DNA of 64,000 nucleotides. It comes from Algoriphagus aquimarinus (GTDB lineage Bacteria; Bacteroidota; Bacteroidia; Cytophagales; Cyclobacteriaceae). The notes under the pieces were generated by a model. It was not told where the DNA came from, made no database searches, and worked only from the letters and a program-made list of their open reading frames with translations. Made by a program: the position numbers and the translations under genes. Of the stretch, positions 1-64,000 are shown piece by piece. Positions within the stretch are counted from its first letter, which is position 1. Each line of letters starts with the position of its first letter. The stretch lies in NCBI RefSeq assembly GCF_007997215.1, contig NZ_VORW01000023.1:1-64000 (forward strand). The letters run 5' to 3'.

Positions 1-129
1 TGCATACCTCGCGGTAAACCACCTTGCCACTTGCTTGGCTTCGGGTAACGACTCCCGCGCTTAAGGGACTTTCACCCGTTGGAACGACCATCTTTTTGGT
101 CTATATTCACCATTCAAGGCACACACATT

Positions 130-167
130 CTGTATAGTGCATACCCTGCGGGATACGCACCATACAG
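130..167. repeat. Imperfect palindrome upstream of the DUF6090 gene
   Basis: Two 11-base arms (CTGTATAGTGC and GCACCATACAG) pair with one mismatch around a 16-base loop. It lies just before the first gene, in a stretch (1-203) with no coding signal that also holds a small GGG/CCC hairpin near 85-97. It could be a transcription or recombination signal of an accessory gene cassette; the function is not known. Integron attC core motifs were looked for and not found convincingly. Confidence 0.35.
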
Positions 168-203
168 TTGCCGTTAGCCTTCATTAAGAAACAAAAAAAA
201 CCA

Positions 204-1010
204 ATGATAAAATTCTTTAGAAAAATTAGAGAACGGCTTTTGACTGAAAATAAGTTTAGCAAATACCTACTTTATGCAATTGGAGAAATTGTTTTAGTTG
301 TAATAGGAATTTTGATTGCTTTACAGATAAATAATGCAAATGAGATTCAAAAAACAGAACTAAGAAATACAAAGAATTTAAAGTCATTGGTGGAAGAACT
401 TAAGTCCAATAAGGTGACTATTACAAAGAACCTGAATACTGTTAGAAATCAAATTAGCAATTCACTTCATCATATCGATTCATTGAGTAATCCAGATTAC
501 GAAATAGCTGATTTAGAGACTTATTTTCTGCACTCGCAAAATGATCTTGGCCCAATATCTATTAATTCAGTTGCTACAACTTCATTAAGCGAATTGGTTT
601 CATCTGGCGGGTACAGTGAAATCGCATCTGATTCGATAAAAGGAAGCGTTTCGGAATATCAAAGGCAAATAAATGATTTAGATAAAAGCATTTCTGCATT
701 TCAAACCTATTGGAACAATATAGAACTTCCTTATACAATAGACCATCACAGTCTTTTGGATATGTGGCTCAAAGAACAACATGTAGACTTAAAGAAAACA
801 GAAAAGCAAATAGAACGTAAACTTCCTGATTTCAAGAGAAACATCCGCTATTTCCCTGTTCAAATGGATGCCTATAAAAATAATCGTGCCTATGCAAATA
901 TGTATGTTCTTCGGTTTTTTGAACTGAGTCGTATACTGGAGAGTATAGAAACCCTCGATAGTTCGGTCGATAAATTAACTGAAAAGATTATTGAAGTTCT
1001 TGAAGAATAA
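204..1010 (+). CDS. DUF6090 family membrane-anchored protein
   Basis: Short inner-membrane protein of unknown function, 268 residues from the ATG at 204. The N-terminus carries the hallmark of the family: a basic FFRKIRERLL stretch, ENKFSKYLLYAIGE, one strongly hydrophobic segment (about residues 26-43) and then LQINN. The rest is helical and hydrophilic, probably coiled coil and soluble. An in-frame start at 168 exists but would add twelve residues before the conserved MIKFFRK opening, so 204 is preferred. Such genes are common as scattered single-gene inserts in Bacteroidota accessory DNA, which fits the palindrome before it and the intron debris after it. Confidence 0.8.
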   Translation: MIKFFRKIRERLLTENKFSKYLLYAIGEIVLVVIGILIALQINNANEIQKTELRNTKNLKSLVEELKSNKVTITKNLNTVRNQISNSLHHIDSLSNPDYEIADLETYFLHSQNDLGPISINSVATTSLSELVSSGGYSEIASDSIKGSVSEYQRQINDLDKSISAFQTYWNNIELPYTIDHHSLLDMWLKEQHVDLKKTEKQIERKLPDFKRNIRYFPVQMDAYKNNRAYANMYVLRFFELSRILESIETLDSSVDKLTEKIIEVLEE

Positions 1011-1029
1011 TTACATAAAAAACGAAAGG

Positions 1030-1364
1030 CTAGTCGAGTAGACGGCCTCGCCAACCATTAAGTTGACGAGGTGCGCCTCTCACACCACCGTACGTACGGG
1101 TCTTCCCGATAAAAATCGGGACAGGCTGTATACGGCGGTTCACTGGATTGTAGGTTGCGTTTTGAGGTAGTAGAAAAGCATCGATTCGTACCCTTTTCTT
1201 CTCAGGCGAGACAAAGTGATCGTAGTATTCAGTATCGCACTCTGAGCTACTACCCATCCTCCTTTTCTGGTTCTACTCCATGCATACGCATGATTCTGAT
1301 CCACTCCCAATTTGATCAGGTTTTTACGTTTCCGCTCAGGCTTCTTCCAGTCATCATATGTTCG
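1030..1364 (-). mobile_element. 3' remnant of a group II intron (maturase C-terminus plus RNA tail)
   Basis: On the minus strand, 1364 down to 1140 encodes the last ~70 residues of a group II intron reverse transcriptase/maturase. It contains WKKPERKRKNL, LGVDQNHAYAWSRTRKGGW and TITLSRLRRKGY, then a stop at 1140-1142. The following RNA section (1139 to about 1030) has the pairing arms and the GTGTGAGAGG-type sequence that follow such maturases. The reverse transcriptase core and the intron 5' half are missing, so it cannot move by itself. An 18-base palindrome (1104-1121) sits in the loop of the RNA hairpin. The right edge abuts the beheaded SnoaL-like gene. Confidence 0.8.
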
Positions 1365-1365
1365 A

Positions 1366-1743
1366 ACTCACCTGGCAGCCGATTTCGATGAATGTGCATC
1401 CCTTTATGCAGAAAAGGCAGTTTATATGATTCCTGGAAGACCTCCACTTATAGGCAGAAGTGAAATAAAGGCTTATTTAAAAGAATCATTTACAGGTCAT
1501 GAAGATGTTAAAATTCTTGACATGAAAGAACCTGCTGAAAAGATGGTATTATTTGGAAATTATGCTGCTGTCAGAGGAACTGGTTATGATGATATTTTAA
1601 ACGCAGATTCATCGATAACTAAATCGACTTATAAATGGATGGTATTAGCTCATAAAAATCCAGAAGGTATTTGGGAGATTGACTGGGATATTTATAACAA
1701 TGACCAAATAAAAACAAAAGCTAATACTGTATATAGCAAATAG
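1366..1743 (+). pseudogene. 5'-truncated SnoaL/DUF4440-like protein
   Basis: The reading frame becomes protein-like at about 1372 (LAADFDECASLYAEKAVYMI) and continues to a stop at 1741-1743. The pattern (a segment in which an acidic helix is followed by AEKAVYMIPGRPPLIGR, and later WMVLAHK and WEIDWDIYN) is that of SnoaL-like/DUF4440 small alpha+beta barrel proteins. These normally begin with a signal peptide or helix upstream. Here the upstream sequence is antisense maturase DNA, so the original start is lost. A TTG at 1312 could in principle start translation through the intron debris, but those residues match the opposite strand. Probably non-functional. Confidence 0.65.
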
Positions 1744-1911
1744 TGCATTTGGTGGTTTACAAAAGTTCAGTTCTTTTTTACGAATACCGCCAAATCATAG
1801 ATTTGGCTTTTAGGAATGAATAAATTAAAAAGAAAAAACAACGTATTGGCTCAGCACAAACTTGAAAGGTTATCGATTTCTACTGCCTTACTTGCCATAT
1901 ACTAAACGTTA

Positions 1912-1946
1912 CCAAAAAAGCCTCCCGATTTCTCAAGAGGCTTTAC
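1912..1946 (-). terminator. Rho-independent terminator of the DUF1573 gene
   Basis: Arms AAGCCTC and GAGGCTT (1918-1924 and 1937-1943) form a hairpin. On the minus strand it is followed by a T run, 20 bases after the stop of the DUF1573 gene. Confidence 0.75.
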
Positions 1947-1966
1947 TAATTATTTTTACTTTTTAA

Positions 1967-2362
1967 TTACTTGGTCTTAGGCAGAACGTTTGAAATCAAG
2001 GATACTTTCTCGATAGGCTCTGAAGCATTGGAGTAAATTCTCACTACAGAATTCTGCTTGCCCATTTTTCCAGTTGAATTGAAAGATACTTTGATCTCTG
2101 AAGTTTTACCTGGAGCGATAGGCTCCTTCGGCCAGCTTGGAACTGTACATCCACAAGTTGCGGCTACATTCGAAATGATCAATGGGGTAGTTCCCGTGTT
2201 TGTCAACTGAAAGGTGTGCTCTACTTTATCTCCTTGGGTGATGTCACCGAAATCAATTGATTTTTCTTTAAAAGTGATGGCAGCACCACTTTGTTCCTGA
2301 GCATTGGCATTAAAAGCAAATACCAAAGCAAAGACGGTCAATAAGAATCCTAATTTTTTCAT
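1967..2362 (-). CDS. DUF1573 domain protein, exported
   Basis: 131-residue secreted protein of the DUF1573 family, an Ig-like (ASPM/SPD-2/Hydin-like) beta domain very common in Bacteroidota; its role is unknown. A signal peptide (about residues 1-21, ending NANAQ) is followed by the family pattern: FKEKSIDFGDITQGDKVEHTF near 30-50, FQLTNTGTTPLIISNV, the conserved CGCTVPSWP, and PGKTSEIKVSFNSTGK. It is a single-gene transcription unit with its own terminator. The full length is usual for single-domain members. Confidence 0.9.
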   Translation of the reverse strand: MKKLGFLLTVFALVFAFNANAQEQSGAAITFKEKSIDFGDITQGDKVEHTFQLTNTGTTPLIISNVAATCGCTVPSWPKEPIAPGKTSEIKVSFNSTGKMGKQNSVVRIYSNASEPIEKVSLISNVLPKTK

Positions 2363-2883
2363 ATGGTTTTAATTTATTTTTTAATGATCATCCAAATAAC
2401 TATTGGGGGAAATCTCGCATGGATAAAATTCATATCACAGGGTGACAATCTCCCTCAAGCTCGATTTCATGGCTATAATTATTTGGTTATCAAATATTCA
2501 ATTTTTTGTGTCAACTTCAAAATAACGGAATCCAAAGGTTTTAGATGCCTTCGACCTAGACTATATTGAAAATACCTTGCCAAAAGCGATTTCCAAGGGC
2601 TGAATTATTTTAACCACGGTGGGCACAGAGGATACCACAGAGACCACAGCTATAAGTTTTTCATTTTTCGAGACACAACTTGAGTACTGTTCCCCTCGAC
2701 CATGGTCGGGGTCCGAATTTTAGACTCACATTATTCCAAATGCACGGTGGCCGAGCGAAGTCGAGGCCAACCTCCTGCCTCAAAACTACTTACTTTTTAC
2801 TTCTCTCCCCCTACTTCCTACTTCTCACATTTCGCCTCCACTCTGTCTTGATACTTATGTCTTGCGTCTAATATCTTATCCCA
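2363..2883. other. Intergenic stretch without a supported gene
   Basis: 521 bases between two minus-strand genes. Short open frames here have no protein character. It holds degenerate palindromic pieces: a CCACGGTGGGCACAGAGG-type repeat near 2618-2650, and a GGCCGAGCGAAGTCGAGGCC palindrome near 2748-2768. The latter is of the kind scattered in many Bacteroidota genomes. Upstream sequences of the DUF1573 gene must lie at its left end, but no clear promoter was recognised. Confidence 0.5.
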
Positions 2884-4338
2884 CTAAAACTCCGGATCCT
2901 CAGTCTCCTTTGGCTTTACGAAGAATACAGGGGCAAAATTCACTAGGTAAAGTTCCTCTGTAGCTCTGGTAATCGCAGTATAAAGCCACCTGGTAAAATC
3001 CTTATCCACTTGATTTTCGGGCAGGTATCCTTGATCCACGAACACCGCTTTCCACTGTCCTCCTTGCGCTTTATGGCAAGTCAAAGCATAGGCAAACTTG
3101 ATTTGCAGCGCATTGAGAAAAGGATCTTTCTTGATCAACTCCTTGCGCTCCACCTTACTGGCCACGTCTGCATAATCTTCTGACACTTGCTGGTACAAGC
3201 TTCTGTATTGATCACGCGTCAGCGAAGGGCTGGGGGAATAAAGGGTATCCAGAATCACTTTTGCCTCAAAATGGGGCTCTTCTGGGTAATCTAGCAGCCG
3301 AAGTTCCAATGTGGCAAATCGCAACCCATAGAACTCCTCAAAAGAACGGATTTTCATTACCTCTGCCATGTCTCCGTTTGCCAAGAAATTCACCTTTTCG
3401 GACTCAGCCATGTAGGTGTAATTGTTCTTCACGATCATCAGTAAATCTCCAGAGCTGATTTCATCCTCGAAAAAATGGATCGTTCGCCTGATGTACAGGT
3501 TATATTGTACTGCTGCTTTATTAGATCGGGTGATGATCGTCGTATTCTCCGTATCATACTTATCATACGCATACCTCAGCCCATCCTCCAGTCGCTCTCC
3601 GGTCATTTTGAAAGTGTCTTTAAACTGACTCGTGCTGATCTGTATCTCTTGCTTCTCCTGTAGCAGCTGATGCCTTAGATTAGTGGCATTATAAAGAATA
3701 CCAGATTCCAGTCGCTGACGCATCACTTCCGTCAATTCGATAAAGTCTGCATCCAGTCGAAAATGTCTCAGCAGGTAATCAGCTTCAAGTGCAGGACTAA
3801 ATTCAGATCCCACTGGTGGAAGTTGGGCAGTGTCACCTACTAAGATTAGTCGATTATTCTGTCCGTGGAAAACAAAGTTGATTAAGTCCCCGAGCAAATT
3901 ACCCGACATTCCTCCATCATCAGCGAGCATGGATGATTCATCAATAATAAAAACGGTGTCCTTGTAATAATTCTTTTGAAGGATAAATCCCCCTCCCAAA
4001 CTCCCATCCTCGGCCTTGGGCTTATAAATAATCTTATGAATCGTATAAGCAGCTCTCCCAGAGTAATTACTCATTACCTTGGCAGCACGACCTGTGGGAG
4101 CAAGCAAAAGCGAGCGCATGGATAATTTGGGAAGCGCCTGCACCAAAGCTGAGATCACAGAAGTCTTTCCTGTACCCGCATAGCCACGCAGGACAAAAGT
4201 TGGCTTTTTCTCTGGCTCCATGAGTAGGAAGTAATCCATCTTGGAGAAAAAAGCAGCCTGACCCGAAGTGGGCTCAAATGGAAAATATTTACTTAGCAAT
4301 GCGGATGGTCTCGGCAAGGACTCATTATCTTTACTCAT
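2884..4338 (-). CDS. RecD-like superfamily 1 DNA helicase
   Basis: ATP-dependent helicase of the RecD/UvrD-C2 type, 484 residues from the ATG at 4338. Visible motifs: Walker A GYAGTGKT (about 52-59), LLAPTGRAAKVM (motif Ia), FIIDESSML (Walker B), LILVGDTAQLPPVGS (motif III), ITRSNKAA, and near the C-terminus LTCHKAQGGQWKAVFVD and YTAITRATEELYLV (motifs V and VI). The short N-terminus lacks the extra domains of RecD2, so this is the compact Bacteroidota form. An in-frame start at 4359 would overlap the divergent NUDIX gene; MSKDNESLPRP leaves a 14-base gap and is preferred. The role in repair is inferred. Confidence 0.88.
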   Translation of the reverse strand: MSKDNESLPRPSALLSKYFPFEPTSGQAAFFSKMDYFLLMEPEKKPTFVLRGYAGTGKTSVISALVQALPKLSMRSLLLAPTGRAAKVMSNYSGRAAYTIHKIIYKPKAEDGSLGGGFILQKNYYKDTVFIIDESSMLADDGGMSGNLLGDLINFVFHGQNNRLILVGDTAQLPPVGSEFSPALEADYLLRHFRLDADFIELTEVMRQRLESGILYNATNLRHQLLQEKQEIQISTSQFKDTFKMTGERLEDGLRYAYDKYDTENTTIITRSNKAAVQYNLYIRRTIHFFEDEISSGDLLMIVKNNYTYMAESEKVNFLANGDMAEVMKIRSFEEFYGLRFATLELRLLDYPEEPHFEAKVILDTLYSPSPSLTRDQYRSLYQQVSEDYADVASKVERKELIKKDPFLNALQIKFAYALTCHKAQGGQWKAVFVDQGYLPENQVDKDFTRWLYTAITRATEELYLVNFAPVFFVKPKETEDPEF

Positions 4339-4352
4339 ACAGACGAATGTAA

Positions 4353-4862
4353 ATGCCAAAAGACAAAATCAGCAAGGAAATCGAAGCAAAGTTCGGAAAT
4401 CATCTCAGGTCACGCGTGAATGGCATCCTGATAGAAGACGGAAAAATCCTGATGATCAAACATTTAATGGGAAATGGCAAGATCATGTGGTCTGTTCCCG
4501 GTGGTGGAATGCATTTTGGACACAATGCATCTGAAAATTTAATACGAGAGTTTTCTGAGGAAACAGGCCTAGATATAGAAGTAAAAGACTATCTTTTCGT
4601 CCATGAATACCTTGCGGCACCACTTCATGCGATGGAACATTTCTTTAGTGTGGAAAAAATTGGGGGGAATTTAACAGTAGGTACGGATCCTGAGCTCTAT
4701 GCAGATTCTCAAATTATCGAAGAAGTCACTTGGATGAGCATAAATGAAATCCGATCATTGCCTAATGAAGCCCTTCATCAAATCTTTTGGGGAATTAAAT
4801 CCCTTGAGGACTTAGTATTGTTGCGAGGATATTTTAATTTTGAAAATAATTCTCTAAAATAG
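4353..4862 (+). CDS. NUDIX hydrolase
   Basis: 169-residue hydrolase that should cleave a nucleoside-diphosphate-linked substrate; the substrate cannot be told from sequence. The NUDIX box begins at GGMHFG (about residue 50) and contains IREFSEETG, so the catalytic REXXEE core is intact. The upstream box position that is usually Glu is His here. A C-terminal helix (INEIRSLPNEALHQIFW) is typical of this group. Divergent from the RecD-like helicase with only 14 bases between, so the two must share overlapping promoter regions. Confidence 0.85.
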   Translation: MPKDKISKEIEAKFGNHLRSRVNGILIEDGKILMIKHLMGNGKIMWSVPGGGMHFGHNASENLIREFSEETGLDIEVKDYLFVHEYLAAPLHAMEHFFSVEKIGGNLTVGTDPELYADSQIIEEVTWMSINEIRSLPNEALHQIFWGIKSLEDLVLLRGYFNFENNSLK

Positions 4863-4910
4863 CACGATTTAAAACCTTCAACCTTACCCAGATTCTTAAA
4901 ATTTTAGCAA

Positions 4911-5492
4911 ATGAATTTATCAAAAGTACTATCCTTAGTCTTCTTAGTAGTTGCACTTGGTCTTGGCTACCTTCTCTGGAAAGGTGTTGACGACGTAGTT
5001 GAAGGCGAGAAAAGAATTGCTCTCATAGAAGCAGCAATCATCGAAAAATTGCAAATGCTTAGAGATGCTGAGTTGGCGTTTCAAGCTTCTAATGGTAGGT
5101 ATGCCGCGAACTGGAATGAATTGAAAACATTTATCGCATCTGGTCAGATTTGGCTTGTCCAAAGAACTGAATCAACTAAACTTCTTGACTACGGTAAGGA
5201 AGAAACTACTGTAACATTCGATACACTTGGTTCCGTACCAGTAATCGATTCTCTATTCAACGAAAGAAAATATCCTGATTTCAATCTAGAGGCGCTAGCA
5301 GTAGTTCCAGGTTCTGGTGGAAAACAATTCGAATTCTTCGCTGACAAAGTGGAAAGAAACTCTTATGAAGTCTCTGTTTTTGAGATTAGAGATCCTGCTC
5401 CAGTAAATCCAAACAGAAGATTGAACAACAACGAAAAAGCCTTGAAAGTAGGTTCAAGAACAGATGCCTCTACAGAGGGTAACTGGAAATAA
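4911..5492 (+). CDS. Conserved membrane-anchored protein, pilin-like outline
   Basis: 193 residues, function unknown. One N-terminal membrane helix (about 6-24) is followed by a long helix (AIIEKLQMLRDAELAFQASNGRYA) and a WNELKTFIASG element, then beta-rich sequence. That outline, one membrane helix running into a helix ending in a YAANW-like turn, resembles type IV pilin and pseudopilin proteins. However, there is no prepilin peptidase site and no assembly genes nearby. Only 11 bases before the DUF3822 gene, so probably co-transcribed with it. Family identity remains open. Confidence 0.65.
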   Translation: MNLSKVLSLVFLVVALGLGYLLWKGVDDVVEGEKRIALIEAAIIEKLQMLRDAELAFQASNGRYAANWNELKTFIASGQIWLVQRTESTKLLDYGKEETTVTFDTLGSVPVIDSLFNERKYPDFNLEALAVVPGSGGKQFEFFADKVERNSYEVSVFEIRDPAPVNPNRRLNNNEKALKVGSRTDASTEGNWK

Positions 5493-5503
5493 TACCTCCT
5501 ATT

Positions 5504-6322
5504 TTGGAAAGCAACCTTAAAGTATTTAAAAGTGATAGGTTTGATGTGGAAGACGCAGCAAGCCTATCACTTTTTTTATATCCTGATTCCTTATTCATTT
5601 TTGCAAAGGATAAGAACCAGTCGAATATTGGTATTCACGAATACATAAACTTCAACTGGGCTTCTTTGGAACAGCTGCTGACTTCTGATCATCTACTGAG
5701 AACAGACCTACCAGCGAAGATCTATCTGCATCAACCTGAATTCAGCCTTGTTCCTGGTGTTTTATTTCAACCTGGTCAAGAAGCTACTTATTTAGCCTTT
5801 GCATCAGAGCCACAAGCGAACACAAGCTATTTCAACACTCCTCTAGACAGCAACAACCTTCAGGTTCTATCTTGCATCTCAGGCAAGCTAAAGAAGACAC
5901 TGGAAGCTCGCTTTTCTGACCTGACATTCCATCACGGATCTGTTTGTTTCCTTTCTTATCTATTCAAAGAAAGATTTAACCTAATCGGGCAGGAGATCTT
6001 AGTCAGCATATTTGGAAATCAAATCTATGCAGCCGCATTTTCCAATCAGGAACTTGCCGTCTTCAATATCTTCTCTATTGACTCCAAAGAAGATATTTTG
6101 AAATATGCCTTGGTCCTTATCGATCAATTGAAATTTGATCGGAACCATGTACGCATTAGCATCTTTGGTGCAACAAATGAAAGTGGTATTACTGAAGATT
6201 GGGGAAAGGAATACTTTCACAATTTCCGCATGTTAACTCCCCATGCAAATCAGAATTTCACTCATGGATTCAAGCATTTGAAATCAGTCAATCTATTTGA
6301 GACTAATTGGCAATTTGATTAA
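5504..6322 (+). CDS. DUF3822 family protein
   Basis: 272 residues matching the DUF3822 family by its outline: an actin/hexokinase-like fold with paired LFLYPDSLFIFAKD and ISIFGNQIYAAAFSNQELAVFN strands, and a conserved position just upstream of coaD. Its biochemical role is unknown; in many Bacteroidota rsmD lies between it and coaD, but rsmD is absent here. No early ATG exists in frame, so TTG at 5504 (11 bases after the previous stop) is taken as the start. The tight spacing with the preceding membrane protein suggests one operon. Confidence 0.75.
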   Translation: MESNLKVFKSDRFDVEDAASLSLFLYPDSLFIFAKDKNQSNIGIHEYINFNWASLEQLLTSDHLLRTDLPAKIYLHQPEFSLVPGVLFQPGQEATYLAFASEPQANTSYFNTPLDSNNLQVLSCISGKLKKTLEARFSDLTFHHGSVCFLSYLFKERFNLIGQEILVSIFGNQIYAAAFSNQELAVFNIFSIDSKEDILKYALVLIDQLKFDRNHVRISIFGATNESGITEDWGKEYFHNFRMLTPHANQNFTHGFKHLKSVNLFETNWQFD

Positions 6323-6425
6323 ACCATGAAACCATCGCAACTCACGCTAAACATTCAACACTCGTGCAATGATTAGTTTGGTGCTCATAGGTTTCAGGTG
6401 CTCAAAGAATAAATAAAATAATCAC

Positions 6426-6881
6426 ATGAAAAAAATTGCCATTTTCCCTGGCTCTTTCGATCCTTACACACTAGGTCATCACGATATTGTGATGAGAAGC
6501 CTGGATCTATTCGATGAAGTGATTATCGGCATTGGCTACAATTCGACGAAGAAATCTAGATACTTTGAAATCGACGTAATGGTAGCAAAAGTAGAATCTG
6601 TGTATGAAAACATCCCTGGCGTAAAGGTGATTGTTTACAATGAATTGACCTCTACCCTAGCCAAAAAGCATAACGCGAAATTTCTGATCAGAGGACTGAG
6701 AAACACGACAGATTTCGAATACGAGAATACAATCAGCCAAATGAACCGGTACTTAAATACCGAGTTGGAGACAGTTTTCTTGATCACTTCACCTAGATAT
6801 GCTGCGATCAGCTCCACGATTATCCGAGAAGTGCACCGCTTTGGTGGTGATGTATCAGAATTCCTACCTTACAATATTTGA
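6426..6881 (+). CDS. coaD: Pantetheine-phosphate adenylyltransferase
   Basis: Penultimate enzyme of coenzyme A synthesis: it joins 4'-phosphopantetheine and ATP to give dephospho-CoA and pyrophosphate. 151 residues, the usual bacterial size. Evident motifs: AIFPGSFDPYTLGHHDI near the start (the T/HxGH nucleotidyltransferase motif, here TLGHH), LIRGLRNTTDFEYE in the middle, and ISSTIIREV for the C-terminal ISS-R element. Convergent with the NUDIX gene to its right; the two coding regions overlap by 13 bases at their stops. Confidence 0.97.
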   Translation: MKKIAIFPGSFDPYTLGHHDIVMRSLDLFDEVIIGIGYNSTKKSRYFEIDVMVAKVESVYENIPGVKVIVYNELTSTLAKKHNAKFLIRGLRNTTDFEYENTISQMNRYLNTELETVFLITSPRYAAISSTIIREVHRFGGDVSEFLPYNI

Positions 6882-7555
6882 GGCTTTAGATGTGTCTTGA
6901 TGTATTGCTTGAAAAGAAAGCGCATTGATGGATAAGAATTGATCAAGGCAATTTTAGCATCCCCCTCATAAAACCATCGGATATCGTCTATTCCCTCCTC
7001 CTTTTGCGGAGCCATTTGGGAATCATTCAAACAATCCATTTCAAACCAGTACGTTTTCTTCAGAATACTCTTTCGATCTTGAGTATAGGTGTGCCAGGTA
7101 TTGCAGATCTGCCTACCTGCTTTTACTTTTATAGCGCATTCCTCCTCCACTTCCCGTACCGCACATTGCTTGGGTGTCTCTCCTTTTTCGAACTTTCCCT
7201 TCGGAAAATCCCACTTTCCAAGACGGAAAATAAGGAGCATCTTATCTTTTTTAGAAACTACGCCGCCAGCAGCTTTGATGATTGAAAAACGACTTTTTAC
7301 AAACTTTTTCAAAGCAGCTTTATCCTTTGTCACCAAAGTAATTGAATCTAGATCCTTCAGTTTTCGAGTCCTGAGGGTATATAGCAATCGGATAATCAGA
7401 TCATGAGAAGGTTCATGAAATAGGATATCATCTTTCCATGGTAAATGGGCAGGCAAGTCTTCTTGCTGGTGATAAACAGTTTCATAAGACTTCGAAGGAT
7501 TTAGCTCCTCATAGCTTATCAGATCAAATGGCTTGTCATTCACGAAGATTCTCAT
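6869..7555 (-). CDS. NUDIX hydrolase with N-terminal extension
   Basis: 228 residues. The N-terminal ~95 residues form a small unassigned domain (MRIFVNDKPFDLI..., then SITLVTKDKAALKKFVKSRF). The NUDIX domain follows, with box GKFEKGETPKQCAVREVEEE (about residues 138-157); the REVEEE core is intact and the following Gly is replaced by Cys. Found in many Bacteroidota divergently next to pyrE, as here; its substrate is unknown. The last four codons overlap the coaD stop on the other strand. A pyrE-linked nucleotide role is only a guess from location. Confidence 0.88.
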   Translation of the reverse strand: MRIFVNDKPFDLISYEELNPSKSYETVYHQQEDLPAHLPWKDDILFHEPSHDLIIRLLYTLRTRKLKDLDSITLVTKDKAALKKFVKSRFSIIKAAGGVVSKKDKMLLIFRLGKWDFPKGKFEKGETPKQCAVREVEEECAIKVKAGRQICNTWHTYTQDRKSILKKTYWFEMDCLNDSQMAPQKEEGIDDIRWFYEGDAKIALINSYPSMRFLFKQYIKTHLKPQIL

Positions 7556-7654
7556 GGGTGAATCAAAGTTTTGGCATGGTTGGAATTAGTCAAAAGTGCA
7601 TATTTTTTTCACTTGCTACAACCTTAGCCGAACTTTATCGCTTATTTTTAAGCC

Positions 7655-8299
7655 ATGGAAATTTTAGACGCGAACGTGGCTGCTGAAGTAGCCGACAAAT
7701 TATTAGAAATTCAAGCCATCAGATTACAACCTGAAAAGCCTTTCACATGGGCTTCTGGCTGGAAATCACCTATTTACTGTGACAACAGGCTTTCCCTATC
7801 TTTTCCTAAGGTAAGGACGATGATCAAGGAGCAGTTGGTGAAAAGCATTCAGCATTATTTTCCAAACGTGGAAGCAATTGCAGGAGTCGCTACTGCCGGG
7901 ATTCCTCAGGGAGCTTTGCTGGCAAATGATCTTGATCTACCCTTCATCTATGTACGATCCAAAGCCAAAGGGCATGGAATGGAAAACATGATCGAGGGAA
8001 AGGTGGTGCCTGGCCAAAAGGTAGTCGTAGTGGAAGATTTAGTCTCTACGGGAGGTAGCTCACTCAAAGCAACTCAAGACTTGTTAGACGCAGGATTTGA
8101 TGTACTAGGGATGGTTGCCATTTTCAGCTACGGATTTGATGTGGCCGCTCAAAACTTCGAGAAAGCAGGTGTGAAACTTGTCTGTCTTAGCCATTATGAA
8201 GCGATGCTCCCAATGGCTGTTCAGAGAAAATATATTACAGGAGATACGCTGGAATCCCTTTCGGAATGGAGAAAAGACCCAGCAATCTGGAAACAATAA
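7655..8299 (+). CDS. pyrE: Orotate phosphoribosyltransferase
   Basis: Converts orotate and PRPP to orotidine 5'-monophosphate in pyrimidine synthesis, as a cytosolic dimer. 214 residues, normal length. Seen: FTWASGWKSPIYCDNR (substrate/dimer motif, about 30-45), IAGVATAGIPQGALLA, the mobile loop VRSKAKGHGMENMIEG, and the PRPP-binding motif VVVVEDLVSTGGSS (about 124-137). Start ATG at 7655 agrees with the family N-terminus (LLEIQAIRL). Divergent from the NUDIX gene and closed by a strong hairpin. Confidence 0.97.
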   Translation: MEILDANVAAEVADKLLEIQAIRLQPEKPFTWASGWKSPIYCDNRLSLSFPKVRTMIKEQLVKSIQHYFPNVEAIAGVATAGIPQGALLANDLDLPFIYVRSKAKGHGMENMIEGKVVPGQKVVVVEDLVSTGGSSLKATQDLLDAGFDVLGMVAIFSYGFDVAAQNFEKAGVKLVCLSHYEAMLPMAVQRKYITGDTLESLSEWRKDPAIWKQ

Positions 8300-8310
8300 G
8301 AACTTTTAGA

Positions 8311-8350
8311 ACGAACAAAGGCAGCGAGAAATCACTGCCTTTGTTCGTTT
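8311..8350. terminator. Bidirectional terminator between pyrE and the ligase cluster
   Basis: Perfect 14-base arms (ACGAACAAAGGCAG at 8311-8324 and its complement at 8335-8348) around a 10-base loop, followed by T residues on both strands. It separates pyrE (+) from the convergent minus-strand gene ending at 8364 and can serve both. Confidence 0.85.
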
Positions 8351-8363
8351 ATGGGTAAGGGCA

Positions 8364-9554
8364 CTACTTCTCAAAAAGCCCAATAGAACCACCTACCCAG
8401 TCTTTGTCCTTGTTGAATTTCACACCGATCATCTCGCCTCGACTGAGTCTCACTAGATTCCCCACCAAGGTAGGTTTCTCATCTTTCTCTGGCCAAAGAG
8501 CTAGAATTCTCACTTCTACTTTCACCTTGCCCTCAGGCGATTGGATCACAGGAGCATAGGCTACTTTCTTTTGGAGAATGTACAAATCCTTATCCTTTAC
8601 AGCTTTTACATCAGCTTTGGTCACATTGAAAATCACGCCTGATCCTGAAAAAGAAAACAAAGGCTTCAAGACATAATTCTCCAAATCCTCCGGTATCTCT
8701 TCCATCTCGCTTAGCAACTTTGTCTCAATAAAGTATTGCCCTTGCATATAGGGCAATATAAATTTGGAAATCCTCGTGTACCAGTTCGGATGTCCTGCCC
8801 ACTCCACATCCAGCTTTTCTTCAAAACTGAACTGTAGCTTCAAGTCCTTCCGAAGATCCAACTCATCAAAAATCACTCGGTTATAAATCCGCTTGATCCT
8901 CACTTTTTCTCCAGCTTCATTTCTATAAAAAAGTTGCGCCCCCTCTTTGATCACTTCCGTCACGCAGATGATTGGAATGCCTAGATCTCTATGGCAATAG
9001 TAAAAGTCAATCTTTGTATTCTGCTTCTCCGGCTCAATTTCCAATAGAACCACTTCTGAAGTATCGTTGTCATTCAGCACAACTTCCTTCAACTTAGTCA
9101 AATAGGCCTCTTCATCCATTCCCGACAGATAAGGAGTCATTTCTGAAGTAAAAGGATAGTACTTCAGAATCTTCCGAAAGAGATTGAATTGGAAATTAAA
9201 GATGGAAGGGAATCCTTGCACCTCAATGAGCTTTGGCATAATCCGCCCATTCACTTCACAAATACCGAAGTCAATCGCCATAAACTGCGTATGGGCATCT
9301 TCATTCGGTACCGCAGTATTTAGATCTATAGCTCGCTGAGTAATTGCCTTAAAATCTTGCTTTCTTACAAAAGCACACACTTCTTCGCAAGCTTCTTCCA
9401 GTTGCTTTTTCACTTCATCTGGAATGAAAAAAGGAGTTTCTGCTACTCTGAAGGTGGGTGAATAATTGAAATCCGCAGCTAAATCTTCAAGAAAAGCCTG
9501 ATATTTTTCTATTGAAAATTCAGTGTTAAACTGAGCTCTGCGGGATACTATCAT
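8364..9554 (-). CDS. ATP-grasp-like ligase, permuted motif order
   Basis: 396 residues, last gene of a five-gene minus-strand set. Near 290-306 lies YVLKPLFSFSGSGV, the lysine plus glycine-rich loop that closes over ATP in ATP-grasp enzymes. It is followed by VEVRILAL and GNLVRLSRG, which fit metal-binding and nucleotide strands. An acidic element, PKLIEVQGFPS (about 107-117), lies ahead of the loop, the order seen in circularly permuted ATP-grasp and glutathionylspermidine-synthase-like proteins. This suggests carboxylate activation as acyl phosphate followed by amide formation. No substrate can be named. Six bases from the upstream amidotransferase gene, so surely co-expressed with it. Confidence 0.65.
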   Translation of the reverse strand: MIVSRRAQFNTEFSIEKYQAFLEDLAADFNYSPTFRVAETPFFIPDEVKKQLEEACEEVCAFVRKQDFKAITQRAIDLNTAVPNEDAHTQFMAIDFGICEVNGRIMPKLIEVQGFPSIFNFQFNLFRKILKYYPFTSEMTPYLSGMDEEAYLTKLKEVVLNDNDTSEVVLLEIEPEKQNTKIDFYYCHRDLGIPIICVTEVIKEGAQLFYRNEAGEKVRIKRIYNRVIFDELDLRKDLKLQFSFEEKLDVEWAGHPNWYTRISKFILPYMQGQYFIETKLLSEMEEIPEDLENYVLKPLFSFSGSGVIFNVTKADVKAVKDKDLYILQKKVAYAPVIQSPEGKVKVEVRILALWPEKDEKPTLVGNLVRLSRGEMIGVKFNKDKDWVGGSIGLFEK

Positions 9555-9560
9555 AAAGGA

Positions 9561-10391
9561 TTAAATTAAAGTAAGCGATTTCGAAGCTTTGGCTTTCTGA
9601 ATGGATTGCTCAAGAAAATTTGGAATCAGCGTTTCATTCGTTTTATAGATTTTGTCTTCATCTATCAAATGCTCAAGCATCTTTCTAAACTTTATTTTTC
9701 CCTTGACCGCTATGATTTTCTCTTTGACCTCCGCTTTTTTCAAATGTGCTAAAAAGCTTACGGGGTCAGCTTCAGGATGAAATTGAGTCCCCACTATTTC
9801 ATCTGTAAACCGAATGGCCATGATTGCACGCTCGTATTCCACATGATCCCTGATCTTTTCCAATGCGATGATTTTTGCTCCCAGCACCTTAAATTTCTTC
9901 ATATCCGGCTGAATCACCTGATAGTCTCTAGAATCAATTGCCCAGAAAGGGTTGTCTAGGTTTTGCAACAAAGCATCCTTTTGTCCTTCTGCAGTCTTGT
10001 GAACAGACATCACTCCGAAAGAAGTGGATTTGCGCTTGGTGAGTGTACCAAGGCCAAAATGCCTGCACGCCATTTGGAATGAATGACAAATTAATAGAAT
10101 GTGTTTTTTATGATTATGGTTTTGATTCCAAATCCATATCTGATCTAGAAAATCATAATATTTCAAATCCCAATTTCCATCACCTTCCTCAGGACTGCCT
10201 GGACCACCAGTCGAGATAAACATATCATAGTCCCGAATCTCAGGAATCTCTGCCTTACCTCTTACATCAAATATTTTATAAGTCAACTGACCTTCAAATC
10301 TGGCTACGATATCCTTGATACAACGCATCCCCTGATTGGGCTCGCCATCGTACATATCTAATATAGCCAAGTTCAATTTCCTCTTTCCCAC
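9561..10391 (-). CDS. Class I glutamine amidotransferase domain protein
   Basis: 276 residues with a class I (triad) amidotransferase fold. MFISTGGPGSPEEGDG gives the oxyanion strand near 58-73, LLICHSFQMACRHFGLG the nucleophile cysteine (about 102), and GTQFHPEADP the His/Glu pair (about 202-209). All triad residues are present. About 60 residues after the domain form a C-terminal helical tail. There is no fused synthetase domain, so it either feeds ammonia to the neighbouring ligases or, like gamma-glutamyl hydrolases of this fold, cleaves a glutamyl amide. Both readings fit a peptide/amide pathway with the adjoining ATP-grasp and YbdK-like genes. Confidence 0.82.
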   Translation of the reverse strand: MGKRKLNLAILDMYDGEPNQGMRCIKDIVARFEGQLTYKIFDVRGKAEIPEIRDYDMFISTGGPGSPEEGDGNWDLKYYDFLDQIWIWNQNHNHKKHILLICHSFQMACRHFGLGTLTKRKSTSFGVMSVHKTAEGQKDALLQNLDNPFWAIDSRDYQVIQPDMKKFKVLGAKIIALEKIRDHVEYERAIMAIRFTDEIVGTQFHPEADPVSFLAHLKKAEVKEKIIAVKGKIKFRKMLEHLIDEDKIYKTNETLIPNFLEQSIQKAKASKSLTLI

Positions 10392-10606
10392 GTTGCCTGT
10401 TTGGTTTATTTAGCCCGCAAAGGTAATCAAAGCACTTAAACCTGAAGTATACATTAGAAAATCTACTACGGTCTCAACCCGCTTTAAAATCAGACGTATT
10501 ACTTCACTTTTCGAACCCACCGTAGCGGAGCTACGCCGCGATCTCCAAAGTGACTGATTTTCTTGCAGTTTGAGACCTCGATACGAATCCTAATGCATAA
10601 TCCAGG

Positions 10607-11725
10607 TTAAATCCCCTCTGTAAACTTTGAAGTGATCATATCTACGACTTTTTTCAGATCCTGTGTCTTTTCAAATACTGCCAATTGCTGATCTGCACCA
10701 GTGCCATTTTTTAATATTTGATGCACATACTCAATTTCTTCTCTACTACCCAGTTCATCTACTACGTCATCTACAAAATCCAGAAGTTCCATAATCAACT
10801 CATAGGTAGGCACCTCTATTTTCCTACCAAAATCAATCAATTTACCCTCAATACCATTCCTCGCAGCACGGAATTTATTTTCACGAATTAAGGCAATTCT
10901 GTAGATATTAAAACTGGTATTGCTCAGCAGAAGTCTATACAGCTTGGCAACAACGGCTTGGATCAAAGCCACTATGCAATTCGTCTCATTCACAGTGAGA
11001 CACATATCGCAAATACGAAATTCTATTGTGCTGAAAAATGGGTGAATTCTAAGATCCCACCATATTTTCTTAGGGTTATCAATACAATTGGTTTTCACCA
11101 AGGTCTCCAGATAATTATCATAGGACTGAACAGAATCAAAATACTCAGGCAATCCAGTTCGCGGAAATTTGGCAAAAATCTTAGCTCTAAACGCTTTAAA
11201 ACCTGTATTTCTACCTTCCCAAAATGGTGAGTTGGTGGTCAAAGCATAAATATGAGGTAGAAAATAGCAGGCTTGATTCATCAGCTGGAGAGCCACTTCC
11301 CTATTATCAATTCCCACATGCACATGGAGCCCGAAAATCAGATTCGATCTGGCAATGTCTTTTAATTCATCTACAATAGTATGGTATCTGGGATCGTCTG
11401 TGATTTCCTGATCTTGCCATCGTGCAAATGGATGTGTACTGGCTGCTCCTACCAATAAACCCTGATTTGCGGCCAACTCCGAGATTTTATTCCTGAGATA
11501 GGCTACTTCTTTACGCGTCTCTGACACATTTTCGCAGACATTAGTACCCACTTCCACTACTGATTGATGCATTTCAGCTTTCACCTGTTCCTTCAGTGTG
11601 ATTTTCCCACCCTCCACTATTTTAGACATGTGCGAGCGTAGATCCCTGGTTTCAGGATCTATAATCTGATATTCTTCTTCTACTCCTAAGGTAAATCTGG
11701 GAAGTTTTTTGAGGGATGAGGCCAT
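10607..11725 (-). CDS. YbdK-type carboxylate-amine ligase (GCS2 family)
   Basis: 372 residues, full length for the glutamate-cysteine-ligase-2 family of which E. coli YbdK is the weakly active prototype. Visible: FTLGVEEEYQIIDPET (metal/ATP-binding glutamates, about 11-26), EMHQSVVEVGTNVCEN, the HVHVGIDNREVAL signature in the middle, and IHPFFSTIEFRICDMCLTV, the conserved arginine strand. It should use ATP to join an amino acid side-chain or alpha carboxylate to an amine. The true substrates are unknown in this clade. 23 bases downstream of the ATP-grasp gene, and 215 bases separate it from the amidotransferase gene, so a second promoter may lie there. Confidence 0.9.
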   Translation of the reverse strand: MASSLKKLPRFTLGVEEEYQIIDPETRDLRSHMSKIVEGGKITLKEQVKAEMHQSVVEVGTNVCENVSETRKEVAYLRNKISELAANQGLLVGAASTHPFARWQDQEITDDPRYHTIVDELKDIARSNLIFGLHVHVGIDNREVALQLMNQACYFLPHIYALTTNSPFWEGRNTGFKAFRAKIFAKFPRTGLPEYFDSVQSYDNYLETLVKTNCIDNPKKIWWDLRIHPFFSTIEFRICDMCLTVNETNCIVALIQAVVAKLYRLLLSNTSFNIYRIALIRENKFRAARNGIEGKLIDFGRKIEVPTYELIMELLDFVDDVVDELGSREEIEYVHQILKNGTGADQQLAVFEKTQDLKKVVDMITSKFTEGI

Positions 11726-11748
11726 GGTTATTTGTTAAGCTAAAAATT

Positions 11749-12705
11749 CTAAAATCTCTTGGTACTGCTTACAGCATCTCTCATAAATGTACCCCAGGTT
11801 AGATTCATTTTCCCAGGTTTCTGAGCTTTAGCATAGCTAATCGCCATTTTCGCAGCTTCCTCCACTACCCATTCAAAATTCTCTTGGCCTACCGAATTCA
11901 CATCCGCATCTGGAGCAGGATTCCCAAAATCAATCGCATAAGGAATGCCATCCTTCACCGCAAACTCCACTGTATTGAAATCATATCCAAGTCCATGGCA
12001 AAGGCGAAGGGTATAATCTTTAACCGTAGCCAATAACTTCTTAGACGTAGGTGGCCCATCTACCACATAGCGCAAATGATGGGGATTTCGTGGTTCGTAA
12101 GGCATGATTTTCACTGCTTTGCCTCCTAGACAATACACCCTGAAATACTCTTCAAACACGATTTCTTCTTGAAGCATCATTACAAGCTGTCCAGTCTCAG
12201 GATGCGTTCTGAAAAATTCTGCTTTATCCTCAAGGCGATAAACGTTCTTCCAACCACCACCGGCGTAAGGCTTCATATAAGCTGGAAACCCTACGTAGTC
12301 GAATATACCTTCCCAATCCAAAGGGGCTACAAGGTTCCTAAATGATTTGCTCGTAGTATCGTCAGGATGCTTCGCTGAAGGCAAAATAACTGTTTTGGGA
12401 AGTGGAACTCCCAATTGATCTGCAAGCGCATTGTTAAAAAATTTATCATCAGCACTCCACCAAAATGGATTATTGATAACCGCAGTCCCAGTCAAAGCTG
12501 CATTTTTCAAATACGCTCTATAGAAAGGCACATCTTGAGAAATCCTGTCTATAATAACGGCATATTCTGACAGGTGATTTTGAATCACTTTGTCAATTTG
12601 TACCGCCTCAGCAATGATTCCTTTCTCTGCTTTTTGATTTACCCGGTCAATAAATGCCTGAGGAAAAGTGTCCTCCATACCGAAAAGTATTCCTATTTTT
12701 TTCAT
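11749..12705 (-). CDS. ATP-grasp ligase
   Basis: 318 residues, D-Ala-D-Ala-ligase/RimK-like fold. N-terminal Rossmann-like start KKIGILFGMEDTF; YVGFPAYMKPYAGGGWKNVYR supplies the ATP lysine and glycine-rich loop (about 136-156); MMLQEEIVFEEYFRVYCLGG the adenine hinge and metal strand; NTVEFAVKDGIPYAIDFGNPAPD the magnesium-binding end (canonical E-x-N appears as D-x-G-N). Likely ligates a carboxylate to an amino acid or amine. Translationally close to the YbdK-like gene (23 bases). Together they give the cluster two clear amide-forming enzymes plus the permuted one at its end. Confidence 0.85.
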   Translation of the reverse strand: MKKIGILFGMEDTFPQAFIDRVNQKAEKGIIAEAVQIDKVIQNHLSEYAVIIDRISQDVPFYRAYLKNAALTGTAVINNPFWWSADDKFFNNALADQLGVPLPKTVILPSAKHPDDTTSKSFRNLVAPLDWEGIFDYVGFPAYMKPYAGGGWKNVYRLEDKAEFFRTHPETGQLVMMLQEEIVFEEYFRVYCLGGKAVKIMPYEPRNPHHLRYVVDGPPTSKKLLATVKDYTLRLCHGLGYDFNTVEFAVKDGIPYAIDFGNPAPDADVNSVGQENFEWVVEEAAKMAISYAKAQKPGKMNLTWGTFMRDAVSSTKRF

Positions 12706-12847
12706 ATGATTATATTTTTTTTTGAATGGCCATATGCCCGCCCATCAGACGCCAGTCGGACGGAGAATCTCGCACATCTTTTAATCATTTCAATGTGTGA
12801 TTTTATAACCATGCTCGATTTCATATCTAAATGGATAATAAGTTGAC

Positions 12848-13561
12848 CTAGTTAAACTTGATTCTGCTGAGGTAGTGAGGGAACATTTCCTTCCATACCT
12901 CCCAATCATGCGCTCGATTTTGACGAACATCAAACCAATGAGCTATATTTTTTGCTTTAAGAGTTTCATGGAGTTTGATATTGGCATCGTAGCAGATATC
13001 CCAATTAGAGGTTCCCAAGACTATATCCATCTTCCATAGTTCTTGGTCATTTAAATTAGGAAGGTATTCGAGTGGATTATTGTAAAAGATGTCATCATGT
13101 TGATATCCATCCATGAAGCTCCGAATATCAAATGCACCCGACATGCTAAATAGGTGGCTAACATAGCCAGGATGCCTAAAAGCAAAATTTGCAGCATGAT
13201 AACCACCGAAACTGCACCCTGCCATTACAACTTTACCAACAGGAGTATTCAGGCGAATACGTTCCACTACCTCATGACAAATCATTTTGTCATAAGCTAC
13301 GTGATGCTGAATTCTCTGATGAGGATGAATACTTTTATTGTAAAAACTATCGGCATCATTACTTATGGGACAATAGATTTTTAACAAACCCTGCTCGATA
13401 TACCATTGGGCAGATTTCACTAGACCCATATCGCGATTTTCGTGAAAGGACCCTTTCGAAGTGGGGAAAATCACTACCGGGTATCCCGCATGTCCAAACA
13501 CCAACATTTCCACGTCCCGTTGCAGGTTAGGAGAAAACCATTTTAAATACTCTTCTTTCAT
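12848..13561 (-). CDS. Compact alpha/beta-hydrolase esterase (COG4947-like)
   Basis: 237 residues, no signal peptide, so cytosolic. Nucleophile elbow AGCSFGGYHA (Ser about 119); a probable acid in GTSNWDICYDAN and the catalytic His in RAHDWEVWKEMFP at the C-terminus complete the triad. The N-terminus (WFSPNLQRDVEMLVFGHAGYPVVIFPTSKG) is characteristic of this esterase group. First gene of the set, 142 bases before the ATP-grasp gene. In ligase clusters such enzymes may hydrolyse or transfer an activated product; that is inference. A promoter is expected between 13562 and 13679, but none was recognised. Confidence 0.85.
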   Translation of the reverse strand: MKEEYLKWFSPNLQRDVEMLVFGHAGYPVVIFPTSKGSFHENRDMGLVKSAQWYIEQGLLKIYCPISNDADSFYNKSIHPHQRIQHHVAYDKMICHEVVERIRLNTPVGKVVMAGCSFGGYHAANFAFRHPGYVSHLFSMSGAFDIRSFMDGYQHDDIFYNNPLEYLPNLNDQELWKMDIVLGTSNWDICYDANIKLHETLKAKNIAHWFDVRQNRAHDWEVWKEMFPHYLSRIKFN

Positions 13562-13679
13562 AGATAAAATTTCAACTAACAGTGAAAAATCAGAGGTTTT
13601 CTCTCACTTTCAAATACTAGTCAAAATTTCCTAAAAAGAAAAGTAACTGAGGTTAGCTTATTAATAAAAAATTAAGCTG

Positions 13680-14192
13680 CTACCTATTTAAATTCAGATC
13701 TGGCTGATTTTTAAGAACATAATTTCTAATCAAATAGGAAATAAAACTTACGGAAAAAAAACCTACTACAAGCCATTTAGATGTGGTGAAAAAAGAAGCA
13801 ATAAATCCTAAAACCTGATTTTCTACAGGGAATTTGATCAATAGAATAGTCACCATCAGATTTTCACACAAGTCTAAAATAAAAACTAAGAATGGGAAAA
13901 TTGCCAGAGCTTTGCTTTTCATGAACCGGACCATGAAAGCACTAAAGAGTAATAGGTATACTACCATGTAAGCTGTATCTAAAGCCCAAATCACAATCAG
14001 GTAATTCTCTCTGACTTTTGGACCCATACTTTTTAAAGAATCATAAGCTTCATTAGCTGAATAAGCAAAGCGTACGTCCAGAGCTAAATCTCTGGGCATA
14101 AAGTAGTTGAGAAGAAGATTAAACAGAATAAATAAGACAAGTAAGACAAGTAAACTTGAAGACTTACTTAGTTTTCTAAAAATTTCTTTCAT
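13680..14192 (-). CDS. Four-helix membrane protein, unknown function
   Basis: 170 residues with four hydrophobic segments (roughly 13-31, 65-88, 95-118 and 128-153) and a periplasm-like loop after the first helix. No catalytic motif. It lies between the ligase cluster and the carbonic-anhydrase-like gene, on the same strand but with about 90-120-base gaps on each side, so its link to either is uncertain. Similar small predicted membrane proteins are annotated as hypothetical in the phylum. Confidence 0.65.
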   Translation of the reverse strand: MKEIFRKLSKSSSLLVLLVLFILFNLLLNYFMPRDLALDVRFAYSANEAYDSLKSMGPKVRENYLIVIWALDTAYMVVYLLLFSAFMVRFMKSKALAIFPFLVFILDLCENLMVTILLIKFPVENQVLGFIASFFTTSKWLVVGFFSVSFISYLIRNYVLKNQPDLNLNR

Positions 14193-14285
14193 AAAAAAAA
14201 TCTAATAAAAATGAATTATGATCAATTTAGTTGATTTTCGTCAAAAATTAACAGCAGACCGTTTTTCTGAACGTAGAAACTAGGA

Positions 14286-14798
14286 TCAGGTTGTATACCA
14301 ACTCGCATACATAGGATAGTTTCTGGCGGTTCTTGAGATTACTTCATCCATTTCCGCACCTGTGTCCTTCACTTTTCTGGCTGGAATACCTGCATAAATT
14401 GAATTTGGTTCTACCACTGTGTTTGCCAATACTACAGCGCCAGCGGCGATGACAGCTCCAGAATGAACCACCGCTCCATCCATCACTATTGCCCCCATTC
14501 CTACTAATACTCGATCATGAATTGTACAGCCATGAACTATTGCATTATGTGCAATTGAAACTTCATTACCTATATAAGTGCCAGCTTTCTGATAGGAACA
14601 ATGGATCACAGCACCATCTTGGATATTGGAATTGTTGCCAATTCGAATTTCATGAACATCTCCACGAATTACAGCATTGAACCAAACTGTGCAATTGTCT
14701 CCCATAATCACATCACCTACAATCGTAGCGTTTGGTGCTAACCAACAACTCGTCCCAAAGGTGGGAGTTTTATTATTCACATCAAGTAACAGTGCCAT
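14286..14798 (-). CDS. Gamma-carbonic-anhydrase-like hexapeptide-repeat protein
   Basis: 170 residues of left-handed beta-helix repeats (NATIVGDVIMGDNCTVW, VIRGDVHEIRIGNNSNIQDG). The metal-site histidines of the gamma-CA family are visible in AVIHCSYQ and in the IAHNAIVHGC segment. The conserved C-terminal YAGIPARKVK and a final helix are present. Whether it is an active carbonic anhydrase is not certain; many such proteins (YrdA/PaaY-like) are weak. The ATG at 14798 (MALLLDV) is chosen over 14831 because it gives the family length and N-terminus. Confidence 0.9.
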   Translation of the reverse strand: MALLLDVNNKTPTFGTSCWLAPNATIVGDVIMGDNCTVWFNAVIRGDVHEIRIGNNSNIQDGAVIHCSYQKAGTYIGNEVSIAHNAIVHGCTIHDRVLVGMGAIVMDGAVVHSGAVIAAGAVVLANTVVEPNSIYAGIPARKVKDTGAEMDEVISRTARNYPMYASWYTT

Positions 14799-14860
14799 TT
14801 TTCGGAAGACAAATTTCAGTTCATTAATCACTATCTAAAAAACAAAGTTTCACTTTTTCT

Positions 14861-14890
14861 TTTGAGTAATGAACTTTTTGGCAAACTTTG
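14861..14890 (+). promoter_or_regulatory. Possible Bacteroidota sigma-A promoter of the YceI gene
   Basis: TTTG at 14861-14864 and AAACTTTG at 14883-14890, 18 bases apart, resemble the phylum's -33 TTTG and -7 TAnnTTTG consensus (7 of 8 in the -7 box). It is about 45 bases ahead of the chosen ATG at 14936. Confidence 0.4.
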
Positions 14891-14935
14891 AGTTTACATG
14901 TATATACACACAAATTTGAAAACCAACTCAGAACA

Positions 14936-15658
14936 ATGAAAACTATCAAACCAACAGGCCTAATTCTAGCAGCCACATTGATGGCGTTTGCATGTAGCAA
15001 ACCAGCCGAAACTGTAGAAGCAACTGATGCTCAAGAAGTAGCATCTTCCGAAGGAACTACATTGACTTTGAATCCAGCAGCATCAAAAATTGCTTGGATG
15101 GGTTACAAACCTACTGGTCAGCATAATGGCATAATTCCTGCTACCACGGGTACTGTCGTAGTAAACGGCACAGAAGTGACCGGCGGATCATTCACATTTG
15201 ACATCACTGCACTTGAAATCCACGATATGGAAGCCGGTACAGAGATGCATGGCAAAATGAGCACACACTTGCTATCAGATGATTTCTTCGATGCAGCTAA
15301 TCACCCAACTGCAACTTTCGAAATCACTTCAGTTGAGCCATTTAAAGCTGAAGACGTAGTTACAGACGAAGAGCAATTTGCTTCTGACAACACGCCTAAA
15401 TCTAACAGCGAACTTTCTCCTGAAGCTCCTAATTACTGGGTAAGCGGAAACTTGACTATGAGAGGAACCACTAAAAACATCACGTTCCCTGCTACAATCA
15501 ATGTAGGCGATGGAACTGTAACTGCTAAAGCTGGTTTCAACATCGATAGAACTGATTGGGGACTTGCTTATGGAGACGAAGCTACTGTAGCTGACAAAGC
15601 AAAAGACAAATTCGTTTACAACAATGTAGGATTAGTATTGGACGTCAAAGCTAATTAA
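14936..15658 (+). CDS. YceI family lipoprotein
   Basis: 240-residue exported lipid-binding protein. A lipoprotein signal (LILAATLMAFAC, Cys about 19) is followed by a short acidic linker and a YceI lipocalin-like barrel. The barrel is marked by SKIAWMGYKPTGQHNG, GGSFTFDITALEI, HLLSDDFFDAANHPTATFEI, NLTMRGTTKNITFPA and FNIDRTDWGLAYG. The barrel is thought to bind isoprenoid lipids in other members. It carries an acidic insertion (VVTDEEQFASDNTP) near residue 145. The ATG at 14936 is chosen because it opens directly on the signal sequence; 14888 would add an unrelated leader. Confidence 0.92.
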   Translation: MKTIKPTGLILAATLMAFACSKPAETVEATDAQEVASSEGTTLTLNPAASKIAWMGYKPTGQHNGIIPATTGTVVVNGTEVTGGSFTFDITALEIHDMEAGTEMHGKMSTHLLSDDFFDAANHPTATFEITSVEPFKAEDVVTDEEQFASDNTPKSNSELSPEAPNYWVSGNLTMRGTTKNITFPATINVGDGTVTAKAGFNIDRTDWGLAYGDEATVADKAKDKFVYNNVGLVLDVKAN

Positions 15659-15678
15659 TTCATAACAAACTCATTTGA

Positions 15679-15710
15679 AAGAGGAATTCTAACAGGATTC
15701 CTCTTTTTTT
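15679..15710 (+). terminator. Terminator after the YceI gene
   Basis: AGAGGAAT at 15680-15687 pairs with ATTCCTCT at 15697-15704 and is followed by a run of T. It ends ten bases before the pabB ATG, so pabB must be read from readthrough or from a promoter inside this short gap. Confidence 0.85.
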
Positions 15711-15719
15711 GTGCTACCA

Positions 15720-16970
15720 ATGCAAAGCACCTCCTTCATCTACCCCATCCCAGATCCCTCATGGATCGAAAAACTTTGCAGATGGGCAGACGTGCACTTT
15801 GACTTTTTTGCCTTTACAAACGGGAATGGACAGCACTATCCAGAAGAACCTTTTGCTACACGGTTCTTTGCGGGAAATATTCAATTATCTAAGACAGATG
15901 TCTGGAGTGTATCTACCAACTTTAAAAAAGTCGGAATCATCGGATACGACTTTAAAAATCGACTAGAAAAGCTCAAAAGTGAGAACAAACCATTTTTCGA
16001 GCTGCCTGAGATCTGTTTCTTCCAACCCTCTTTTTCTTTAGCGTTTGACGGGGAAAACATCTGTTCTGAAAATGAATTGTCTGATGATTTCTGGAAAGAA
16101 ATAGATAGAACCAACCTTCCAATCTCAACAAACACAGCCTGTCTTGTCAAGCCAAAAATCTCTAAGGAGAAATACCTGAAAACGGTAAAAAAAATTCAGG
16201 ATCACATCATTGAAGGCAATACCTATGAGAGCAATTTTTGCCAAGCTTATTCCGGATCATTTGAAACTTGGGATCCCATTGCAGCTTATTTCAAGTTGAA
16301 CGAGCTTTCTCCCATGCCCCTTTCATTCCTTTTCAAAGCTAAGTCTCAGTGGATAGTTTCAGCATCTCCAGAACGCTACTTGAAAAGAGCAGGTACCAAA
16401 ATCATCGCGCAACCTATCAAAGGAACTATCAAACGCGGGAAATCTACCCTTGAAGATGAGAGTAACAGAAAAACACTGGCCAATAGTGAAAAGGAACAAG
16501 CCGAAAATCTAATGATCACCGATCTGATGCGGAATGATCTTTCGAAGGTTTCAAAAACAGGATCAGTGAAAGTCAAAGAATTATTCGGCATTTATCCTCT
16601 GCCTAGAGTATTTCAGATGATCAGCACAATAGTTTCTGAGCTGAAAGAAGATGTAAGCTTCTCTGATATCATCCAAGCCTCATTCCCAATGGGAAGTATG
16701 ACTGGAGCTCCAAAGATCCGTACCATGGAAATCATCGAGGAACTAGAGAGCTTTAAGAGAGGTTGGTTTTCTGGAGCTTTTGGGGTGATTGAAGAGAATG
16801 GAGATTTTGATTTCTCAGTCATCATTCGTAGCATAATAGCTGATCTGGAAGTGAAAAAACTCTACTTTGGAGTGGGCAGTGCTATCACTTACGATGCAAA
16901 TGCCGCTCAGGAATATGAGGAATGCAATCTCAAAGCCCAGGCAATCCTAGAAATACTCGGTGGGAAATGA
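15720..16970 (+). CDS. pabB: Chorismate-binding enzyme, probable aminodeoxychorismate synthase component I
   Basis: 416 residues of the TrpE/PabB family, which aminate chorismate. Signature segments: SASPERYLKRAGTKIIAQPI followed by KGTIKRG, ITDLMRNDLSKVS, the active-site FPMGSMTGAPKIRTMEIIEE, and GWFSGAFGVI plus FDFSVIIRS. Length and the lack of a long N-terminal domain fit PabB (folate pathway) better than TrpE, which is usually larger and in a trp operon. ATG at 15720 is used; a GTG at 15711 overlaps the terminator. The stop overlaps the start of dinB by 11 bases. Confidence 0.85.
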   Translation: MQSTSFIYPIPDPSWIEKLCRWADVHFDFFAFTNGNGQHYPEEPFATRFFAGNIQLSKTDVWSVSTNFKKVGIIGYDFKNRLEKLKSENKPFFELPEICFFQPSFSLAFDGENICSENELSDDFWKEIDRTNLPISTNTACLVKPKISKEKYLKTVKKIQDHIIEGNTYESNFCQAYSGSFETWDPIAAYFKLNELSPMPLSFLFKAKSQWIVSASPERYLKRAGTKIIAQPIKGTIKRGKSTLEDESNRKTLANSEKEQAENLMITDLMRNDLSKVSKTGSVKVKELFGIYPLPRVFQMISTIVSELKEDVSFSDIIQASFPMGSMTGAPKIRTMEIIEELESFKRGWFSGAFGVIEENGDFDFSVIIRSIIADLEVKKLYFGVGSAITYDANAAQEYEECNLKAQAILEILGGK

Positions 16971-18063
16971 AAACGAAATATTAGCCCCTCCTATTCGGAA
17001 AATCATCCATGTGGACATGGACGCATTTTACGCATCGGTGGAGCAGCTTGATCATCCCGAGTGGCGAGGAAAACCTCTTGTCGTGGGTGGAAATGCAGCA
17101 AGAGGCGTAGTTGCAGCGGCAAGTTATGAAGCAAGAAAGTTCGGCGTGTATTCTGCCATGCCTTCTGTCTTGGCTGCTCGGAAATGCCCTCAACTTATTT
17201 TTGCTCCTGCGAGATTTGATCGATACAAGGAGATTTCCAGTCAGATCCGGGAAGTTTTTTACGAATACACCGACCTAGTTGAGCCACTTTCGCTGGACGA
17301 GGCATTTATGGATGTGACGGAAAACAAAAAAGGTCTAAAGTCAGCCATTCTGATAGCCAAGCAAATCCGCCAAAAGATCAAAGAGCGTACAGGATTGAAT
17401 GCTTCGGCAGGTGTCTCCTATAATAAGTTCTTAGCTAAAATCGCCTCTGACCTGAACAAGCCTAATGGTCAGGCAGTGATTCTTCCTGAAGAAGCTGAGG
17501 GGTTTTTAGAAAAATTACCCATCAAAAAATTCTTCGGGATAGGGAAAGTAACGGCAGAGAAAATGAGTGGCCTGGGAATACACAATGGAAAAGACCTCAA
17601 ACAATTTTCCCTGCAGTATCTCACCCGAAAGTTTGGCAAATCAGGCATCCATTATTTCAACATCGTTCGAGGCATTCACCTTTCCGAAGTGCAGCCACAT
17701 CGGATTCGCAAATCTCTCAGTGCAGAGAATACGTTTGAAAAAGATCTCTTGGCGATGGAAGATCTACTTTCTGAATTGAAGCAAATCTGTGATGAGCTAA
17801 TCAAGCGAATTAAAAAGTCGGGGATCAAAGGCAGGACTGTAACCTTGAAAATCAAATTCTCAGATTTCACCCAGCAAACCCGAAGCAAAACTCAGGAACA
17901 ATATCCAGATGAAGAGCTTATCTGGGAGATATCCCAAGAACTTCTGGCTCAAGAACCCTTCGAGAAATCAATTCGCTTACTAGGGCTTGGCATCTCCAAT
18001 CTCAATATCATCGAAGAACATCAGCACTTTGGAGAACAGCTCAAGATTCCATTTGAAGTATAG
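16960..18063 (+). CDS. dinB: DNA polymerase IV (Y family)
   Basis: 367 residues, error-prone translesion polymerase. HVDMDAFYASVEQ (catalytic Asp, about 18-30), RGKPLVVGG, AASYEARKFGVYSAMP, EPLSLDEAFMDVT (second acidic pair, about 104-116), SYNKFLAKIASDLNKPNGQ and the GIGKVT helix-hairpin-helix are all present, followed by a little-finger domain. The start is a GTG at 16960 overlapping the pabB stop, implying translational coupling; no ATG is available before the catalytic strand. The beta-clamp motif at the C-terminus was not clearly identified. Confidence 0.93.
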   Translation: MGNENEILAPPIRKIIHVDMDAFYASVEQLDHPEWRGKPLVVGGNAARGVVAAASYEARKFGVYSAMPSVLAARKCPQLIFAPARFDRYKEISSQIREVFYEYTDLVEPLSLDEAFMDVTENKKGLKSAILIAKQIRQKIKERTGLNASAGVSYNKFLAKIASDLNKPNGQAVILPEEAEGFLEKLPIKKFFGIGKVTAEKMSGLGIHNGKDLKQFSLQYLTRKFGKSGIHYFNIVRGIHLSEVQPHRIRKSLSAENTFEKDLLAMEDLLSELKQICDELIKRIKKSGIKGRTVTLKIKFSDFTQQTRSKTQEQYPDEELIWEISQELLAQEPFEKSIRLLGLGISNLNIIEEHQHFGEQLKIPFEV

Positions 18064-18197
18064 GAAGAGTAATTTAAACAGGGCTATTTTACCTATTAGC
18101 GAATATTAGGCTTATTAACAAAATAAAAGAATCATACTTCCTGCCATTTTGTCCGCATTTTAGTAATTTCGCCATCCGAAAGAAGGAAAAAAGGTAC

Positions 18198-19673
18198 ATG
18201 ACCAATTTAATTGCAGACATAGATATCATCTCAGCAGAGGAAGCTCAAGCATGCGACTTCAAAATCACTGCAGATGAAAACACAGGCAAATCCCGAAAAC
18301 TCTACATTGAGAGCTACGGTTGCGCCATGAATTTTGCGGATTCAGAGATTGTAGCGGCTATCATGAAAGAAGGTGGATTTGATACCACTTCTGATTTTTA
18401 TCAAGCAGATGTCATTTTTCTCAACACCTGCTCCATCCGCGAAAAAGCCGAGCAAACAGTACGAAAGCGTCTCACTGATTTTCAAAGAGCCAAAAGAAGT
18501 AAGCCCGGAATGACAATCGGCGTACTGGGATGCATGGCTGAGCGACTAAAAGAGAAGCTTCTCGAAGAAGAAAAAATAGTGGATATCGTCGTAGGTCCGG
18601 ATGCTTACAGAGATCTTCCAAATCTGCTTTCAGTAGCCGAAGACGGTCAGAAAGCGGTAAACACATTTCTTTCCCGCGAGGAAACTTACGCAGACATCTC
18701 TCCTGTTCGTCTGAATTCCAATGGAGTAACAGCATTCGTCTCTATCATGCGTGGTTGTGACAACATGTGTTCTTTTTGTGTCGTGCCTTTCACTCGTGGT
18801 AGAGAAAGAAGCCGTGACCCCTATTCCATCGTCAACGAAGCAAAGGATCTTTTCTCAAGAGGATTTAAGGAGGTTACCCTACTTGGACAAAATGTAGACA
18901 GTTACAAATGGTCTCCTGAAGAGAATAACAAAGCCCGGCTAAACAAAAAAGAAGATGAATCAACTACAGTTATCAACTTTGCCAATTTATTGGAAATGGT
19001 TGCCTTGGTAGACCCAAATCTTCGGGTGCGCTTCTCTACTTCACATCCCAAAGACATCACAGATGAGGTATTGCACACGATAAAGAAGTATGATAATATC
19101 TGCAAATACATCCATTTGCCAGCTCAAAGTGGCAATTCTCGTGTGTTGGAGATGATGAATAGAACCTACGATCGTGAATGGTACTTGGAGAGAGTTTCCA
19201 AAATCAGAGAGATCCTTGGTGAAGAATGTGGAATCTCTTCCGACATGATCACGGGATTCTGCAGCGAAACAGAAGAAGAACATCAGGACACACTTTCCTT
19301 GATGGACATAGTAAAATTCGATTTTTCTTACATGTTCTACTACTCCGAAAGACCTGGGACTTTGGCAGCAAAGAAATACCCAGATGATATTTCTCTAGAA
19401 ATAAAAAAACGAAGACTGTCTGACGTCATCGCAAAGCAGAGTTCAACTTCTCTAATGAGAAACAAACTAGACCTCGGGAAAGAGCAGATAATACTAGTAG
19501 AAGGAGCTTCGAAGAAATCCGCAAATGACTTCAAAGGCAGAAACTCCGCAAATAAAGTAGTGATCGTACCTGCTGGAAACTATTCCAAAGGTGATTACCT
19601 AAAGGTGAAAATCATTGATTGCACTCCAGCAACATTGTTTGGTGAAGTGATTGAAATAAACCCAAAAAATTAA
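18198..19673 (+). CDS. miaB: tRNA-2-methylthio-N6-dimethylallyladenosine synthase
   Basis: Radical-SAM methylthiotransferase that adds a methylthio group to i6A37 of tRNA. 491 residues. The N-terminal UPF0004 domain carries its three cluster cysteines in [25 protein letters not shown] and VLGCMAERL. The radical SAM motif [20 protein letters not shown] (CxxxCxxC) is near residue 186-205. The C-terminal TRAM domain ends with FGEVIEI. Its stop overlaps the start of the next gene by one base (TAATG), so the two are co-translated. Confidence 0.96.
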
Positions 19674-20962
19674 TGATTACTAATCCGGAAATACAAAGCG
19701 TCAAACAGCGCTTCGGCATCATAGGCAATAGTCCACATTTGAACCATGCGATTCAGGTAGCTATGCAAGCCGCTCCTACTGACATGACTGTGCTGATCAC
19801 GGGTGAAAGTGGTAGTGGAAAGGAAAGTTTCTCGAAGATTATCCATTCACTCAGCCTTCGTAAGCATGGCAAGTTCATAGCTATCAACTGTGGTGCTATT
19901 CCCGAAGGAACCATTGATTCCGAACTTTTCGGTCATGAGAAAGGCTCATTCACAGGCGCCCATGAATCCAGAAAGGGATATTTTGAAGTTACAGACGGCG
20001 GATCTATCTTCCTTGATGAAATCGGCGAAATGCCTCTTGGCACACAGGCAAGACTGCTTCGTGTACTAGAAAACGGGGAATTCATCAAAGTAGGATCTTC
20101 CAAAGTTCTCAAAACGAATGTCCGCGTAATCACTGCTACCAATGTCAAACTGCTCAATGCGGTAGAAAAGGGCAAGTTCAGGGAAGACCTTTATTACAGG
20201 CTCAATACAGTTCCGATTTTTGTTCCTCCACTGAGAGAGCGTGGTGAAGACATGGTTTTGCTATTCAGAAAATTCACTTCAGACTTTGCTGAGAAGTATC
20301 ATGTTCGCCCAATTTCCTTAGATCCCGAAGGTCAGGCAGCTTTGATGCGTTATTCTTTTCCTGGCAATATTCGTCAGCTGAAAAATATTGCGGAGCAAAT
20401 ATCTCTCTTGGAAAATGAGCGGGAAGTAGATGCTTCTACTTTGGCTAACTACCTTCCTTCAGACAATTCCCGCCTTCCTATGACACTTCCAAGCTTGGGT
20501 AAAAATAGTGAGGCTTCAGATTTCTCTGAAAGAGATTTGTTGTACAAGGTACTGTTTGATATGAAAAAAGACATGACTGAATTGAAAAAACTTGTGTTGG
20601 AAACATATCAAAATGGCGGACTGAATCAAAATATCATCCAAAAGCATCAGGGGCTTTTTGAAGACATGGATAGTGGATTTGGCAGTAAAGAAAGTACGGA
20701 ATCCAGCTCTAGTTACGTTCCTTTAGTGATCGATTCTAAAAAACCCAACACATCAAACGAGGATGATTATGAGCATGATGCCTTTGAGGACATCATTCAT
20801 GAAGAAGATGACAACTCGCTTTCGCTAGAAAAGAAAGAAAAAGAAATGATTCTCAGAGCTTTGCGCAAGCACAATAATAAGCGAAAATATGCAGCAAGTG
20901 ATCTAGGGATATCAGAACGCACACTTTACAGAAAGATCAAACAATATGAAATTGACCAATAA
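19673..20962 (+). CDS. Sigma-54-dependent transcriptional activator without receiver domain
   Basis: 429 residues. AAA+ domain from near residue 15: GESGSGKESF (Walker A), the sigma-54 contact loop as GSFTGA (Ser for the usual Ala), GSIFLDEIGEMPLGTQARLL (Walker B), FREDLYYRLNTVPI and PLRERGEDM. The C-terminus carries a Fis-type helix-turn-helix (AASDLGISERTLYRKI). There is no N-terminal sensory or receiver domain, as in PspF-like and other constitutive activators, so control may be by a partner. Coupled to miaB and overlapping lptE by 17 bases. The inferred regulon is envelope or stress genes; a -24/-12-like site is present before groES in this window. Confidence 0.9.
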   Translation: MITNPEIQSVKQRFGIIGNSPHLNHAIQVAMQAAPTDMTVLITGESGSGKESFSKIIHSLSLRKHGKFIAINCGAIPEGTIDSELFGHEKGSFTGAHESRKGYFEVTDGGSIFLDEIGEMPLGTQARLLRVLENGEFIKVGSSKVLKTNVRVITATNVKLLNAVEKGKFREDLYYRLNTVPIFVPPLRERGEDMVLLFRKFTSDFAEKYHVRPISLDPEGQAALMRYSFPGNIRQLKNIAEQISLLENEREVDASTLANYLPSDNSRLPMTLPSLGKNSEASDFSERDLLYKVLFDMKKDMTELKKLVLETYQNGGLNQNIIQKHQGLFEDMDSGFGSKESTESSSSYVPLVIDSKKPNTSNEDDYEHDAFEDIIHEEDDNSLSLEKKEKEMILRALRKHNNKRKYAASDLGISERTLYRKIKQYEIDQ

Positions 20963-21485
20963 ACTTACGCTCCTTATTCTGGGATTGGTCTTTTTCCTTT
21001 TCCAAAGCTGTGCGGTCAAATACAGCTTCACAGGTACCAATATTAATTATGAAGAAGTGAAGACTTTCACAGTAGACAACTTCTTCAATGATTCCGGCGG
21101 AGGAACGGCGAATATTCAGCAGAAATTCACTGAAGCGCTTAAAGAATACTACCAAAGAAATACCCAATTAGAATTGGTGCGGTCGAATGGTAATCTGCAA
21201 TTCATGGGAGCGATCACACGATACACGCTGACTCCTCAGGCTGCTGTATCCAGTGGGGATCCAAATCTCCCGGATCGTGCAGGTAATATGCGACTGACTA
21301 TCAGTGTGGAAGTGGAATACATCAACACCACTAACGAAGAAGAAAATTTAAAAAGGGCATTTTCCTTTTTTAAGGATTATGACCCGAGGACTACGACCTT
21401 TTTGGATGTGGAAAATGACTTAGTAGACGAAATATTCACCAGCATTATTCAGGATATCTTCACGGCAACAGTTGCTAACTGGTAA
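20946..21485 (+). CDS. lptE: LptE family LPS-assembly lipoprotein
   Basis: 179 residues. The lipoprotein signal ends in LFQSC (Cys about 22), followed by AVKYSFTGTNI, IQQKFTEALKEYYQR and TPQAAVSSGD, the LptE outline. In Gram-negatives it plugs and assembles LptD at the outer membrane. Conserved position after the miaB / sigma-54 activator pair. The start overlaps the activator's end by 17 bases. Its 3' half, from codon ~115 on (NMRLTISVEVEYI to the stop), is repeated 684 bases downstream inside the next gene. Its stop codon is in the same reading frame as that gene. Confidence 0.88.
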   Translation: MKLTNKLTLLILGLVFFLFQSCAVKYSFTGTNINYEEVKTFTVDNFFNDSGGGTANIQQKFTEALKEYYQRNTQLELVRSNGNLQFMGAITRYTLTPQAAVSSGDPNLPDRAGNMRLTISVEVEYINTTNEEENLKRAFSFFKDYDPRTTTFLDVENDLVDEIFTSIIQDIFTATVANW

Positions 21486-22750
21486 TTTCATTATATTAAA
21501 GCTAAAAGGAATATTCAATTGAACTCAGCCCAATTTTTAGAAATACTCCAAAAAGCAGATTCTTTAGATTACAGTGAGATACAGCAATTACAGAAGGTTC
21601 AGGAAAACTTCCCCTACTTTCAAATTCCATATATCATCACTGCCCGCTATGAATATCAGAATAATGTAACTGAAAAAACTTCGGCTCTAGCCTATGCAGC
21701 GATCACAAGTCCAGATAGAATTTGGCTTAAAACTCTGATAGAAAAGAAGGAAGAAACTGCTGTCACTCCTAAAGAGGATGGGATAGAAACGAGCAAAAAA
21801 GAAGAGGAAAGAGTATTAGTAGATGAGAAGAATAAGCCGACAGACCTTATCAAAGGTATTAGCAAAAAAGAAGTCAAAGTAGAATCGATCAAAGAGATCG
21901 AAGCAAACCAGAATAATGAGAAACTTGCAGCAGGCAGCGCTCAAACTATATTTAATCTAAGTGCTGCCACCATGCGCTTAACGATTGTTATTGATGTAGA
22001 ATATATCAGCACATCAAATGAAGAAGAAATTTTAAAAAGACCCTTCACGTTTTTCAAGGATTACGATCCAAGAACTACTACTTTCCTTGACATGGAAAAG
22101 GAGTTGATAGATGAGATTTACACTATCATACAAGATATCTTCACATCAACAGTCGCTAACTCGTATTTTACCTATATTCAAGCCAAAAGAAATATTCCCG
22201 TGAACGCAGCCCAATTTTTAGAAATAATCCAAAAAGCCGATCCTTTAGATCGCAGTGAGATTCTGCAGCTTCAGAAGGTGCAGGATAATTTCCCTTATTT
22301 TCAAATCCCTCATATCCTTACAGCTCGCTATGAATTCCAGAAAGATGGGACAGAAAAAACTCCCTCTATAGGTTATGCAGCTATCACAAGTCCAGATAGA
22401 ATTTGGCTTAAAACACTGATTGAGAAGGCGGAAGAAAAAGTTGTTATACCTAAAACAACTACTCCAGAAATAGAAGTTAAAGCTGAAGAAAAGTCAGAAC
22501 CTACACCAACCCCTATTGCTAAAGAGGAAGTAACTCCAGAAGTAGTGAAACCAAAACCTAGAAGAAGAAAACCTCCGAAAGATGATCTGATCGAAACGAT
22601 CAGGAGAAAAGAGAAAAGAGTAATTGTTGACGAAAAGACGATCGAGCAAATTGACTTGATCAAGGCGTTTAGCAAAAAAGATATCAAACTTGCAACGATC
22701 AAAGAGATTGAAGCAAATCAGAATACAGAGAACCTCGCAGCAGCCAGTAC
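21286..22750 (+). repeat. Old tandem duplication joining lptE 3' end and the next gene
   Basis: Unit 1 (from about 21286 to 21940) holds the lptE 3' half, the 33-base spacer and the first part of the next gene. Unit 2 (from about 21970 to 22750) repeats all of this in the same order with a period of 684 bases (681 after a one-codon loss). Shared landmarks include the codons for FFKDYDPRTTTFLD, AKRNI, AQFLEI.QKAD, NFPYFQIP and ITSPDRIWLKTLIEK. In unit 2 the lptE stop TGG TAA has become TCG TAT, so translation runs through the former spacer. Confidence 0.9.
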
Positions 22751-22907
22751 TAAGATCAATGACAAATTGATGTCAGAGTCTTACGCGAAAATTCTTGCCA
22801 AACAGGGCAAGAAGCAATTAGCTAAAGAAATTTATGAGAAGTTGGTATTGAAGTTTCCGGATAAAAGGACTTACTTTGCGGACTTGATCGAAAAACTGAA
22901 AGATTAA
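21519..22907 (+). CDS. Chimeric duplicated protein containing an LptE C-terminal fragment
   Basis: 462 residues; the ancestral family is uncharacterised. Residues ~1-140 and ~228-462 are two copies of the same protein (AQFLEI.QKAD..., then charged linkers, then IKEIEANQN). The second is complete and ends in a TPR-like helix pair (YAKILAKQGKKQLAKEIYEKLVLKFP). Between them (~150-215) sits a segment homologous to the last ~65 residues of LptE, and then the translated former spacer (SYFTYIQAKRNI). There is no signal peptide, so the LptE piece should be cytosolic and may not fold as in LptE. The start is TTG at 21519; the second copy has GTG at the same codon. Translation could perhaps begin again at 22200 to make a normal 236-residue product. 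Confidence 0.8.
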   Translation: MNSAQFLEILQKADSLDYSEIQQLQKVQENFPYFQIPYIITARYEYQNNVTEKTSALAYAAITSPDRIWLKTLIEKKEETAVTPKEDGIETSKKEEERVLVDEKNKPTDLIKGISKKEVKVESIKEIEANQNNEKLAAGSAQTIFNLSAATMRLTIVIDVEYISTSNEEEILKRPFTFFKDYDPRTTTFLDMEKELIDEIYTIIQDIFTSTVANSYFTYIQAKRNIPVNAAQFLEIIQKADPLDRSEILQLQKVQDNFPYFQIPHILTARYEFQKDGTEKTPSIGYAAITSPDRIWLKTLIEKAEEKVVIPKTTTPEIEVKAEEKSEPTPTPIAKEEVTPEVVKPKPRRRKPPKDDLIETIRRKEKRVIVDEKTIEQIDLIKAFSKKDIKLATIKEIEANQNTENLAAASTKINDKLMSESYAKILAKQGKKQLAKEIYEKLVLKFPDKRTYFADLIEKLKD

Positions 22908-22919
22908 CACCCACATTAT

Positions 22920-23285
22920 ATGTTTACTTTATTGATTACAATTATTCTAATTTTAGCGGTATTGCTAATCTTGGTTATCCTTGGACAGAATTCTAAAGGT
23001 GGAGCTGGTGCAGCATTTGGCGGTAGTGCTTCTCAAATCATGGGTGTTACCCGTACTGGAAATGTGCTTGAAAAAGCTACATGGATACTGGCTATCTCAA
23101 TCCTTGCATTATCGTTGGCATCTTCTGCCTTCTATACAGGAGCACAATCCAACCAATTCTCTTCTCCAAACATTGATAGCGCTAAGCAGCAAGTAGTTGC
23201 TCCTACTTTTGGTGAGTCAGAAAGCTTACTTCCAGCAGCCACTGAAGAAACTCCAGTTGAGACTGACACTACTTCAGGAAACTAA
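22920..23285 (+). CDS. secG: Preprotein translocase subunit SecG
   Basis: 121 residues: membrane helix 1 (about 1-21), the LVILGQNSKGGAGAAFGGSA loop typical of SecG, a VLEKATWILAISILALSLAS second helix, and an acidic threonine-rich C-terminal tail as in other Bacteroidota. It is an accessory subunit of the SecYEG channel. Follows the chimeric gene by 12 bases, so it is the last gene of the miaB-to-secG operon, which is closed by a hairpin. Confidence 0.93.
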   Translation: MFTLLITIILILAVLLILVILGQNSKGGAGAAFGGSASQIMGVTRTGNVLEKATWILAISILALSLASSAFYTGAQSNQFSSPNIDSAKQQVVAPTFGESESLLPAATEETPVETDTTSGN

Positions 23286-23309
23286 GTAGAATAATTTCAT
23301 ACGACATTA

Positions 23310-23340
23310 AAAAGTCTGCTCCTTACCGGGCAGACTTTTT
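23310..23340 (+). terminator. Terminator after secG
   Basis: AAAAAGTCTGC pairs with GCAGACTTTT around a 10-base loop and ends in T residues; it closes the miaB-secG transcription unit. Confidence 0.88.
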
Positions 23341-23389
23341 CAGTTTATATCTCTTTACGAACTTTTCAAACCGTGCTATTGAGCTCAAG

Positions 23390-24100
23390 CTAACTAGTCA
23401 CAGACTTTAGAAGAAGCCGCTTACTGATTGGAATGAGTGTCTCTTCGATCGGGAATTCTTGCTGACTGTGGATTCTCCAAGTAGCAGGATTTGGAAGCTC
23501 CTTGATCTCTCGGATCAGATCCATTTTTATTTTTTCTAGCGTATTGACCAAGCTGCGTTGAAAAACTCCTACCAGCCACATGCTTATACTCCGAAATTTT
23601 TCACCGGCAAAATGCAGCAAACTTGACTTGTAGCGAAAAGCATGAACTTCCTTATTTTGCTCTCTAGACAGCAAAATATAACCTTCCTGATTATAGATTG
23701 GAACGATACCAACCGGTTCAAATTCCAATTGATCTTCCACATAATCGTAAATCGTCTTCCCCTCTTCAATTTGTGAAACCAGCTTTGGCAATGCGAATTC
23801 AGTAATCATGGAAAGTTCCTTCATTATGCCGTCTTCGCCTACTTTAGAATGGTAATTCAACTTACCTTTTTGAAAATCAATGGAATCTAAGGTTTTTGGA
23901 AAAAGCTTATCCATCTCTGAGCTACCTGATTTCAATTCATTCAAATCGCGATAGTGATCGATCAAATCAGAGAGCACAGGGTAGAGTTTCATTGCATTAA
24001 AATGCTTGTTCGTTTCCTGCAGATAGGCCAACAACTGATACTTCTTATACTCGAAATCAATATGGCCTTCGGTAATCCAGTTTTTCGGTAGAGTTGTCAT
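23390..24100 (-). CDS. Conserved hypothetical protein
   Basis: 236 residues, soluble, no signal peptide and no recognised catalytic motif. Mixed composition with an N-terminal helical region ([37 protein letters not shown]) and a central beta part (GIVPIYNQEGYILLSREQNKE). The even codon use and long open frame support a real gene. It sits alone between the secG terminator and the divergent groESL promoter region. No function is proposed. Confidence 0.75.
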   Translation of the reverse strand: MTTLPKNWITEGHIDFEYKKYQLLAYLQETNKHFNAMKLYPVLSDLIDHYRDLNELKSGSSEMDKLFPKTLDSIDFQKGKLNYHSKVGEDGIMKELSMITEFALPKLVSQIEEGKTIYDYVEDQLEFEPVGIVPIYNQEGYILLSREQNKEVHAFRYKSSLLHFAGEKFRSISMWLVGVFQRSLVNTLEKIKMDLIREIKELPNPATWRIHSQQEFPIEETLIPISKRLLLKSVTS

Positions 24101-24252
24101 AAGAATAGCTTTGGATATAAATTACGAATTTCTGACAATTCTGAAGCGAGAAGAGCAAAAATGTCAGGCTCTCCTGCCAAAAAAAACAGCCTTCCTCCTT
24201 CTTTTCACAATCAATTACAGCCGATTTGTCAGCCTTTAACCCAATTCTTTCC

Positions 24253-24269
24253 TTGGCACAGGAAGTGCT
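24253..24269 (+). promoter_or_regulatory. Sigma-54-type -24/-12 promoter candidate before groES
   Basis: TTGGCAC-N5-GTGCT gives the invariant GG and GC dinucleotides exactly ten bases apart, close to the TGGCAC-N5-TTGCW consensus. The GC ends 45 bases before the groES ATG, implying a 5' leader of about 30-35 bases. No CIRCE inverted repeat was found in this gap. Confidence 0.55.
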
Positions 24270-24313
24270 AATAGGCAAGTACATTTTAATCTAACCTTAA
24301 ACGAATTTATACT

Positions 24314-24592
24314 ATGTCAAATGTGAACATCAAACCTCTTGCAGATAGAGTTTTGGTACAACCTGCTGCAGCTGAAGAGAAAACAGCTTCTGGACTTTAT
24401 ATCCCGGATACCGCTAAAGAAAAACCACAGAAAGGAACTGTAGTGGCAGTAGGTAACGGTAAAAAAGATGAGCCACTAACTGTTAAAGTTGGCGATACAG
24501 TATTGTACGGTAAATATTCAGGAACTGAATTGAGCGTAGAAGGCAGTGACTATCTGATCATGAGAGAATCAGACATCTTTGCAATCCTTTAA
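24314..24592 (+). CDS. groES: Co-chaperonin GroES
   Basis: 92 residues, the lid of the GroEL folding chamber. Seen: [19 protein letters not shown], the mobile loop [32 protein letters not shown] and the C-terminal [13 protein letters not shown]. Followed by groEL after 39 bases in the usual order. Confidence 0.98.
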
Positions 24593-24613
24593 TTAATCAT
24601 CCCTAATCGTTAA

Positions 24614-26260
<1,647 letters not shown>

Positions 26261-26282
26261 TCATCACCCTAGTAAATAATAC

Positions 26283-26312
26283 AAAAGGAGATCCAATGGA
26301 TCTCCTTTTTTT
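26283..26312 (+). terminator. Terminator of groESL
   Basis: 11-base perfect arms (AAAGGAGATCC and its complement) around a three-base loop followed by T7. Confidence 0.92.
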
Positions 26313-26431
26313 ACTTTACACCCCAAATTAATTCACCTTAAAATAAAAAAGGTAGTTAATCATTTTTCTTGAATCGGTATTAATTGTATTTTGGCTTCAC
26401 CAAACGGTTTTTTTCTACCTTAATCATCTAA

Positions 26432-26821
26432 ATGACCCATTTTGACACAATTTTTCTAGTGGATGATGATCCCATAAATAACCTTATAAATAAAAGGCTA
26501 CTTGGGAAAATTGGCATTTCTGAGAATATCGTGGAATTTCTAGAAGGCGAAGAAGCGCTAGACAAACTCAATGATTTTGAGCCACAACACTCGCTTCTCA
26601 TTTTTTTAGATATTAACATGCCTGTCTTGAATGGCTGGGAGTTTCTTGATAAATACCTGGAATTATATGGACACAGATCGGATAAAATAGTAATTCTTTC
26701 CAGTTCTATTGATTACCAGGACAGGTTCAAAGCTCAGGGCTATGAAATTGTATCTGGATTTTTGGAAAAGCCCCTTACCCTTGGAAAAATCGAGGAAATT
26801 AGAAATCAAGGGATTTTATAA
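26432..26821 (+). CDS. Single-domain response regulator (REC only)
   Basis: 129 residues. FLVDDDPINN gives the acidic pocket, LIFLDINMPVLNGWEFL the phospho-acceptor Asp (about 59), VILSSS the Thr/Ser position and LEKPLT the conserved Lys. There is no output domain, so it probably acts by protein contact, or in a phosphorelay with a hybrid kinase elsewhere; there is no kinase beside it. Single gene, convergent with the serine hydrolase. Confidence 0.9.
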   Translation: MTHFDTIFLVDDDPINNLINKRLLGKIGISENIVEFLEGEEALDKLNDFEPQHSLLIFLDINMPVLNGWEFLDKYLELYGHRSDKIVILSSSIDYQDRFKAQGYEIVSGFLEKPLTLGKIEEIRNQGIL

Positions 26822-26837
26822 TCCCTCAAACAAGACA

Positions 26838-27950
26838 CTAGTACTTTCCTATTACAGGGCCCAGTCGTTCCCAAATATCTCTGATAAGCAGAAATGGAAC
26901 CAGCGAGTTATCACCTGCTCCACCCATTCTGACAATCACTAACCCTTCAGAAGGAATCACCATCAGGAACTGCCCATTTTTGCCCATTGCCTGATACATA
27001 TCAGCTGGAGCATTTGGCACTAGCATCCCAGGATAAATCGTTTGAGACTGAGGGACCATATAGGAGCTCTTTCCATTCAGCCAAGTAAGATAGCCGTAGC
27101 TTCGATTGAGGCTTTGAGAAGACTGCGACAGCTCATCAAAAAAGTCACCAGACCAAATCTGATTTCCATCCCAGTTTCCGTCAGCAAGCAACAAAAGTCC
27201 AAATCTAGCAAAGGATCGCGCATCGCTATAAAACACATTGTTCTCTCCGGTTTTCTGCCAAAAACCTTTCATACCTATCTTTCCTCCTAAATTCTCAGTA
27301 AAGAAATTTTGAAAACTTTGGCCAGAAGCATTTTGAACGACCTGCTCTAATAAGGTATAAGGAGCATTGTGATAGGCCCATCTTTTACCTGGCTCAGCTA
27401 GGAATACTAAAGAAGATGGGCTGGTATCATCCTGATTTGCGACTCCATCATCCAATCCTGTAGTCATTATAAGCTGATGAATTAATCGAATATCACGTTC
27501 TTGACTGTTGGTTAGTGATGTCCAGCCTTCTCCAAGGTATTTCTGTGTTCTGTCGGTTGTATTCAGCAATTTTTTGTTTTCGGCGATACCCACCAAAGTA
27601 GCGGTGAGTGTTTTTCCAGCAGATGCCCAATACCAATAAGAGTTTTCATCCATTTTCCCTACACCTGTAAGCTTATCGCCCCAGTATTCTTCAATGACTA
27701 TTTTACCGTCTTTAAGAATGATAAAAGCTCTGGTGTCCTGCGTAGGTAACCAAGCTAGAAATTCCGCAAATTTCACTCCATCCCAGCCTAATTCAGCCGC
27801 AGATTGCTTATCCCACAGAGATGATTCAGTTGAGGGAAAATAAAGTTTCGATGTATTGGGCGAGGGTTTTTGAGCTTCGGCGCAGGAATAAAAAAGTAAA
27901 ATAAAGCACCCCAAAAAGAAATGCTTTATATAATCATTTAAATATTTCAT
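26838..27950 (-). CDS. Serine hydrolase of the beta-lactamase/class C family, lipoprotein
   Basis: 370 residues. The signal peptide ends in LLFYSC (Cys about 23), so it is membrane-anchored on the outside. Catalytic SxxK appears as WASAGKTLTATL (Ser about 111), and the Tyr-x-Asn element as RWAYHNAPY. The C-terminal FLMVIPSEGLVIVRMGG takes the place of the KTG strand. Such proteins cleave esters or D-amino-acid peptides; true beta-lactamase activity is not implied. It is 18 bases downstream of the S10 peptidase gene, probably one operon with it. Confidence 0.85.
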   Translation of the reverse strand: MKYLNDYIKHFFLGCFILLFYSCAEAQKPSPNTSKLYFPSTESSLWDKQSAAELGWDGVKFAEFLAWLPTQDTRAFIILKDGKIVIEEYWGDKLTGVGKMDENSYWYWASAGKTLTATLVGIAENKKLLNTTDRTQKYLGEGWTSLTNSQERDIRLIHQLIMTTGLDDGVANQDDTSPSSLVFLAEPGKRWAYHNAPYTLLEQVVQNASGQSFQNFFTENLGGKIGMKGFWQKTGENNVFYSDARSFARFGLLLLADGNWDGNQIWSGDFFDELSQSSQSLNRSYGYLTWLNGKSSYMVPQSQTIYPGMLVPNAPADMYQAMGKNGQFLMVIPSEGLVIVRMGGAGDNSLVPFLLIRDIWERLGPVIGKY

Positions 27951-27968
27951 AGAAATTTAATATTCATA

Positions 27969-29477
27969 CTATTTCCTCAAAGTATCCTCTATGAATTTTT
28001 TCACATCCTCACGAAAAAGCTTCGCAGAAGGCAAATCCGTATACATCATGTGGCCAGCCTCATAGTAGGTCATGATGATTCTATCACTGGCAGACATAGG
28101 TAGTCCAAGGTGCGCTATGGAATGCTCTACTCCATAGAATACAGTGGCAAGATCATAATATCCATTCATAATTAACACCTTCACATTCGGATCCTTACTC
28201 ATCGCATCAGCCATATCGGGAAGTGTGGTCACAGCACCATCAGTTCCCCAATATTGATTTCCTCTATGCGACCAATCCCATTTGAATCCTTGCTTACTAT
28301 AGGCAGAAGTAGAATAATTCAAATCCTTACTTACTCCTAGCGCTCCATGGAAGTAGTCCAAAAAACCCATGGTATAAGCAGGGGAAATAGCATCGCTTTG
28401 AGGATCAGTGAATGCACTCATAGACATGGGATCAATATTAATCCCTTTATATCGGGAGTCCAGACGGCCCACAGTCATTTCCTCATCCCGAAGCAATTCT
28501 TGGAAAAACTCACCCGCATCCATTTTCAAGTCAGCTCTCTTCCAAATTGCTGCACTGATTCCTGTAAAGCCTTCTAGTTTTTGAGCAATTGCACCTTCTG
28601 CACTTTCTGATAGCTTGTTTCCTTTAAATAAAGCCGGAGCATATTCATTTTCGGTAAACTCCCTTACTTGCTGCACAAAAGCTGGTAAATCACTTGTCTT
28701 GTTTGGCACTTTGTCATGATACCAAGCAGTGGCGGCCATAGTTGGTAGATAAGCGATGTATGAAATATCTTCTGTAGGCACAAAGAACAAGGTTCTCAGA
28801 TCAAAGACCGAAGACACCATAATCACTCCGTTTAATGCATAACCACGGTCAAGCAAGTAGCTCATCACTCCTGCATTTCGAAATGTACCATAGCTTTCTC
28901 CCAAAATATATTTTGGTGAGTTTAATCGATTATGCTCTTTCAAAAACTGCATAATAAATAAGCTTACGCTACGTATATCCTGATCCACTCCCCAGAAATC
29001 TTTTCCAGTAGCCTCTCCTATTGGCACACTCAAACCTGTTCCCACAGGATCCATCATCACGACGTCAGCTACATCTAAAATAGAAAATTCATTATTAGTC
29101 AATTCATATGGAGCACTTGCATTGTAATTAGGATCATCGATCACAATCCTTTTTGGCCCCATGATCCCCATATGAAGCCAGTAAGAAGAACTTCCCGGTC
29201 CACCATTATATGAGAAAACAATGGGTCTATTCTTTTCAGGATTTTCTTTGAAATAGGCAGTAAAACCAAATAGTGCAATCGGTTTGTTATTTTCATCCTT
29301 CAATTCAAATGTTCCAGCTTTTGCATTTAGATTGATTGTTTTACCATCAATTGTAACTGATTGCTTAGACTCAAAAACTTGAGCTTTTTGAAGAGAATCA
29401 GTTGATTTTTCAGTTTTATCCTGAGCTGTAGCTAGGCCTGAAAAGAGTATAAAAAGAAATAAAAGTCTAATTTTCAT
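27969..29477 (-). CDS. S10 family serine carboxypeptidase-like protein, exported
   Basis: 502 residues with a signal peptide (about 1-18). Oxyanion NGGPGSSSYWLHMGIMGP near residue 92, nucleophile LGESYGTFRNAG (Ser about 194), the acid in NGYYDLATVF and the His in EAGHMMYTDLPS near the C-terminus form the triad of S10 carboxypeptidases. Likely periplasmic or surface peptide digestion. Sits between the serine hydrolase and the amidohydrolase on the same strand, suggesting a scavenging set for peptides. Confidence 0.9.
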   Translation of the reverse strand: MKIRLLFLFILFSGLATAQDKTEKSTDSLQKAQVFESKQSVTIDGKTINLNAKAGTFELKDENNKPIALFGFTAYFKENPEKNRPIVFSYNGGPGSSSYWLHMGIMGPKRIVIDDPNYNASAPYELTNNEFSILDVADVVMMDPVGTGLSVPIGEATGKDFWGVDQDIRSVSLFIMQFLKEHNRLNSPKYILGESYGTFRNAGVMSYLLDRGYALNGVIMVSSVFDLRTLFFVPTEDISYIAYLPTMAATAWYHDKVPNKTSDLPAFVQQVREFTENEYAPALFKGNKLSESAEGAIAQKLEGFTGISAAIWKRADLKMDAGEFFQELLRDEEMTVGRLDSRYKGINIDPMSMSAFTDPQSDAISPAYTMGFLDYFHGALGVSKDLNYSTSAYSKQGFKWDWSHRGNQYWGTDGAVTTLPDMADAMSKDPNVKVLIMNGYYDLATVFYGVEHSIAHLGLPMSASDRIIMTYYEAGHMMYTDLPSAKLFREDVKKFIEDTLRK

Positions 29478-29544
29478 AATAGTTTATTACGGTTACAAGT
29501 AGTTCGATTAAAGTAGGAATTGTCTTATTAAAGACCATTCGATT

Positions 29545-30822
29545 TTACTGCTTCACGACCTTTCCTTCTTTCATCACAAATACGACATCCTTCATCACCT
29601 TGATATCTTTCTCCGGATCTCCAGTGACCGCAATAATATCAGCCAATTTCCCAGCTTCGATTGATCCAAGTTTATCTTCAATTCCCAGAAACTGAGCATT
29701 GGTTAATGTTGCTGTCTGAATGGCTTCTAAATTTGGCATTCCTACTTCGGTCATGTAGATAAATTCGCGATAATTTTCACCATGTGGAAATACTCCCGCA
29801 TCTGTACCGAAGGCAATTTTTACTCCTTTTTTATAAGCTTTACCAAAAGTTTCTTGAATCTGAGGACCTATTCTCTTAGCTTTCTCTGCCACTACCGCCG
29901 GATAATATCCAGGAATCTCCGCAAAAGCAGCAGCTGACATACCCGCTGTCACTGTTGGGACAAGCCAAGTACCGTTTTCTTTCATCATATCCATTGTTTC
30001 ATCAGACATCATTGTGCCGTGCTCAATAGATGTCACTCCTGCTTTGATTGCACGCTGCATACCTTCATCCCCATGAGCATGCGCTGCTACCATTATTCCA
30101 AAATCCTTGGCAGTCTGAACTACGGCGTCTAATTCATCCTGAGCAAACTGAGGTGCTGATCCATCCCTAGCAACCGAAAGTACTCCTCCAGTAGCCGTAA
30201 CTTTTATCAAATCTGCTCCAAACTTAACTTGCTGACGAACAGCTTTTCTAGCTTCATATGGCCCGTTAATCACTCCTTCATCCGGCCCTGGATCACGCAT
30301 CAAATCTCTCTTTACACCATTGGTAGGATCAGCATGACCTCCCGTTGGAGCGATTGATTTGCCTGCGGTATAGATACGGGGACCTACCACTTTTCCAGAG
30401 TTAATTGCGTCGCGCAAGGCAATGTTGACTCCAGACCCTCCCAAATCACGAACCGTTGTAAATCCTGCCATAATCGTTTTTTGGGCGAAGTGAATCGACT
30501 TGAAAGCCACATCCGCTTCATTTTCCCGGAAACCGTCCACATATCGTGTAGGGCCTGTTTCTCCCTCAATATGCACATGCATATCCATTAAGCCGGGCAT
30601 CACTGTGCTACCTTTCAGATCTATAGCCGAATCTCCTGAACCCGGATTTTGATAGCCAGCAGTTACTGAAACAATTTTCTGCCCTTCAATTACGATCGTT
30701 TGCTCGCTAAGAATTTTTTTGCTTCGGACATCGACTAATTTGCCAGCATGTATGTAAGTCTTTTGTGCAAAGACTGTCAAGGAAAATAGCAAGGCTATTC
30801 CACTCAGTACAATTTTTTTCAT
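29545..30822 (-). CDS. Exported amidohydrolase (imidazolonepropionase/prolidase-like)
   Basis: 425 residues with a signal peptide (about 1-19). Metal-dependent TIM-barrel amidohydrolase: DMHVHIEGE (HxH), ADLIKVTATGG (bridging Lys), MVAAHAHGDEG and SIEHGT (metal His), and AFGTDAGVFPHG (catalytic Asp). C-terminal IEAGKLADIIAV is the usual beta-sandwich return. This subgroup includes exported Xaa-Pro dipeptidases, which would fit the S10 peptidase next to it; the substrate is not proven. Confidence 0.9.
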   Translation of the reverse strand: MKKIVLSGIALLFSLTVFAQKTYIHAGKLVDVRSKKILSEQTIVIEGQKIVSVTAGYQNPGSGDSAIDLKGSTVMPGLMDMHVHIEGETGPTRYVDGFRENEADVAFKSIHFAQKTIMAGFTTVRDLGGSGVNIALRDAINSGKVVGPRIYTAGKSIAPTGGHADPTNGVKRDLMRDPGPDEGVINGPYEARKAVRQQVKFGADLIKVTATGGVLSVARDGSAPQFAQDELDAVVQTAKDFGIMVAAHAHGDEGMQRAIKAGVTSIEHGTMMSDETMDMMKENGTWLVPTVTAGMSAAAFAEIPGYYPAVVAEKAKRIGPQIQETFGKAYKKGVKIAFGTDAGVFPHGENYREFIYMTEVGMPNLEAIQTATLTNAQFLGIEDKLGSIEAGKLADIIAVTGDPEKDIKVMKDVVFVMKEGKVVKQ

Positions 30823-30870
30823 AAAGTGAAAAATTCGGTTGGTTAATATAAGAAGCAGTTTAACGAAAAA

Positions 30871-31278
30871 TCATGAAAAAGCCACTCCAGCCTTCAGGTG
30901 ATAGTAGCACTCATGCAGGTGGAAACCCAGTTTCTCGTAAAATCCTATAGCTTTTTCAGCGGCAAAAAGAACTAATCTGGTATCTGGCACTAAGCTTCTT
31001 GCAAACTTGAGCATACTTCTACCTATTCCTTCACCTTGCCTTGCCGAAATCACGGCTAAATCAGCAATGAACGTTCGATAGGAAAAATCTGACAATGCCC
31101 TAAGTACACCGACAACCAGTTCACCATCACGTGCTACGATCACTAAATTGGAGTTGCGAAGCATTTTTTCTAAATGCTCTGGATCATGCATTGGACGTCT
31201 TTTCCCCAATCCTGAATCATCTAGGATATAAATAAACTCCTGAAGGGATAAGTTCTTTTCTATTTCATAAGAAACCAT
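30871..31278 (-). CDS. GNAT family N-acetyltransferase
   Basis: 135 residues, acetyl-CoA-dependent transferase. The acetyl-CoA loop ARQGEGIGRSML (motif A, Q/R-x-x-G-x-G/A) is near 78-89, preceded by the strand FIADLAVIS and followed by LVLFAAEKAIGFYEKLGFH (motif B). Complete length for a single-domain GNAT. The substrate is unknown. It lies 48 bases upstream of the amidohydrolase on the same strand. Confidence 0.88.
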   Translation of the reverse strand: MVSYEIEKNLSLQEFIYILDDSGLGKRRPMHDPEHLEKMLRNSNLVIVARDGELVVGVLRALSDFSYRTFIADLAVISARQGEGIGRSMLKFARSLVPDTRLVLFAAEKAIGFYEKLGFHLHECYYHLKAGVAFS

Positions 31279-31420
31279 TATTTTGAGATATAATTAGTTA
31301 ACAATGACAAGGGGAGCAGGCTTTATTTCTTCAGCAAACAAGTCTTCGAAGGATAATCGAAATTTGGGAAAAATCCGTTCCAAAGCGTCGAATCCTGATG
31401 GGATTTCCCGAGAAAAAAAC

Positions 31421-31564
31421 ATGGATAAAGCTGATCACAAAAGTATAGATGACAGCATCAAGTTTAGAAACAGCAGGTATACTTCTTTCTCCAGAAGCGG
31501 ATACTTCTTCATGATAATGGTAATCCTTACATTGGTATGGCTTGTCTGGACACTCTTTTTTTAG
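31421..31564 (+). CDS. Possible small membrane protein
   Basis: 48 residues from the ATG at 31421; a longer frame begins at 31304 but its first part has no protein character. A basic, serine-rich N-terminus is followed by one hydrophobic segment (MIMVILTLVWLVWTLFF) running to the stop. This is plausible as a small tail-anchored membrane protein, but there are no homologues in memory. Confidence 0.3.
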   Translation: MDKADHKSIDDSIKFRNSRYTSFSRSGYFFMIMVILTLVWLVWTLFF

Positions 31565-31702
31565 AAAGTTCTAATACACACGCTTTTCTACCAACAAAGA
31601 GACAAAAGCATTACAAGTTTCGGTCAACATTAGCATTTAGGCCACTTCGGTCATCGGTCTTCCGTCCGGCTGGCTAGCAAAGAATTTTAGGTAACTGGCA
31701 TC

Positions 31703-31722
31703 ATCCGATAGCTATCGGATGG
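31703..31722. repeat. Short dispersed palindrome (GATAGCTATC family)
   Basis: CATCCGATAGCTATCGGATG is a perfect 20-base palindrome. An identical copy lies at 48630-48649, and relatives are at 1104, 36850, 37642, 44091, 49921 and 56651. Confidence 0.8.
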
Positions 31723-31737
31723 GGATAATCGCTAGTA

Positions 31738-31942
31738 CTAAATAAGCACATCTCGCAATTCTTCTTTTTTCTTAAGCATCGCCTTAGCGAAAGGACACAT
31801 GGAATGACTTTGATATCTTCCTTTCGCACGTAGTCAACCAGTTCACCCAGCAACTTCTCTCCGATTCCCTGACCTTTCCGGCTTTCATCTACCTCTGTAT
31901 GCTCGATGATCATTTTCTTTGGCCCAGCCATTACATAGACCA
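31738..31942 (-). pseudogene. Frameshifted, 5'-truncated GNAT (YidJ-like) acetyltransferase
   Basis: Minus-strand frame YVMAGPKKMIIEHTEVDESR then KGQGIGEKLLGELVDYVRK is the core of the small GNAT/YidJ-like proteins, with the acetyl-CoA loop intact. After IKVIP a missing base shifts the frame; the next frame continues correctly as MCPFAKAMLKKKEELRDVL to a stop at 31738. The first ~25 residues expected in the family are missing and replaced by VOC sequence. Non-functional fusion debris. Confidence 0.75.
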
Positions 31943-32108
31943 TTGTGTAAAGCCTTTTTTATTAGAATTCTCGGAATTCCGCCACTCGAAAGTAGCTCCG
32001 TACGCATCCGTATTTAGCCCCAGATGCTTCTGATACCAATTCTTAGTCTTACTCGGATCTTCTACTTTAAAAAAATATTCCCCCTATTCCTGTGACACGT
32101 TTTTTCAT
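31931..32108 (-). pseudogene. Truncated, frameshifted VOC/glyoxalase-like gene
   Basis: From an ATG at 32108 the frame reads MKKRVTGIGGIFF, breaks in a seven-A/T run at 32069-32075, then continues as KVEDPSKTKNWYQKHLGL and YGATFEWRNSENSN to GFTQWSM. This is the classical N-terminal module of VOC family proteins. The second half is gone: the sequence switches directly into the GNAT remnant at about 31940. Two errors plus a deletion junction make it a pseudogene. Confidence 0.75.
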
Positions 32109-32216
32109 GTGATTTAATGTGGCTTAGTGAGGTATTAAGGTAAGAAATAAAAAAGAGCTCTTATACTCTACCTGTATTTTGAAAACGGATCAACTCCTTC
32201 TTGGTAAAGGAGAATA

Positions 32217-32333
32217 GTCGTTCCCTCGGAAAGTTAAAAAATCCCCCTTGCTCCTTTGAAAAGGGGGAGTCGCGTCAGCTGAACTTCAACTATTGACTTC
32301 AAGTGTTTACATGCAATTACTTGATTATAGACA
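32217..32333 (+). repeat. Left direct repeat flanking the DUF559 gene
   Basis: About 117 bases containing a CCCCCTT...AAAGGGGG hairpin, then GAACTTCAACTATTGACTTC and TTTACATGCAATTACTTGAT. It matches the copy at 32911-33030 in order and orientation with scattered differences. A further partial, inverted copy of the hairpin core lies at 32381-32428, directly before the gene. Confidence 0.85.
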
Positions 32334-32452
32334 ACAACTCACTGCACTCTATCACACCCTAAATGATTCAAATATATTTTGAACACGGATCAACTCCCCC
32401 TTTGTAAAGGGGGTAAGGGGGATTTAACCCCATATTTTTTTAAATTAACCGT

Positions 32453-32851
32453 ATGTATTTTTTGCCATACAATAAATCATTACGTGAATTCTCCAGAGAA
32501 CTTAGAGCCCATAGCACTCTTTCTGAAATACTACTTTGGCAGAAGTTAAGAGCGAGTCAATTCCGAGGTTATGGCTTCAATAGACAAAAACCTCTAGGCA
32601 ATTACATTGTTGATCTATACAGCAATAAATTAAATCTAATAATTGAAATAGATGGTGACTCACACTTTAATGAACAAGCTATACTAGAAGACGAGGTTCG
32701 TCAGCAAATTCTGGAAAAAAATGGTTTAAATTTCCTTAGATTTCTGGACATCGATGTGAAGAAAAATATGGAGTTTGTACTAAGTGAATTGAACTTTTAC
32801 ATTGATGAATGGGAAGATAAAAATGGAATTCCTAGAAGTTATTTTAAGTAA
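32453..32851 (+). CDS. DUF559 endonuclease-like protein
   Basis: 132 residues of the DUF559 family, related to the Vsr mismatch endonuclease and the restriction-endonuclease-like fold. SREFSRELRAHSTLSEILLW at the start, FNRQKPLGNYIVDLYSNKLN and IIEIDGDSHF (D-x-E/D catalytic strands, about 52-72), and VRQQILEKNGLNFLRFLDID complete the family pattern. The acidic active-site residues are present, so it may be active. It stands alone between ~117-base direct repeats, as in many genomes where such genes seem to travel as small units; a homing-like role is inference. Confidence 0.85.
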   Translation: MYFLPYNKSLREFSRELRAHSTLSEILLWQKLRASQFRGYGFNRQKPLGNYIVDLYSNKLNLIIEIDGDSHFNEQAILEDEVRQQILEKNGLNFLRFLDIDVKKNMEFVLSELNFYIDEWEDKNGIPRSYFK

Positions 32852-32910
32852 ATAAAACGCACACTTACATTGATAAAAATCCCTTTTTTCCCCTTTGGAA
32901 ACAAGATGAG

Positions 32911-33030
32911 TAGTTCCCTCAGGAATGGTAAAAAATCCCCCGTGCCCCCTTTGAAAAGGGGGAGTCGCATCAGATGAACCTCAACTATTGACTCCAAATA
33001 GTTACATGCAATCATTTAAGTATATAGAAC
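32911..33030 (+). repeat. Right direct repeat flanking the DUF559 gene
   Basis: Second copy of the element at 32217-32333: TTCCCTC, a CCCC/GGGG hairpin, GAACCTCAACTATTGACTCC and GTTACATGCAATCATTTAAG. The hairpin is near perfect and could also act as a terminator for either flanking gene. Confidence 0.85.
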
Positions 33031-33039
33031 TACTGAAAA

Positions 33040-34365
33040 CTAATTCGCTTCCTCGATTTTCACTTTCACTTTCTTCACTCGTTCATTTTTCAATTTTGGC
33101 ATCAGCTTTTGCACCAAATTACTTTTCACGGCTACATAGGAAGCGAAATCCATGATTGTGATCAACCCGATTTCTGCGCTTGTTAATCCACCTTTCTTGG
33201 TCAGCATCCCTACGATATCTCCCTTACTGACTTTATCTTTCTTGCCTGCACTCACATAGAGACAGGTCCATTCCTGAGGAACTGGTGGTACTAGCTTCTC
33301 TCCTACTTTGAATTCCTCGATAAACTCAGCTATGTAGTCCGGTCTAGACTCATCGTTTGCCAAGATCATATAAGACTGCCCTTCAGCATGCATCCTGGCT
33401 GTCCTTCCATTTCTATGGATAAAAGCATCTTCCTTTGGAGGCAATTGGTAATGAACTATATGCTTGATCTCTGGGATATCCAAACCGCGTGAAGCTAGAT
33501 CTGTCGCGATTAATAAATTGGTGACTTTGCTTCGGAATCTGATCAGGTTCTTTTCCCTGTCAATCTGCTCCAAACCGCCGTGCAATACTGAATGAAAATA
33601 ATTATAGTCGTTGAGCAAAATACTCAGTCGATCGACAGCATCCCGATGATTACAAAAAACAATGCAAGACTCGTCCTGAAATCCTGCTACCAAACGCATC
33701 AGCATTTCTCCTTTTTCCTTGCTTGAGCTATGGACCACTTTGAGCTCCAACTTGGACTCAACCACATCCTTCAGAAAATTAACCGTACGATGATCTATAA
33801 ATGGTAGAAAATCAGGCATTCTTTTCAGCAGAGTGGCCGAAGTAAGCAAGTGTCTTTGCTGTCCGTTAAGCGCTCCAAAAATCACTTTCAACTGCTCATG
33901 AAAGCCCATTTGTAGAGACTTGTCAAATTCATCCAAAACTACCGTGTGGATAGTTTTGGGATCAAAAGAACCTCTTTCTATATGGTCAGCCAATCTTCCT
34001 GGCGTGCCGATGATTACCGCTGGTGATTCGCCCAAGCTATTTGATTCCAATTTGGATGAGTGACCTCCATAAACTGTACTCACTCTGAAGGGAGTTTTCA
34101 TGCCTTTGAAAACCTGCTCGATCTGGATTGCCAATTCTCTGGAAGGCACAATGATCAGTGCCTGCACTTCCCGTACATTTTCCTTGAGGGAATTTAAAAG
34201 TGGAATCAGAAAGGCTACAGTTTTACCTGAGCCCGTTGGTGATAAGAGTACGAGATGGGGATTTTTGGCAGCTCTGGAGATGAATTCGGTCTGCATTTCG
34301 TTGAGGCTATCAATCGAAAGGCTTTTGAGATACTGGGCGGTAGATTCTGTTTGTTTTTCTGACAC
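33040..34365 (-). CDS. DEAD-box RNA helicase (DbpA-like)
   Basis: About 441 residues. RecA domain 1: NEMQTEFISRAAK (Q motif), LLSPTGSGKT (Walker A), PSRELAIQIEQ, GTPGRLADHIE, VVLDEFDKSL (motif II as DEFD) and LTSATLL (SAT). Domain 2: CIVFCNHRDAV, LLIATDLASRGLDIPEI, HRNGRTARM (motif VI). The C-terminal ~75 residues look like the DbpA RNA-binding domain (KGDIVGMLTKKGGLTSAEIG). Probably ribosome assembly or RNA remodelling. The start is unclear: GTG at 34365 is chosen; the frame extends to 34452 but would overlap the upstream gene by 34 bases. Confidence 0.88.
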   Translation of the reverse strand: MSEKQTESTAQYLKSLSIDSLNEMQTEFISRAAKNPHLVLLSPTGSGKTVAFLIPLLNSLKENVREVQALIIVPSRELAIQIEQVFKGMKTPFRVSTVYGGHSSKLESNSLGESPAVIIGTPGRLADHIERGSFDPKTIHTVVLDEFDKSLQMGFHEQLKVIFGALNGQQRHLLTSATLLKRMPDFLPFIDHRTVNFLKDVVESKLELKVVHSSSKEKGEMLMRLVAGFQDESCIVFCNHRDAVDRLSILLNDYNYFHSVLHGGLEQIDREKNLIRFRSKVTNLLIATDLASRGLDIPEIKHIVHYQLPPKEDAFIHRNGRTARMHAEGQSYMILANDESRPDYIAEFIEEFKVGEKLVPPVPQEWTCLYVSAGKKDKVSKGDIVGMLTKKGGLTSAEIGLITIMDFASYVAVKSNLVQKLMPKLKNERVKKVKVKIEEAN

Positions 34366-34418
34366 GCGCAAAAGTACCAATTTACTGCGAGCTAAGTAGC
34401 CAAAATCATTGCGGCACG

Positions 34419-34787
34419 CTAAACTTCCTTTCCTTTCACCACCAAAAACCAATCACCTTCCAGCGCCAAATAACCATAGTCGTAGCAATAATGATAGATA
34501 TTACCTTTTTTGGTCTCGTAGAGATGCGTGAAATATTTGAACTGAAAGCCATCACGAAGGAGTCTTTCCCGTGTCGTTTTCGCCATTTCCTCGCCTGAGG
34601 GAATGATTTCTTCCAAGATATTCCTGTTCTTTTTCAGGCTGTGATTGACCCTACGAATATAATTGGTCGACAGTGCATTTTGCTGATTATTGTAGGTATT
34701 GCGGCATTGATCATCACAGAATTTCTTATCGATTCTGCCTTGAATCACATCCCCACAATTCAAACAGTATTTTTTCTCTAGTGCCAT
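34419..34787 (-). CDS. Small zinc-ribbon protein
   Basis: 122 residues. The N-terminal zinc site YCLNCGDVIQGRIDKKFCDD plus QC gives four cysteines at about 8, 11, 24 and 28 (CxxC...CxxxC), similar to DUF2116-type ribbons. The remainder is helical (NYIRRVNHSLKKNRNILEEI) with a beta C-terminus (YCYDYGYLALEGDWFLVV). Possibly nucleic-acid or protein binding. It lies just upstream of the helicase gene on the same strand and is probably co-transcribed with it. Confidence 0.7.
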   Translation of the reverse strand: MALEKKYCLNCGDVIQGRIDKKFCDDQCRNTYNNQQNALSTNYIRRVNHSLKKNRNILEEIIPSGEEMAKTTRERLLRDGFQFKYFTHLYETKKGNIYHYCYDYGYLALEGDWFLVVKGKEV

Positions 34788-34868
34788 ATGCTAAAAAGTT
34801 TGATCTAATTTAACCGATTAGTTTGAAAAAAATCAATCAAACTAATCGGTATCAAATTTTCTATCTAC

Positions 34869-35352
34869 TCATTTCTCAAAGTTCAGCGTATTCAGATTGA
34901 AAGTACTCCAGATCGTAATAGCCTCATCCGTCACATACACGAAGTATAAGTCCCCAAAGTAATCTGTTGCAGGAATAGTGAAGGAAGCATCAAACCATCC
35001 TTCTTGTGCACCTGAAGCAGGTCGGGAATCTTTGGTTAGCATTCCTGATTCTGCCAAGAGTTTACCATCTGGAGATCCAGCTCTTACTTGAAGTTTCCCT
35101 ACCGTATTTCCAGGCATGATGGAAAGCGTTATTTTCTTAATCTGATTGAGGTCAATATCTCTAAACAAAAGATAAGATCCAGATGCTGTGAATTGCACAT
35201 AATGCTCATCCACCGGATTTGCCCTAGCGGCCCCTTCCAACCCATCTGCGCTGTATGCTGAAACGGTAGTATTTCTCAATTTCAGCTGACTCGTAGTCTT
35301 AATCGCAGGAATGCCATTGGCTCCATTATCTTCATAAGAGGCTTGAACCTGA
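34869..35352 (-). pseudogene. Remnant: carbohydrate-binding (CBM6-like) C-terminal domain
   Basis: The minus-strand frame from about 35352 (YQVQASYEDNGANGIPAI) through KLRNTTVSAYSADGLEG to FNLNTLNFEK* reads as the last ~160 residues of an exported protein. It ends in a CBM6-like jelly-roll module of the kind attached to sugar dehydrogenases or glycosidases. A TGA stands directly upstream and the rest of the gene is absent; the sequence runs into the 171-bp repeat nearby. Annotated starts inside it are not credible. The exact parent family is uncertain. Confidence 0.6.
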
Positions 35353-35394
35353 TAGGATCATCCGTATTATCAACCCGGAAATCCCCATCGTCAA

Positions 35395-35565
35395 TGCTCA
35401 ATGACTCCATATTCAATTCCACTTTTATGCCATCCAAAAACCTTCGGAACGGATGTATCAGATAGGATAAGCACTTTTTATAAGAAATCAATCGAACAAT
35501 ATTGTTCGCCTGCGGTCGATAATGATTGAGGCATAGAAAAACACGAAGATTGATTTTCTGGTTTT
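35395..35565. repeat. 171-bp dispersed direct repeat, left copy
   Basis: Begins GCTCAATGACTCCATA and ends GATTGATTTTCTGGTTTT; nearly identical to 41739-41909 in the same orientation and with equal length. It contains the palindrome CGAACAATATTGTTCG and a stretch open on the minus strand that is not a credible protein. The two copies bracket a 6.2-kb segment with the CheB-CheR-kinase module. Confidence 0.88.
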
Positions 35566-35817
35566 ATGTGATTGAAAGCAAGCAGGCTTCTAGCTAATGA
35601 CTAGGATTGCTGAGAGAAATCAAAGCAGGATGAGAAGCTCAAAAATATTCCCTTATCTATTCAAGTCGCTTCAAAATATCATTGAAACAATAATTAGGCT
35701 TGACAATGTGTCGGAGCAACTTAAATCACCTACCTTATAGCTATCCGCAAAATCTGCAGCTATCAACCTTATCGAAATCTTTAATAGACAGCCTATCAAA
35801 GTTTGTTTTTAGTACCA

Positions 35818-38800
35818 ATGGTAACAGCAAAAAAAACTAAGACCCAACCGCCTGCCACTGTGCAGAACTTTCCCATTGTAGGCATTGGAGCGAGTGCAGG
35901 AGGGCTTGATGCCTTTATGCGATTGCTCACGGCAATACCCGAAAGTTCAGGAATGGCCTATGTGTTGGTACAGCATTTGGACCCATCTCACGAAAGTATG
36001 TTACCGGAGATTTTACAACGGGTCACAAAAATTCCTGTCCATGAAATTACCGAAGACATCCATTTGGCGCCCGACCATATTTACATCATACCTTCCAACA
36101 AAATATTAACATCAACCGATGGGGTGCTGCAACTCGCGCCGCGCGATAAAAAAATTCTAAATCTCTCCATTGATATTTTCTTTAAAACGCTGGCCGAAGT
36201 GCATAAAGAGTTTGCAGTAGGTGTGATCTTGTCAGGCACAGGTAAAGATGGAACAAATGGTTTGAAAGCCATCAAGGACTATGGCGGTATTAGCATTGCG
36301 CAAGATATGGAATCAGCAGCGTATGATGGCATGCCGGAAAGTGCCATCAATGCAGGCGTGGTTGATTTTATTTTAGCGCCCGAACAAATTCCTGAGCAGC
36401 TTTTGCAAATCAGCAGGATAGATAAAATAAGTCCTGTTCACAAAAAAGAAACACAAGAGGCCAAAGACGATGAAGCTGTTTTCAAACAAATTCTTTCACA
36501 GCTTCACCAGCGTAGCGGCGTTGATTTTACCCATTATAAAGATCCAACGTTACGCAGGCGCATCGCGAGGCGGATTGCCATTGTAAAAAAGAAAAATCTT
36601 ACCAGCTATTTAGATTTTTTGCGTAAAGATAAAGACGAACAGGATGCCCTTTTTCAGGACATGCTCATTCCTGTAACTTCTTTTTTCAGAGACCCAAAAT
36701 CTTTTCTGGCATTAACTGAAACCGTTTTTCCTTCCATCCTGAAAAATAAAAATCCTGATGCACCTATTCGTATTTGGATTGCGGGTTGCTCCACAGGTGA
36801 GGAAATTTATTCAATCGCTATCTGCCTTAAGGAATTCTTGGGAGCGAATTCCGATAGCTATCAGGACCGAACAAAAATTCAGATCTTCGCTTCCGATATT
36901 TCTGAAAAAGCAATTAAGAAAGCACGTTCAGGAATTTACACGAAAGCCGATGTGGAAGGGCTTTCTGCATCTCAGCTCGAAACTTATTTTACAAAAAACA
37001 ATGGTGGCTATGAAGTGAACAAAGTCATTCGTGATATGTGCGTGATTGCCCCTCACAATTTTTTAAAAGACCCTCCATTTGCCAAAATGGATTTAATCAG
37101 TTGCCGTAATGTGCTCATCTATATGGATACGTTTTTGCAACAGAAAGCATTCGCTACGTTTCATTACGCTCTGAAAGAAAACGGATTTCTGTTTCTTGGT
37201 AAATCTGAATCCATTGGCGCGTCATCCGATTTGTTTGCACAAGTGGCAAAGAAAGAAAAAATCTATTCACGCAAGCGGGTTGCGGGCCGGTTCAGGCATG
37301 TTGCCACTGAATTAAAAAAAGACAAATTGACCACGAAAGCCAAGACTGTGGCCAAAAATGAAGCTACGCAAACCGACTTCAAGAAGAGTGCTGAGGCAAT
37401 AATGATTGCCAAATCACCTGCTAGCGTTGTGGTGAATGAACAACTGGACATTGTGCACATTCACGGAGATATCACACCGTTTCTTCAGGCACCGCAAGGC
37501 AAACCCACTCACAATCTTTTGCTAATGGCACGAGATGGTTTAACCTTTGAATTACGAAACGCCATTCACAAAGCCTCCAAAGAACAAAAAACAATCACTA
37601 CGGAAAAGATTCCTGTAAAAATAAATGCCCATATGCAGGATTCTGATAGCCATCGGGACGGGCAAGAGAAACAAATTTTGGTAGCGATGGAGATTATTCC
37701 ACTTACCGATACTGTTGAACAGCATTACTTAATTCGTTTTGAGAAAACGATAGTTCCGACAGCGCAGGACGAAAAATCAGCTGCAGGAGGCAAAACAAAA
37801 ATAGGCGAAGCAGTAAAGCGAAACGAGCAATTAGAAAAAGAATTAGAGCACAACCGTGAAGACATGCGGGCCATCACTGAAGACATGGAAGCGGCTAATG
37901 AAGAACTGCAAAGCGCCAATGAAGAATTGCAGAGCAGTAATGAGGAGATGCAAAGTTTAAATGAAGAATTGGAAACCTCCAAAGAGGAACTTCAGTCAAC
38001 CAACGAAGAACTAATCATCATCAATCAGGAATTGTTTGAAAAGCAGGAACAACTCAGTGCAGCCCGTCTTTATTCTGACAGCATTGTTAGTACTATCCGC
38101 CATCCGCTCATTGTTCTTGATAAAGACCTTTGCATAAAAACCGCTAATACTGCCTTTTACAAAAAATTTAATGTGGATGAAAAGGAGACAGAAAATAAAT
38201 GGTTTTATGAAATTCAGCATCATCAGTTTGATGATTTTAAACTTCGCTCACTACTCGTAAAAGTTCTTTCTCAAAAAAACCGTATTGATGACTTTGAGAT
38301 CATCCTCAATCTTCCAGGAATCGGTGAGCGCACCCTGCTGATGAATGCACAGCAGATTAAAAATGAAAAGACAGCTGAGCAATTAATACTACTTGCTATC
38401 GAAGATGTTACCGAACAGGCAGCAGCCCGAGAGATTATTTTAGAAAATAAAAAACTTTCGGAGAAGGAGCGTAAGATGCTGGTCGATTTCTTTATGCAAG
38501 TACCTGCAATGTGTGCCATTCTCAAAGGACCTGAATATGTATTTGAATTTGCCAACCCTGCTTACAGGGAGTTTGTCGGCAATCGTGAACTTATAGGTAA
38601 ACCGCTGCTTGAAGCATTACCCGAAATTACAGGGCAGGACTTTATTGAACTGCTTGATAATGTATATAACACGGGCGAAACATTTACTGCAAAAGAAATG
38701 TCCGTTACCTTGGATAAAGGCAATGGAAAACTCGAACAAGTTTATGTTAATTTATCATATCAGTTATTTAAAAATGACAAAGGTGAAATAGAAGGTATTT

Positions 38801-40434
38801 TGTCTTTTGTTTATGATGTAACGGAACAGGTAAATGCACGCAAACAAATTGAAGCCAGCGAAAAACGGTTCAGCAATATTCTTGAGCAATCCATTATGGC
38901 AGTTGGGATTTTGAAAGGAACGGATATGGTAGTAAGCTTTGCCAATGAACCACTTTTAGCTACCTGGGGAAAAGAGGATGATATCATTGGAAAGCCGCTC
39001 CTTGAAGTGTTGCCTGAATTAAAAGACCAAGGGTTTCCAGAATTGTTGCAAGAGGTGTATTCCACAGGTGTGCCTTATTACGGATACGAAGCTAAAGTCA
39101 ATCTTATCCTCAACGGAAAAGAAGAAATCAAATATTACAATTTTGTATATCAGCCCTATACTGAAATTGACAATAGTATCACAGGCATTACGATACTTGC
39201 CACAGAGGTAACCGAACAAGTGCTGGGGAAAAAACAAATTGAAGAACGCAATAAGGATCAAATACAATTGTCACAGTATTTAAAACTTGCAACTGATTCT
39301 GGTAATGTTGGCGTTTGGTCTTTAGATATCGCTTCATCGAAATTGGAGTGGTCTAACATTCATAAAAAATTATGGGGATATGATGATCTTCTTGAAGAAC
39401 TAACCTACGAAGACTGGCATAAAGTGATTTTGCCAGAGGATAAAGAATTGGCTTTCCGAAAAATAGAAGAATCAAAGCTGAAACGTAGTTTTTATGAGGT
39501 TGATTATCGAATTAACCGTGCAAATGATGGAGCTGTGGTCTGGATAAAATCAACAGGACAGTATCAATATGACGAGTTTGGTGAAGCACATACACTTTCG
39601 GGGATCAGTATTGACATTACCAAACAAAAAAGTTTTACAGAAGAATTGGAAATAAAGGTCAAACAGCGAACAGCTTCACTCAAAAAATCAAATGAAGAAC
39701 TAAAGCAATCTAACATTCAGCTAGACCAGTTTGCATACATAGCCAGTCATGATCTCCAAGAGCCATTACGTAAAATATTAACCTTTTCTTTGCTCTTGCA
39801 GGATAAATACACTAACGGGCTGAATAAAGAAGTAAAATCCTATCTCCACAAAATTGAAGGTGCTTCCAGCCGGATGACCACACTCATTCAAGACTTGCTC
39901 AATTATTCTCGGCTACTCCACCACGAAAAATTATTCGCATCAACCGACCTCAATGGCACCCTGGATCATATTCTGAATGATTTTGAATTACTCATACAGG
40001 AAAAGAAAGCCAAAATAAAAATTGGACAACTCCCAACGGTCAATGCCATCGCATTTCAAATGAGCCAGCTATTTCATAACCTGATCAGCAATTCATTGAA
40101 ATTCTCTAAAAAAGATGTTCCACCAATCATTACCATCACTTCCCGAAAACTTCCCGAAAAAGAAATTAAGAAATATTCAAGTTTAGATCCTTTTGTGCCC
40201 TATGTAGAAATTATTTTCAAAGACAACGGCATCGGCTTTGAACAAAAATACGCAAAAAAAATATTCACTATCTTTCAGCGTTTGCACGACAAAGAAACCT
40301 ACAACGGAACAGGCATTGGGCTAGCTTTGTGCAAGAAAATTGTTGAAAACCATCAAGGAGAAATATTTTCAAATGTAAAAGAAAATGAAGGCGCTATATT
40401 TCATATCATCCTCCCAATTAAAAAGCGTGAATAA
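35818..40434 (+). CDS. CheB-CheR-PAS-histidine kinase multidomain sensor
   Basis: About 1538 residues from ATG 35818. Order: CheB methylesterase (GIGASAGGLDA with Ser ~26, VQHLDPSHES with His ~53, SGTGKDGTNGL with the Asp), CheR methyltransferase (~215-490; MLIPVTSFFRDPKSF, IWIAGCSTGEEIYS as SAM site, DLISCRNVLIYMD), a long heptad coiled coil (~665-750, repeated AANEELQSANEELQ), four PAS-like modules, then HisKA (IASHDLQEPLRKI, His ~1310) and HATPase (DNGIGFEQ, GTGIGLALCKKI). All catalytic residues look intact. There is no membrane segment, so it is cytosolic. Two short palindromes sit in frame as loop inserts (36850 and 37642). There are no chemoreceptors nearby; it signals probably to the REC gene that follows. 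Confidence 0.92.
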   Translation: MVTAKKTKTQPPATVQNFPIVGIGASAGGLDAFMRLLTAIPESSGMAYVLVQHLDPSHESMLPEILQRVTKIPVHEITEDIHLAPDHIYIIPSNKILTSTDGVLQLAPRDKKILNLSIDIFFKTLAEVHKEFAVGVILSGTGKDGTNGLKAIKDYGGISIAQDMESAAYDGMPESAINAGVVDFILAPEQIPEQLLQISRIDKISPVHKKETQEAKDDEAVFKQILSQLHQRSGVDFTHYKDPTLRRRIARRIAIVKKKNLTSYLDFLRKDKDEQDALFQDMLIPVTSFFRDPKSFLALTETVFPSILKNKNPDAPIRIWIAGCSTGEEIYSIAICLKEFLGANSDSYQDRTKIQIFASDISEKAIKKARSGIYTKADVEGLSASQLETYFTKNNGGYEVNKVIRDMCVIAPHNFLKDPPFAKMDLISCRNVLIYMDTFLQQKAFATFHYALKENGFLFLGKSESIGASSDLFAQVAKKEKIYSRKRVAGRFRHVATELKKDKLTTKAKTVAKNEATQTDFKKSAEAIMIAKSPASVVVNEQLDIVHIHGDITPFLQAPQGKPTHNLLLMARDGLTFELRNAIHKASKEQKTITTEKIPVKINAHMQDSDSHRDGQEKQILVAMEIIPLTDTVEQHYLIRFEKTIVPTAQDEKSAAGGKTKIGEAVKRNEQLEKELEHNREDMRAITEDMEAANEELQSANEELQSSNEEMQSLNEELETSKEELQSTNEELIIINQELFEKQEQLSAARLYSDSIVSTIRHPLIVLDKDLCIKTANTAFYKKFNVDEKETENKWFYEIQHHQFDDFKLRSLLVKVLSQKNRIDDFEIILNLPGIGERTLLMNAQQIKNEKTAEQLILLAIEDVTEQAAAREIILENKKLSEKERKMLVDFFMQVPAMCAILKGPEYVFEFANPAYREFVGNRELIGKPLLEALPEITGQDFIELLDNVYNTGETFTAKEMSVTLDKGNGKLEQVYVNLSYQLFKNDKGEIEGILSFVYDVTEQVNARKQIEASEKRFSNILEQSIMAVGILKGTDMVVSFANEPLLATWGKEDDIIGKPLLEVLPELKDQGFPELLQEVYSTGVPYYGYEAKVNLILNGKEEIKYYNFVYQPYTEIDNSITGITILATEVTEQVLGKKQIEERNKDQIQLSQYLKLATDSGNVGVWSLDIASSKLEWSNIHKKLWGYDDLLEELTYEDWHKVILPEDKELAFRKIEESKLKRSFYEVDYRINRANDGAVVWIKSTGQYQYDEFGEAHTLSGISIDITKQKSFTEELEIKVKQRTASLKKSNEELKQSNIQLDQFAYIASHDLQEPLRKILTFSLLLQDKYTNGLNKEVKSYLHKIEGASSRMTTLIQDLLNYSRLLHHEKLFASTDLNGTLDHILNDFELLIQEKKAKIKIGQLPTVNAIAFQMSQLFHNLISNSLKFSKKDVPPIITITSRKLPEKEIKKYSSLDPFVPYVEIIFKDNGIGFEQKYAKKIFTIFQRLHDKETYNGTGIGLALCKKIVENHQGEIFSNVKENEGAIFHIILPIKKRE
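36850..36866. repeat. In-frame palindrome insert within the CheR domain
   Basis: TCCGATAGCTATCAGGA belongs to the dispersed GATAGCTATC palindrome family and codes for SDSYQD in a loop just before the KIQIFASDIS strand. The reading frame is kept. Confidence 0.65.
37642..37658. repeat. Second in-frame palindrome insert in the kinase gene
   Basis: TCTGATAGCCATCGGGA, a degenerate copy of the same family, codes for SDSHRDG within the linker before the coiled coil; the frame is kept. Confidence 0.55.
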
Positions 40435-40455
40435 ATTTCAAGATTACTGCTGATT

Positions 40456-40842
40456 ATGGAACAGAAAAATATCATGATCATAGACGATGATGCAGACGAC
40501 AGGTACTTCTTCAAAGATGCATTAGCAAAAATGCCACATGCTGTGGAGTGTATGGAGGCAAATGGTGGTCAGGAGGCGTTTGAGCTATTGAGGAAAGCGA
40601 GTCAGTTACCGAATTATATTTTCCTTGATATAAATATGCCACTAATAGATGGGCGTGAATGTTTGAAGCAATTGAAAAGCGATGAGAAACTAAAACATAT
40701 TCCTGTCATCATGTATTCAACTTCTTTTTCAGGGGAAAGCATCATCGAATTTCACAAACTTGGAGCATCAAGTTGTCTTTATAAACCAACAGACCTTAAA
40801 AAATTAACCGCTCAAATCCTTGAGGCGATTGGGGAGCAGTAG
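40456..40842 (+). CDS. Single-domain response regulator (Rcp1-like)
   Basis: 128 residues. IMIIDDDADDRYFF (acidic pocket), YIFLDINMPLIDGRECL (phospho-acceptor Asp ~57), VIMYSTSF (Thr/Ser) and LYKPTDL (Lys). There is no output domain. The extended first loop and the long helix after the phosphorylation site resemble regulators paired with phytochrome-like or PAS kinases. 21 bases after the CheB-CheR kinase, almost certainly its partner. Confidence 0.92.
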   Translation: MEQKNIMIIDDDADDRYFFKDALAKMPHAVECMEANGGQEAFELLRKASQLPNYIFLDINMPLIDGRECLKQLKSDEKLKHIPVIMYSTSFSGESIIEFHKLGASSCLYKPTDLKKLTAQILEAIGEQ

Positions 40843-41158
40843 GCAGTTTTCAGGGAGCAGTGGGCAGTTTTGGTTTGATGAGTAGAATGATATTACAACT
40901 TATGTACACCGGATTTTTCAGGGTTTGCTGTCATATAGCCTGTTAATTCCCCGATTTCTATAGTCTCTTGATCCCACTAGGACTAGGTGTTTTAGGAAAT
41001 GTATCCTCAAGCGAAAGAAAACTCAATCCAGACTTGTGTCTCAGTATTTTCCGTTTCAGCGTCGGAAAGCTTTGAAATGAAATGAGCCGGATACCTTCTT
41101 TTCCGATAACCCTCAGCAATATTTGCGCAGACAGACCGGCTTGACCGTTTTTTTTTGA
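40843..41158. other. Intergenic stretch, no gene seen
   Basis: 316 bases. It contains a small direct repeat (GGGAGCAGT.GGCAGTTTT twice within 40833-40875) and a T9 run at the right end. No open frame with protein character and no clear terminator after the regulator gene. Confidence 0.5.
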
Positions 41159-41674
41159 TCAATCAAAGAATATTTTTCCCTGAAGGAAATTTTTTAGTAG
41201 CCTCATATTCTCCGTGATTACCACATTACGAGAATCTGCAAGCGCCTTTTCCTTATTTCCAGCGAGCAAATTGAGATCAAAAACGGCAAAGAAATTTGGC
41301 TCGGCATAGAAGACATTTTCCTCTCGGAAGACCTGATCTTTATTATTCCCAGAACCCGGTTGAATCGTGAAATCATTCCATTTCAACACCCGCGTGACAG
41401 CTTCCACCTCAGAAATATCCGCTTGAATTCTCGGGCCGAGCGAAGGTGGTGCAGTAGCATAACTCGCCGTGCTGTAATCTCCCCAGTGGGAGGTAATCCT
41501 AAAAACCGATTCGGAATCCGGATAGAAGTGATCGTAGTTCACCTCATCCTGAATGAAAATCATAATCATCAAAAACCCGGAAATCCCCATGGTCAGTCCC
41601 AAAACATTGAGAACAGTGTAGAGTCTGTTTTTCCTCAAAACTCTCCAGCCGATTTTAAGGTAGTTTTTCCACAT
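41159..41674 (-). pseudogene. Truncated ABC transporter permease (MacB/FtsX type)
   Basis: 171 codons of what should be an ~800-residue permease. The start is intact: KNYLKIGWRVLRKNRLYTVL, then membrane helix LGLTMGISGFLMIMIFI, then the MacB periplasmic core (DEVNYDHFYPDSESVFRI). After VVITEN the sequence appears shifted and ends within a few codons; all C-terminal FtsX helices are missing. A complete paralogue lies at 44262-46625. A broken gene, cut close to the edge of the segment bracketed by the 171-bp repeats. Confidence 0.8.
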
Positions 41675-41738
41675 TTTTTGATGATTTAAAAATTGAAAGA
41701 TTGCAAAATTTGAAAATTGGTTTCACATGTCACTCCAC

Positions 41739-41909
41739 TGCTCAATGACTCCATATACAATTCCACTTTTATGCCATCCAAAAACCTTCGGAACGGATTT
41801 ATCAGATAGGATAAGCACTTTTTATAAGAAATCAATCGAACAATATTGTTCGCTTGCGGTCGATAATGATTGAGGCATAGAAAAATACGAAGATTGATTT
41901 TCTGGTTTT
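41739..41909. repeat. 171-bp dispersed direct repeat, right copy
   Basis: Same orientation and length as 35395-35565. Lies 65 bases upstream of the truncated permease start and 47 bases before the REP array. Confidence 0.88.
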
Positions 41910-41956
41910 TGGTAACTTGTTTTGGTTTGGTCTGCCTTTCAGCGTTCTGACCTTTC

Positions 41957-42132
41957 ACCGTGGTCTGTGTTTCCGTGGTCGGTGTCCCGCCACCGTGGTC
42001 TGTGTCCCACCACCGTAGTCTGTGTCCCGCCACCGTGGTCTGTGTTTCCGTGGTCGGTGTCCCGCCACCGTGGTCTGTGTCCCACCACCGTAGTCTGTGT
42101 CCCGCCACCGTGGTCTGTGTCCCACAGACCAC
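41957..42132. repeat. 75-bp tandem array built from REP half-sites
   Basis: Two full 75-base units (starting CCGTGGTCTGTGTTTCC at 41958 and 42033) plus a partial third from 42108 that ends in a complete palindrome GGTCTGTGTCCCACAGACC. Each unit contains three related CCGTGGTCTGTGTCCC half-sites. Because 75 is a multiple of three, false open frames run through it on both strands. Confidence 0.9.
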
Positions 42133-42149
42133 TTTAAGTTTATTTCGTT

Positions 42150-42440
42150 TCGGTCTGTGTGACACAGACCGAGGTCGAGTGTCTCACGATAAATCTTTCT
42201 CCTCCGTGGTCTGTGTCCCACAGACCACTATTTTTTCAGTTTATTTCTTTCGGTCTTTGAGTCACAGGCCGAGGTGAAGGTAACAGATTCGCCTACTCAG
42301 ATCGTTTATCATAACTCACTTCCTCCGTGGTCTGTGTCCCACAGACCACTATTTTTTCAGTTTATTTCTTTCGGTCTTTGAGACACAGGCCGAGGTGAAG
42401 GTAACAGGTTCGCCTACTCAGATCGTTTATCATAACTCCC
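42150..42440. repeat. REP palindromes (BIME-like pairs) left of the RAYT gene
   Basis: Pairs of inverted elements: CCGTGGTCTGTGTCCCACAGACCAC followed ~30 bases later by CGGTCTGTG...CACAGACCGAGGT. The block 42204-42300 and the block 42323-42430 are nearly identical to each other, including TTTTTTCAGTTTATTTCTTTC between the two elements. Confidence 0.88.
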
Positions 42441-42448
42441 CACTCACA

Positions 42449-43006
42449 TTAAAACCTATCCATATAATGAGTTATAAAGCCAAAATCATCAGCCCCTTTC
42501 TCATAAAACATAGCTGAAGACCATCTGTAGTTTTCAGGGCTATCCGCAAGATTCCAATGTGCTTGTAGCGGGTTATTGTGGAGATAAGTTAGCTTTTGTT
42601 CCAATTTCTCTTTAGAGTCCATTAAAATTGCCAGTGGGTCTCGCTGCCAAATTCTAAATAAGCGATCGTTATCATCAACTTTAAATTCAGATAATCTATT
42701 AGGGCTTACTGCATTTAAGTTATTGATAATCATATGACTAGTGTATTTATTGAAACTAGCATAAGGCATTTCTTTACCATTTGGCTCCTTCATTTCCCAA
42801 ATCACATGAAGGTGATTGGGCATGATGACAAATCCATAGACTACCACCATACCCCTTGAAACCAATTCTCGCCAGGACGAGATAATAATCTCTTTGTACT
42901 GATTATTTTCTAAAACACACTTCCAGTCCTTAATAGTATTTGTCCAAAAATATACGGAATCAAATTCCATCCGGGAGTTGCGGTATTTGCTGTCTTGATG
43001 TTCCAT
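42449..43006 (-). CDS. REP-associated tyrosine transposase (RAYT, Y1 family)
   Basis: 185 residues. The HUH motif is clear in VYGFVIMPNHLHVIWEM (His-x-His). The catalytic tyrosine region is KLTYLHNNPLQAHW, preceded by DPLAILMDSKEKLEQ, as in RAYT/IS200-like single-strand transposases. It stands between arrays of palindromes on both sides, which are its expected substrates. Complete and apparently active: the open frame has no errors. The N-terminal RNSRMEFDSVYFWTNTIKDW also fits this family. Confidence 0.92.
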   Translation of the reverse strand: MEHQDSKYRNSRMEFDSVYFWTNTIKDWKCVLENNQYKEIIISSWRELVSRGMVVVYGFVIMPNHLHVIWEMKEPNGKEMPYASFNKYTSHMIINNLNAVSPNRLSEFKVDDNDRLFRIWQRDPLAILMDSKEKLEQKLTYLHNNPLQAHWNLADSPENYRWSSAMFYEKGADDFGFITHYMDRF

Positions 43007-43082
43007 AGTCTTATGGTTAAAAAAAATAAATTATCTACGCCCTATCCTAAAACTAACCTAATCCCATGACATTGATTGAAAA

Positions 43083-43395
43083 AAATCCGTAGTCTGTGTC
43101 CTCCGTGGTCTGTGTCCCGTCCGTGGTCTGTCCCGCCACCTCGGTCTGTGTCCCACAGACCGCAACTATTTCGGTCTGTGGGACACAGACCGAGGTGAAT
43201 CGCTCAAAGTCGATCTAGAATTGTCCTTCCCCGTAGTCTGTGTCCCACAGACCACTTTAAATTTATTTCATTTCGGTCTGTGACACAGACCGAGGTGGAG
43301 ATAAAATAGAGGTGAACGTATTTGGTAAAAATCTAACAGTGGTCTGTGTCCCACAGACCACAACTATTTCGGTCTGTGGGACACAGACCGAGGAA
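43083..43395. repeat. REP palindromes right of the RAYT gene
   Basis: At least four palindromes or half-palindromes with the core GTCTGTGTCCCACAGAC or its inverse GGTCTGTGGGACACAGACC (about 43083-43190, 43232-43300 and 43338-43395). Several are arranged as inverted pairs with a short AT-rich spacer. Same family as 41957-42440 and 48405-48620. Confidence 0.88.
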
Positions 43396-43413
43396 GAAGG
43401 GAAGAATAAAAAT

Positions 43414-44061
43414 CTAACCACCCAACCTCCGCATCACCAATGCATCAATTATTTCAAAAAGCTGCTTGGGGTGACGAGTTCGCCAACTCATATCATCAAG
43501 CTTCGCTCCCATGACCAGATATCGGTCTATACCAAACCTGCTCATTTCAGACAAGACATGATCTCGCAAGTTTAGCATAACAATCCAACCGTCTTCTAAT
43601 TCATCTTGCCATTCGTCGTAGTAATCATCAGCCTCCAGATCGCCGTGGAAGTTGAGCACATTCTCACAAATCAGAATGTATTTGTTGATGCCCTCTCCGA
43701 TCATCAATTCAATGATATTCCGCTTCAAAGTCATAATATCATTGTTCAGCAGGTCATTCCACTCACCTATCAATTCGATTACAGCAAAACCATGGTGATA
43801 GTCTGCATAGATTACTTTCAGAAAAAGCGTCTCACTTTCCATGCTATCCCACTGCGGGTGAATCAGAAAATTGTAGATGGAATCCGTAAAATGAACCTCG
43901 CTGTTCTGATATTCAAAAAACGGAGATTGAGGATCTTCTGCAGCGATGTAAAGATTTCTCCAGTTAAAGTAAGGCTCAAGCGTATGCATGGTAGGTAAAC
44001 AGATCTGACTAAGGTAAAGTTGCAGTGGATCATTCCATTTGAAACTTCCTTTATGGCTCAA
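43414..44061 (-). CDS. Conserved hypothetical protein
   Basis: 215 residues, soluble, rich in acidic and aromatic residues, with no signal peptide and no known motif. A long uninterrupted frame with good codon use and regular secondary-structure pattern (TLFLKVIYADYHHGFAVIEL; IVMLNLRDHVLSEMSRFG) supports a real gene. The start MSHKGSFKWNDP is the first ATG in frame. Isolated between REP arrays and the ABC permease gene. Function unknown. Confidence 0.75.
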   Translation of the reverse strand: MSHKGSFKWNDPLQLYLSQICLPTMHTLEPYFNWRNLYIAAEDPQSPFFEYQNSEVHFTDSIYNFLIHPQWDSMESETLFLKVIYADYHHGFAVIELIGEWNDLLNNDIMTLKRNIIELMIGEGINKYILICENVLNFHGDLEADDYYDEWQDELEDGWIVMLNLRDHVLSEMSRFGIDRYLVMGAKLDDMSWRTRHPKQLFEIIDALVMRRLGG

Positions 44062-44090
44062 TCCATGCTAAACGAGATTATGTAACTACG

Positions 44091-44110
44091 TCATCCGATA
44101 GCTACCTGAT
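44091..44110. repeat. Degenerate GATAGCTATC-family palindrome
   Basis: CATCCGATAGCTACCTGATG matches the perfect copies at 31703 and 48630 with three differences, in the gap between two minus-strand genes. Confidence 0.6.
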
Positions 44111-44261
44111 GCGAGCTTGCGTGCCGAAGGTTGGGAGACCCTTAGGCCGACGCGGCAATCCAGTAAAGGTCAGTACTTCTTATAACTAGATTGCTTCACT
44201 CCTCCGTCATTACCAATGACGTTCATAAATCCGAAATCACATATCTCAAATCATAAATCCC

Positions 44262-46625
44262 CTACTCGCTTTTAATCGCCTTCACCGGATTGGAATTCGC
44301 TGCTTTTAGGGATTGGATGGTCACAGTCAGCAGCGCTACTCCCATAATCGTGGCAGCAGCAAGCGGTATAAACCACCACTCAAAACTAATCTTGTATTGG
44401 TAGCCATTCAGCCAGTCCTGCATCACCCAGAATGCCAATCCAGAGCCAATGACTATCGACAGAAATACGATGAGGATAAACTCCTTATTGATCACCTGAA
44501 GAATAGATAAAGTGGAAGCTCCCAATACTTTTCTGATTCCAATTTCCTTGGTCTTTTGCTCGGCAATATGTGCAGAAAGCCCCAATAGACCCAAGCAGGA
44601 AATGATAATGGTCAAAATACTGAAGTATTGCGCCAAGTCTCTCAATCTCACATCTTCCTGATAGAGACGTGCATAATTCTCATCCATAAAACTGTACTCA
44701 AAAGGGAATTCAGGATTAAGGTTGCCAGCCACAGATTCCAGATAAGCAATCGTTTCCTGAATATTTGCTGTATTGACTTTCACATATCCTTGCCAGGTAT
44801 TTACAGGATCCAATAGCAAAATAGCTGGTGCTACGTTTTGTCTAAAGCTTTCAAAATGAAAATCTTTTACGACACCTGTGATGCCTCTTTCATCTTCCCC
44901 CATTCTAAAAAACTCGCTTCCTTCATGGTCTTTTTGCATCAAATCATAAGCCGTTTGGTTAAGAATTGCTCCAGAGACTGAATCCGCTCCATTTGCCCTA
45001 TCAAATGCTCTCCCGTTTACCAATACCAATCCGGAAGTTTCTATAAAATCATAATCCACCCGGATGATTTCAAAAAGTGCTGCATTTTCAGGATCTTTTC
45101 CTTCCCAGGAAACTCCTCCCGTATTTGAGTTTCTCCCCAGAAAACCAAAGGAAGATCGGCTGACGGATTCAATATTTTCATTCTTTTCCAATTCGGCCTT
45201 GAATACATCAAAACTCTCTAAAAGCTTTCCTTCCAAAGGAATCTGAATCAATTGGTCTTTGGAATAGCCCAAATCTTGATTCATCGCAAAACTGATTTGC
45301 TGATATACCACCAAGGTGGAAACAATCAGGATAGTCGCTAATATAAACTGGAATAATACCAGTCCTTTTCTAGCCATCACCACCCCTTTACCGGCTTTGG
45401 TAAATGACCTGAATACGGAAACAACTTTGGTAGCTGAAAGGTAAAATGCAGGATAGCTTCCCGCTACAATCCCTGTGAAAAGAATGACAGAAATGAGCTG
45501 CAGCCAGAAAAATCCTGTCCCATAAGGCACAGACATCAATTTTCCTGTCAGGTTGTTGAATATGGGTAAAGTAGCCTGAACCAAAACCACCGCAATGATC
45601 CCCGCAAAAAAAGTAATCAATAGAGACTCACTCATAAACTGCATGACCAAAGAACTCTTATCGGCACCTGCCACTTTCCTCACGCCCACTTCCTTTGCAC
45701 GCTTTTGGGATTTGGCAGTGCTGAGATTCATAAAATTAATGCAGGCAATGATCAGAACAAAGAGCCCGATCATGGCAAAAAGCTTCACATTTTTGATCCT
45801 ACCTTCTACTAGTTGACCATCTTTCCAGCTCCCATGGAGGTAGTAATCTCCATAAGGATAAGCAAACAAGCGAACATTGGATTCTTCATTTCTATCCTTG
45901 ATATAATTCTCAATACTAGCAGAAAACTTATCTCCGTCTACTCCTTCTCTCAACCGAATGACTGTTCTTGGGCCATTATTGCCCCATTCTTCCAGCCAGT
46001 CGTTTTCTTCGAAAAAGACAGAATAAGGAAGCACAAAGTCAAATTGCATAGCTGAACTAGTAGGGAAGTCCTTGACCACACCCTGAACAATATAGTTTTT
46101 GGAATCGGTCCCACCTTTTATCTCTACATCCTCACCTACCACATCCGTTCTACCAAAAAGTGAAATGGCCCCACTTTCAGTCAAGACCACCTGATTATTT
46201 TCAGTAAGCATGGAATTGAGGTCACCCTCTACCACACCATAGGAATATATTTTCAGGAAATCAGGCATGGCATGCAAGCCTTCCAATTTGATACGCTTGT
46301 CCTGTTGGATAAATAGCAAATTCTGCATCCAAGTGTAGGTGGCGGCATATTCCACATCCGCTAAGGTTTCTTTCATGCTTTCAGCCAGCACACCGGGCGT
46401 AGAAGTAGTAGTAAAAATATCCGATCCATAGGACTGATGCTCCATCATTTGATACACTCGTTCCGCATCCGGCAATTCCTTATTGACATTCATCTCAGAA
46501 GTCACCCAAAGTCCAATTAGTATTGCTGCCCAAAGCCCCAGTGAGAGGCCAAATAGATTGATGAAGAAAGTCAGTTTATGCTTTGCAAAACCTCTCAATG
46601 CGATTTTAAAATAGTTCTTTAACAT
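44262..46625 (-). CDS. ABC transporter permease (MacB/FtsX type), full length
   Basis: 787 residues. Membrane helix 1 near 18-40, a large extracytoplasmic MacB core (about 45-270), three FtsX helices near 285-400 containing the ARKGLVLFQF-like link, a second extracytoplasmic domain, and a C-terminal FtsX repeat with EQKTKEIGIRKVLGAS (about 672-687) and three helices to the end. The doubled FtsX arrangement is the large Bacteroidota form, usually paired with an ATPase; none is next to it. It likely exports lipids or peptides, or signals envelope stress. Paralogous to the fragment at 41159-41674. Confidence 0.9.
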   Translation of the reverse strand: MLKNYFKIALRGFAKHKLTFFINLFGLSLGLWAAILIGLWVTSEMNVNKELPDAERVYQMMEHQSYGSDIFTTTSTPGVLAESMKETLADVEYAATYTWMQNLLFIQQDKRIKLEGLHAMPDFLKIYSYGVVEGDLNSMLTENNQVVLTESGAISLFGRTDVVGEDVEIKGGTDSKNYIVQGVVKDFPTSSAMQFDFVLPYSVFFEENDWLEEWGNNGPRTVIRLREGVDGDKFSASIENYIKDRNEESNVRLFAYPYGDYYLHGSWKDGQLVEGRIKNVKLFAMIGLFVLIIACINFMNLSTAKSQKRAKEVGVRKVAGADKSSLVMQFMSESLLITFFAGIIAVVLVQATLPIFNNLTGKLMSVPYGTGFFWLQLISVILFTGIVAGSYPAFYLSATKVVSVFRSFTKAGKGVVMARKGLVLFQFILATILIVSTLVVYQQISFAMNQDLGYSKDQLIQIPLEGKLLESFDVFKAELEKNENIESVSRSSFGFLGRNSNTGGVSWEGKDPENAALFEIIRVDYDFIETSGLVLVNGRAFDRANGADSVSGAILNQTAYDLMQKDHEGSEFFRMGEDERGITGVVKDFHFESFRQNVAPAILLLDPVNTWQGYVKVNTANIQETIAYLESVAGNLNPEFPFEYSFMDENYARLYQEDVRLRDLAQYFSILTIIISCLGLLGLSAHIAEQKTKEIGIRKVLGASTLSILQVINKEFILIVFLSIVIGSGLAFWVMQDWLNGYQYKISFEWWFIPLAAATIMGVALLTVTIQSLKAANSNPVKAIKSE

Positions 46626-47125
46626 GTAGTTGTGTACTAAGTATGCCTGTTGGTTATCTTGATCTCAAAAATCTCTTGCTAGTTCTATTACTAGAGATGC
46701 ATGCCGATACCAAACAGTTGCATAGAGAATGCCAGCAGAGAAAAACAGCCCCGTATGACTTCCAGAAGGCTTTTTCACTAAAAACTCCTTGTCCGACTTT
46801 GATGGTTTTTGGTCGCTTTCGGGCGAATTTTCTAAAACTCTGAATCTTAATACATCCATGAAATTGAAGGATCTTATCAGGATTGAAGGATCACAAAACC
46901 TGATGTACTCTTTGAGAATAGAGAAAAAGTCGAAGAACTGGCCAGGAAGCTGAATTCATCATCCACTAAGCCGGTAAAATTCAATTAAAATTGAATAATT
47001 CCTAAAATGTCGCATTTGTACAAGACAAATATTTTCCAATCAGATACATTTAAAATCAGGTTTAAAGACCGGTTTTACTTTTAATTTCTATTTTTTTAAC
47101 AACCAAACTCCAATGTTTAGATAAC
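46626..47125. other. Intergenic stretch, no gene seen
   Basis: 500 bases upstream of the permease (minus) and the small plus-strand frame. Open frames here are short and without protein character. A promoter for the permease gene must lie at the left edge, but none was recognised. The right third is AT-rich. Confidence 0.5.
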
Positions 47126-47440
47126 ATGAGCTTTTTACGCCTACTTTTTCACCTTTTCCCTTTTAAAAAAATCATAAACACAGCCATTAAAAATCCTTTG
47201 AAATCAGGTGACCAATCTGTCCCGATATTACTCCTTTTCTTTTGGGCTTCCTTTAAAGGGATGAACGTCGAAAATGTTTTCACCACCGACATGCCCACAC
47301 TTTTAGAAGTTTCCATTTACAGAAACAGTATTTATACCAAGCAATTTCAGAGCGGTTCCTGGTTGGGAGTGAAGGAATTAGCCTTTCCAGAATTGATGGG
47401 AAAATTGAACTTGAAGTACACTTATCCAAATAACTATTAA
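47126..47440 (+). CDS. Doubtful small hypothetical protein
   Basis: 104 residues. A basic, hydrophobic N-terminus (SFLRLLFHLFPFKKIINTAI), one weak hydrophobic stretch (VPILLLFFWASF) and a C-terminus with no motif. It ends 11 bases before the SDR gene and reads in the same direction, which argues for translation. The composition is irregular and it may be the decayed end of another gene. Confidence 0.35.
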   Translation: MSFLRLLFHLFPFKKIINTAIKNPLKSGDQSVPILLLFFWASFKGMNVENVFTTDMPTLLEVSIYRNSIYTKQFQSGSWLGVKELAFPELMGKLNLKYTYPNNY

Positions 47441-47451
47441 ATTTTAGAAAC

Positions 47452-48321
47452 ATGAAAAACATTCTTATAACAGGCTGCAGCACCGGATTCGGCTTTTTGG
47501 CAGCCAAAGTTTTTGCACAAAAAGGGCATCATGTATATGCCACTATGCGCAATATCGAAAGCAGTAACAAAGCACATGCAGATGAACTTCGCGCATTTGC
47601 AAAAGACAATCAGGTGAAAATTGATGTGTTAGAGATCGACGTCACCTCAGATAAAAGTGTCAACGATGCTGTGGCACAAATCGACAAAGTAGATGTGCTC
47701 ATCAACAATGCCGGTCGAGGCTATGGCGGTCCTATTGAGGCATTTACATCCCAGCAGGTATTGGATCAGCTGGACCTGAATATCGTAGGCAATATCAGAA
47801 TGGTAAAAGCAGTTTTACCCAAAATGCGCGCTCAAAAAAGCGGTTTGATTATTCAGCTCAGTTCTATTGCAGGTCGTTGTGCTGTGCCGGGTTTTGGAGT
47901 GTACCATGCCAGCAAATGGGGTGTAGAAGGCCTCAGCGAATCCATGCGCTACGAATTGTCACCTCTGGGAATAGATGTGGTGATTGTACAGCCAGGACCA
48001 TTTGAAACACAATTCTTTTCAACACTTGTTAATTCCGAGGATGCAGAAATAGCCTCAGCCTACGAGCATGTCGGCAAATTTGGTGAAGGGTTTGCCAGCA
48101 GTACCATGGCGGCTTTTGCAGATCCTAATGCACCCACAGACCCAATCATAATTGTAGAAGCATTTGAAAACCTGATCAACATGCCGAATGGCTCCCGCCC
48201 TTTGCGCACCATGGTAGGTTTGAATTTTGGACTTCAGGCAGTCAACGAGGTCACCGAACCTATTCGCCAAGGATTACTTCAGGCCTTTGAAATAAGCGAT
48301 TGGGATGGGCCACGGGAGTAA
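47452..48321 (+). CDS. Short-chain dehydrogenase/reductase
   Basis: 289 residues, classical SDR with NAD(P) cofactor. ILITGCSTGFGFLAAK (TGxxxGxG, about 4-19), VDVLINNAGRGYGGP (NNAG, about 82-96), IIQLSSIAGRC (catalytic Ser) and YHASKWGVEGLSESM (YxxxK, Tyr about 151). The Arg in YATMRN after strand 2 suggests NADP preference. A long C-terminal section after the catalytic Tyr shapes the substrate pocket. The substrate is unknown. No operon partner except the doubtful small frame before it. Confidence 0.92.
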   Translation: MKNILITGCSTGFGFLAAKVFAQKGHHVYATMRNIESSNKAHADELRAFAKDNQVKIDVLEIDVTSDKSVNDAVAQIDKVDVLINNAGRGYGGPIEAFTSQQVLDQLDLNIVGNIRMVKAVLPKMRAQKSGLIIQLSSIAGRCAVPGFGVYHASKWGVEGLSESMRYELSPLGIDVVIVQPGPFETQFFSTLVNSEDAEIASAYEHVGKFGEGFASSTMAAFADPNAPTDPIIIVEAFENLINMPNGSRPLRTMVGLNFGLQAVNEVTEPIRQGLLQAFEISDWDGPRE

Positions 48322-48404
48322 AGTTAGGAGTTGGAGGTAGGAGGTAGGAAGTTGGAAGTCGGGAAGTTGTCAGCCTGAGCACTGTCATTGTAAATTCCAC
48401 ACCA

Positions 48405-48620
48405 TGGTCGGTGTCTCGCAGACAACTATAATTCACCGTGGTCTGTGTCCCACAGACCACTATTATTCTCCCTGATTTGTGTCTCCCACCGTGGTCTGTG
48501 TCCCACAGACCACCATTATTCTCCCTGATCTGTGTCCCACAGACCATTAATCTTCCAGAATATTTCGTTTCGGTCTGTGGGACACAGACCGAGGTGAAGA
48601 GACACAGACCGAGGTGGACC
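48405..48620. repeat. REP palindrome array between the SDR and FG-GAP genes
   Basis: Four related elements: partial copies near 48405-48425 and 48462-48484; complete GTGGTCTGTGTCCCACAGACCAC palindromes at about 48437-48460 and 48491-48513; and the inverse CGGTCTGTGGGACACAGACCGAGG near 48571-48594, followed by a further half copy. Same family as around the RAYT gene, 5 kb away. Confidence 0.88.
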
Positions 48621-48629
48621 GCGGTAAAG

Positions 48630-48649
48630 CATCCGATAGCTATCGGATG
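48630..48649. repeat. Perfect GATAGCTATC-family palindrome
   Basis: Identical to the 20-base palindrome at 31703-31722; directly follows the REP array. Confidence 0.8.
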
Positions 48650-48716
48650 ACGTTTCCTGGCGAGTAAAATTCCGCTCAATTTTTCTAACTTTAGAATACA
48701 CCAAAATTTTTGAACT

Positions 48717-49880
48717 ATGACCCTGCTGATTTTACCATGGCTCGCACTTTTATTTTCCCTGGACAGCCCAAACTTTGAATCCCAACTCATAGACTCCAAT
48801 GTCTCTATAGGCTATGGCGTGGTCGTAGGTGATGTGGATGGAGACGGAAAGCCGGATTTGATATTGGCAGATAAAAAACAATTTGTGTGGTACCGAAACG
48901 GGGATTGGAAGCGCTTTGTATTGGCAGAAAACTTGACCGAGCGCGATAATGTCTGCATAGCAGCGCGGGATATCGATGGAGATGGAAAGGTGGAGATAGC
49001 AGTAGGTGCGCAGTGGAACCCGGGAGAAACCAGCGATGAAACTCAATCCGGTTCGGTGCATTACCTCATCCGACCAGCCGACCCTACTCAACTTTGGACA
49101 GCGGTGCAACTTCCGCACGAGCCAACGGTGCATCGCATGTATTGGGTGAAAACAGGGAGCGATACCTATCAACTCATCGTGCTTCCACTTCACGGTCGGG
49201 GAAATAAAGCGGGTGAAGGAGCCGGAGTGAAGGTAATTGGCTATGAGAAACCTGCAGACCCAAAAGATCCTTGGAAAACGAACCTCATCGATGAATCCAT
49301 GCATCTGACGCATAATATGATTTCCAAAGACCTAGGCGTGGGCGAAGGCGAGACGATTTTTATAGGGGGAAAAGAAGGTGTAAAAAGCTTTTCATTTCAG
49401 GATAACAACTGGTTTGCCGGACCTACACGTGAGTCACCTCCCGGACATGAATCTTATGGTGAATTGGCTCTTGCAGAAATTCCCGGCCGAGGAATGCTAC
49501 TGGCTGGAGTGGAGCCCATGCATGGCAATCAAGTGACAGCATTCACAGCAACCCAGGAATCTTCCCAGCCACAGCGGATCGTCTTGGATAAAAGCCTGAA
49601 GGAAGGTCATGGGATTGTGACGGGGGATTTCTTGGGAAACGGCACTGTACAAATCGTGGCTGGATGGCGGACACCAAATGAAGCTGGAGATAAAGGAATC
49701 AAACTTTACGAACCTGTAAACGAGAACTATACAGAATTCAAAGCCCACTGGATCGATCAAAACGGCATGGCAACCGAAAGTCTAACTGCTGCTGATCTTA
49801 ACGGGGATGGAAAACTCGATCTGATTGCGGCCGGCCGATCTACCAACAACTTGAAGATTTACTGGAATCGAAGGGAGTAA
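48717..49880 (+). CDS. FG-GAP/VCBS-repeat exported protein
   Basis: 387 residues. The signal peptide (LLILPWLALLFSLDS, about 3-17) sends it out of the cytosol. Beta-propeller repeats carry calcium-binding loops: GDVDGDGKPDLIL (about 38-50), ARDIDGDGKVEIAVG (about 83-97), and the C-terminal ADLNGDGKLDLIAAG. Middle blades are less regular (MHGNQVTAF, GHGIVTGDFLGNGTVQIVAG). Such propellers bind polysaccharide or protein partners; no catalytic domain is attached. Single gene downstream of a REP array. Confidence 0.88.
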   Translation: MTLLILPWLALLFSLDSPNFESQLIDSNVSIGYGVVVGDVDGDGKPDLILADKKQFVWYRNGDWKRFVLAENLTERDNVCIAARDIDGDGKVEIAVGAQWNPGETSDETQSGSVHYLIRPADPTQLWTAVQLPHEPTVHRMYWVKTGSDTYQLIVLPLHGRGNKAGEGAGVKVIGYEKPADPKDPWKTNLIDESMHLTHNMISKDLGVGEGETIFIGGKEGVKSFSFQDNNWFAGPTRESPPGHESYGELALAEIPGRGMLLAGVEPMHGNQVTAFTATQESSQPQRIVLDKSLKEGHGIVTGDFLGNGTVQIVAGWRTPNEAGDKGIKLYEPVNENYTEFKAHWIDQNGMATESLTAADLNGDGKLDLIAAGRSTNNLKIYWNRRE

Positions 49881-49904
49881 GGTGGTGTAGGTCATTGCCT
49901 GCCT

Positions 49905-49936
49905 TCCGGTAGGCAGACGATCCCGAGAATCGGGAG
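49905..49936. repeat. Adjacent short palindromes after the FG-GAP gene
   Basis: CTGCCTTCCGGTAGGCAG and TCCCGAGAATCGGGA stand side by side in the 328-base gap before the next gene. Either could form a hairpin in the transcript. The rest of the gap (to 50208) is AT-rich, with no gene except a possible upstream extension of the next frame. Confidence 0.6.
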
Positions 49937-50208
49937 AAGCAATCTCCTTTCAGACTTCAGAGGTTGTACATCTGATTGGAGGTTTGATTCTTAAGGATTC
50001 AAACTATTCTTTTCCTCTTCACCTAATTCACTTGCATAACTAAAATTACTAATGTATTTTCAGGAGCTTTTAAGAGAGGAAGAACTGGAATTTTTTGAGG
50101 GGTAAAAGTCAAAAAGGTACATGTACTTGTACAACTCTGAAAAGTAAGACAACAAAAGCTATAGCTTTAATCAATTTGGTAGCAATAATAATTTACAAAG
50201 AGAATACT

Positions 50209-51537
50209 ATGGAAACAGAGGATGAAAATTTGAATGAACCAATAAGTATTTCTGCGTTGGGAAAACTTTCAGACCCAATTAGTGATATTTACAAAGCGTT
50301 TAATGGTCCCTTACAAAATATTAGTTCGTTCAATCGAACCACTGAGTTATTTGCTTCAAATGTCAATTTACTTGGATCCTCATTGACTATGGACTACCTA
50401 ACAGATACCATGGCCAAAATCACTTCTGAGTTCGACCATATAAATAAATTCACGAGTCCTATTAAATCGTTGGGGATTACTTCTGCTTTTATAGAACCAC
50501 TAATGACTTCATCACTATCAATTTCGAAGTTGACAGAAACAGCGACATTTATTGGATTGTCAAATAACTTAAAGGAGGGAAAATCATGGTTAAGTGACTA
50601 TGAATCCAAAAATGTGTTGATAAGTAATAATTATGATAATTTAGTTAAAGGAAGTCTGGCTTCTCCATTGCTCGCAGGAACAACCTATAATTTTAATTCT
50701 GGGATAAACAAGTTGCACGAGTTAATTACAGTTAATGATGGGCTTATAAATCAATTTTCACTTCAGGCAACTTTGGGCAAAGTAACTGAGCTGAATCTTT
50801 TTGCAGAAAAATCATTAACAAGTATCTCGGCATTAGGAGATATCGGTTTAGTCATTGGAATGTCAAAAGATCTTCAGTTGAAACTTTCTTCAAGCTTAAA
50901 TCTTCTAACTGATAGTTATAAAGATATTTTTAAAGGTTTTGAGAATACACCAACAACAATACTTGATCTAAACCCAACTCTACTGAGAGGAATTCCAACT
51001 CAACTATTTAACACTTCTAATTTGCTTGAATCAATATCCATTACAGAAATAGAAGATATCAAAGAAGAAGAAATAAAGACGGATATAATTTATGAAAATG
51101 AAATTGGTCTATCCTACTATTTAAATAAACTGGACAAAGAACTATATAAAATGTGGATGGGCGCCAAGGAAGCTCTGAAATCAAAGAATCCAGATAGAGT
51201 TAGGCACTTTTCAATTTCAATTAGAGAACTGTTGACACATGTCCTTCATTCCTTGGCAGCAACAGACAAAGTAAAAGATTGGACAAAAAACCCAGAACAT
51301 TACCATGATGGTAGACCCACAAGAAAGGCTCGAATTTTATACATTTGTCGTGATATTAGGACAAAAAATTTCGAAAAGTATGTTAATGCTGATGTAAATT
51401 CTATGATTGAGTTTATTAATCTGTTTCAAGAAGGCTCACATTCTAAAAGCCCATCATTTTCCGACAAGCAATTGATTGCAATGCGGACTAAAGCAGAATC
51501 AACTTTAAAGTTTCTATTAGAGATTTCGGAGAAATAA
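50209..51537 (+). CDS. Helical protein with C-terminal pPIWI-associated-nuclease-like domain
   Basis: 442 residues from ATG 50209 (the frame reaches back to 50095, but that part is not protein-like). The first ~320 residues are low-complexity helical/serine-rich sequence without a motif. The last ~115 form a compact domain: IRELLTHVLHSLAATDKVKDW, EHYHDGRPTRKARILYICRD and VNSMIEFINLFQEGSHSKSP. The H..HSLA / GRPTRKARILYI / INLFQEGSH pattern resembles domains called pPIWI-associating nucleases, found near prokaryotic Argonaute-like genes. No pPIWI gene is present here. AT-rich, unlike its neighbours; probably part of an acquired island. Confidence 0.6.
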   Translation: METEDENLNEPISISALGKLSDPISDIYKAFNGPLQNISSFNRTTELFASNVNLLGSSLTMDYLTDTMAKITSEFDHINKFTSPIKSLGITSAFIEPLMTSSLSISKLTETATFIGLSNNLKEGKSWLSDYESKNVLISNNYDNLVKGSLASPLLAGTTYNFNSGINKLHELITVNDGLINQFSLQATLGKVTELNLFAEKSLTSISALGDIGLVIGMSKDLQLKLSSSLNLLTDSYKDIFKGFENTPTTILDLNPTLLRGIPTQLFNTSNLLESISITEIEDIKEEEIKTDIIYENEIGLSYYLNKLDKELYKMWMGAKEALKSKNPDRVRHFSISIRELLTHVLHSLAATDKVKDWTKNPEHYHDGRPTRKARILYICRDIRTKNFEKYVNADVNSMIEFINLFQEGSHSKSPSFSDKQLIAMRTKAESTLKFLLEISEK

Positions 51538-51689
51538 TAACATCTGCAAAAAATGGATAATATCAATTTTATGTTGCAGTGTAAACATTAAATACATATT
51601 TTAGTGGAACGATCATTAACGGCGAAAAAATTCGACATCGTAACCCCAAATCTGCTTATTTTTTAAAGATGTTTACTTTAATAAATTAA

Positions 51690-52595
51690 ATGAAAGCAAT
51701 CCTTCAACATAAATCAAGAAGACGTAGTTTCCTTATAACAGTTTCACTAATTCTATTTGTGATATTTATAGTTAGAATTTATGTTATCCCATATCATTTC
51801 TTTTCAAATAAAAGTGAAGGATTGGTCTACTTTATCTCCATTTTAGACAAGATATCCACTTCATTAATTGTATCTATTTTTATAGCTTGGTTCTTATTTA
51901 AAATTGAAGTTCCAGAAGAAGTTACCAAATTAGAAATAATAGAACCTAATCGTTTGAAAGAACTTTTTGTTAGAGCAAGACTTGATACTAATTTTTGGTT
52001 CTTTTCAGGAGGGACAGGGCGGTATACTAGGGCGGTAACTATACCAGAAATAACTAAGATTTCGAAAGACCTAAATGAAAGTAGAAACTTCAAAATTCTT
52101 CTTATGAACCCAAAAGACAAAAATCTTTGTAATAAATATGCCAATTATAGAAACTCTCTAAAATCAGCGAAAAACACTATTTGGACAACAAATTATGTTC
52201 AAAATGAAATTATAGCCACAATATGTTCTGCCTACATTCATAAATCTTTGAACCCTCTCTTAGAAATAAACCTCTTTCTTAAAAGTACTTTTTCAACAAT
52301 GCGGATAGATCTTAGTCAAAGTAATTGTATTGTTACAAAAGAGGACAAGAAAGATTTAGCATTACTTATGCCTAATAACACATATCTCTATAAAACATAC
52401 AAGGAAGAAGTTTTTCATCAATCAAAACAATGTGACCAACTAGATATGAATGGTTATATTGAAAATGTAATCTTTGGATCTATTAAAGCAAAAGATATTG
52501 AGGAGATTTGTATGCATTTTCAATTTCATGTTATTAATCCTGACTATGAAAAAATAGCTAAAATATTGAACGATAATATTAATCCCTATGGATGA
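51690..52595 (+). CDS. Two-helix membrane protein with unknown cytosolic domain
   Basis: 301 residues. Two N-terminal membrane helices (about 15-33 and 46-67), then a ~230-residue cytosolic domain with WFFSGGTGRYTRAVTIPEI, FKILLMNPKDKNLCNKYANYR and a conserved-looking QNEIIATICSAYIHKSLN segment. The ILLMNP strand followed by a polar helix is faintly like phospholipase-D-like folds, but no HKD motif is present. Eight bases overlap with the next gene. Architecture (small membrane anchor plus enzyme-like domain) is common for effectors of defence systems; that is inference only. Confidence 0.6.
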   Translation: MKAILQHKSRRRSFLITVSLILFVIFIVRIYVIPYHFFSNKSEGLVYFISILDKISTSLIVSIFIAWFLFKIEVPEEVTKLEIIEPNRLKELFVRARLDTNFWFFSGGTGRYTRAVTIPEITKISKDLNESRNFKILLMNPKDKNLCNKYANYRNSLKSAKNTIWTTNYVQNEIIATICSAYIHKSLNPLLEINLFLKSTFSTMRIDLSQSNCIVTKEDKKDLALLMPNNTYLYKTYKEEVFHQSKQCDQLDMNGYIENVIFGSIKAKDIEEICMHFQFHVINPDYEKIAKILNDNINPYG

Positions 52596-53238
52596 AAGTT
52601 TTTACAACGAATTAAGGATTGATTTTAAAAACAACGACATTAAAAGTATAAAAGAACACGTATCTCTACTTTTATATCAAAGTGCACAGGGTTACTTAAG
52701 AGATAAACTTCGAGTACACCCATTAGGGTTTTTATTCTGTCGATTACACCAATTCTCCAATAATGAGACAATTAGAATTCATATATGGTACGATAAAGAA
52801 AATATTCAAAAGCCATTAATGGATATTCACAATCATTTCTATAGTATTACTAGTTTCATTGTTGTTGGTTCGGTATCAAATACATTATACAAAGCTTCAT
52901 TAGCAGAGCCGTATACTCACTCAACTTACATCGGCTCTTATCAAAACAATGAAAGGAGGATTCTGTCTAAAAATGATGAGTATTATAAATTGGAAGAATT
53001 AGAAACACACATCATCAATGAAGGAGAATTGTACACGATAGGAAAATCAGAAGTACACAGAGGTGACTCCATTGCTAACTTTTCTATTTCCTTAGTATTT
53101 ACTGAGGATCCTGGTAATCCTTCCCCGTTAGTATTTGGTCCAATTGATGGTTTGAGCAAATACGAATATTCAAGTAATCTAGTGGATGAGCTTCAATTAA
53201 GAGAACTGGAAAATCAAATAAAGTACCTAGTCGAGTAG
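52588..53238 (+). CDS. Cupin-like protein coupled to the membrane protein
   Basis: 216 residues. The start ATG lies inside the last codons of the preceding gene, so the two are translationally coupled. A central beta-barrel-like part with IRIHIWYD, DIHNHFYSITSFIVVGSVSN and a later HRGDSIANFSISLVF recalls cupin/cysteine-dioxygenase folds: two HNH/H elements could bind a metal. Pfam membership cannot be stated. With its partner it forms an AT-rich two-gene unit whose role may be nucleotide or small-molecule sensing. Uncertain. Confidence 0.55.
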   Translation: MDESFYNELRIDFKNNDIKSIKEHVSLLLYQSAQGYLRDKLRVHPLGFLFCRLHQFSNNETIRIHIWYDKENIQKPLMDIHNHFYSITSFIVVGSVSNTLYKASLAEPYTHSTYIGSYQNNERRILSKNDEYYKLEELETHIINEGELYTIGKSEVHRGDSIANFSISLVFTEDPGNPSPLVFGPIDGLSKYEYSSNLVDELQLRELENQIKYLVE

Positions 53239-53239
53239 G

Positions 53240-53590
53240 TCAGGGGGAATTCCCCCCGCTCGGGGTAGTCAAATCATTGATTGGAACTGGTTGGGATTTG
53301 TAATTCCACCCATATATCACAACCCATTTGTAATGGGTTAAAAACCTTCGAGGTTCCCCACTGAGCGTAGTCAAATCATTGCATTGGACTGGGTGGGATT
53401 TGTAATTCCACCCTAATATCATTACCCCCACTGAGCGTAGTCAAATCATTGATTGGAACTGGGTGGGATTTGTAATCCCCCTCTCGGCGTAGTCAGATCA
53501 TCCTTGGGACTGGGTGGGATTTGTAATTCCACCCTGATATTCTAACTCATTTGTAATGGGTAAAAATCCTTCGAGCTTTTAAAAACTTCA
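53240..53590. repeat. Array of composite hairpin repeats (GGGTGGGATTTGTAATTCCACCC family)
   Basis: Four units, each with a GAGCGTAGTCAAATCATTG-like lead, the hairpin GGGTGGGATTTGTAATTCCACCC (or a near variant), and in two cases a second hairpin CCCATTTGTAATGGG followed by AAAAACCTTCGAG. No coding potential. Distinct from the REP family near the RAYT gene. Confidence 0.85.
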
Positions 53591-53740
53591 AAGGTTGATC
53601 AAGACTCTTATTTAGCCTTTTTACCAGACGTCCTTTTATTAACTCTTTGCTATTCACACTATACAAACTATACCAGATAACAACATAATTGACTTTTGAT
53701 TAGTATAATTGTCCGAAAGTATCAAGAGCATTCAAAGCGA

Positions 53741-54205
53741 ATGAAAAGCAGCAGAAACATACAATTGGAACTAAGCGATAGCGAGCGAAAAAGCATGCGA
53801 GCCCATAAAGTAAAGAAATCCGAAATCTTAAATTATGCTTCGGATGAATTGGAATTGCTACTCGGTGTATCTGAATCCAGAGCAAAAGAAATCCATGCCT
53901 TAGCTGATTTTCAGCAGATCCCATCTGTAGGAATCCAATTCGCCAAAGATTTGGTATTCTTGGGATATTATAGCATCGAAGACCTTAAAAGGAAAAACGG
54001 GGCTGAATTAACGAATGACTATGAAAAAAAGAAAGGGTTCAGAACCGATCCGTGCGTGGAAGATCAATTTAGACTAGCAGCTGACTTTGCCGTAAATCGG
54101 GATTACGCTAAAAGTTGGTGGGATTTCACGTCCGAAAGAAAAAAGTATAGAAGTAAACATGGCTATCCATTGGACAGACCAAAACTGAATTGGACGGAAA
54201 GCTGA
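53741..54205 (+). CDS. Cdd1-like helix-hairpin-helix protein
   Basis: 154 residues from ATG 53741 (the frame begins upstream, without protein character). ASDELELLLGVSESRAKEIHAL then FQQIPSVGIQFAKDLVFLGYYS gives the helix-hairpin-helix with PSVG turn; IEDLKRKNGAELTNDYEKKK and DPCVEDQFRLAADFA continue as in the Cdd1/pathogenicity-locus family, whose function is unknown although DNA binding is likely. The N-terminal ~45 basic residues and a C-terminal WWDFTSERKKYR tail are outside the core. Flanked on both sides by hairpin repeats. Confidence 0.8.
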   Translation: MKSSRNIQLELSDSERKSMRAHKVKKSEILNYASDELELLLGVSESRAKEIHALADFQQIPSVGIQFAKDLVFLGYYSIEDLKRKNGAELTNDYEKKKGFRTDPCVEDQFRLAADFAVNRDYAKSWWDFTSERKKYRSKHGYPLDRPKLNWTES

Positions 54206-54244
54206 TCTACAAGCGAGTGCTATGTATGCATTGCCGGTAAGCAG

Positions 54245-54392
54245 GTCCCCCACTGAGCGTAATCATATCATTGCCTTGGACTGGGTGTAGTTTTTAACTA
54301 CACCTTCCTATTCTAACCAATTTATAATTGGTAAATAACCCCCTAATATCCTTAGCTATTTGTAATAGCTTAAAAACCTTCTCGAAGTTTTC
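54245..54392. repeat. Composite hairpin repeats, second cluster
   Basis: CCCACTGAGCGTAATCATATC, then GGGTGTAGTTTTTAACTACACC, ACCAATTTATAATTGGT and AGCTATTTGTAATAGCT hairpins in a row, followed by AAAAACCTTCTCGAAG. Stems have changed in pairs relative to the 53.2-kb units, so the hairpins, not the sequence, are conserved. Confidence 0.8.
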
Positions 54393-54426
54393 TGAACCTT
54401 TTCTCAGCAGTCCAGTAAAAACTATT

Positions 54427-54867
54427 ATGAAAATCTTAGTAATACTATTTTTCGCGATGTTGAGTTCTGGATTGTATGCTCAGTCGGTAATCGTAAATCC
54501 TGATGGAACTCACTCTGTGGTTATTGATCATGGCGTTCACAAAGTAATTGTCAATCCTAATGGGACCCACTCCGTTGCCGTGAGTTCGGGCACCAGCAAT
54601 ATCATAGTAAATCCCGATGGTACTCATTCACAGATTATTGGGAATGGAAACTCGAAAATCATTGTAAATCCAAACGGAACGCATTCCATCCTTACCACAC
54701 AGGGTAATTTCCAGCGAGTGATTGCAAATCCAAATTCAGGATCCCAACCCTTTTTCTTCAAAAAGCGGGGAAGCAAAATGATCATCCTTCGTGACGGCTC
54801 AATTCTTCATTTCAAAAAAGTAAAGCAAAAGAGGAAGTCAAGAACAAAAACCATCAGACACCTGTAG
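54427..54867 (+). CDS. Exported protein with NP(D/N)GTHS repeats
   Basis: 146 residues from ATG 54427. Signal peptide (MKILVILFFAMLSSGLYAQ, cleaved near residue 19), then four repeats of 19-22 residues built on IIVNPNGTHS (about 23-102) and a degenerate fifth (VIANPNSGSQ). The C-terminal ~45 residues are very basic (KKVKQKRKSRTKTIRH), perhaps for wall or nucleic-acid contact. The repeats suggest a narrow beta-solenoid on the cell surface or in the periplasm. Two bases before the next gene, so one operon. No family was recognised. Confidence 0.7.
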   Translation: MKILVILFFAMLSSGLYAQSVIVNPDGTHSVVIDHGVHKVIVNPNGTHSVAVSSGTSNIIVNPDGTHSQIIGNGNSKIIVNPNGTHSILTTQGNFQRVIANPNSGSQPFFFKKRGSKMIILRDGSILHFKKVKQKRKSRTKTIRHL

Positions 54868-54869
54868 AA

Positions 54870-55211
54870 ATGAGCAAAAAAAGCATCAACCTCTTGACCC
54901 TTGTCTCAGCCACTCTTATTCTCAGCAATATCTTTTCAGTATATATAAATGCGTTTACAGAAGGAATTTTTATATCGTATTTATTTCAAACCGAAAAAGC
55001 GGAGTTTGAATTTTGGACAATGCCTTCAAAAGGGAGAGATGCTGAAATAATGGAAGGACATTTTGCAAGCTTCAAAGATGCGCACCCGGAATATTCAGAC
55101 CTTAAACTGTATCGGACTTTTAAAAGAAATCCATTAAAGTTTTGGAATTGGTATGTCTACCTGACCAGTGAGCGATACGACTACGAATACCAAGAAGAAA
55201 TAAGGAAATGA
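54870..55211 (+). CDS. Small membrane-anchored hypothetical protein
   Basis: 113 residues. An N-terminal hydrophobic helix (LLTLVSATLILSNIFSVYINAF, about 8-29) is followed by a soluble, aromatic and charged domain (FEFWTMPSKGRDAEIMEG, FKRNPLKFWNWYVYLTSERYDY). No motif. It starts two bases after the NPNGTHS-repeat gene; the two may act together at the envelope. The coding pattern is good. Confidence 0.6.
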   Translation: MSKKSINLLTLVSATLILSNIFSVYINAFTEGIFISYLFQTEKAEFEFWTMPSKGRDAEIMEGHFASFKDAHPEYSDLKLYRTFKRNPLKFWNWYVYLTSERYDYEYQEEIRK

Positions 55212-55246
55212 CGGTAGTGGTGATTTGTTCTGGGCCTTCGAAATGC

Positions 55247-55345
55247 CTTCGCCTCCGCTGAGCGTAGTCAAATCATTTCCTTGGTCTGGGTGGGATTCCA
55301 CGACACTCGTCGTAGTCGAATCGCTACTTAGGACTGGGTGCGCGC
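55247..55345. repeat. Composite hairpin repeats, third cluster
   Basis: Two degraded units: GCTGAGCGTAGTCAAATCATT...CTGGGTGGGATTCCAC and CGTAGTCGAATCG...GGACTGGGTG. The rest of the gap to the next gene (up to 55624, 413 bases in total) shows no gene. Confidence 0.7.
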
Positions 55346-55624
55346 CTGATTTGCCCAACCACAATGTGTCTAACTGGCGGCAGACAGGGTTTAATTTCAA
55401 AAACCCAAACCTCCCGAAAAAAATCCCGACAATTAATTCGAAATCAAACTGAATCCAATTTCCATCTATCTCTCCTCCGAAAATTAATCTATACTGTAGG
55501 GGAAGTAAATCACGCAGATCGTCCTAGGTTGAGGTCCTGTTGCTCTTTATTTTTTTATCTTTTTGAAATTTACAGCAATGTTAAGTGGCTAAAAATTATT
55601 TTATATCCTTAAAATTTAATTCCA

Positions 55625-56641
55625 ATGAAAAAGTTTTTAACTCCATTATTAGCCGTACTCTTTCTGTATTCCTGCGGAATAGATAGCATAAACGACATAC
55701 AACCTGACCAGGGAAACAGCGCTGAACTGCTAAGCAAAAATATTGACACAGATTTGCTCAACGCAAACATGCGGATAGCTCCGACTGTATCTTGTGCTGA
55801 TGGTTGTATTGAACCGGGAAGTTCAACTTTCTATCCTGCTTCCGATATGGCTTCACTAAGCGTTGGCAAGAACACAAAATCGGTCAGCTACAAAGCTTAC
55901 AACACTGAAACAGATTTTGTGGTGGAAGTGACCTATGCCATCACTGCTGGACCTTCAAAGGCAAAGGCAACCATTACGATTGATATTGATGGCGATGAAA
56001 TGGAATACACAGAGGTGAGCTCAGGCACTACGGTCAGCCATACGGTTCCGCTTGCTGACGGCTGGGCCGGATGCGATGAAGTTTCCTTTAGCGTGGTACA
56101 GGAGGGATTGGGCACGCCAATCACATTTAGCGAAAGCTATGACTTAATACCTGTTTGTGCCGAAGAATCATTGGAAATAGGTGATGCATACCAGGGCGGT
56201 ATCATTGCCTATATCTTACAGGACGTTGACCCGGGCTATGTGGCAGGTGAAACCCACGGCATAATAACTGCTCTAGAAGACCAAGGTTTTGCAGCATGGG
56301 GTTGTTTTGAAGGTTTAATTGTTGGTACAAGTACAGCAATAGGAACAGGTGCAGCTAATACCATAGCTATAGTGAACAGTTGTGCAGAAGCAGGAATCGC
56401 AGCTAAGTTATGTGATGATTTAGTTATAGTTGAATATGACGATTGGTATTTACCCAGCAAAGATGAGTTGAACAAACTTTATCTGAATAGTGAGGCAATT
56501 GGCGGTTTTGGTAATTACTTCTATTGGAGTTCTTCGGAGAGCGTCGACGGCTTTGCGTGGGAGCAGAGGTTTAACGATAGCGGTCAGTTCACCAACGTTA
56601 AGAGCAACGCGAGTAGAGTTCGTGCGGTTCGGGCTTTTTAA
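55625..56641 (+). CDS. Lipoprotein with DUF1566/Lcl-like C-terminal domain
   Basis: 338 residues. The lipoprotein signal ends in LYSC (Cys about 17). The middle (about 65-170) is a beta domain with paired Cys. The C-terminal domain begins DAYQGGIIAYIL and contains YDDWYLPSKDELNKLYLN, FYWSSSESVDGFAWEQRF and RVRAVRAF, the DUF1566/FISUMP C-type-lectin-like pattern. Surface exposed by anchoring. The last ~115 bases change to GC-rich codons with many NNC/NNT triplets, as in variable regions of diversity-generating retroelement targets (separate entry). No reverse transcriptase of that kind is in the window. Confidence 0.82.
   Translation: MKKFLTPLLAVLFLYSCGIDSINDIQPDQGNSAELLSKNIDTDLLNANMRIAPTVSCADGCIEPGSSTFYPASDMASLSVGKNTKSVSYKAYNTETDFVVEVTYAITAGPSKAKATITIDIDGDEMEYTEVSSGTTVSHTVPLADGWAGCDEVSFSVVQEGLGTPITFSESYDLIPVCAEESLEIGDAYQGGIIAYILQDVDPGYVAGETHGIITALEDQGFAAWGCFEGLIVGTSTAIGTGAANTIAIVNSCAEAGIAAKLCDDLVIVEYDDWYLPSKDELNKLYLNSEAIGGFGNYFYWSSSESVDGFAWEQRFNDSGQFTNVKSNASRVRAVRAF
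56525..56638 (+). other. Candidate variable region of a diversity-generating retroelement
   Basis: 3'-terminal part of the lipoprotein gene, from TGGAGTTCTTCGGAG to the stop. Runs of codons AGC GTC GAC GGC, AAC GAT AGC GGT and AAG AGC AAC GCG AGT look like mutated AAY codons, while the ends (TGGAGTTCTTCGGAG and AGAGTTCGTGCGGTTCGG) look like fixed anchors, the last one GC-rich as an initiation site. A hairpin starts 10 bases after the stop. No template repeat is in the window. Confidence 0.45.
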
Positions 56642-56650
56642 CTATTCATC

Positions 56651-56668
56651 TCCCGATAGCTTTCGGGA
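56651..56668. repeat. Short palindrome directly after the lipoprotein gene
   Basis: TCCCGATAGCTTTCGGGA, a member of the GATAGC palindrome family, 10 bases after the stop. It could be a transcription terminator remnant or, if the gene is a retroelement target, the downstream cruciform. Confidence 0.6.
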
Positions 56669-56690
56669 TTAACTATTTAAAAATTATCCC

Positions 56691-56785
56691 TACTCCGTGG
56701 CCTGTGGAGACACAGGCCACTTAATAACCAAATCATTTCGGTTTGTGAGGACCTGCCTACCGGCAAAGTAGGCACAGACCGAGTC
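56691..56785. repeat. Diverged REP pair
   Basis: CCGTGGCCTGTGGAGACACAGGCCAC and, 30 bases later, CGGTTTGTGAGGACC...GGCACAGACCGAG. It is arranged like the RAYT-linked pairs, but the second element is split by the insertion of a TGCCTACCGGCAAAGTAGGCA palindrome at its centre. Confidence 0.75.
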
Positions 56786-56906
56786 CATTGAAGTGATTCA
56801 AATTCGCCTCTTTTAGCACAAAGGTCTGCCTTACCCTTCATCCCAACCCATCAATTTTTTCTGTCTTTTGGGTTATCTTACCCCTTGTAACAGCAGCAAT
56901 TCACCC

Positions 56907-57707
56907 ATGAAAACCTTTAAGCTCCTTTTATTTCTCAGCTTCACTTTTCTATTCATCCTCAGTGCTTCGGCTCAAGATCAAGCTTTTGAGAAATACACCG
57001 TCCGCAATTTCTCTTTTCAGGGTCATGCAGCCAAAGTGGTCTTCCCAAACCAAGCCAATGAAAATGGCTATTGGGTGTGGAGAGCGAGATTCTGGGGGCA
57101 CGAACCGCAGTTGGACAAGGCATTGCTGGAAAAAGGCTTTCATGTAGTCTATGTAGATGTGGCGGATCTCTATGGAAATGAGGAAGCGGTGAAGATTTGG
57201 GATGCGTTCTATGCCTATTGCAGAACCGAGTTTAAGCTCAACGAGAAAGTGGTTTTGGAAGGAATGAGCCGAGGTGGTTTGATCATTTACAATTGGGCTG
57301 CCAAGAACACCGACAAGGTTTTCACTATCTATGCCGATGCGCCTGTTTGCGATATTAAGAGTTGGCCGGGAGGATTATACTCTGGCAAAGGCAGTCCCAC
57401 TGACTGGGAAAAGTGTCTGAAAGCCTATGGGCTGGACGCTACTTCTGTGCTCGATTTCAAAGGAATTCCGATTTACAATAGCATTGCGATAGCCAAGGCT
57501 GGCATCCCCGTGATCCATGTATATGGAGAAGCGGATGAAGTAGTTCCTGCCTCAGAAAACACGGATTTATTGGCCGCTGAGTTCAGAAAAGCCGGTGGCA
57601 CCATCAAGCTCATTGGCAAGCCTGGAGTCGGTCATCATCCTCATAGTTTGGAAGATCCCACTCCTATTTTGGACTTCATCATGGAGAGTATAAAAGGATG
57701 GGACTAA
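56907..57707 (+). CDS. Exported alpha/beta hydrolase
   Basis: 266 residues from ATG 56907, which opens on the signal peptide (LLLFLSFTFLFILSASAQ). Alpha/beta-hydrolase core: WVWRARFWGHEPQ strand, VVLEGMSRGGLIIYNWA nucleophile elbow (Ser about 127), IPVIHVYGEADEVVPA with the acid, and the C-terminal GVGHHPHSLEDP with the His. Related to exported sialate/acyl esterases in Bacteroidota, but the substrate is not evident. Single gene. Confidence 0.85.
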   Translation: MKTFKLLLFLSFTFLFILSASAQDQAFEKYTVRNFSFQGHAAKVVFPNQANENGYWVWRARFWGHEPQLDKALLEKGFHVVYVDVADLYGNEEAVKIWDAFYAYCRTEFKLNEKVVLEGMSRGGLIIYNWAAKNTDKVFTIYADAPVCDIKSWPGGLYSGKGSPTDWEKCLKAYGLDATSVLDFKGIPIYNSIAIAKAGIPVIHVYGEADEVVPASENTDLLAAEFRKAGGTIKLIGKPGVGHHPHSLEDPTPILDFIMESIKGWD

Positions 57708-57910
57708 TGAAATCCACGTTTTTGATAGAAGGAAACGTAAGGCAGCAGAAAACTGAATCCGCCGATAGTGAAGAGCACTCGTCTCTTTAGCAAGAACATT
57801 TTTTGCTGCCAGATCAATCATCCAAGATATTTTTCAAAGTCAGTAAAAATGAGTAGAATTAAACTGCAAGCTTTTTCATCGATAAATCAAAGTCCAAGAA
57901 CCCACATGCC

Positions 57911-59269
57911 ATGAAAAGAAAAGACTTCCTCAAAACCTCCACCCTTGTTTTAGCAAGTGGAGTAGTTGCCCCTTATTTGGCATGCTCGCCAAAAAAGCCT
58001 CAAACCGAAGAAATTCAAGCAGAAATAAGAAAAAACTGGGCTGGCAATTATACTTACCAAGCGAAGAATCTTTACGAGCCGAATACAGTGGAAGAGGTTC
58101 AGGAATTGGTAAAAAAACTGAACAAACAAAAGGCACTAGGTTCCAAGCATTGCTTCAACAATATTGCCGACAGTCCGGAAAATCAAATTTCTACCCGAAA
58201 CCTTAATAAGGTCATTAGCATAGACGAACAGCAAAAAACTGTGACTGTGGAAGCTGGTGCGAGATATGGGGATTTTGCGGAGGAATTGGATGCAAAAGGT
58301 TTTGCCTTGGCTAATCTGGCTTCCCTTCCACATATCACAGTTGCTGGTGCTTGTGCCACTGCAACACATGGTTCTGGTGTGAAGAATGGCAATTTGGCTA
58401 CTCAGGTCGAAGCCGTAGAGCTCGTTACACCATCTGGAGATCTGATTACCATTGACCGGAATCACGAAGATTTCCCTGCAGTAGTGGTTGGCCTGGGCGC
58501 TTTTGGTATTATAACTAAAGTCACTCTGGCTGTCGAAGACACTTTTCAGGTGAGGCAGGATGTATATCTGAATCTTAGAATGGAAACCTTAGAATCAAAT
58601 TTTGACACGATCATGTCCAGTGGCTATAGTGTGAGTCTATTCACGGATTGGACGAATAAAAATATCAGTGAAGTATGGGTCAAAAGTCGAATGGACGAAA
58701 ATCCCATGGAATTTGGGGATGATTTTTACGGGGCAAAAGCAGCCACAGAAAACATCCATCCCATCCTTGGATTATCTGCTGAAAATTGCTCTGAACAAAT
58801 GGGAGTGCCAGGCCCTTGGTACAGTAGGCTCCCTCATTTCAAAATGGGATTTACCCCGAGTGCAGGAGAGGAATTGCAATCGGAGTTTTTTATCCCCAGA
58901 GAAAAAGCCATTGCCGGAATCATCGCTATTGAAAAACTCAATGAAGAGATATCCCCTCAATTACTGATCACGGAAGTCAGAACCATAGCTGCGGATAATT
59001 TCTGGATGAGTCCATGTTACCATCAGGACAGTGTGAGTATACATTTTACCTGGAAACAAAAAACCGAGGAGGTTCTTAACCTGCTACCAAAAATCGAGGC
59101 GGCTTTGGCTCCATTTTCAGTCAAACCGCACTGGGGCAAATTATTCAAATTAGACCCAGCTTCACTACATCAGCGTTATGAGAAATTCTCGGATTTTTTG
59201 GCCTTAGCTAAGAAATATGATCCAAATGGCAAATTCAGAAATGCTTACCTTGATTTAAACATTTATTAG
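57911..59269 (+). CDS. FAD-dependent alditol-oxidase-like protein, lipoprotein or Tat-type leader
   Basis: 452 residues. The leader MKRKDFLKTSTLVLASGVVA ends near YLACS and could be a lipoprotein signal. VAO-type FAD domain: ALGSKHCFNNIADS (His about 78, the position of covalent flavin attachment in alditol oxidase), ATHGSGVKNGNLATQVEAVE (about 156-175) and GLGAFGIITKVTL. The C-terminal ALO-type domain ends in GKFRNAYLDLN. Likely oxidises a sugar alcohol or aldonolactone outside the cytoplasm, using oxygen. The family is clear; the substrate is not. Single gene. Confidence 0.85.
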   Translation: MKRKDFLKTSTLVLASGVVAPYLACSPKKPQTEEIQAEIRKNWAGNYTYQAKNLYEPNTVEEVQELVKKLNKQKALGSKHCFNNIADSPENQISTRNLNKVISIDEQQKTVTVEAGARYGDFAEELDAKGFALANLASLPHITVAGACATATHGSGVKNGNLATQVEAVELVTPSGDLITIDRNHEDFPAVVVGLGAFGIITKVTLAVEDTFQVRQDVYLNLRMETLESNFDTIMSSGYSVSLFTDWTNKNISEVWVKSRMDENPMEFGDDFYGAKAATENIHPILGLSAENCSEQMGVPGPWYSRLPHFKMGFTPSAGEELQSEFFIPREKAIAGIIAIEKLNEEISPQLLITEVRTIAADNFWMSPCYHQDSVSIHFTWKQKTEEVLNLLPKIEAALAPFSVKPHWGKLFKLDPASLHQRYEKFSDFLALAKKYDPNGKFRNAYLDLNIY

Positions 59270-59403
59270 GAAAGTACACCCCATAATTTAAACTACTCCG
59301 AAACCCACATTCGTCTAGGAATAGTAAGCTCCGGCGACACCCTTACTCTCTACTAACCTTAGTAACTAGGTCAGCCCTACCTTCCAACCAAAAGCAGCTT
59401 TCC

Positions 59404-59886
59404 ATGTTTGCAAAGATCCAAAAGACCCAAAGTCCACCGAGCCAAGCACTGTTTGTTTGGGATGGGGAATGCGGATTTTGTAAATACTGGATTATCGTCT
59501 GGAAGAGTAAGACAGTGGATTTGAATTACAAAACATTTCAGGAAGTTGCAGGCGAATTCCCCGATATTCCACTTAAGGAATTTAAAAAAGCATCCAGATT
59601 GATAGATACCGACGGTTCTGTCTTTAGCGGTCCTGATTCAGCCTATCGGACTTTGTGGTATTTCGAGAAACCGCAAGAACACTTGCATCGCTGGTATAAG
59701 AGTTCCGGCGTATTTCGATGGCTCAGCGATCATGGATATAATTTTATTGCCAAAAACAGACCTCTGATGATGAAGCTTACCTTGGCCTTTTGGGGCAAAA
59801 ACCCACTAAAAAGAAAGCCTTTTTGGGTGATTTATTTAATGGGACTTGTAATGATTTTGCTTGGCACGATGTACTTAATAAGTTAA
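59404..59886 (+). CDS. DCC family (DUF393) protein
   Basis: 160 residues. FVWDGECGFCKYWIIVWKSK gives the D-x-x-C-x-x-C signature near 19-24, the thioredoxin-like redox motif of the family. After it come YKTFQEVAGEFPD and VFSGPDSAYRTLWYF, typical. One C-terminal membrane helix (VIYLMGLVMILLGTMYL) anchors it. Thiol-disulfide exchange is inferred from the motif; the partner is unknown. Confidence 0.88.
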   Translation: MFAKIQKTQSPPSQALFVWDGECGFCKYWIIVWKSKTVDLNYKTFQEVAGEFPDIPLKEFKKASRLIDTDGSVFSGPDSAYRTLWYFEKPQEHLHRWYKSSGVFRWLSDHGYNFIAKNRPLMMKLTLAFWGKNPLKRKPFWVIYLMGLVMILLGTMYLIS

Positions 59887-59944
59887 ATTTCACCTCTGGT
59901 AAATTCAAAATCCTAATTTCGAAAAAACAATTAAGCCCTCAAAT

Positions 59945-60388
59945 ATGAAATCAATCACCCTATTCTTATGCTTATTCACCTACTTTTCAGCATCAGCCCA
60001 AGAAAGCTGCATGACAGTGGAAAACATCAAAGCGCTAGATGCCCAATGGGAAGAGAAAAACCTAAACCCTGACCCTGAGTTTTTTAAGCGGGTACTTGCT
60101 GATGATTTTGTATGGGTTCACAATCATGCATCCATGATAGATACTAAAACGTCCACCGTAAAGCGTGCCGAGAAACAAGCAGCCAACGAGGGAAGCGACA
60201 CCCGATCCAGAATCCAAAGTGAAGTAAAAGTGGCGATTACGGGAAATACAGCCATCGTCACAGGTTTCACCATTGTAGATCGGGGCCCTACTCCTACTCG
60301 ATACCACTTCATGCGTACCTATGTAGAAGTTAATGGCACCTGTTTCCTAACAGGAAATCATACCATGGCAATTCCTGAGGGGGAATAG
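59945..60388 (+). CDS. Exported DUF4440/NTF2-like protein
   Basis: 147 residues. Signal peptide (about 1-18, ending SASAQ). An NTF2-like cone: ALDAQWEEKNLNPDPEFFKR helix, VLADDFVWVHNHASMIDTK, VAITGNTAIVTGFTIV and FMRTYVEVNGTCFLTGNHTM. These proteins bind small molecules or have isomerase/cyclase activities; this subgroup is uncharacterised. One Cys near the start (ESCMTVENI) and one near the end could pair. Convergent with the esterase gene. Confidence 0.82.
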   Translation: MKSITLFLCLFTYFSASAQESCMTVENIKALDAQWEEKNLNPDPEFFKRVLADDFVWVHNHASMIDTKTSTVKRAEKQAANEGSDTRSRIQSEVKVAITGNTAIVTGFTIVDRGPTPTRYHFMRTYVEVNGTCFLTGNHTMAIPEGE

Positions 60389-60411
60389 TCAGAATTCAGG
60401 AGGAATGAATC

Positions 60412-61638
60412 TTATTTCTTAGAGCCGAATTCCTCCATTCGCTTTTTATGATACTCACTTCCGCTCAGCTCAAAGGCCTTTTTCACATAGGCTAAGGCAG
60501 ATTCAAAATCGTTATTTTCTACATAATAATCCGCCATAGAATCATACATATTGGCACTTTTTGGGAAATATTTGAGCCCCTGATCAAAGAACATTTTTGC
60601 TTTTTCCATTTGCCCCATATCCATATTCATGTAACCTGACATGGTGATCAAATCTTCAGGAAAGGGTGGCACTTCAAAACCAAAATGACTCCTTAGCTTC
60701 TCTGCTCTATAATTTAAGATATCGAGTAATTCTGAGGTGGGAGTTTCAGGAATATTAAATAATTCGGTTTTTTCCATTCGAAACCAATCAAAAAGAGAAA
60801 TCATCCCATTTCTTAAGGAAGGTAGAGGTACGGTGCCATGAAGGTCATTAGGGAAAATCTCCCAATCAAACGCTAGTCCTTGATCTGAATAAACTCGGCA
60901 AAGCTCGGCAAAAGCAATATTGCTTCGGGCAAACAAAGTGAATTCAGAATCGTCATCCATGACATTGTCAATGGTGATTTCTGCCTTTTGCCGATGCAAC
61001 TGTCCACTTAAAGAAATATAAAGTGACTTGCCTGAAAAATTTCCATTTGCAAAGAATTCCTTGGCTTGCTTAAGCATCAATTGATCATCCCAGTCCAAAC
61101 TGGGATCAATCGCCAAATAATTCTCAAAAAGTTCGGGCTGATGGATCAAAGTATAGATCGAAAAGAGTCCGCCATAAGAATGTCCGATTAACGTTCTATA
61201 ATCGCTGGCCGGATAGTTTTCTTCCACATAGGGAATCAATTCCTCTCCTACGAATCTCAAAAATTGAGCTGCCCCTCCATTCGGACCATAGCTTGGCTCG
61301 ACAACTGAAGGAGTCAAATCTCTGGTTCTATTTTCTTGATTAGAAACTCCGATTAGGATCATATCCGGCAAAAACCCACCCATATAAAAATTTTGAGTCA
61401 CTGTAAGAGCTGGGAACAGAATTTCCCCATCCAGAATAAACGCAACAGGATATTTCTTATCACTCTGAGGGTCAAATTCCTCAGGAAATTGCACAAAAAA
61501 TGGCCTGGACTCTTGCAAGATCTCAGAATAAACAGAATCTTTTAAGCCGATCTGGGAAAGGAATTGGGCATTTGTTTCGCTTATTATGCTAAACAAGATA
61601 GCAAGACAAAGCATTGCTTTTTGAATTAGGGATGACAT
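60412..61638 (-). CDS. Esterase-D/enterochelin-esterase-like hydrolase with TPR tail, exported
   Basis: 408 residues. Signal peptide about 1-24. The esterase domain has the nucleophile elbow RTLIGHSYGGLFSIYTL (Ser about 154), EENYPASDYR before it, and the His in NDLHGTVPLPS near 270. The C-terminal ~110 residues carry two TPR-like helix pairs (GYMNMDMGQMEKAKMFFDQG; ADYYVENNDFESALAYVKKA). Similar proteins hydrolyse siderophores or acyl esters; the exact substrate is not evident. Single gene. Confidence 0.88.
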   Translation of the reverse strand: MSSLIQKAMLCLAILFSIISETNAQFLSQIGLKDSVYSEILQESRPFFVQFPEEFDPQSDKKYPVAFILDGEILFPALTVTQNFYMGGFLPDMILIGVSNQENRTRDLTPSVVEPSYGPNGGAAQFLRFVGEELIPYVEENYPASDYRTLIGHSYGGLFSIYTLIHQPELFENYLAIDPSLDWDDQLMLKQAKEFFANGNFSGKSLYISLSGQLHRQKAEITIDNVMDDDSEFTLFARSNIAFAELCRVYSDQGLAFDWEIFPNDLHGTVPLPSLRNGMISLFDWFRMEKTELFNIPETPTSELLDILNYRAEKLRSHFGFEVPPFPEDLITMSGYMNMDMGQMEKAKMFFDQGLKYFPKSANMYDSMADYYVENNDFESALAYVKKAFELSGSEYHKKRMEEFGSKK

Positions 61639-61673
61639 CAGAATGGTGTTAAGGAAATACTTTAAATGGAAAT

Positions 61674-62102
61674 TTATATGGCTTCTTCGATTTCAACTTT
61701 TCTTATCCAGCTCAGGATAAAAGTGGCAGAATGCCCAAGGATAAAGACTATTAATCCAAATAAGGGTGAGAGCAAGGTGATTTTTATTCCCCCGGCTAGA
61801 ATAGCTGGATCTGCTCCACCAGTTGCCTCAAGTGTATCAAATCCCTGAATCAAGCCCATTAAACTGTTGGCAAATGAAATCACCAATCCAAGAAGTACTG
61901 CTTGGTTGATCAGTTTTTTATACTTCAAAAAAGTAGCTGCCTCCCCATTCAGATTGGCAATGGCCTTCAGGGTAAAAAAAACCGCTAGCAGTAAACAGGC
62001 TAAAATAAGTAACATCCCGATCAATCCTCCTTCTACAAATCTTTCAATGATGACATTTGATAGAACGAGTTTGTGAGTTAAAATAGCTGTGACTGTGTAC
62101 AT
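61674..62102 (-). CDS. MotA/TolQ/ExbB-like membrane protein
   Basis: 142 residues from ATG 62102 (the frame reaches to 62174). Three hydrophobic segments: about 27-49, 69-88 and 110-133. LGLVISFANSLMGLIQGFDTLE then GGIKITLLSPLFGLIVFILG is the ExbB/TolQ pattern in which the last two helices frame the ion path. The usual cytoplasmic loop is short, as in Bacteroidota-type variants. No ExbD or TonB is adjacent, so it may be an orphan. Divergent from the LytS-like kinase. Confidence 0.75.
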   Translation of the reverse strand: MYTVTAILTHKLVLSNVIIERFVEGGLIGMLLILACLLLAVFFTLKAIANLNGEAATFLKYKKLINQAVLLGLVISFANSLMGLIQGFDTLEATGGADPAILAGGIKITLLSPLFGLIVFILGHSATFILSWIRKVEIEEAI

Positions 62103-62313
62103 AGATTTTGTGATTAGTTGATGATACAAGTTTACAGCACTCAGAGCTCTCAAATTAGGTTTTGCGACCAACAACTGACTAAACTACCAAATTGACAGGA
62201 ATTAGTTTGGTTTTGAAAAATACCAGCTACTCAAAGTTGCCTATCCAGCAAAACCCGTCAACCATCGCAAATTCTTTGCAAATACAAATTTTTACAAGAC
62301 CTTGTCCGTTTCA

Positions 62314-63399
62314 ATGAAGGATAAAAAGCGATTGTTAATTCAGGTGTCAAAGAAGCTACTGGAACAGTTATCGATCTGTTTAGGTACTCTTTTGTTCTTT
62401 ACTTTTTACTTCGGTATTACTATTTCCGATCTCGCTCCTGCCTTTACTTTCGGAGTCTTTTTACTCCCAGTCACTATGGGAATGGTTAATGTATTCAGTT
62501 TTCACCTTATTCCAGAATACCTATTTCGGCAAAAGTACTTCTGGTTTGCCCTTTACACGGTTTACACGCTAGTTATTTCATTTTTCCTAATTGCCTTGTC
62601 CTCCTTTTATGGCTTTATTTTCATTAATTCCTTGGAGACAATGGAAAGTGGTTCAATGTTGGGTAAGAATCTTTACCTCATCATCATTGGGGTATATATT
62701 ATTGTGTTATTGACCTCCCTATTTTCTGCTTACAGAGAAAGCTATAAAATTCATCTGCGAAATCAGGAGTTACAATATGCGCTGGTAAACGGTGAACTTC
62801 AGCTAAAGCAAGATGAACTCTCCTACCTCAAAATGCAGATTCATCCACATTTTTTATTCAATACACTAAATACGATTTATGGCTCAGCAATTTTAAAAAG
62901 CAATCAAACTCCTGAATTGATCCTTAAACTTTCCAATCTACTGGACTATATCTTGTACCAAACCAAAAAGTCCTTGGTGCCTCTTCAAGATGAGGTAGAT
63001 CATTTGAAGGATTACATGGAATTGGAAAAGTTGAGACATGGGGAAAAACTGAAAATCAAATCGACTTTTCCTGATCAGCTAAGCAAACAAATGATCGCTC
63101 CGATGCTTTTTCTTCCTTTGCTGGAAAACAGTTTCAAACATGGAAAGTCGCATGGAAAGGATTCTTTTGTGGAATTAAGAATAGAGGCTAGTGAGAGTGA
63201 TATAAACTTCTTCCTAAAAAACTCCTTCGAGGAAACTGATCAGAATGAAACACTAACTTCTTCTGGAATAGGACTTCAAAACATCCAAAAACGCCTAGCA
63301 CTCCTCTATCCAAAAGCACATAATTTTACCTTCGAAAAAGTGAATGGCTACTTTATTGTCAATCTTCACATACAAACGAATCAACCCAAGAGCTCATGA
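62314..63399 (+). CDS. LytS-type sensor histidine kinase
   Basis: 361 residues from ATG 62314 (a TTG at 62302 is less likely). Four membrane helices (about 15-37, 43-62, 76-101 and 120-140), a short coiled coil, then the His-kinase domain with KMQIHPHFLFNTLNTIYG (phospho-His region, about 173-190), LLENSFKHGKSHG (N box) and GIGLQNIQKRLALLYP (G box). No large extracellular domain, so it probably senses through its membrane part. The stop overlaps the start of the LytTR regulator (ATGA), so they are translationally coupled. Confidence 0.92.
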   Translation: MKDKKRLLIQVSKKLLEQLSICLGTLLFFTFYFGITISDLAPAFTFGVFLLPVTMGMVNVFSFHLIPEYLFRQKYFWFALYTVYTLVISFFLIALSSFYGFIFINSLETMESGSMLGKNLYLIIIGVYIIVLLTSLFSAYRESYKIHLRNQELQYALVNGELQLKQDELSYLKMQIHPHFLFNTLNTIYGSAILKSNQTPELILKLSNLLDYILYQTKKSLVPLQDEVDHLKDYMELEKLRHGEKLKIKSTFPDQLSKQMIAPMLFLPLLENSFKHGKSHGKDSFVELRIEASESDINFFLKNSFEETDQNETLTSSGIGLQNIQKRLALLYPKAHNFTFEKVNGYFIVNLHIQTNQPKSS

Positions 63400-64000
63400 A
63401 CTGCCTGATCGTTGACGACGAACCCATTGCACAGAATATTCTGAAGGACTTCATATCCAAGGTTGATCATTTAAATCTTGTGGCAAGTGCCAGTAATGCC
63501 AATGAAGCTTTCAATGTAGTGCAGCAGGAACAGATAGACTTGATTTTCCTCGACATCAATATGCCTGGAATTGACGGTATGGCTTTCGCCAAAATCATCC
63601 CTCAGGAGATTCATGTGATTTTCACCACTGCCTATCGGGAATATGCTATTGAGGGATTTAATCTTGAGGCAACGGACTATTTGCTGAAACCCATTCCTTT
63701 TGAGAGATTTCTTAAATCAGTTTCTAAAGCAAGAGAGGCTTTTGAGAAGAGCGCCACAACTTCATCTGAAGAAAAGCCCAATTTCTTGTTCGTTCGTCAA
63801 GATCGAAAAATGGAAAAAGTAAACTTCGCGGACATACTTTATATAGAAAGCTTCGCCGACTATATCAAGATCCATTTGACTGACCGTGTATCGGTTGTGC
63901 GTGAGAGCATTTCAAACTTTGAAACAAAACTCCCTGAAAAGCAATTCATCCGATTCCACCGATCCTTTATTGGCAATATCGCAGCTATCACTTCCTATAC
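63396..64000 (+). CDS. LytTR family response regulator (runs off the window)
   Basis: At least 201 residues; the 3' end is outside the window. The receiver starts MNCLIVDDEPIAQN, phospho-acceptor in IDLIFLDINMPGIDG (Asp about 54), FTTAYREYAIEGF and LLKPIPFERF. The LytTR DNA-binding domain starts at FLFVRQDRKMEKVNF (about 128) and continues through DILYIESFADYIKIH and QFIRFHRSFIGN. It is the partner of the LytS-type kinase just upstream; targets are unknown. Confidence 0.93.
   Translation, partial: MNCLIVDDEPIAQNILKDFISKVDHLNLVASASNANEAFNVVQQEQIDLIFLDINMPGIDGMAFAKIIPQEIHVIFTTAYREYAIEGFNLEATDYLLKPIPFERFLKSVSKAREAFEKSATTSSEEKPNFLFVRQDRKMEKVNFADILYIESFADYIKIHLTDRVSVVRESISNFETKLPEKQFIRFHRSFIGNIAAITSY

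Follow-up and report, generated by a model that had tools for sequence, protein, structure and literature searches.

A set of five genes on the minus strand of an Algoriphagus aquimarinus contig belongs to an operon that, as our calculations show, is conserved and spread over many groups of Bacteroidota. We refer to the genes, in order of transcription, as E (an alpha/beta hydrolase), G (an R2K-like ATP-grasp), C (a GCS2-type ligase), A (a GATase-fold enzyme) and X (a permuted ATP-grasp), and consider it probable that their products work in the cytosol, without a carrier protein, as an assembly line for a small peptide-like metabolite. A preliminary description of the 64,000-nucleotide stretch analysed here (the window) had read the genes as a single peptide or amide pathway, a reading now supported by their co-occurrence and by the modelled fold of X. 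Two outcomes had been named in advance as speaking against it, namely that the families fail to co-occur in other genomes or that X has a non-ATP-grasp fold, and neither applies because the families co-occur widely and X models as an ATP-grasp.

Table 1. Features of the five-gene locus in the window
Feature	Position	Strand	Description
E	12848..13561	-	alpha/beta hydrolase (PF00561/PF00756-like), predicted cytosolic, GCSFGG elbow; first gene of the set
G	11749..12705	-	ATP-grasp ligase with R2K-clade features (K145, loop K153)
C	10607..11725	-	putative YbdK/GCS2 carboxylate-amine (gamma-glutamyl-type) ligase; facultative member
A	9561..10391	-	class I GATase-fold enzyme, C-H-E triad, divergent elbow ICHSFQ
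X	8364..9554	-	predicted circularly permuted ATP-grasp, glutathione synthetase / YgiC fold; window copy without Pfam match
Inverted repeat	8311..8348		perfect 14-bp inverted repeat, loop 10, terminator type, read from sequence
Interspersed repeat	10436..10600		hairpin in the C-A gap of the Algoriphagus aquimarinus genome

Layout and conservation of the operon

The five ORFs described on one strand were all verified (Table 1). The gaps between them had been called mostly short, which holds for G-C (23 bp) and A-X (6 bp) but not for E-G (142 bp) and C-A (215 bp), measured from the ORF ends. These two are far longer than in the nearest relative locus (L076), which has 23, 22, 44 and 6 bp in the order E-G, G-C, C-A and A-X; across 80 X-bearing loci the operon-internal median gaps are 14-57 bp. 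The repeat within the C-A gap has relatives elsewhere in the same genome and was not taken as part of the pathway. The terminator-type repeat lies between X and a convergent phosphoribosyltransferase gene (7655-8299), and was omitted by a pattern scan whose loop limit was 8.

The neighbourhood search proposed for the five families bore out their association. The order E-G-C-A-X is kept on one strand in 68 of the 80 X-bearing loci, with a G-A-X arrangement in five more, and X stands alone in two. Among 145 relatives, with X accepted at E <= 0.001 and the other four at E <= 1e-20, E was found in 65, G in 63, C in 60 and A in 65 genomes, and X and G occur in the identical 63, even where they are unlinked. 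The phi coefficients against X in these relatives are 0.94 for A, 0.93 for C, 0.94 for E and 0.86 for a further ATP-grasp ligase, f7, and some relatives keep the set together although its genes lie on separate contigs (e.g. G089, G108, G123 and G137). In a phylum-wide sample of 316 Bacteroidota genomes, G is carried by 113; X and G occur together in 94, X only in three and G only in 19. The co-occurrence is far beyond chance, though the samples are phylogenetically related, and the P values and counts overstate independence because many of the compared genomes are close kin.

The 19 genomes with G but without X led to a second permuted ATP-grasp, k2, whose search was run as a test of the idea that X can be replaced. 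It is present in 15 of the 19 and adjoins G in all 12 loci read; the only other match in the sample (16/316 in total) is a weaker one, at 370 bits, in an X-positive genome. Both members scanned exceed the PF14403 cut-off of 32 bits (37.3 and 32.5 bits). When k2 is accepted in place of X, 109 genomes of the phylum sample have both partners and 200 neither, leaving three and four discordant. X can thus be replaced by k2, which occupies its place in the operon where X is absent. No match to C was found in the 12 k2 loci read, and no A was seen in one of them (L183).

The set is also incomplete or absent in some genomes. C is absent from four and f7 from eight of the 63 X-positive relatives, so not every part is obligatory. 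One complete genome (G065) retains A without X, G, C or E, two further relatives (G109 and G124) retain A, f7 and a relative of E (36%) without X or G, and some near-complete genomes of the same genus (e.g. G009, G018, G021 and G036) lack the operon. The preliminary description had noticed neither that C is dispensable in some lineages nor that another permuted ATP-grasp can replace X. One could suppose that the genes have separate functions and stay side by side through vertical descent, given that many compared genomes are related and that each of C, f7 and E is lacking in some genome. The joint retention of G and X on different contigs and the appearance of k2 in the place of X argue against this, and we regard it as quite improbable.

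The ligases

The window copy of X has no Pfam match at E <= 1, and PF03738 (GSP_synth) matches are weak, in 17 of 32 members, at best E 5.4e-4. Its structure model is confident (pLDDT 90.8), and the best Foldseek match is yeast glutathione synthetase bound to gamma-glutamyl-cysteine (1m0w_B, E 1.3e-15), followed by a GspS-like protein (7e-15), YgiC (1.2e-12) and Cp1B (1.7e-10). All 23 matches at E <= 0.001 are glutathione synthetases, GspS/YgiC/YjfC-like proteins, glutathione-synthetase-like effectors or Cp1B. These calculations show X, as modelled, to be a circularly permuted ATP-grasp of the glutathione synthetase / YgiC fold, as the ATP-grasp-like elements first noticed in permuted order had suggested.

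X shares with yeast glutathione synthetase, YgiC, YjfC, GspS and the fungal Cp1B both this fold and the permuted element order, in which the metal-site element (E111) precedes the ATP-binding Lys loop (K297). Like the glutathione synthetase/GspS family it retains the ATP-site Lys and the metal-site Asp/Glu, roles which we presume for these single residues. It differs from that family in its low identity (at most 15% to the Foldseek matches at E <= 0.001), the lack of a Pfam match for the window copy, its genomic partners and two expected catalytic positions. The metal-site motif is E-x-Q rather than ExN, invariant in both X alignments (A1 and A6), and the loop after KP reads KPLFSF(A/S)G, with Ala or Ser at the place aligned with the Glu of YgiC KPIFSREG. 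Because of these two deviations, an activity for X would follow from its conservation only. For one of its structural matches, Cp1B of the E-64 pathway, the formation of a pseudodipeptide has been shown experimentally, according to the excerpt of PMC12568646 used here.

Sequence profiles show C to be a likely YbdK-type GCS2 ligase. It reaches 8e-58 and 196.5 bits against PF04107 (cut-off 21) and 519.5 bits against the NCBIfam carboxylate-amine ligase PRK13515 (cut-off 371), and its profile matches the YbdK structure 1r8g at 1.7e-60. Like YbdK/PRK13515 proteins it passes both curated cut-offs, but it lies in a conserved multi-ligase operon, unlike E. coli ybdK, around which the 7 kb read shows none of these partners.

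The pairing of C with X invites a glutathione-like thiol pathway, in which C would make a gamma-glutamyl dipeptide, X would add the third residue, A would be a gamma-glutamyl hydrolase, the M17 aminopeptidase encoded beside some of the operons a Cys-Gly-type dipeptidase and E an esterase resembling S-formylglutathione hydrolase. The ligand in the best structural match of X, the membership of C in the YbdK-type glutamate-cysteine ligase family and the M17 and esterase genes adjoining the operon in 27 of 80 loci all fit such a route. However, BshC, of the bacillithiol ligase family, is present in 140 of the 145 relatives whether or not they carry the cluster; since it is near-universal, the main thiol need not come from the set, and a role as glutathione substitute is weakened. 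Moreover, C is missing in some lineages in which G, A and X persist and is unmatched in the k2 loci, G and f7 would have no role, and we know of no proof that YbdK relatives make gamma-glutamyl-cysteine. We therefore consider a thiol product unlikely.

G is the most conserved of the five proteins (66-87% identity to 14 aligned relatives), and calculation shows it to be an ATP-grasp ligase. Its RimK/R2K-like character emerges from the fold, in a model of moderate confidence (pLDDT 79.5), together with weak sequence matches: R2K_2 is matched in 17 of 25 members at E <= 0.1, at best 8.9e-5, and the window copy falls under the Pfam cut-off (13 vs 26.2 bits). The excerpt of PMC4431377 used here defines the R2K clade (CDC123, DUF4343) by a Lys in RAGNYA strand 2 and a second Lys or Arg in the following loop, the linker Lys being absent. 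G agrees, with a degenerate GxG loop, K145 in strand 2 and K153 in the next loop, both invariant in 25 members and placed by sequence, and no invariant Lys at positions 93-144, though K104 is common. Unlike that clade, which the same excerpt reports as sporadic families, G sits in a stable operon with GCS2, A and X, and its end motif is DxxN in place of the ATP-grasp ExN. The motifs of the two ligases had been described as intact, which is too generous for G in view of DxxN and the missing GxG loop.

These features raise two further explanations. G, with X, might add amino acids to a protein end or side chain, to be removed by A, E and M17, as the clade has been proposed to tag proteins (PMC4431377, excerpt). 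Some G proteins carry a long tail that could be target or tether, more than half Lys, Ala and Pro over at least 35 residues, in four of 15 members of alignment A2 and four of 25 of A7 (PF07382-like in two of 25). This tail is absent from the Algoriphagus and Flavobacterium copies measured, no candidate target gene turns up repeatedly among the neighbours in the distant loci compared, a single tag would hardly need up to four different ligases and M17 peptidases act on short peptides; protein modification is thus distinctly unlikely. The ligases could instead cyclise a genome-encoded precursor, as in graspetide-like RiPP maturation: PsnB and MdnB are among the fold matches of G, and the excerpt of PMC8939145 used here describes graspetide-maturing ATP-grasp ligases in Bacteroidetes. 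The preliminary description had noted no adjacent precursor gene; such a gene between operon genes would not be general because the median gaps leave no room, in an assessment covering operon-internal gaps and, beyond the operon, ORFs of at least 80 codons. No transporter or leader peptidase recurs across the distant loci compared, and partners such as GCS2, M17 and a permuted ATP-grasp would be out of place, all of which makes this origin highly improbable.

Putative hydrolytic partners and neighbouring genes

The class I GATase fold of A is supported by PF00117 (6e-11, 42.7 bits, cut-off 22.8). Its triad, Cys102/His205/Glu207, is complete as originally claimed, with H205 and E207 invariant and C102 found in 15 of the 16 aligned members; in the A copy examined from G109 the catalytic Cys has been lost. 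The nucleophile elbow consensus of class I GATases, GxCxGxQ, is not found in A, which reads ICHSxQ in 15 of the 16 members (ICHSFQ in 12), and the closest PDB profile is homoserine O-succinyltransferase (MetA). E, first described as an esterase with a GCSFGG elbow, scores above the cut-offs of PF00561 and PF00756 and has a C-terminal HDW.

Beyond the five genes, f7, the M17 aminopeptidase and an esterase form a module that adjoins the operon in 27 of 80 loci. In 26 of these it follows X on the opposite strand, downstream of it; 17 of the 27 are titled Flavobacterium, so that this count too overstates independence. The module is intact elsewhere in the Algoriphagus aquimarinus genome, and f7 follows the occurrence of the operon also when unlinked. 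The preliminary description missed this often adjacent module, and with it a larger set. It had noted no adjacent transporter or carrier protein, and no such family recurs across the distant loci compared. Among the upstream neighbours scanned in Flavobacterium loci are a mechanosensitive-channel-like family (25/80 loci) and an OmpA family (15/80), not kept elsewhere. None of seven proteins (the five, f7 and k2) matched a PADLOC anti-phage defence model at E <= 0.001.

A proposed pathway and its meaning

If the set is an assembly line for a peptide-like metabolite, each ligase would convert a carboxylate to an acyl phosphate with ATP and join it to an amine, as the chemistry of these families suggests; C, G, X (or k2) and, where present, f7 would therefore form between two and four amide bonds in succession. 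At its committed minimum the route would need G and a permuted ATP-grasp; A is nearly always there too, and C would add a gamma-glutamyl-type unit in many lineages. A may hydrolyse or transfer an acyl group on an amide or ester through its triad, rather than serve as an ordinary glutaminase. E and the PF00756 esterases (f5/k3) may act on an ester or acyl group by hydrolysis or transfer, and the M17 aminopeptidase might trim or recycle the peptide part.

Predicted amidoligase operons combining ATP-grasp, GCS2-like, GATase and hydrolase genes were reportedly described by Iyer et al. in 2009. Successive stand-alone amide ligases without an NRPS would also liken the proposed route to the carrier-free pseudopeptide pathways of dapdiamide, cystargolide and E-64 (PMC12568646, excerpt), from which it differs in having no recurring transporter in the distant loci compared. 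Because the set occurs in several classes of one phylum, a part in general metabolism seems likelier than an antibiotic. More tentatively, the product could be an intracellular, so far uncharacterised peptide-type cofactor or stress metabolite, made in several Bacteroidota classes by up to four stand-alone ligases, with a committed step by G and X or k2, and X as a new branch of the glutathione synthetase fold with an altered metal site.

Because k2 naturally takes over from X within one and the same operon, the candidate reactions are reduced to those open to both families. The pathway is also testable: the operon is compact, its genes are unlinked in some species, and near-complete genomes of the same genus lack it, which offers natural comparisons. 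If our reading is true, X would be a new, unannotated bacterial branch of the glutathione synthetase fold, and several groups of Bacteroidota, a major bacterial phylum, would share a metabolite whose synthesis involves no ribosome, NRPS or carrier protein.

Five genes and their distribution in the Bacteroidota

The preliminary description had placed five open reading frames on one strand of the window, which spans nearly the whole of a contig (C15, 64 kb) in a genome of 5.16 Mb, and all five are present there on the minus strand, our gene calls being uncurated longest open reading frames of at least 80 or at least 90 codons. Among the best 80 of 583 confirmed X-relative stretches, the closest named relatives of X, the last gene of the set, are from Algoriphagus species (91% identity). 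The hairpin-forming repeat between C and A has three partial relatives elsewhere in the genome (72-83% identity) and so appears to be an interspersed element of small size. The gap between E and G is 142 bp in the window vs 23 bp in the nearest named relative. The inverted repeat beyond X is absent from the pattern-scan output because of its 10-base loop, and an Rfam scan of 4000-20000 gave no match at gathering score.

Features of the five-gene region of the window, with their matches or character
Feature	Coordinates	Strand	Match or character
E	13561-12848	-	alpha/beta hydrolases (Pfam/NCBIfam)
G	12705-11749	-	weak RimK/R2K matches (Pfam/NCBIfam)
C	11725-10607	-	GCS2/YbdK, firm; PRK13515, 519 bits
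Hairpin-forming repeat	10436-10600		in C-A gap of the window genome; RNA fold z -3.9
A	10391-9561	-	class I GATase (Pfam/NCBIfam)
X	9554-8364	-	no useful match (Pfam/NCBIfam)
Perfect 14-bp inverted repeat, terminator type	8311-8348		10-base loop; between X and a convergent phosphoribosyltransferase gene

The reading of these genes as a single pathway calls for the five families to occur together in other genomes, and this is borne out among 145 relatives, in which presence was scored at E <= 0.001 for X and at E <= 1e-20 for G, A, C and E. X and G are held by the identical 63 of the 145 genomes, and A, C and E, present in 65, 60 and 65, follow X with phi values of 0.94, 0.93 and 0.94, respectively, statistics which are inflated by the relatedness of the genomes. 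In some relatives the genes lie on separate contigs yet are retained together, for example in G089, G108, G123 and G137, all four of which are without C. Gene order was compared in the best 80 of the 583 confirmed stretches, a sample in which the most distant relatives are under-represented. All 80 loci carry Bacteroidota record titles, and besides Algoriphagus and Flavobacterium they include Gelidibacter, Polaribacter, Pedobacter, Spirosoma, Larkinella, Lewinella, Saprospiraceae and Chitinophagales. The order E-G-C-A-X on a single strand is seen in 68 of these 80, with median intergenic gaps across the named loci of 31.5, 57, 43.5 and 14 bp; the other arrangements are G-A-X (5), C-A-X (3), G-C-A-X (1), A-X (1) and X alone (2), some of the shorter ones coming from short contigs.

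Near-complete genomes of the same genus, among them G009, G018, G021 and G036, contain none of the five genes at these thresholds, and the complete same-genus genome G065 keeps A alone (G065:C2:200630-201454), X, G, C and E being missing. Two large genomes, G109 and G124, keep A (on C4 and C1), a relative of E and the further ATP-grasp f7, with X and G missing; in the one such A copy examined, that of G109 (L074), Ser occupies the position of the catalytic Cys, a picture suggestive of decay of the pathway or of its recruitment to another use. A plasmid search with X and G gave no match. The likeliest earlier description of such a set would be that of Iyer et al. 2009 (Mol BioSyst), which lay outside the coverage of a literature search that found no description of the E-G-C-A-X set.

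The ATP-grasp proteins X and G

By sequence alone, phmmer and NCBIfam yielded nothing useful for X, in which the preliminary description had seen ATP-grasp-like elements in permuted order. Structure prediction bears this out: an AlphaFold2 model built from 32 family members (mean pLDDT 90.8) has a circularly permuted ATP-grasp fold, its top PDB matches by Foldseek being yeast glutathione synthetase (1.3e-15) and a GspS-like protein (7.4e-15); (homo)glutathione synthetases from human and soybean are matched too, as are YgiC, YjfC, GspS of E. coli and Cp1B, a fungal ligase. The glutathione synthetases, GspS, YgiC, YjfC and Cp1B are themselves circularly permuted ATP-grasps. The sequence of X agrees with the permuted fold, since D95...E111-x-Q113 precedes the ATP-binding KPLFSF(A/S)G loop (K297), a loop that profile comparison aligns with KPIFSREG of YgiC (E about 0.01). 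PF03738 (glutathionylspermidine synthase) weakly matches 17/32 X members (best 5.4e-4), and the X profile weakly matches an alignment of E. coli YgiC, YjfC and GspS (hhalign Prob 27%, E 7e-4). Unlike its kin, X has Gln in place of the metal-site Asn and Ala/Ser in place of the loop Glu, and is for this reason a new branch of its fold family. Its many invariant residues suggest that X is catalytic.

The model of G is moderate (pLDDT 79.5); its matches are to D-Ala-D-Ala ligases, RimK, ArgX/LysX and graspetide ligases, all at similar E-values. PMC4431377 recognises the R2K clade by a Lys in strand 2 and a further Lys/Arg in the loop after it, by the lack of a linker Lys and by degeneration of the GxG loop. 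In G, K145 and K153 are invariant (YMKPxAGGGWKxVY), the linker has no invariant Lys and the GxG position reads GWK. At E <= 0.1, R2K_2 matches 17/25 members, 8.9e-5 being the best value; the copy in the window scores under the cut-off. The end motif is DxxN, a similar one-residue shift being described in PMC4431377 for R2K.3 only (ExGD). Since the R2K features are present, the window copy falls under the cut-off and the end motif is DxxN, G is best called R2K-like rather than filed as an R2K member. Some G proteins (L037, L051, L052, L065, L138, L141, L146 and L153; 4/15 and 4/25 in two aligned sets) carry C-terminal tails of 37-105 residues that are more than half Lys/Ala/Pro, and 2/25 members match the histone H1-like HC2 family; the window copy is without such a tail. 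Distant G relatives at L185, L186, L187 and L188 (35-44% identity) lie in unrelated contexts, including a squalene/phytoene-synthase-like gene and a zinc-uptake gene, and probably form a second G subfamily.

A second family beside G, and other neighbours

In a phylum-wide sample of 316 genomes, X was found in 97 and G in 113, three genomes having X without G and 19 having G without X. Loci were read in 16 of these 19, and in 12 of them G is followed by k2. The k2 proteins are some 450-480 residues long, and the two members scanned score above the cut-off of PF14403 (circularly permuted ATP-grasp type 2). A follows k2 in 11 of the 12 loci, the exception being L183, where the 10.9 kb contig continues with no A match along it; E precedes G in nine, a k3 esterase (PF00756 in the single member scanned) follows in six, and f7 in two. 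A separate search, made as a test of replacement, found k2 in 16/316 genomes, of which 15 are G-positive and X-negative; the remaining match is weaker and in an X-positive genome. Scored as X-or-k2 against G, 109 genomes have both, three and four are discordant and 200 have neither. The four unexplained G-only genomes contain G relatives at 35-44% identity only, and the stretches read there gave no match to A, C or E. The slot beside G and A is thus filled by either of two permuted ATP-grasp families. Between X and k2 hhalign gave no usable match (Prob 1%), so that any shared descent of the two beyond the fold, which for k2 is predicted from sequence, would be putative.

The operon is adjoined by both f7 (an ATP-grasp of about 400 residues) and f8 (an M17 leucyl aminopeptidase) in 27 of the best 80 loci, all 27 also holding the PF00756-type esterase family f5, and this module lies downstream of X on the opposite strand in 26. 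Seventeen of the 27 are titled Flavobacterium, the others being Arenibacter, Gelidibacter, Polaribacter and kin and one Chitinophagales MAG (L145). The module is head to head with G-C-A-X in G119 (L051) and intact on another contig in the window's own genome (C22, L161 7925-11722). Across the 145 relatives f7 occurs in 57, 55 of them X-positive, and eight X-positive relatives are without it. Several minus-strand f7, M17 and f5 references start one codon late (first residue absent), which should leave the matches unaffected. Immediately upstream of E, 29 of the best 80 loci, mostly Flavobacterium, have a same-strand gene for a 132-residue protein, f6 (L089 3457-3855 and relatives), for which a Pfam scan gave no match. 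In two distant genomes (L189 7237-8763, L190 5400-6842) a divergent X (31-34%) directly adjoins a gene of one common family, in L189 an Amidohydro_3 amidohydrolase (PF07969), a candidate for a further trimming enzyme.

Other neighbours were rejected as pathway members. Family F5 is an unrelated chained BLAST family, its window member (47452-48321) being a short-chain dehydrogenase; F21, which separates C from A in two of the genomes, is an HNH endonuclease and was taken as mobile; and a DegT aminotransferase that adjoins X at L058-L060, in three genomes from a single family (one scanned), is not general. A Pfam scan of ten Flavobacterium-type neighbour families led to none being accepted (a mechanosensitive channel, a thioesterase, OmpA, a helicase, two oxidoreductases, a xylose-isomerase-like barrel, two DUFs and one without a Pfam match).

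Proposed working of the pathway

ATP-grasps phosphorylate a carboxylate with ATP and then couple it to an amine (PMC12568646). By this family chemistry, the stand-alone ATP-dependent ligases would activate a carboxylate as its phosphate and join it to an amine, in two to four steps per set, which also holds cytosolic hydrolases of three folds. A retains its catalytic triad, its elbow is unusual (ICHSFQ in 12/16 members) and profile comparison places it closest, among proteins of solved structure, to MetA acyltransferases; the elbow and the proximity to MetA favour hydrolysis or acyl transfer by A rather than ammonia supply.

Two other roles were weighed. A link to anti-phage defence was rejected, PADLOC matching none of seven proteins (0/7; the five genes, f7 and k2). 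A replacement thiol was likewise set aside: BshC is present in 140/145 relatives whether or not they hold the cluster, and such a thiol is therefore unlikely to be the whole story. As the preliminary description had remarked of the window, no transporter or carrier lies beside the set, and none recurs around it in the distant loci compared. Taken with the two to four ligation steps and the cytosolic hydrolases of three folds, this fits a product that is most likely a small peptide-like metabolite, made and recycled in the cytosol.
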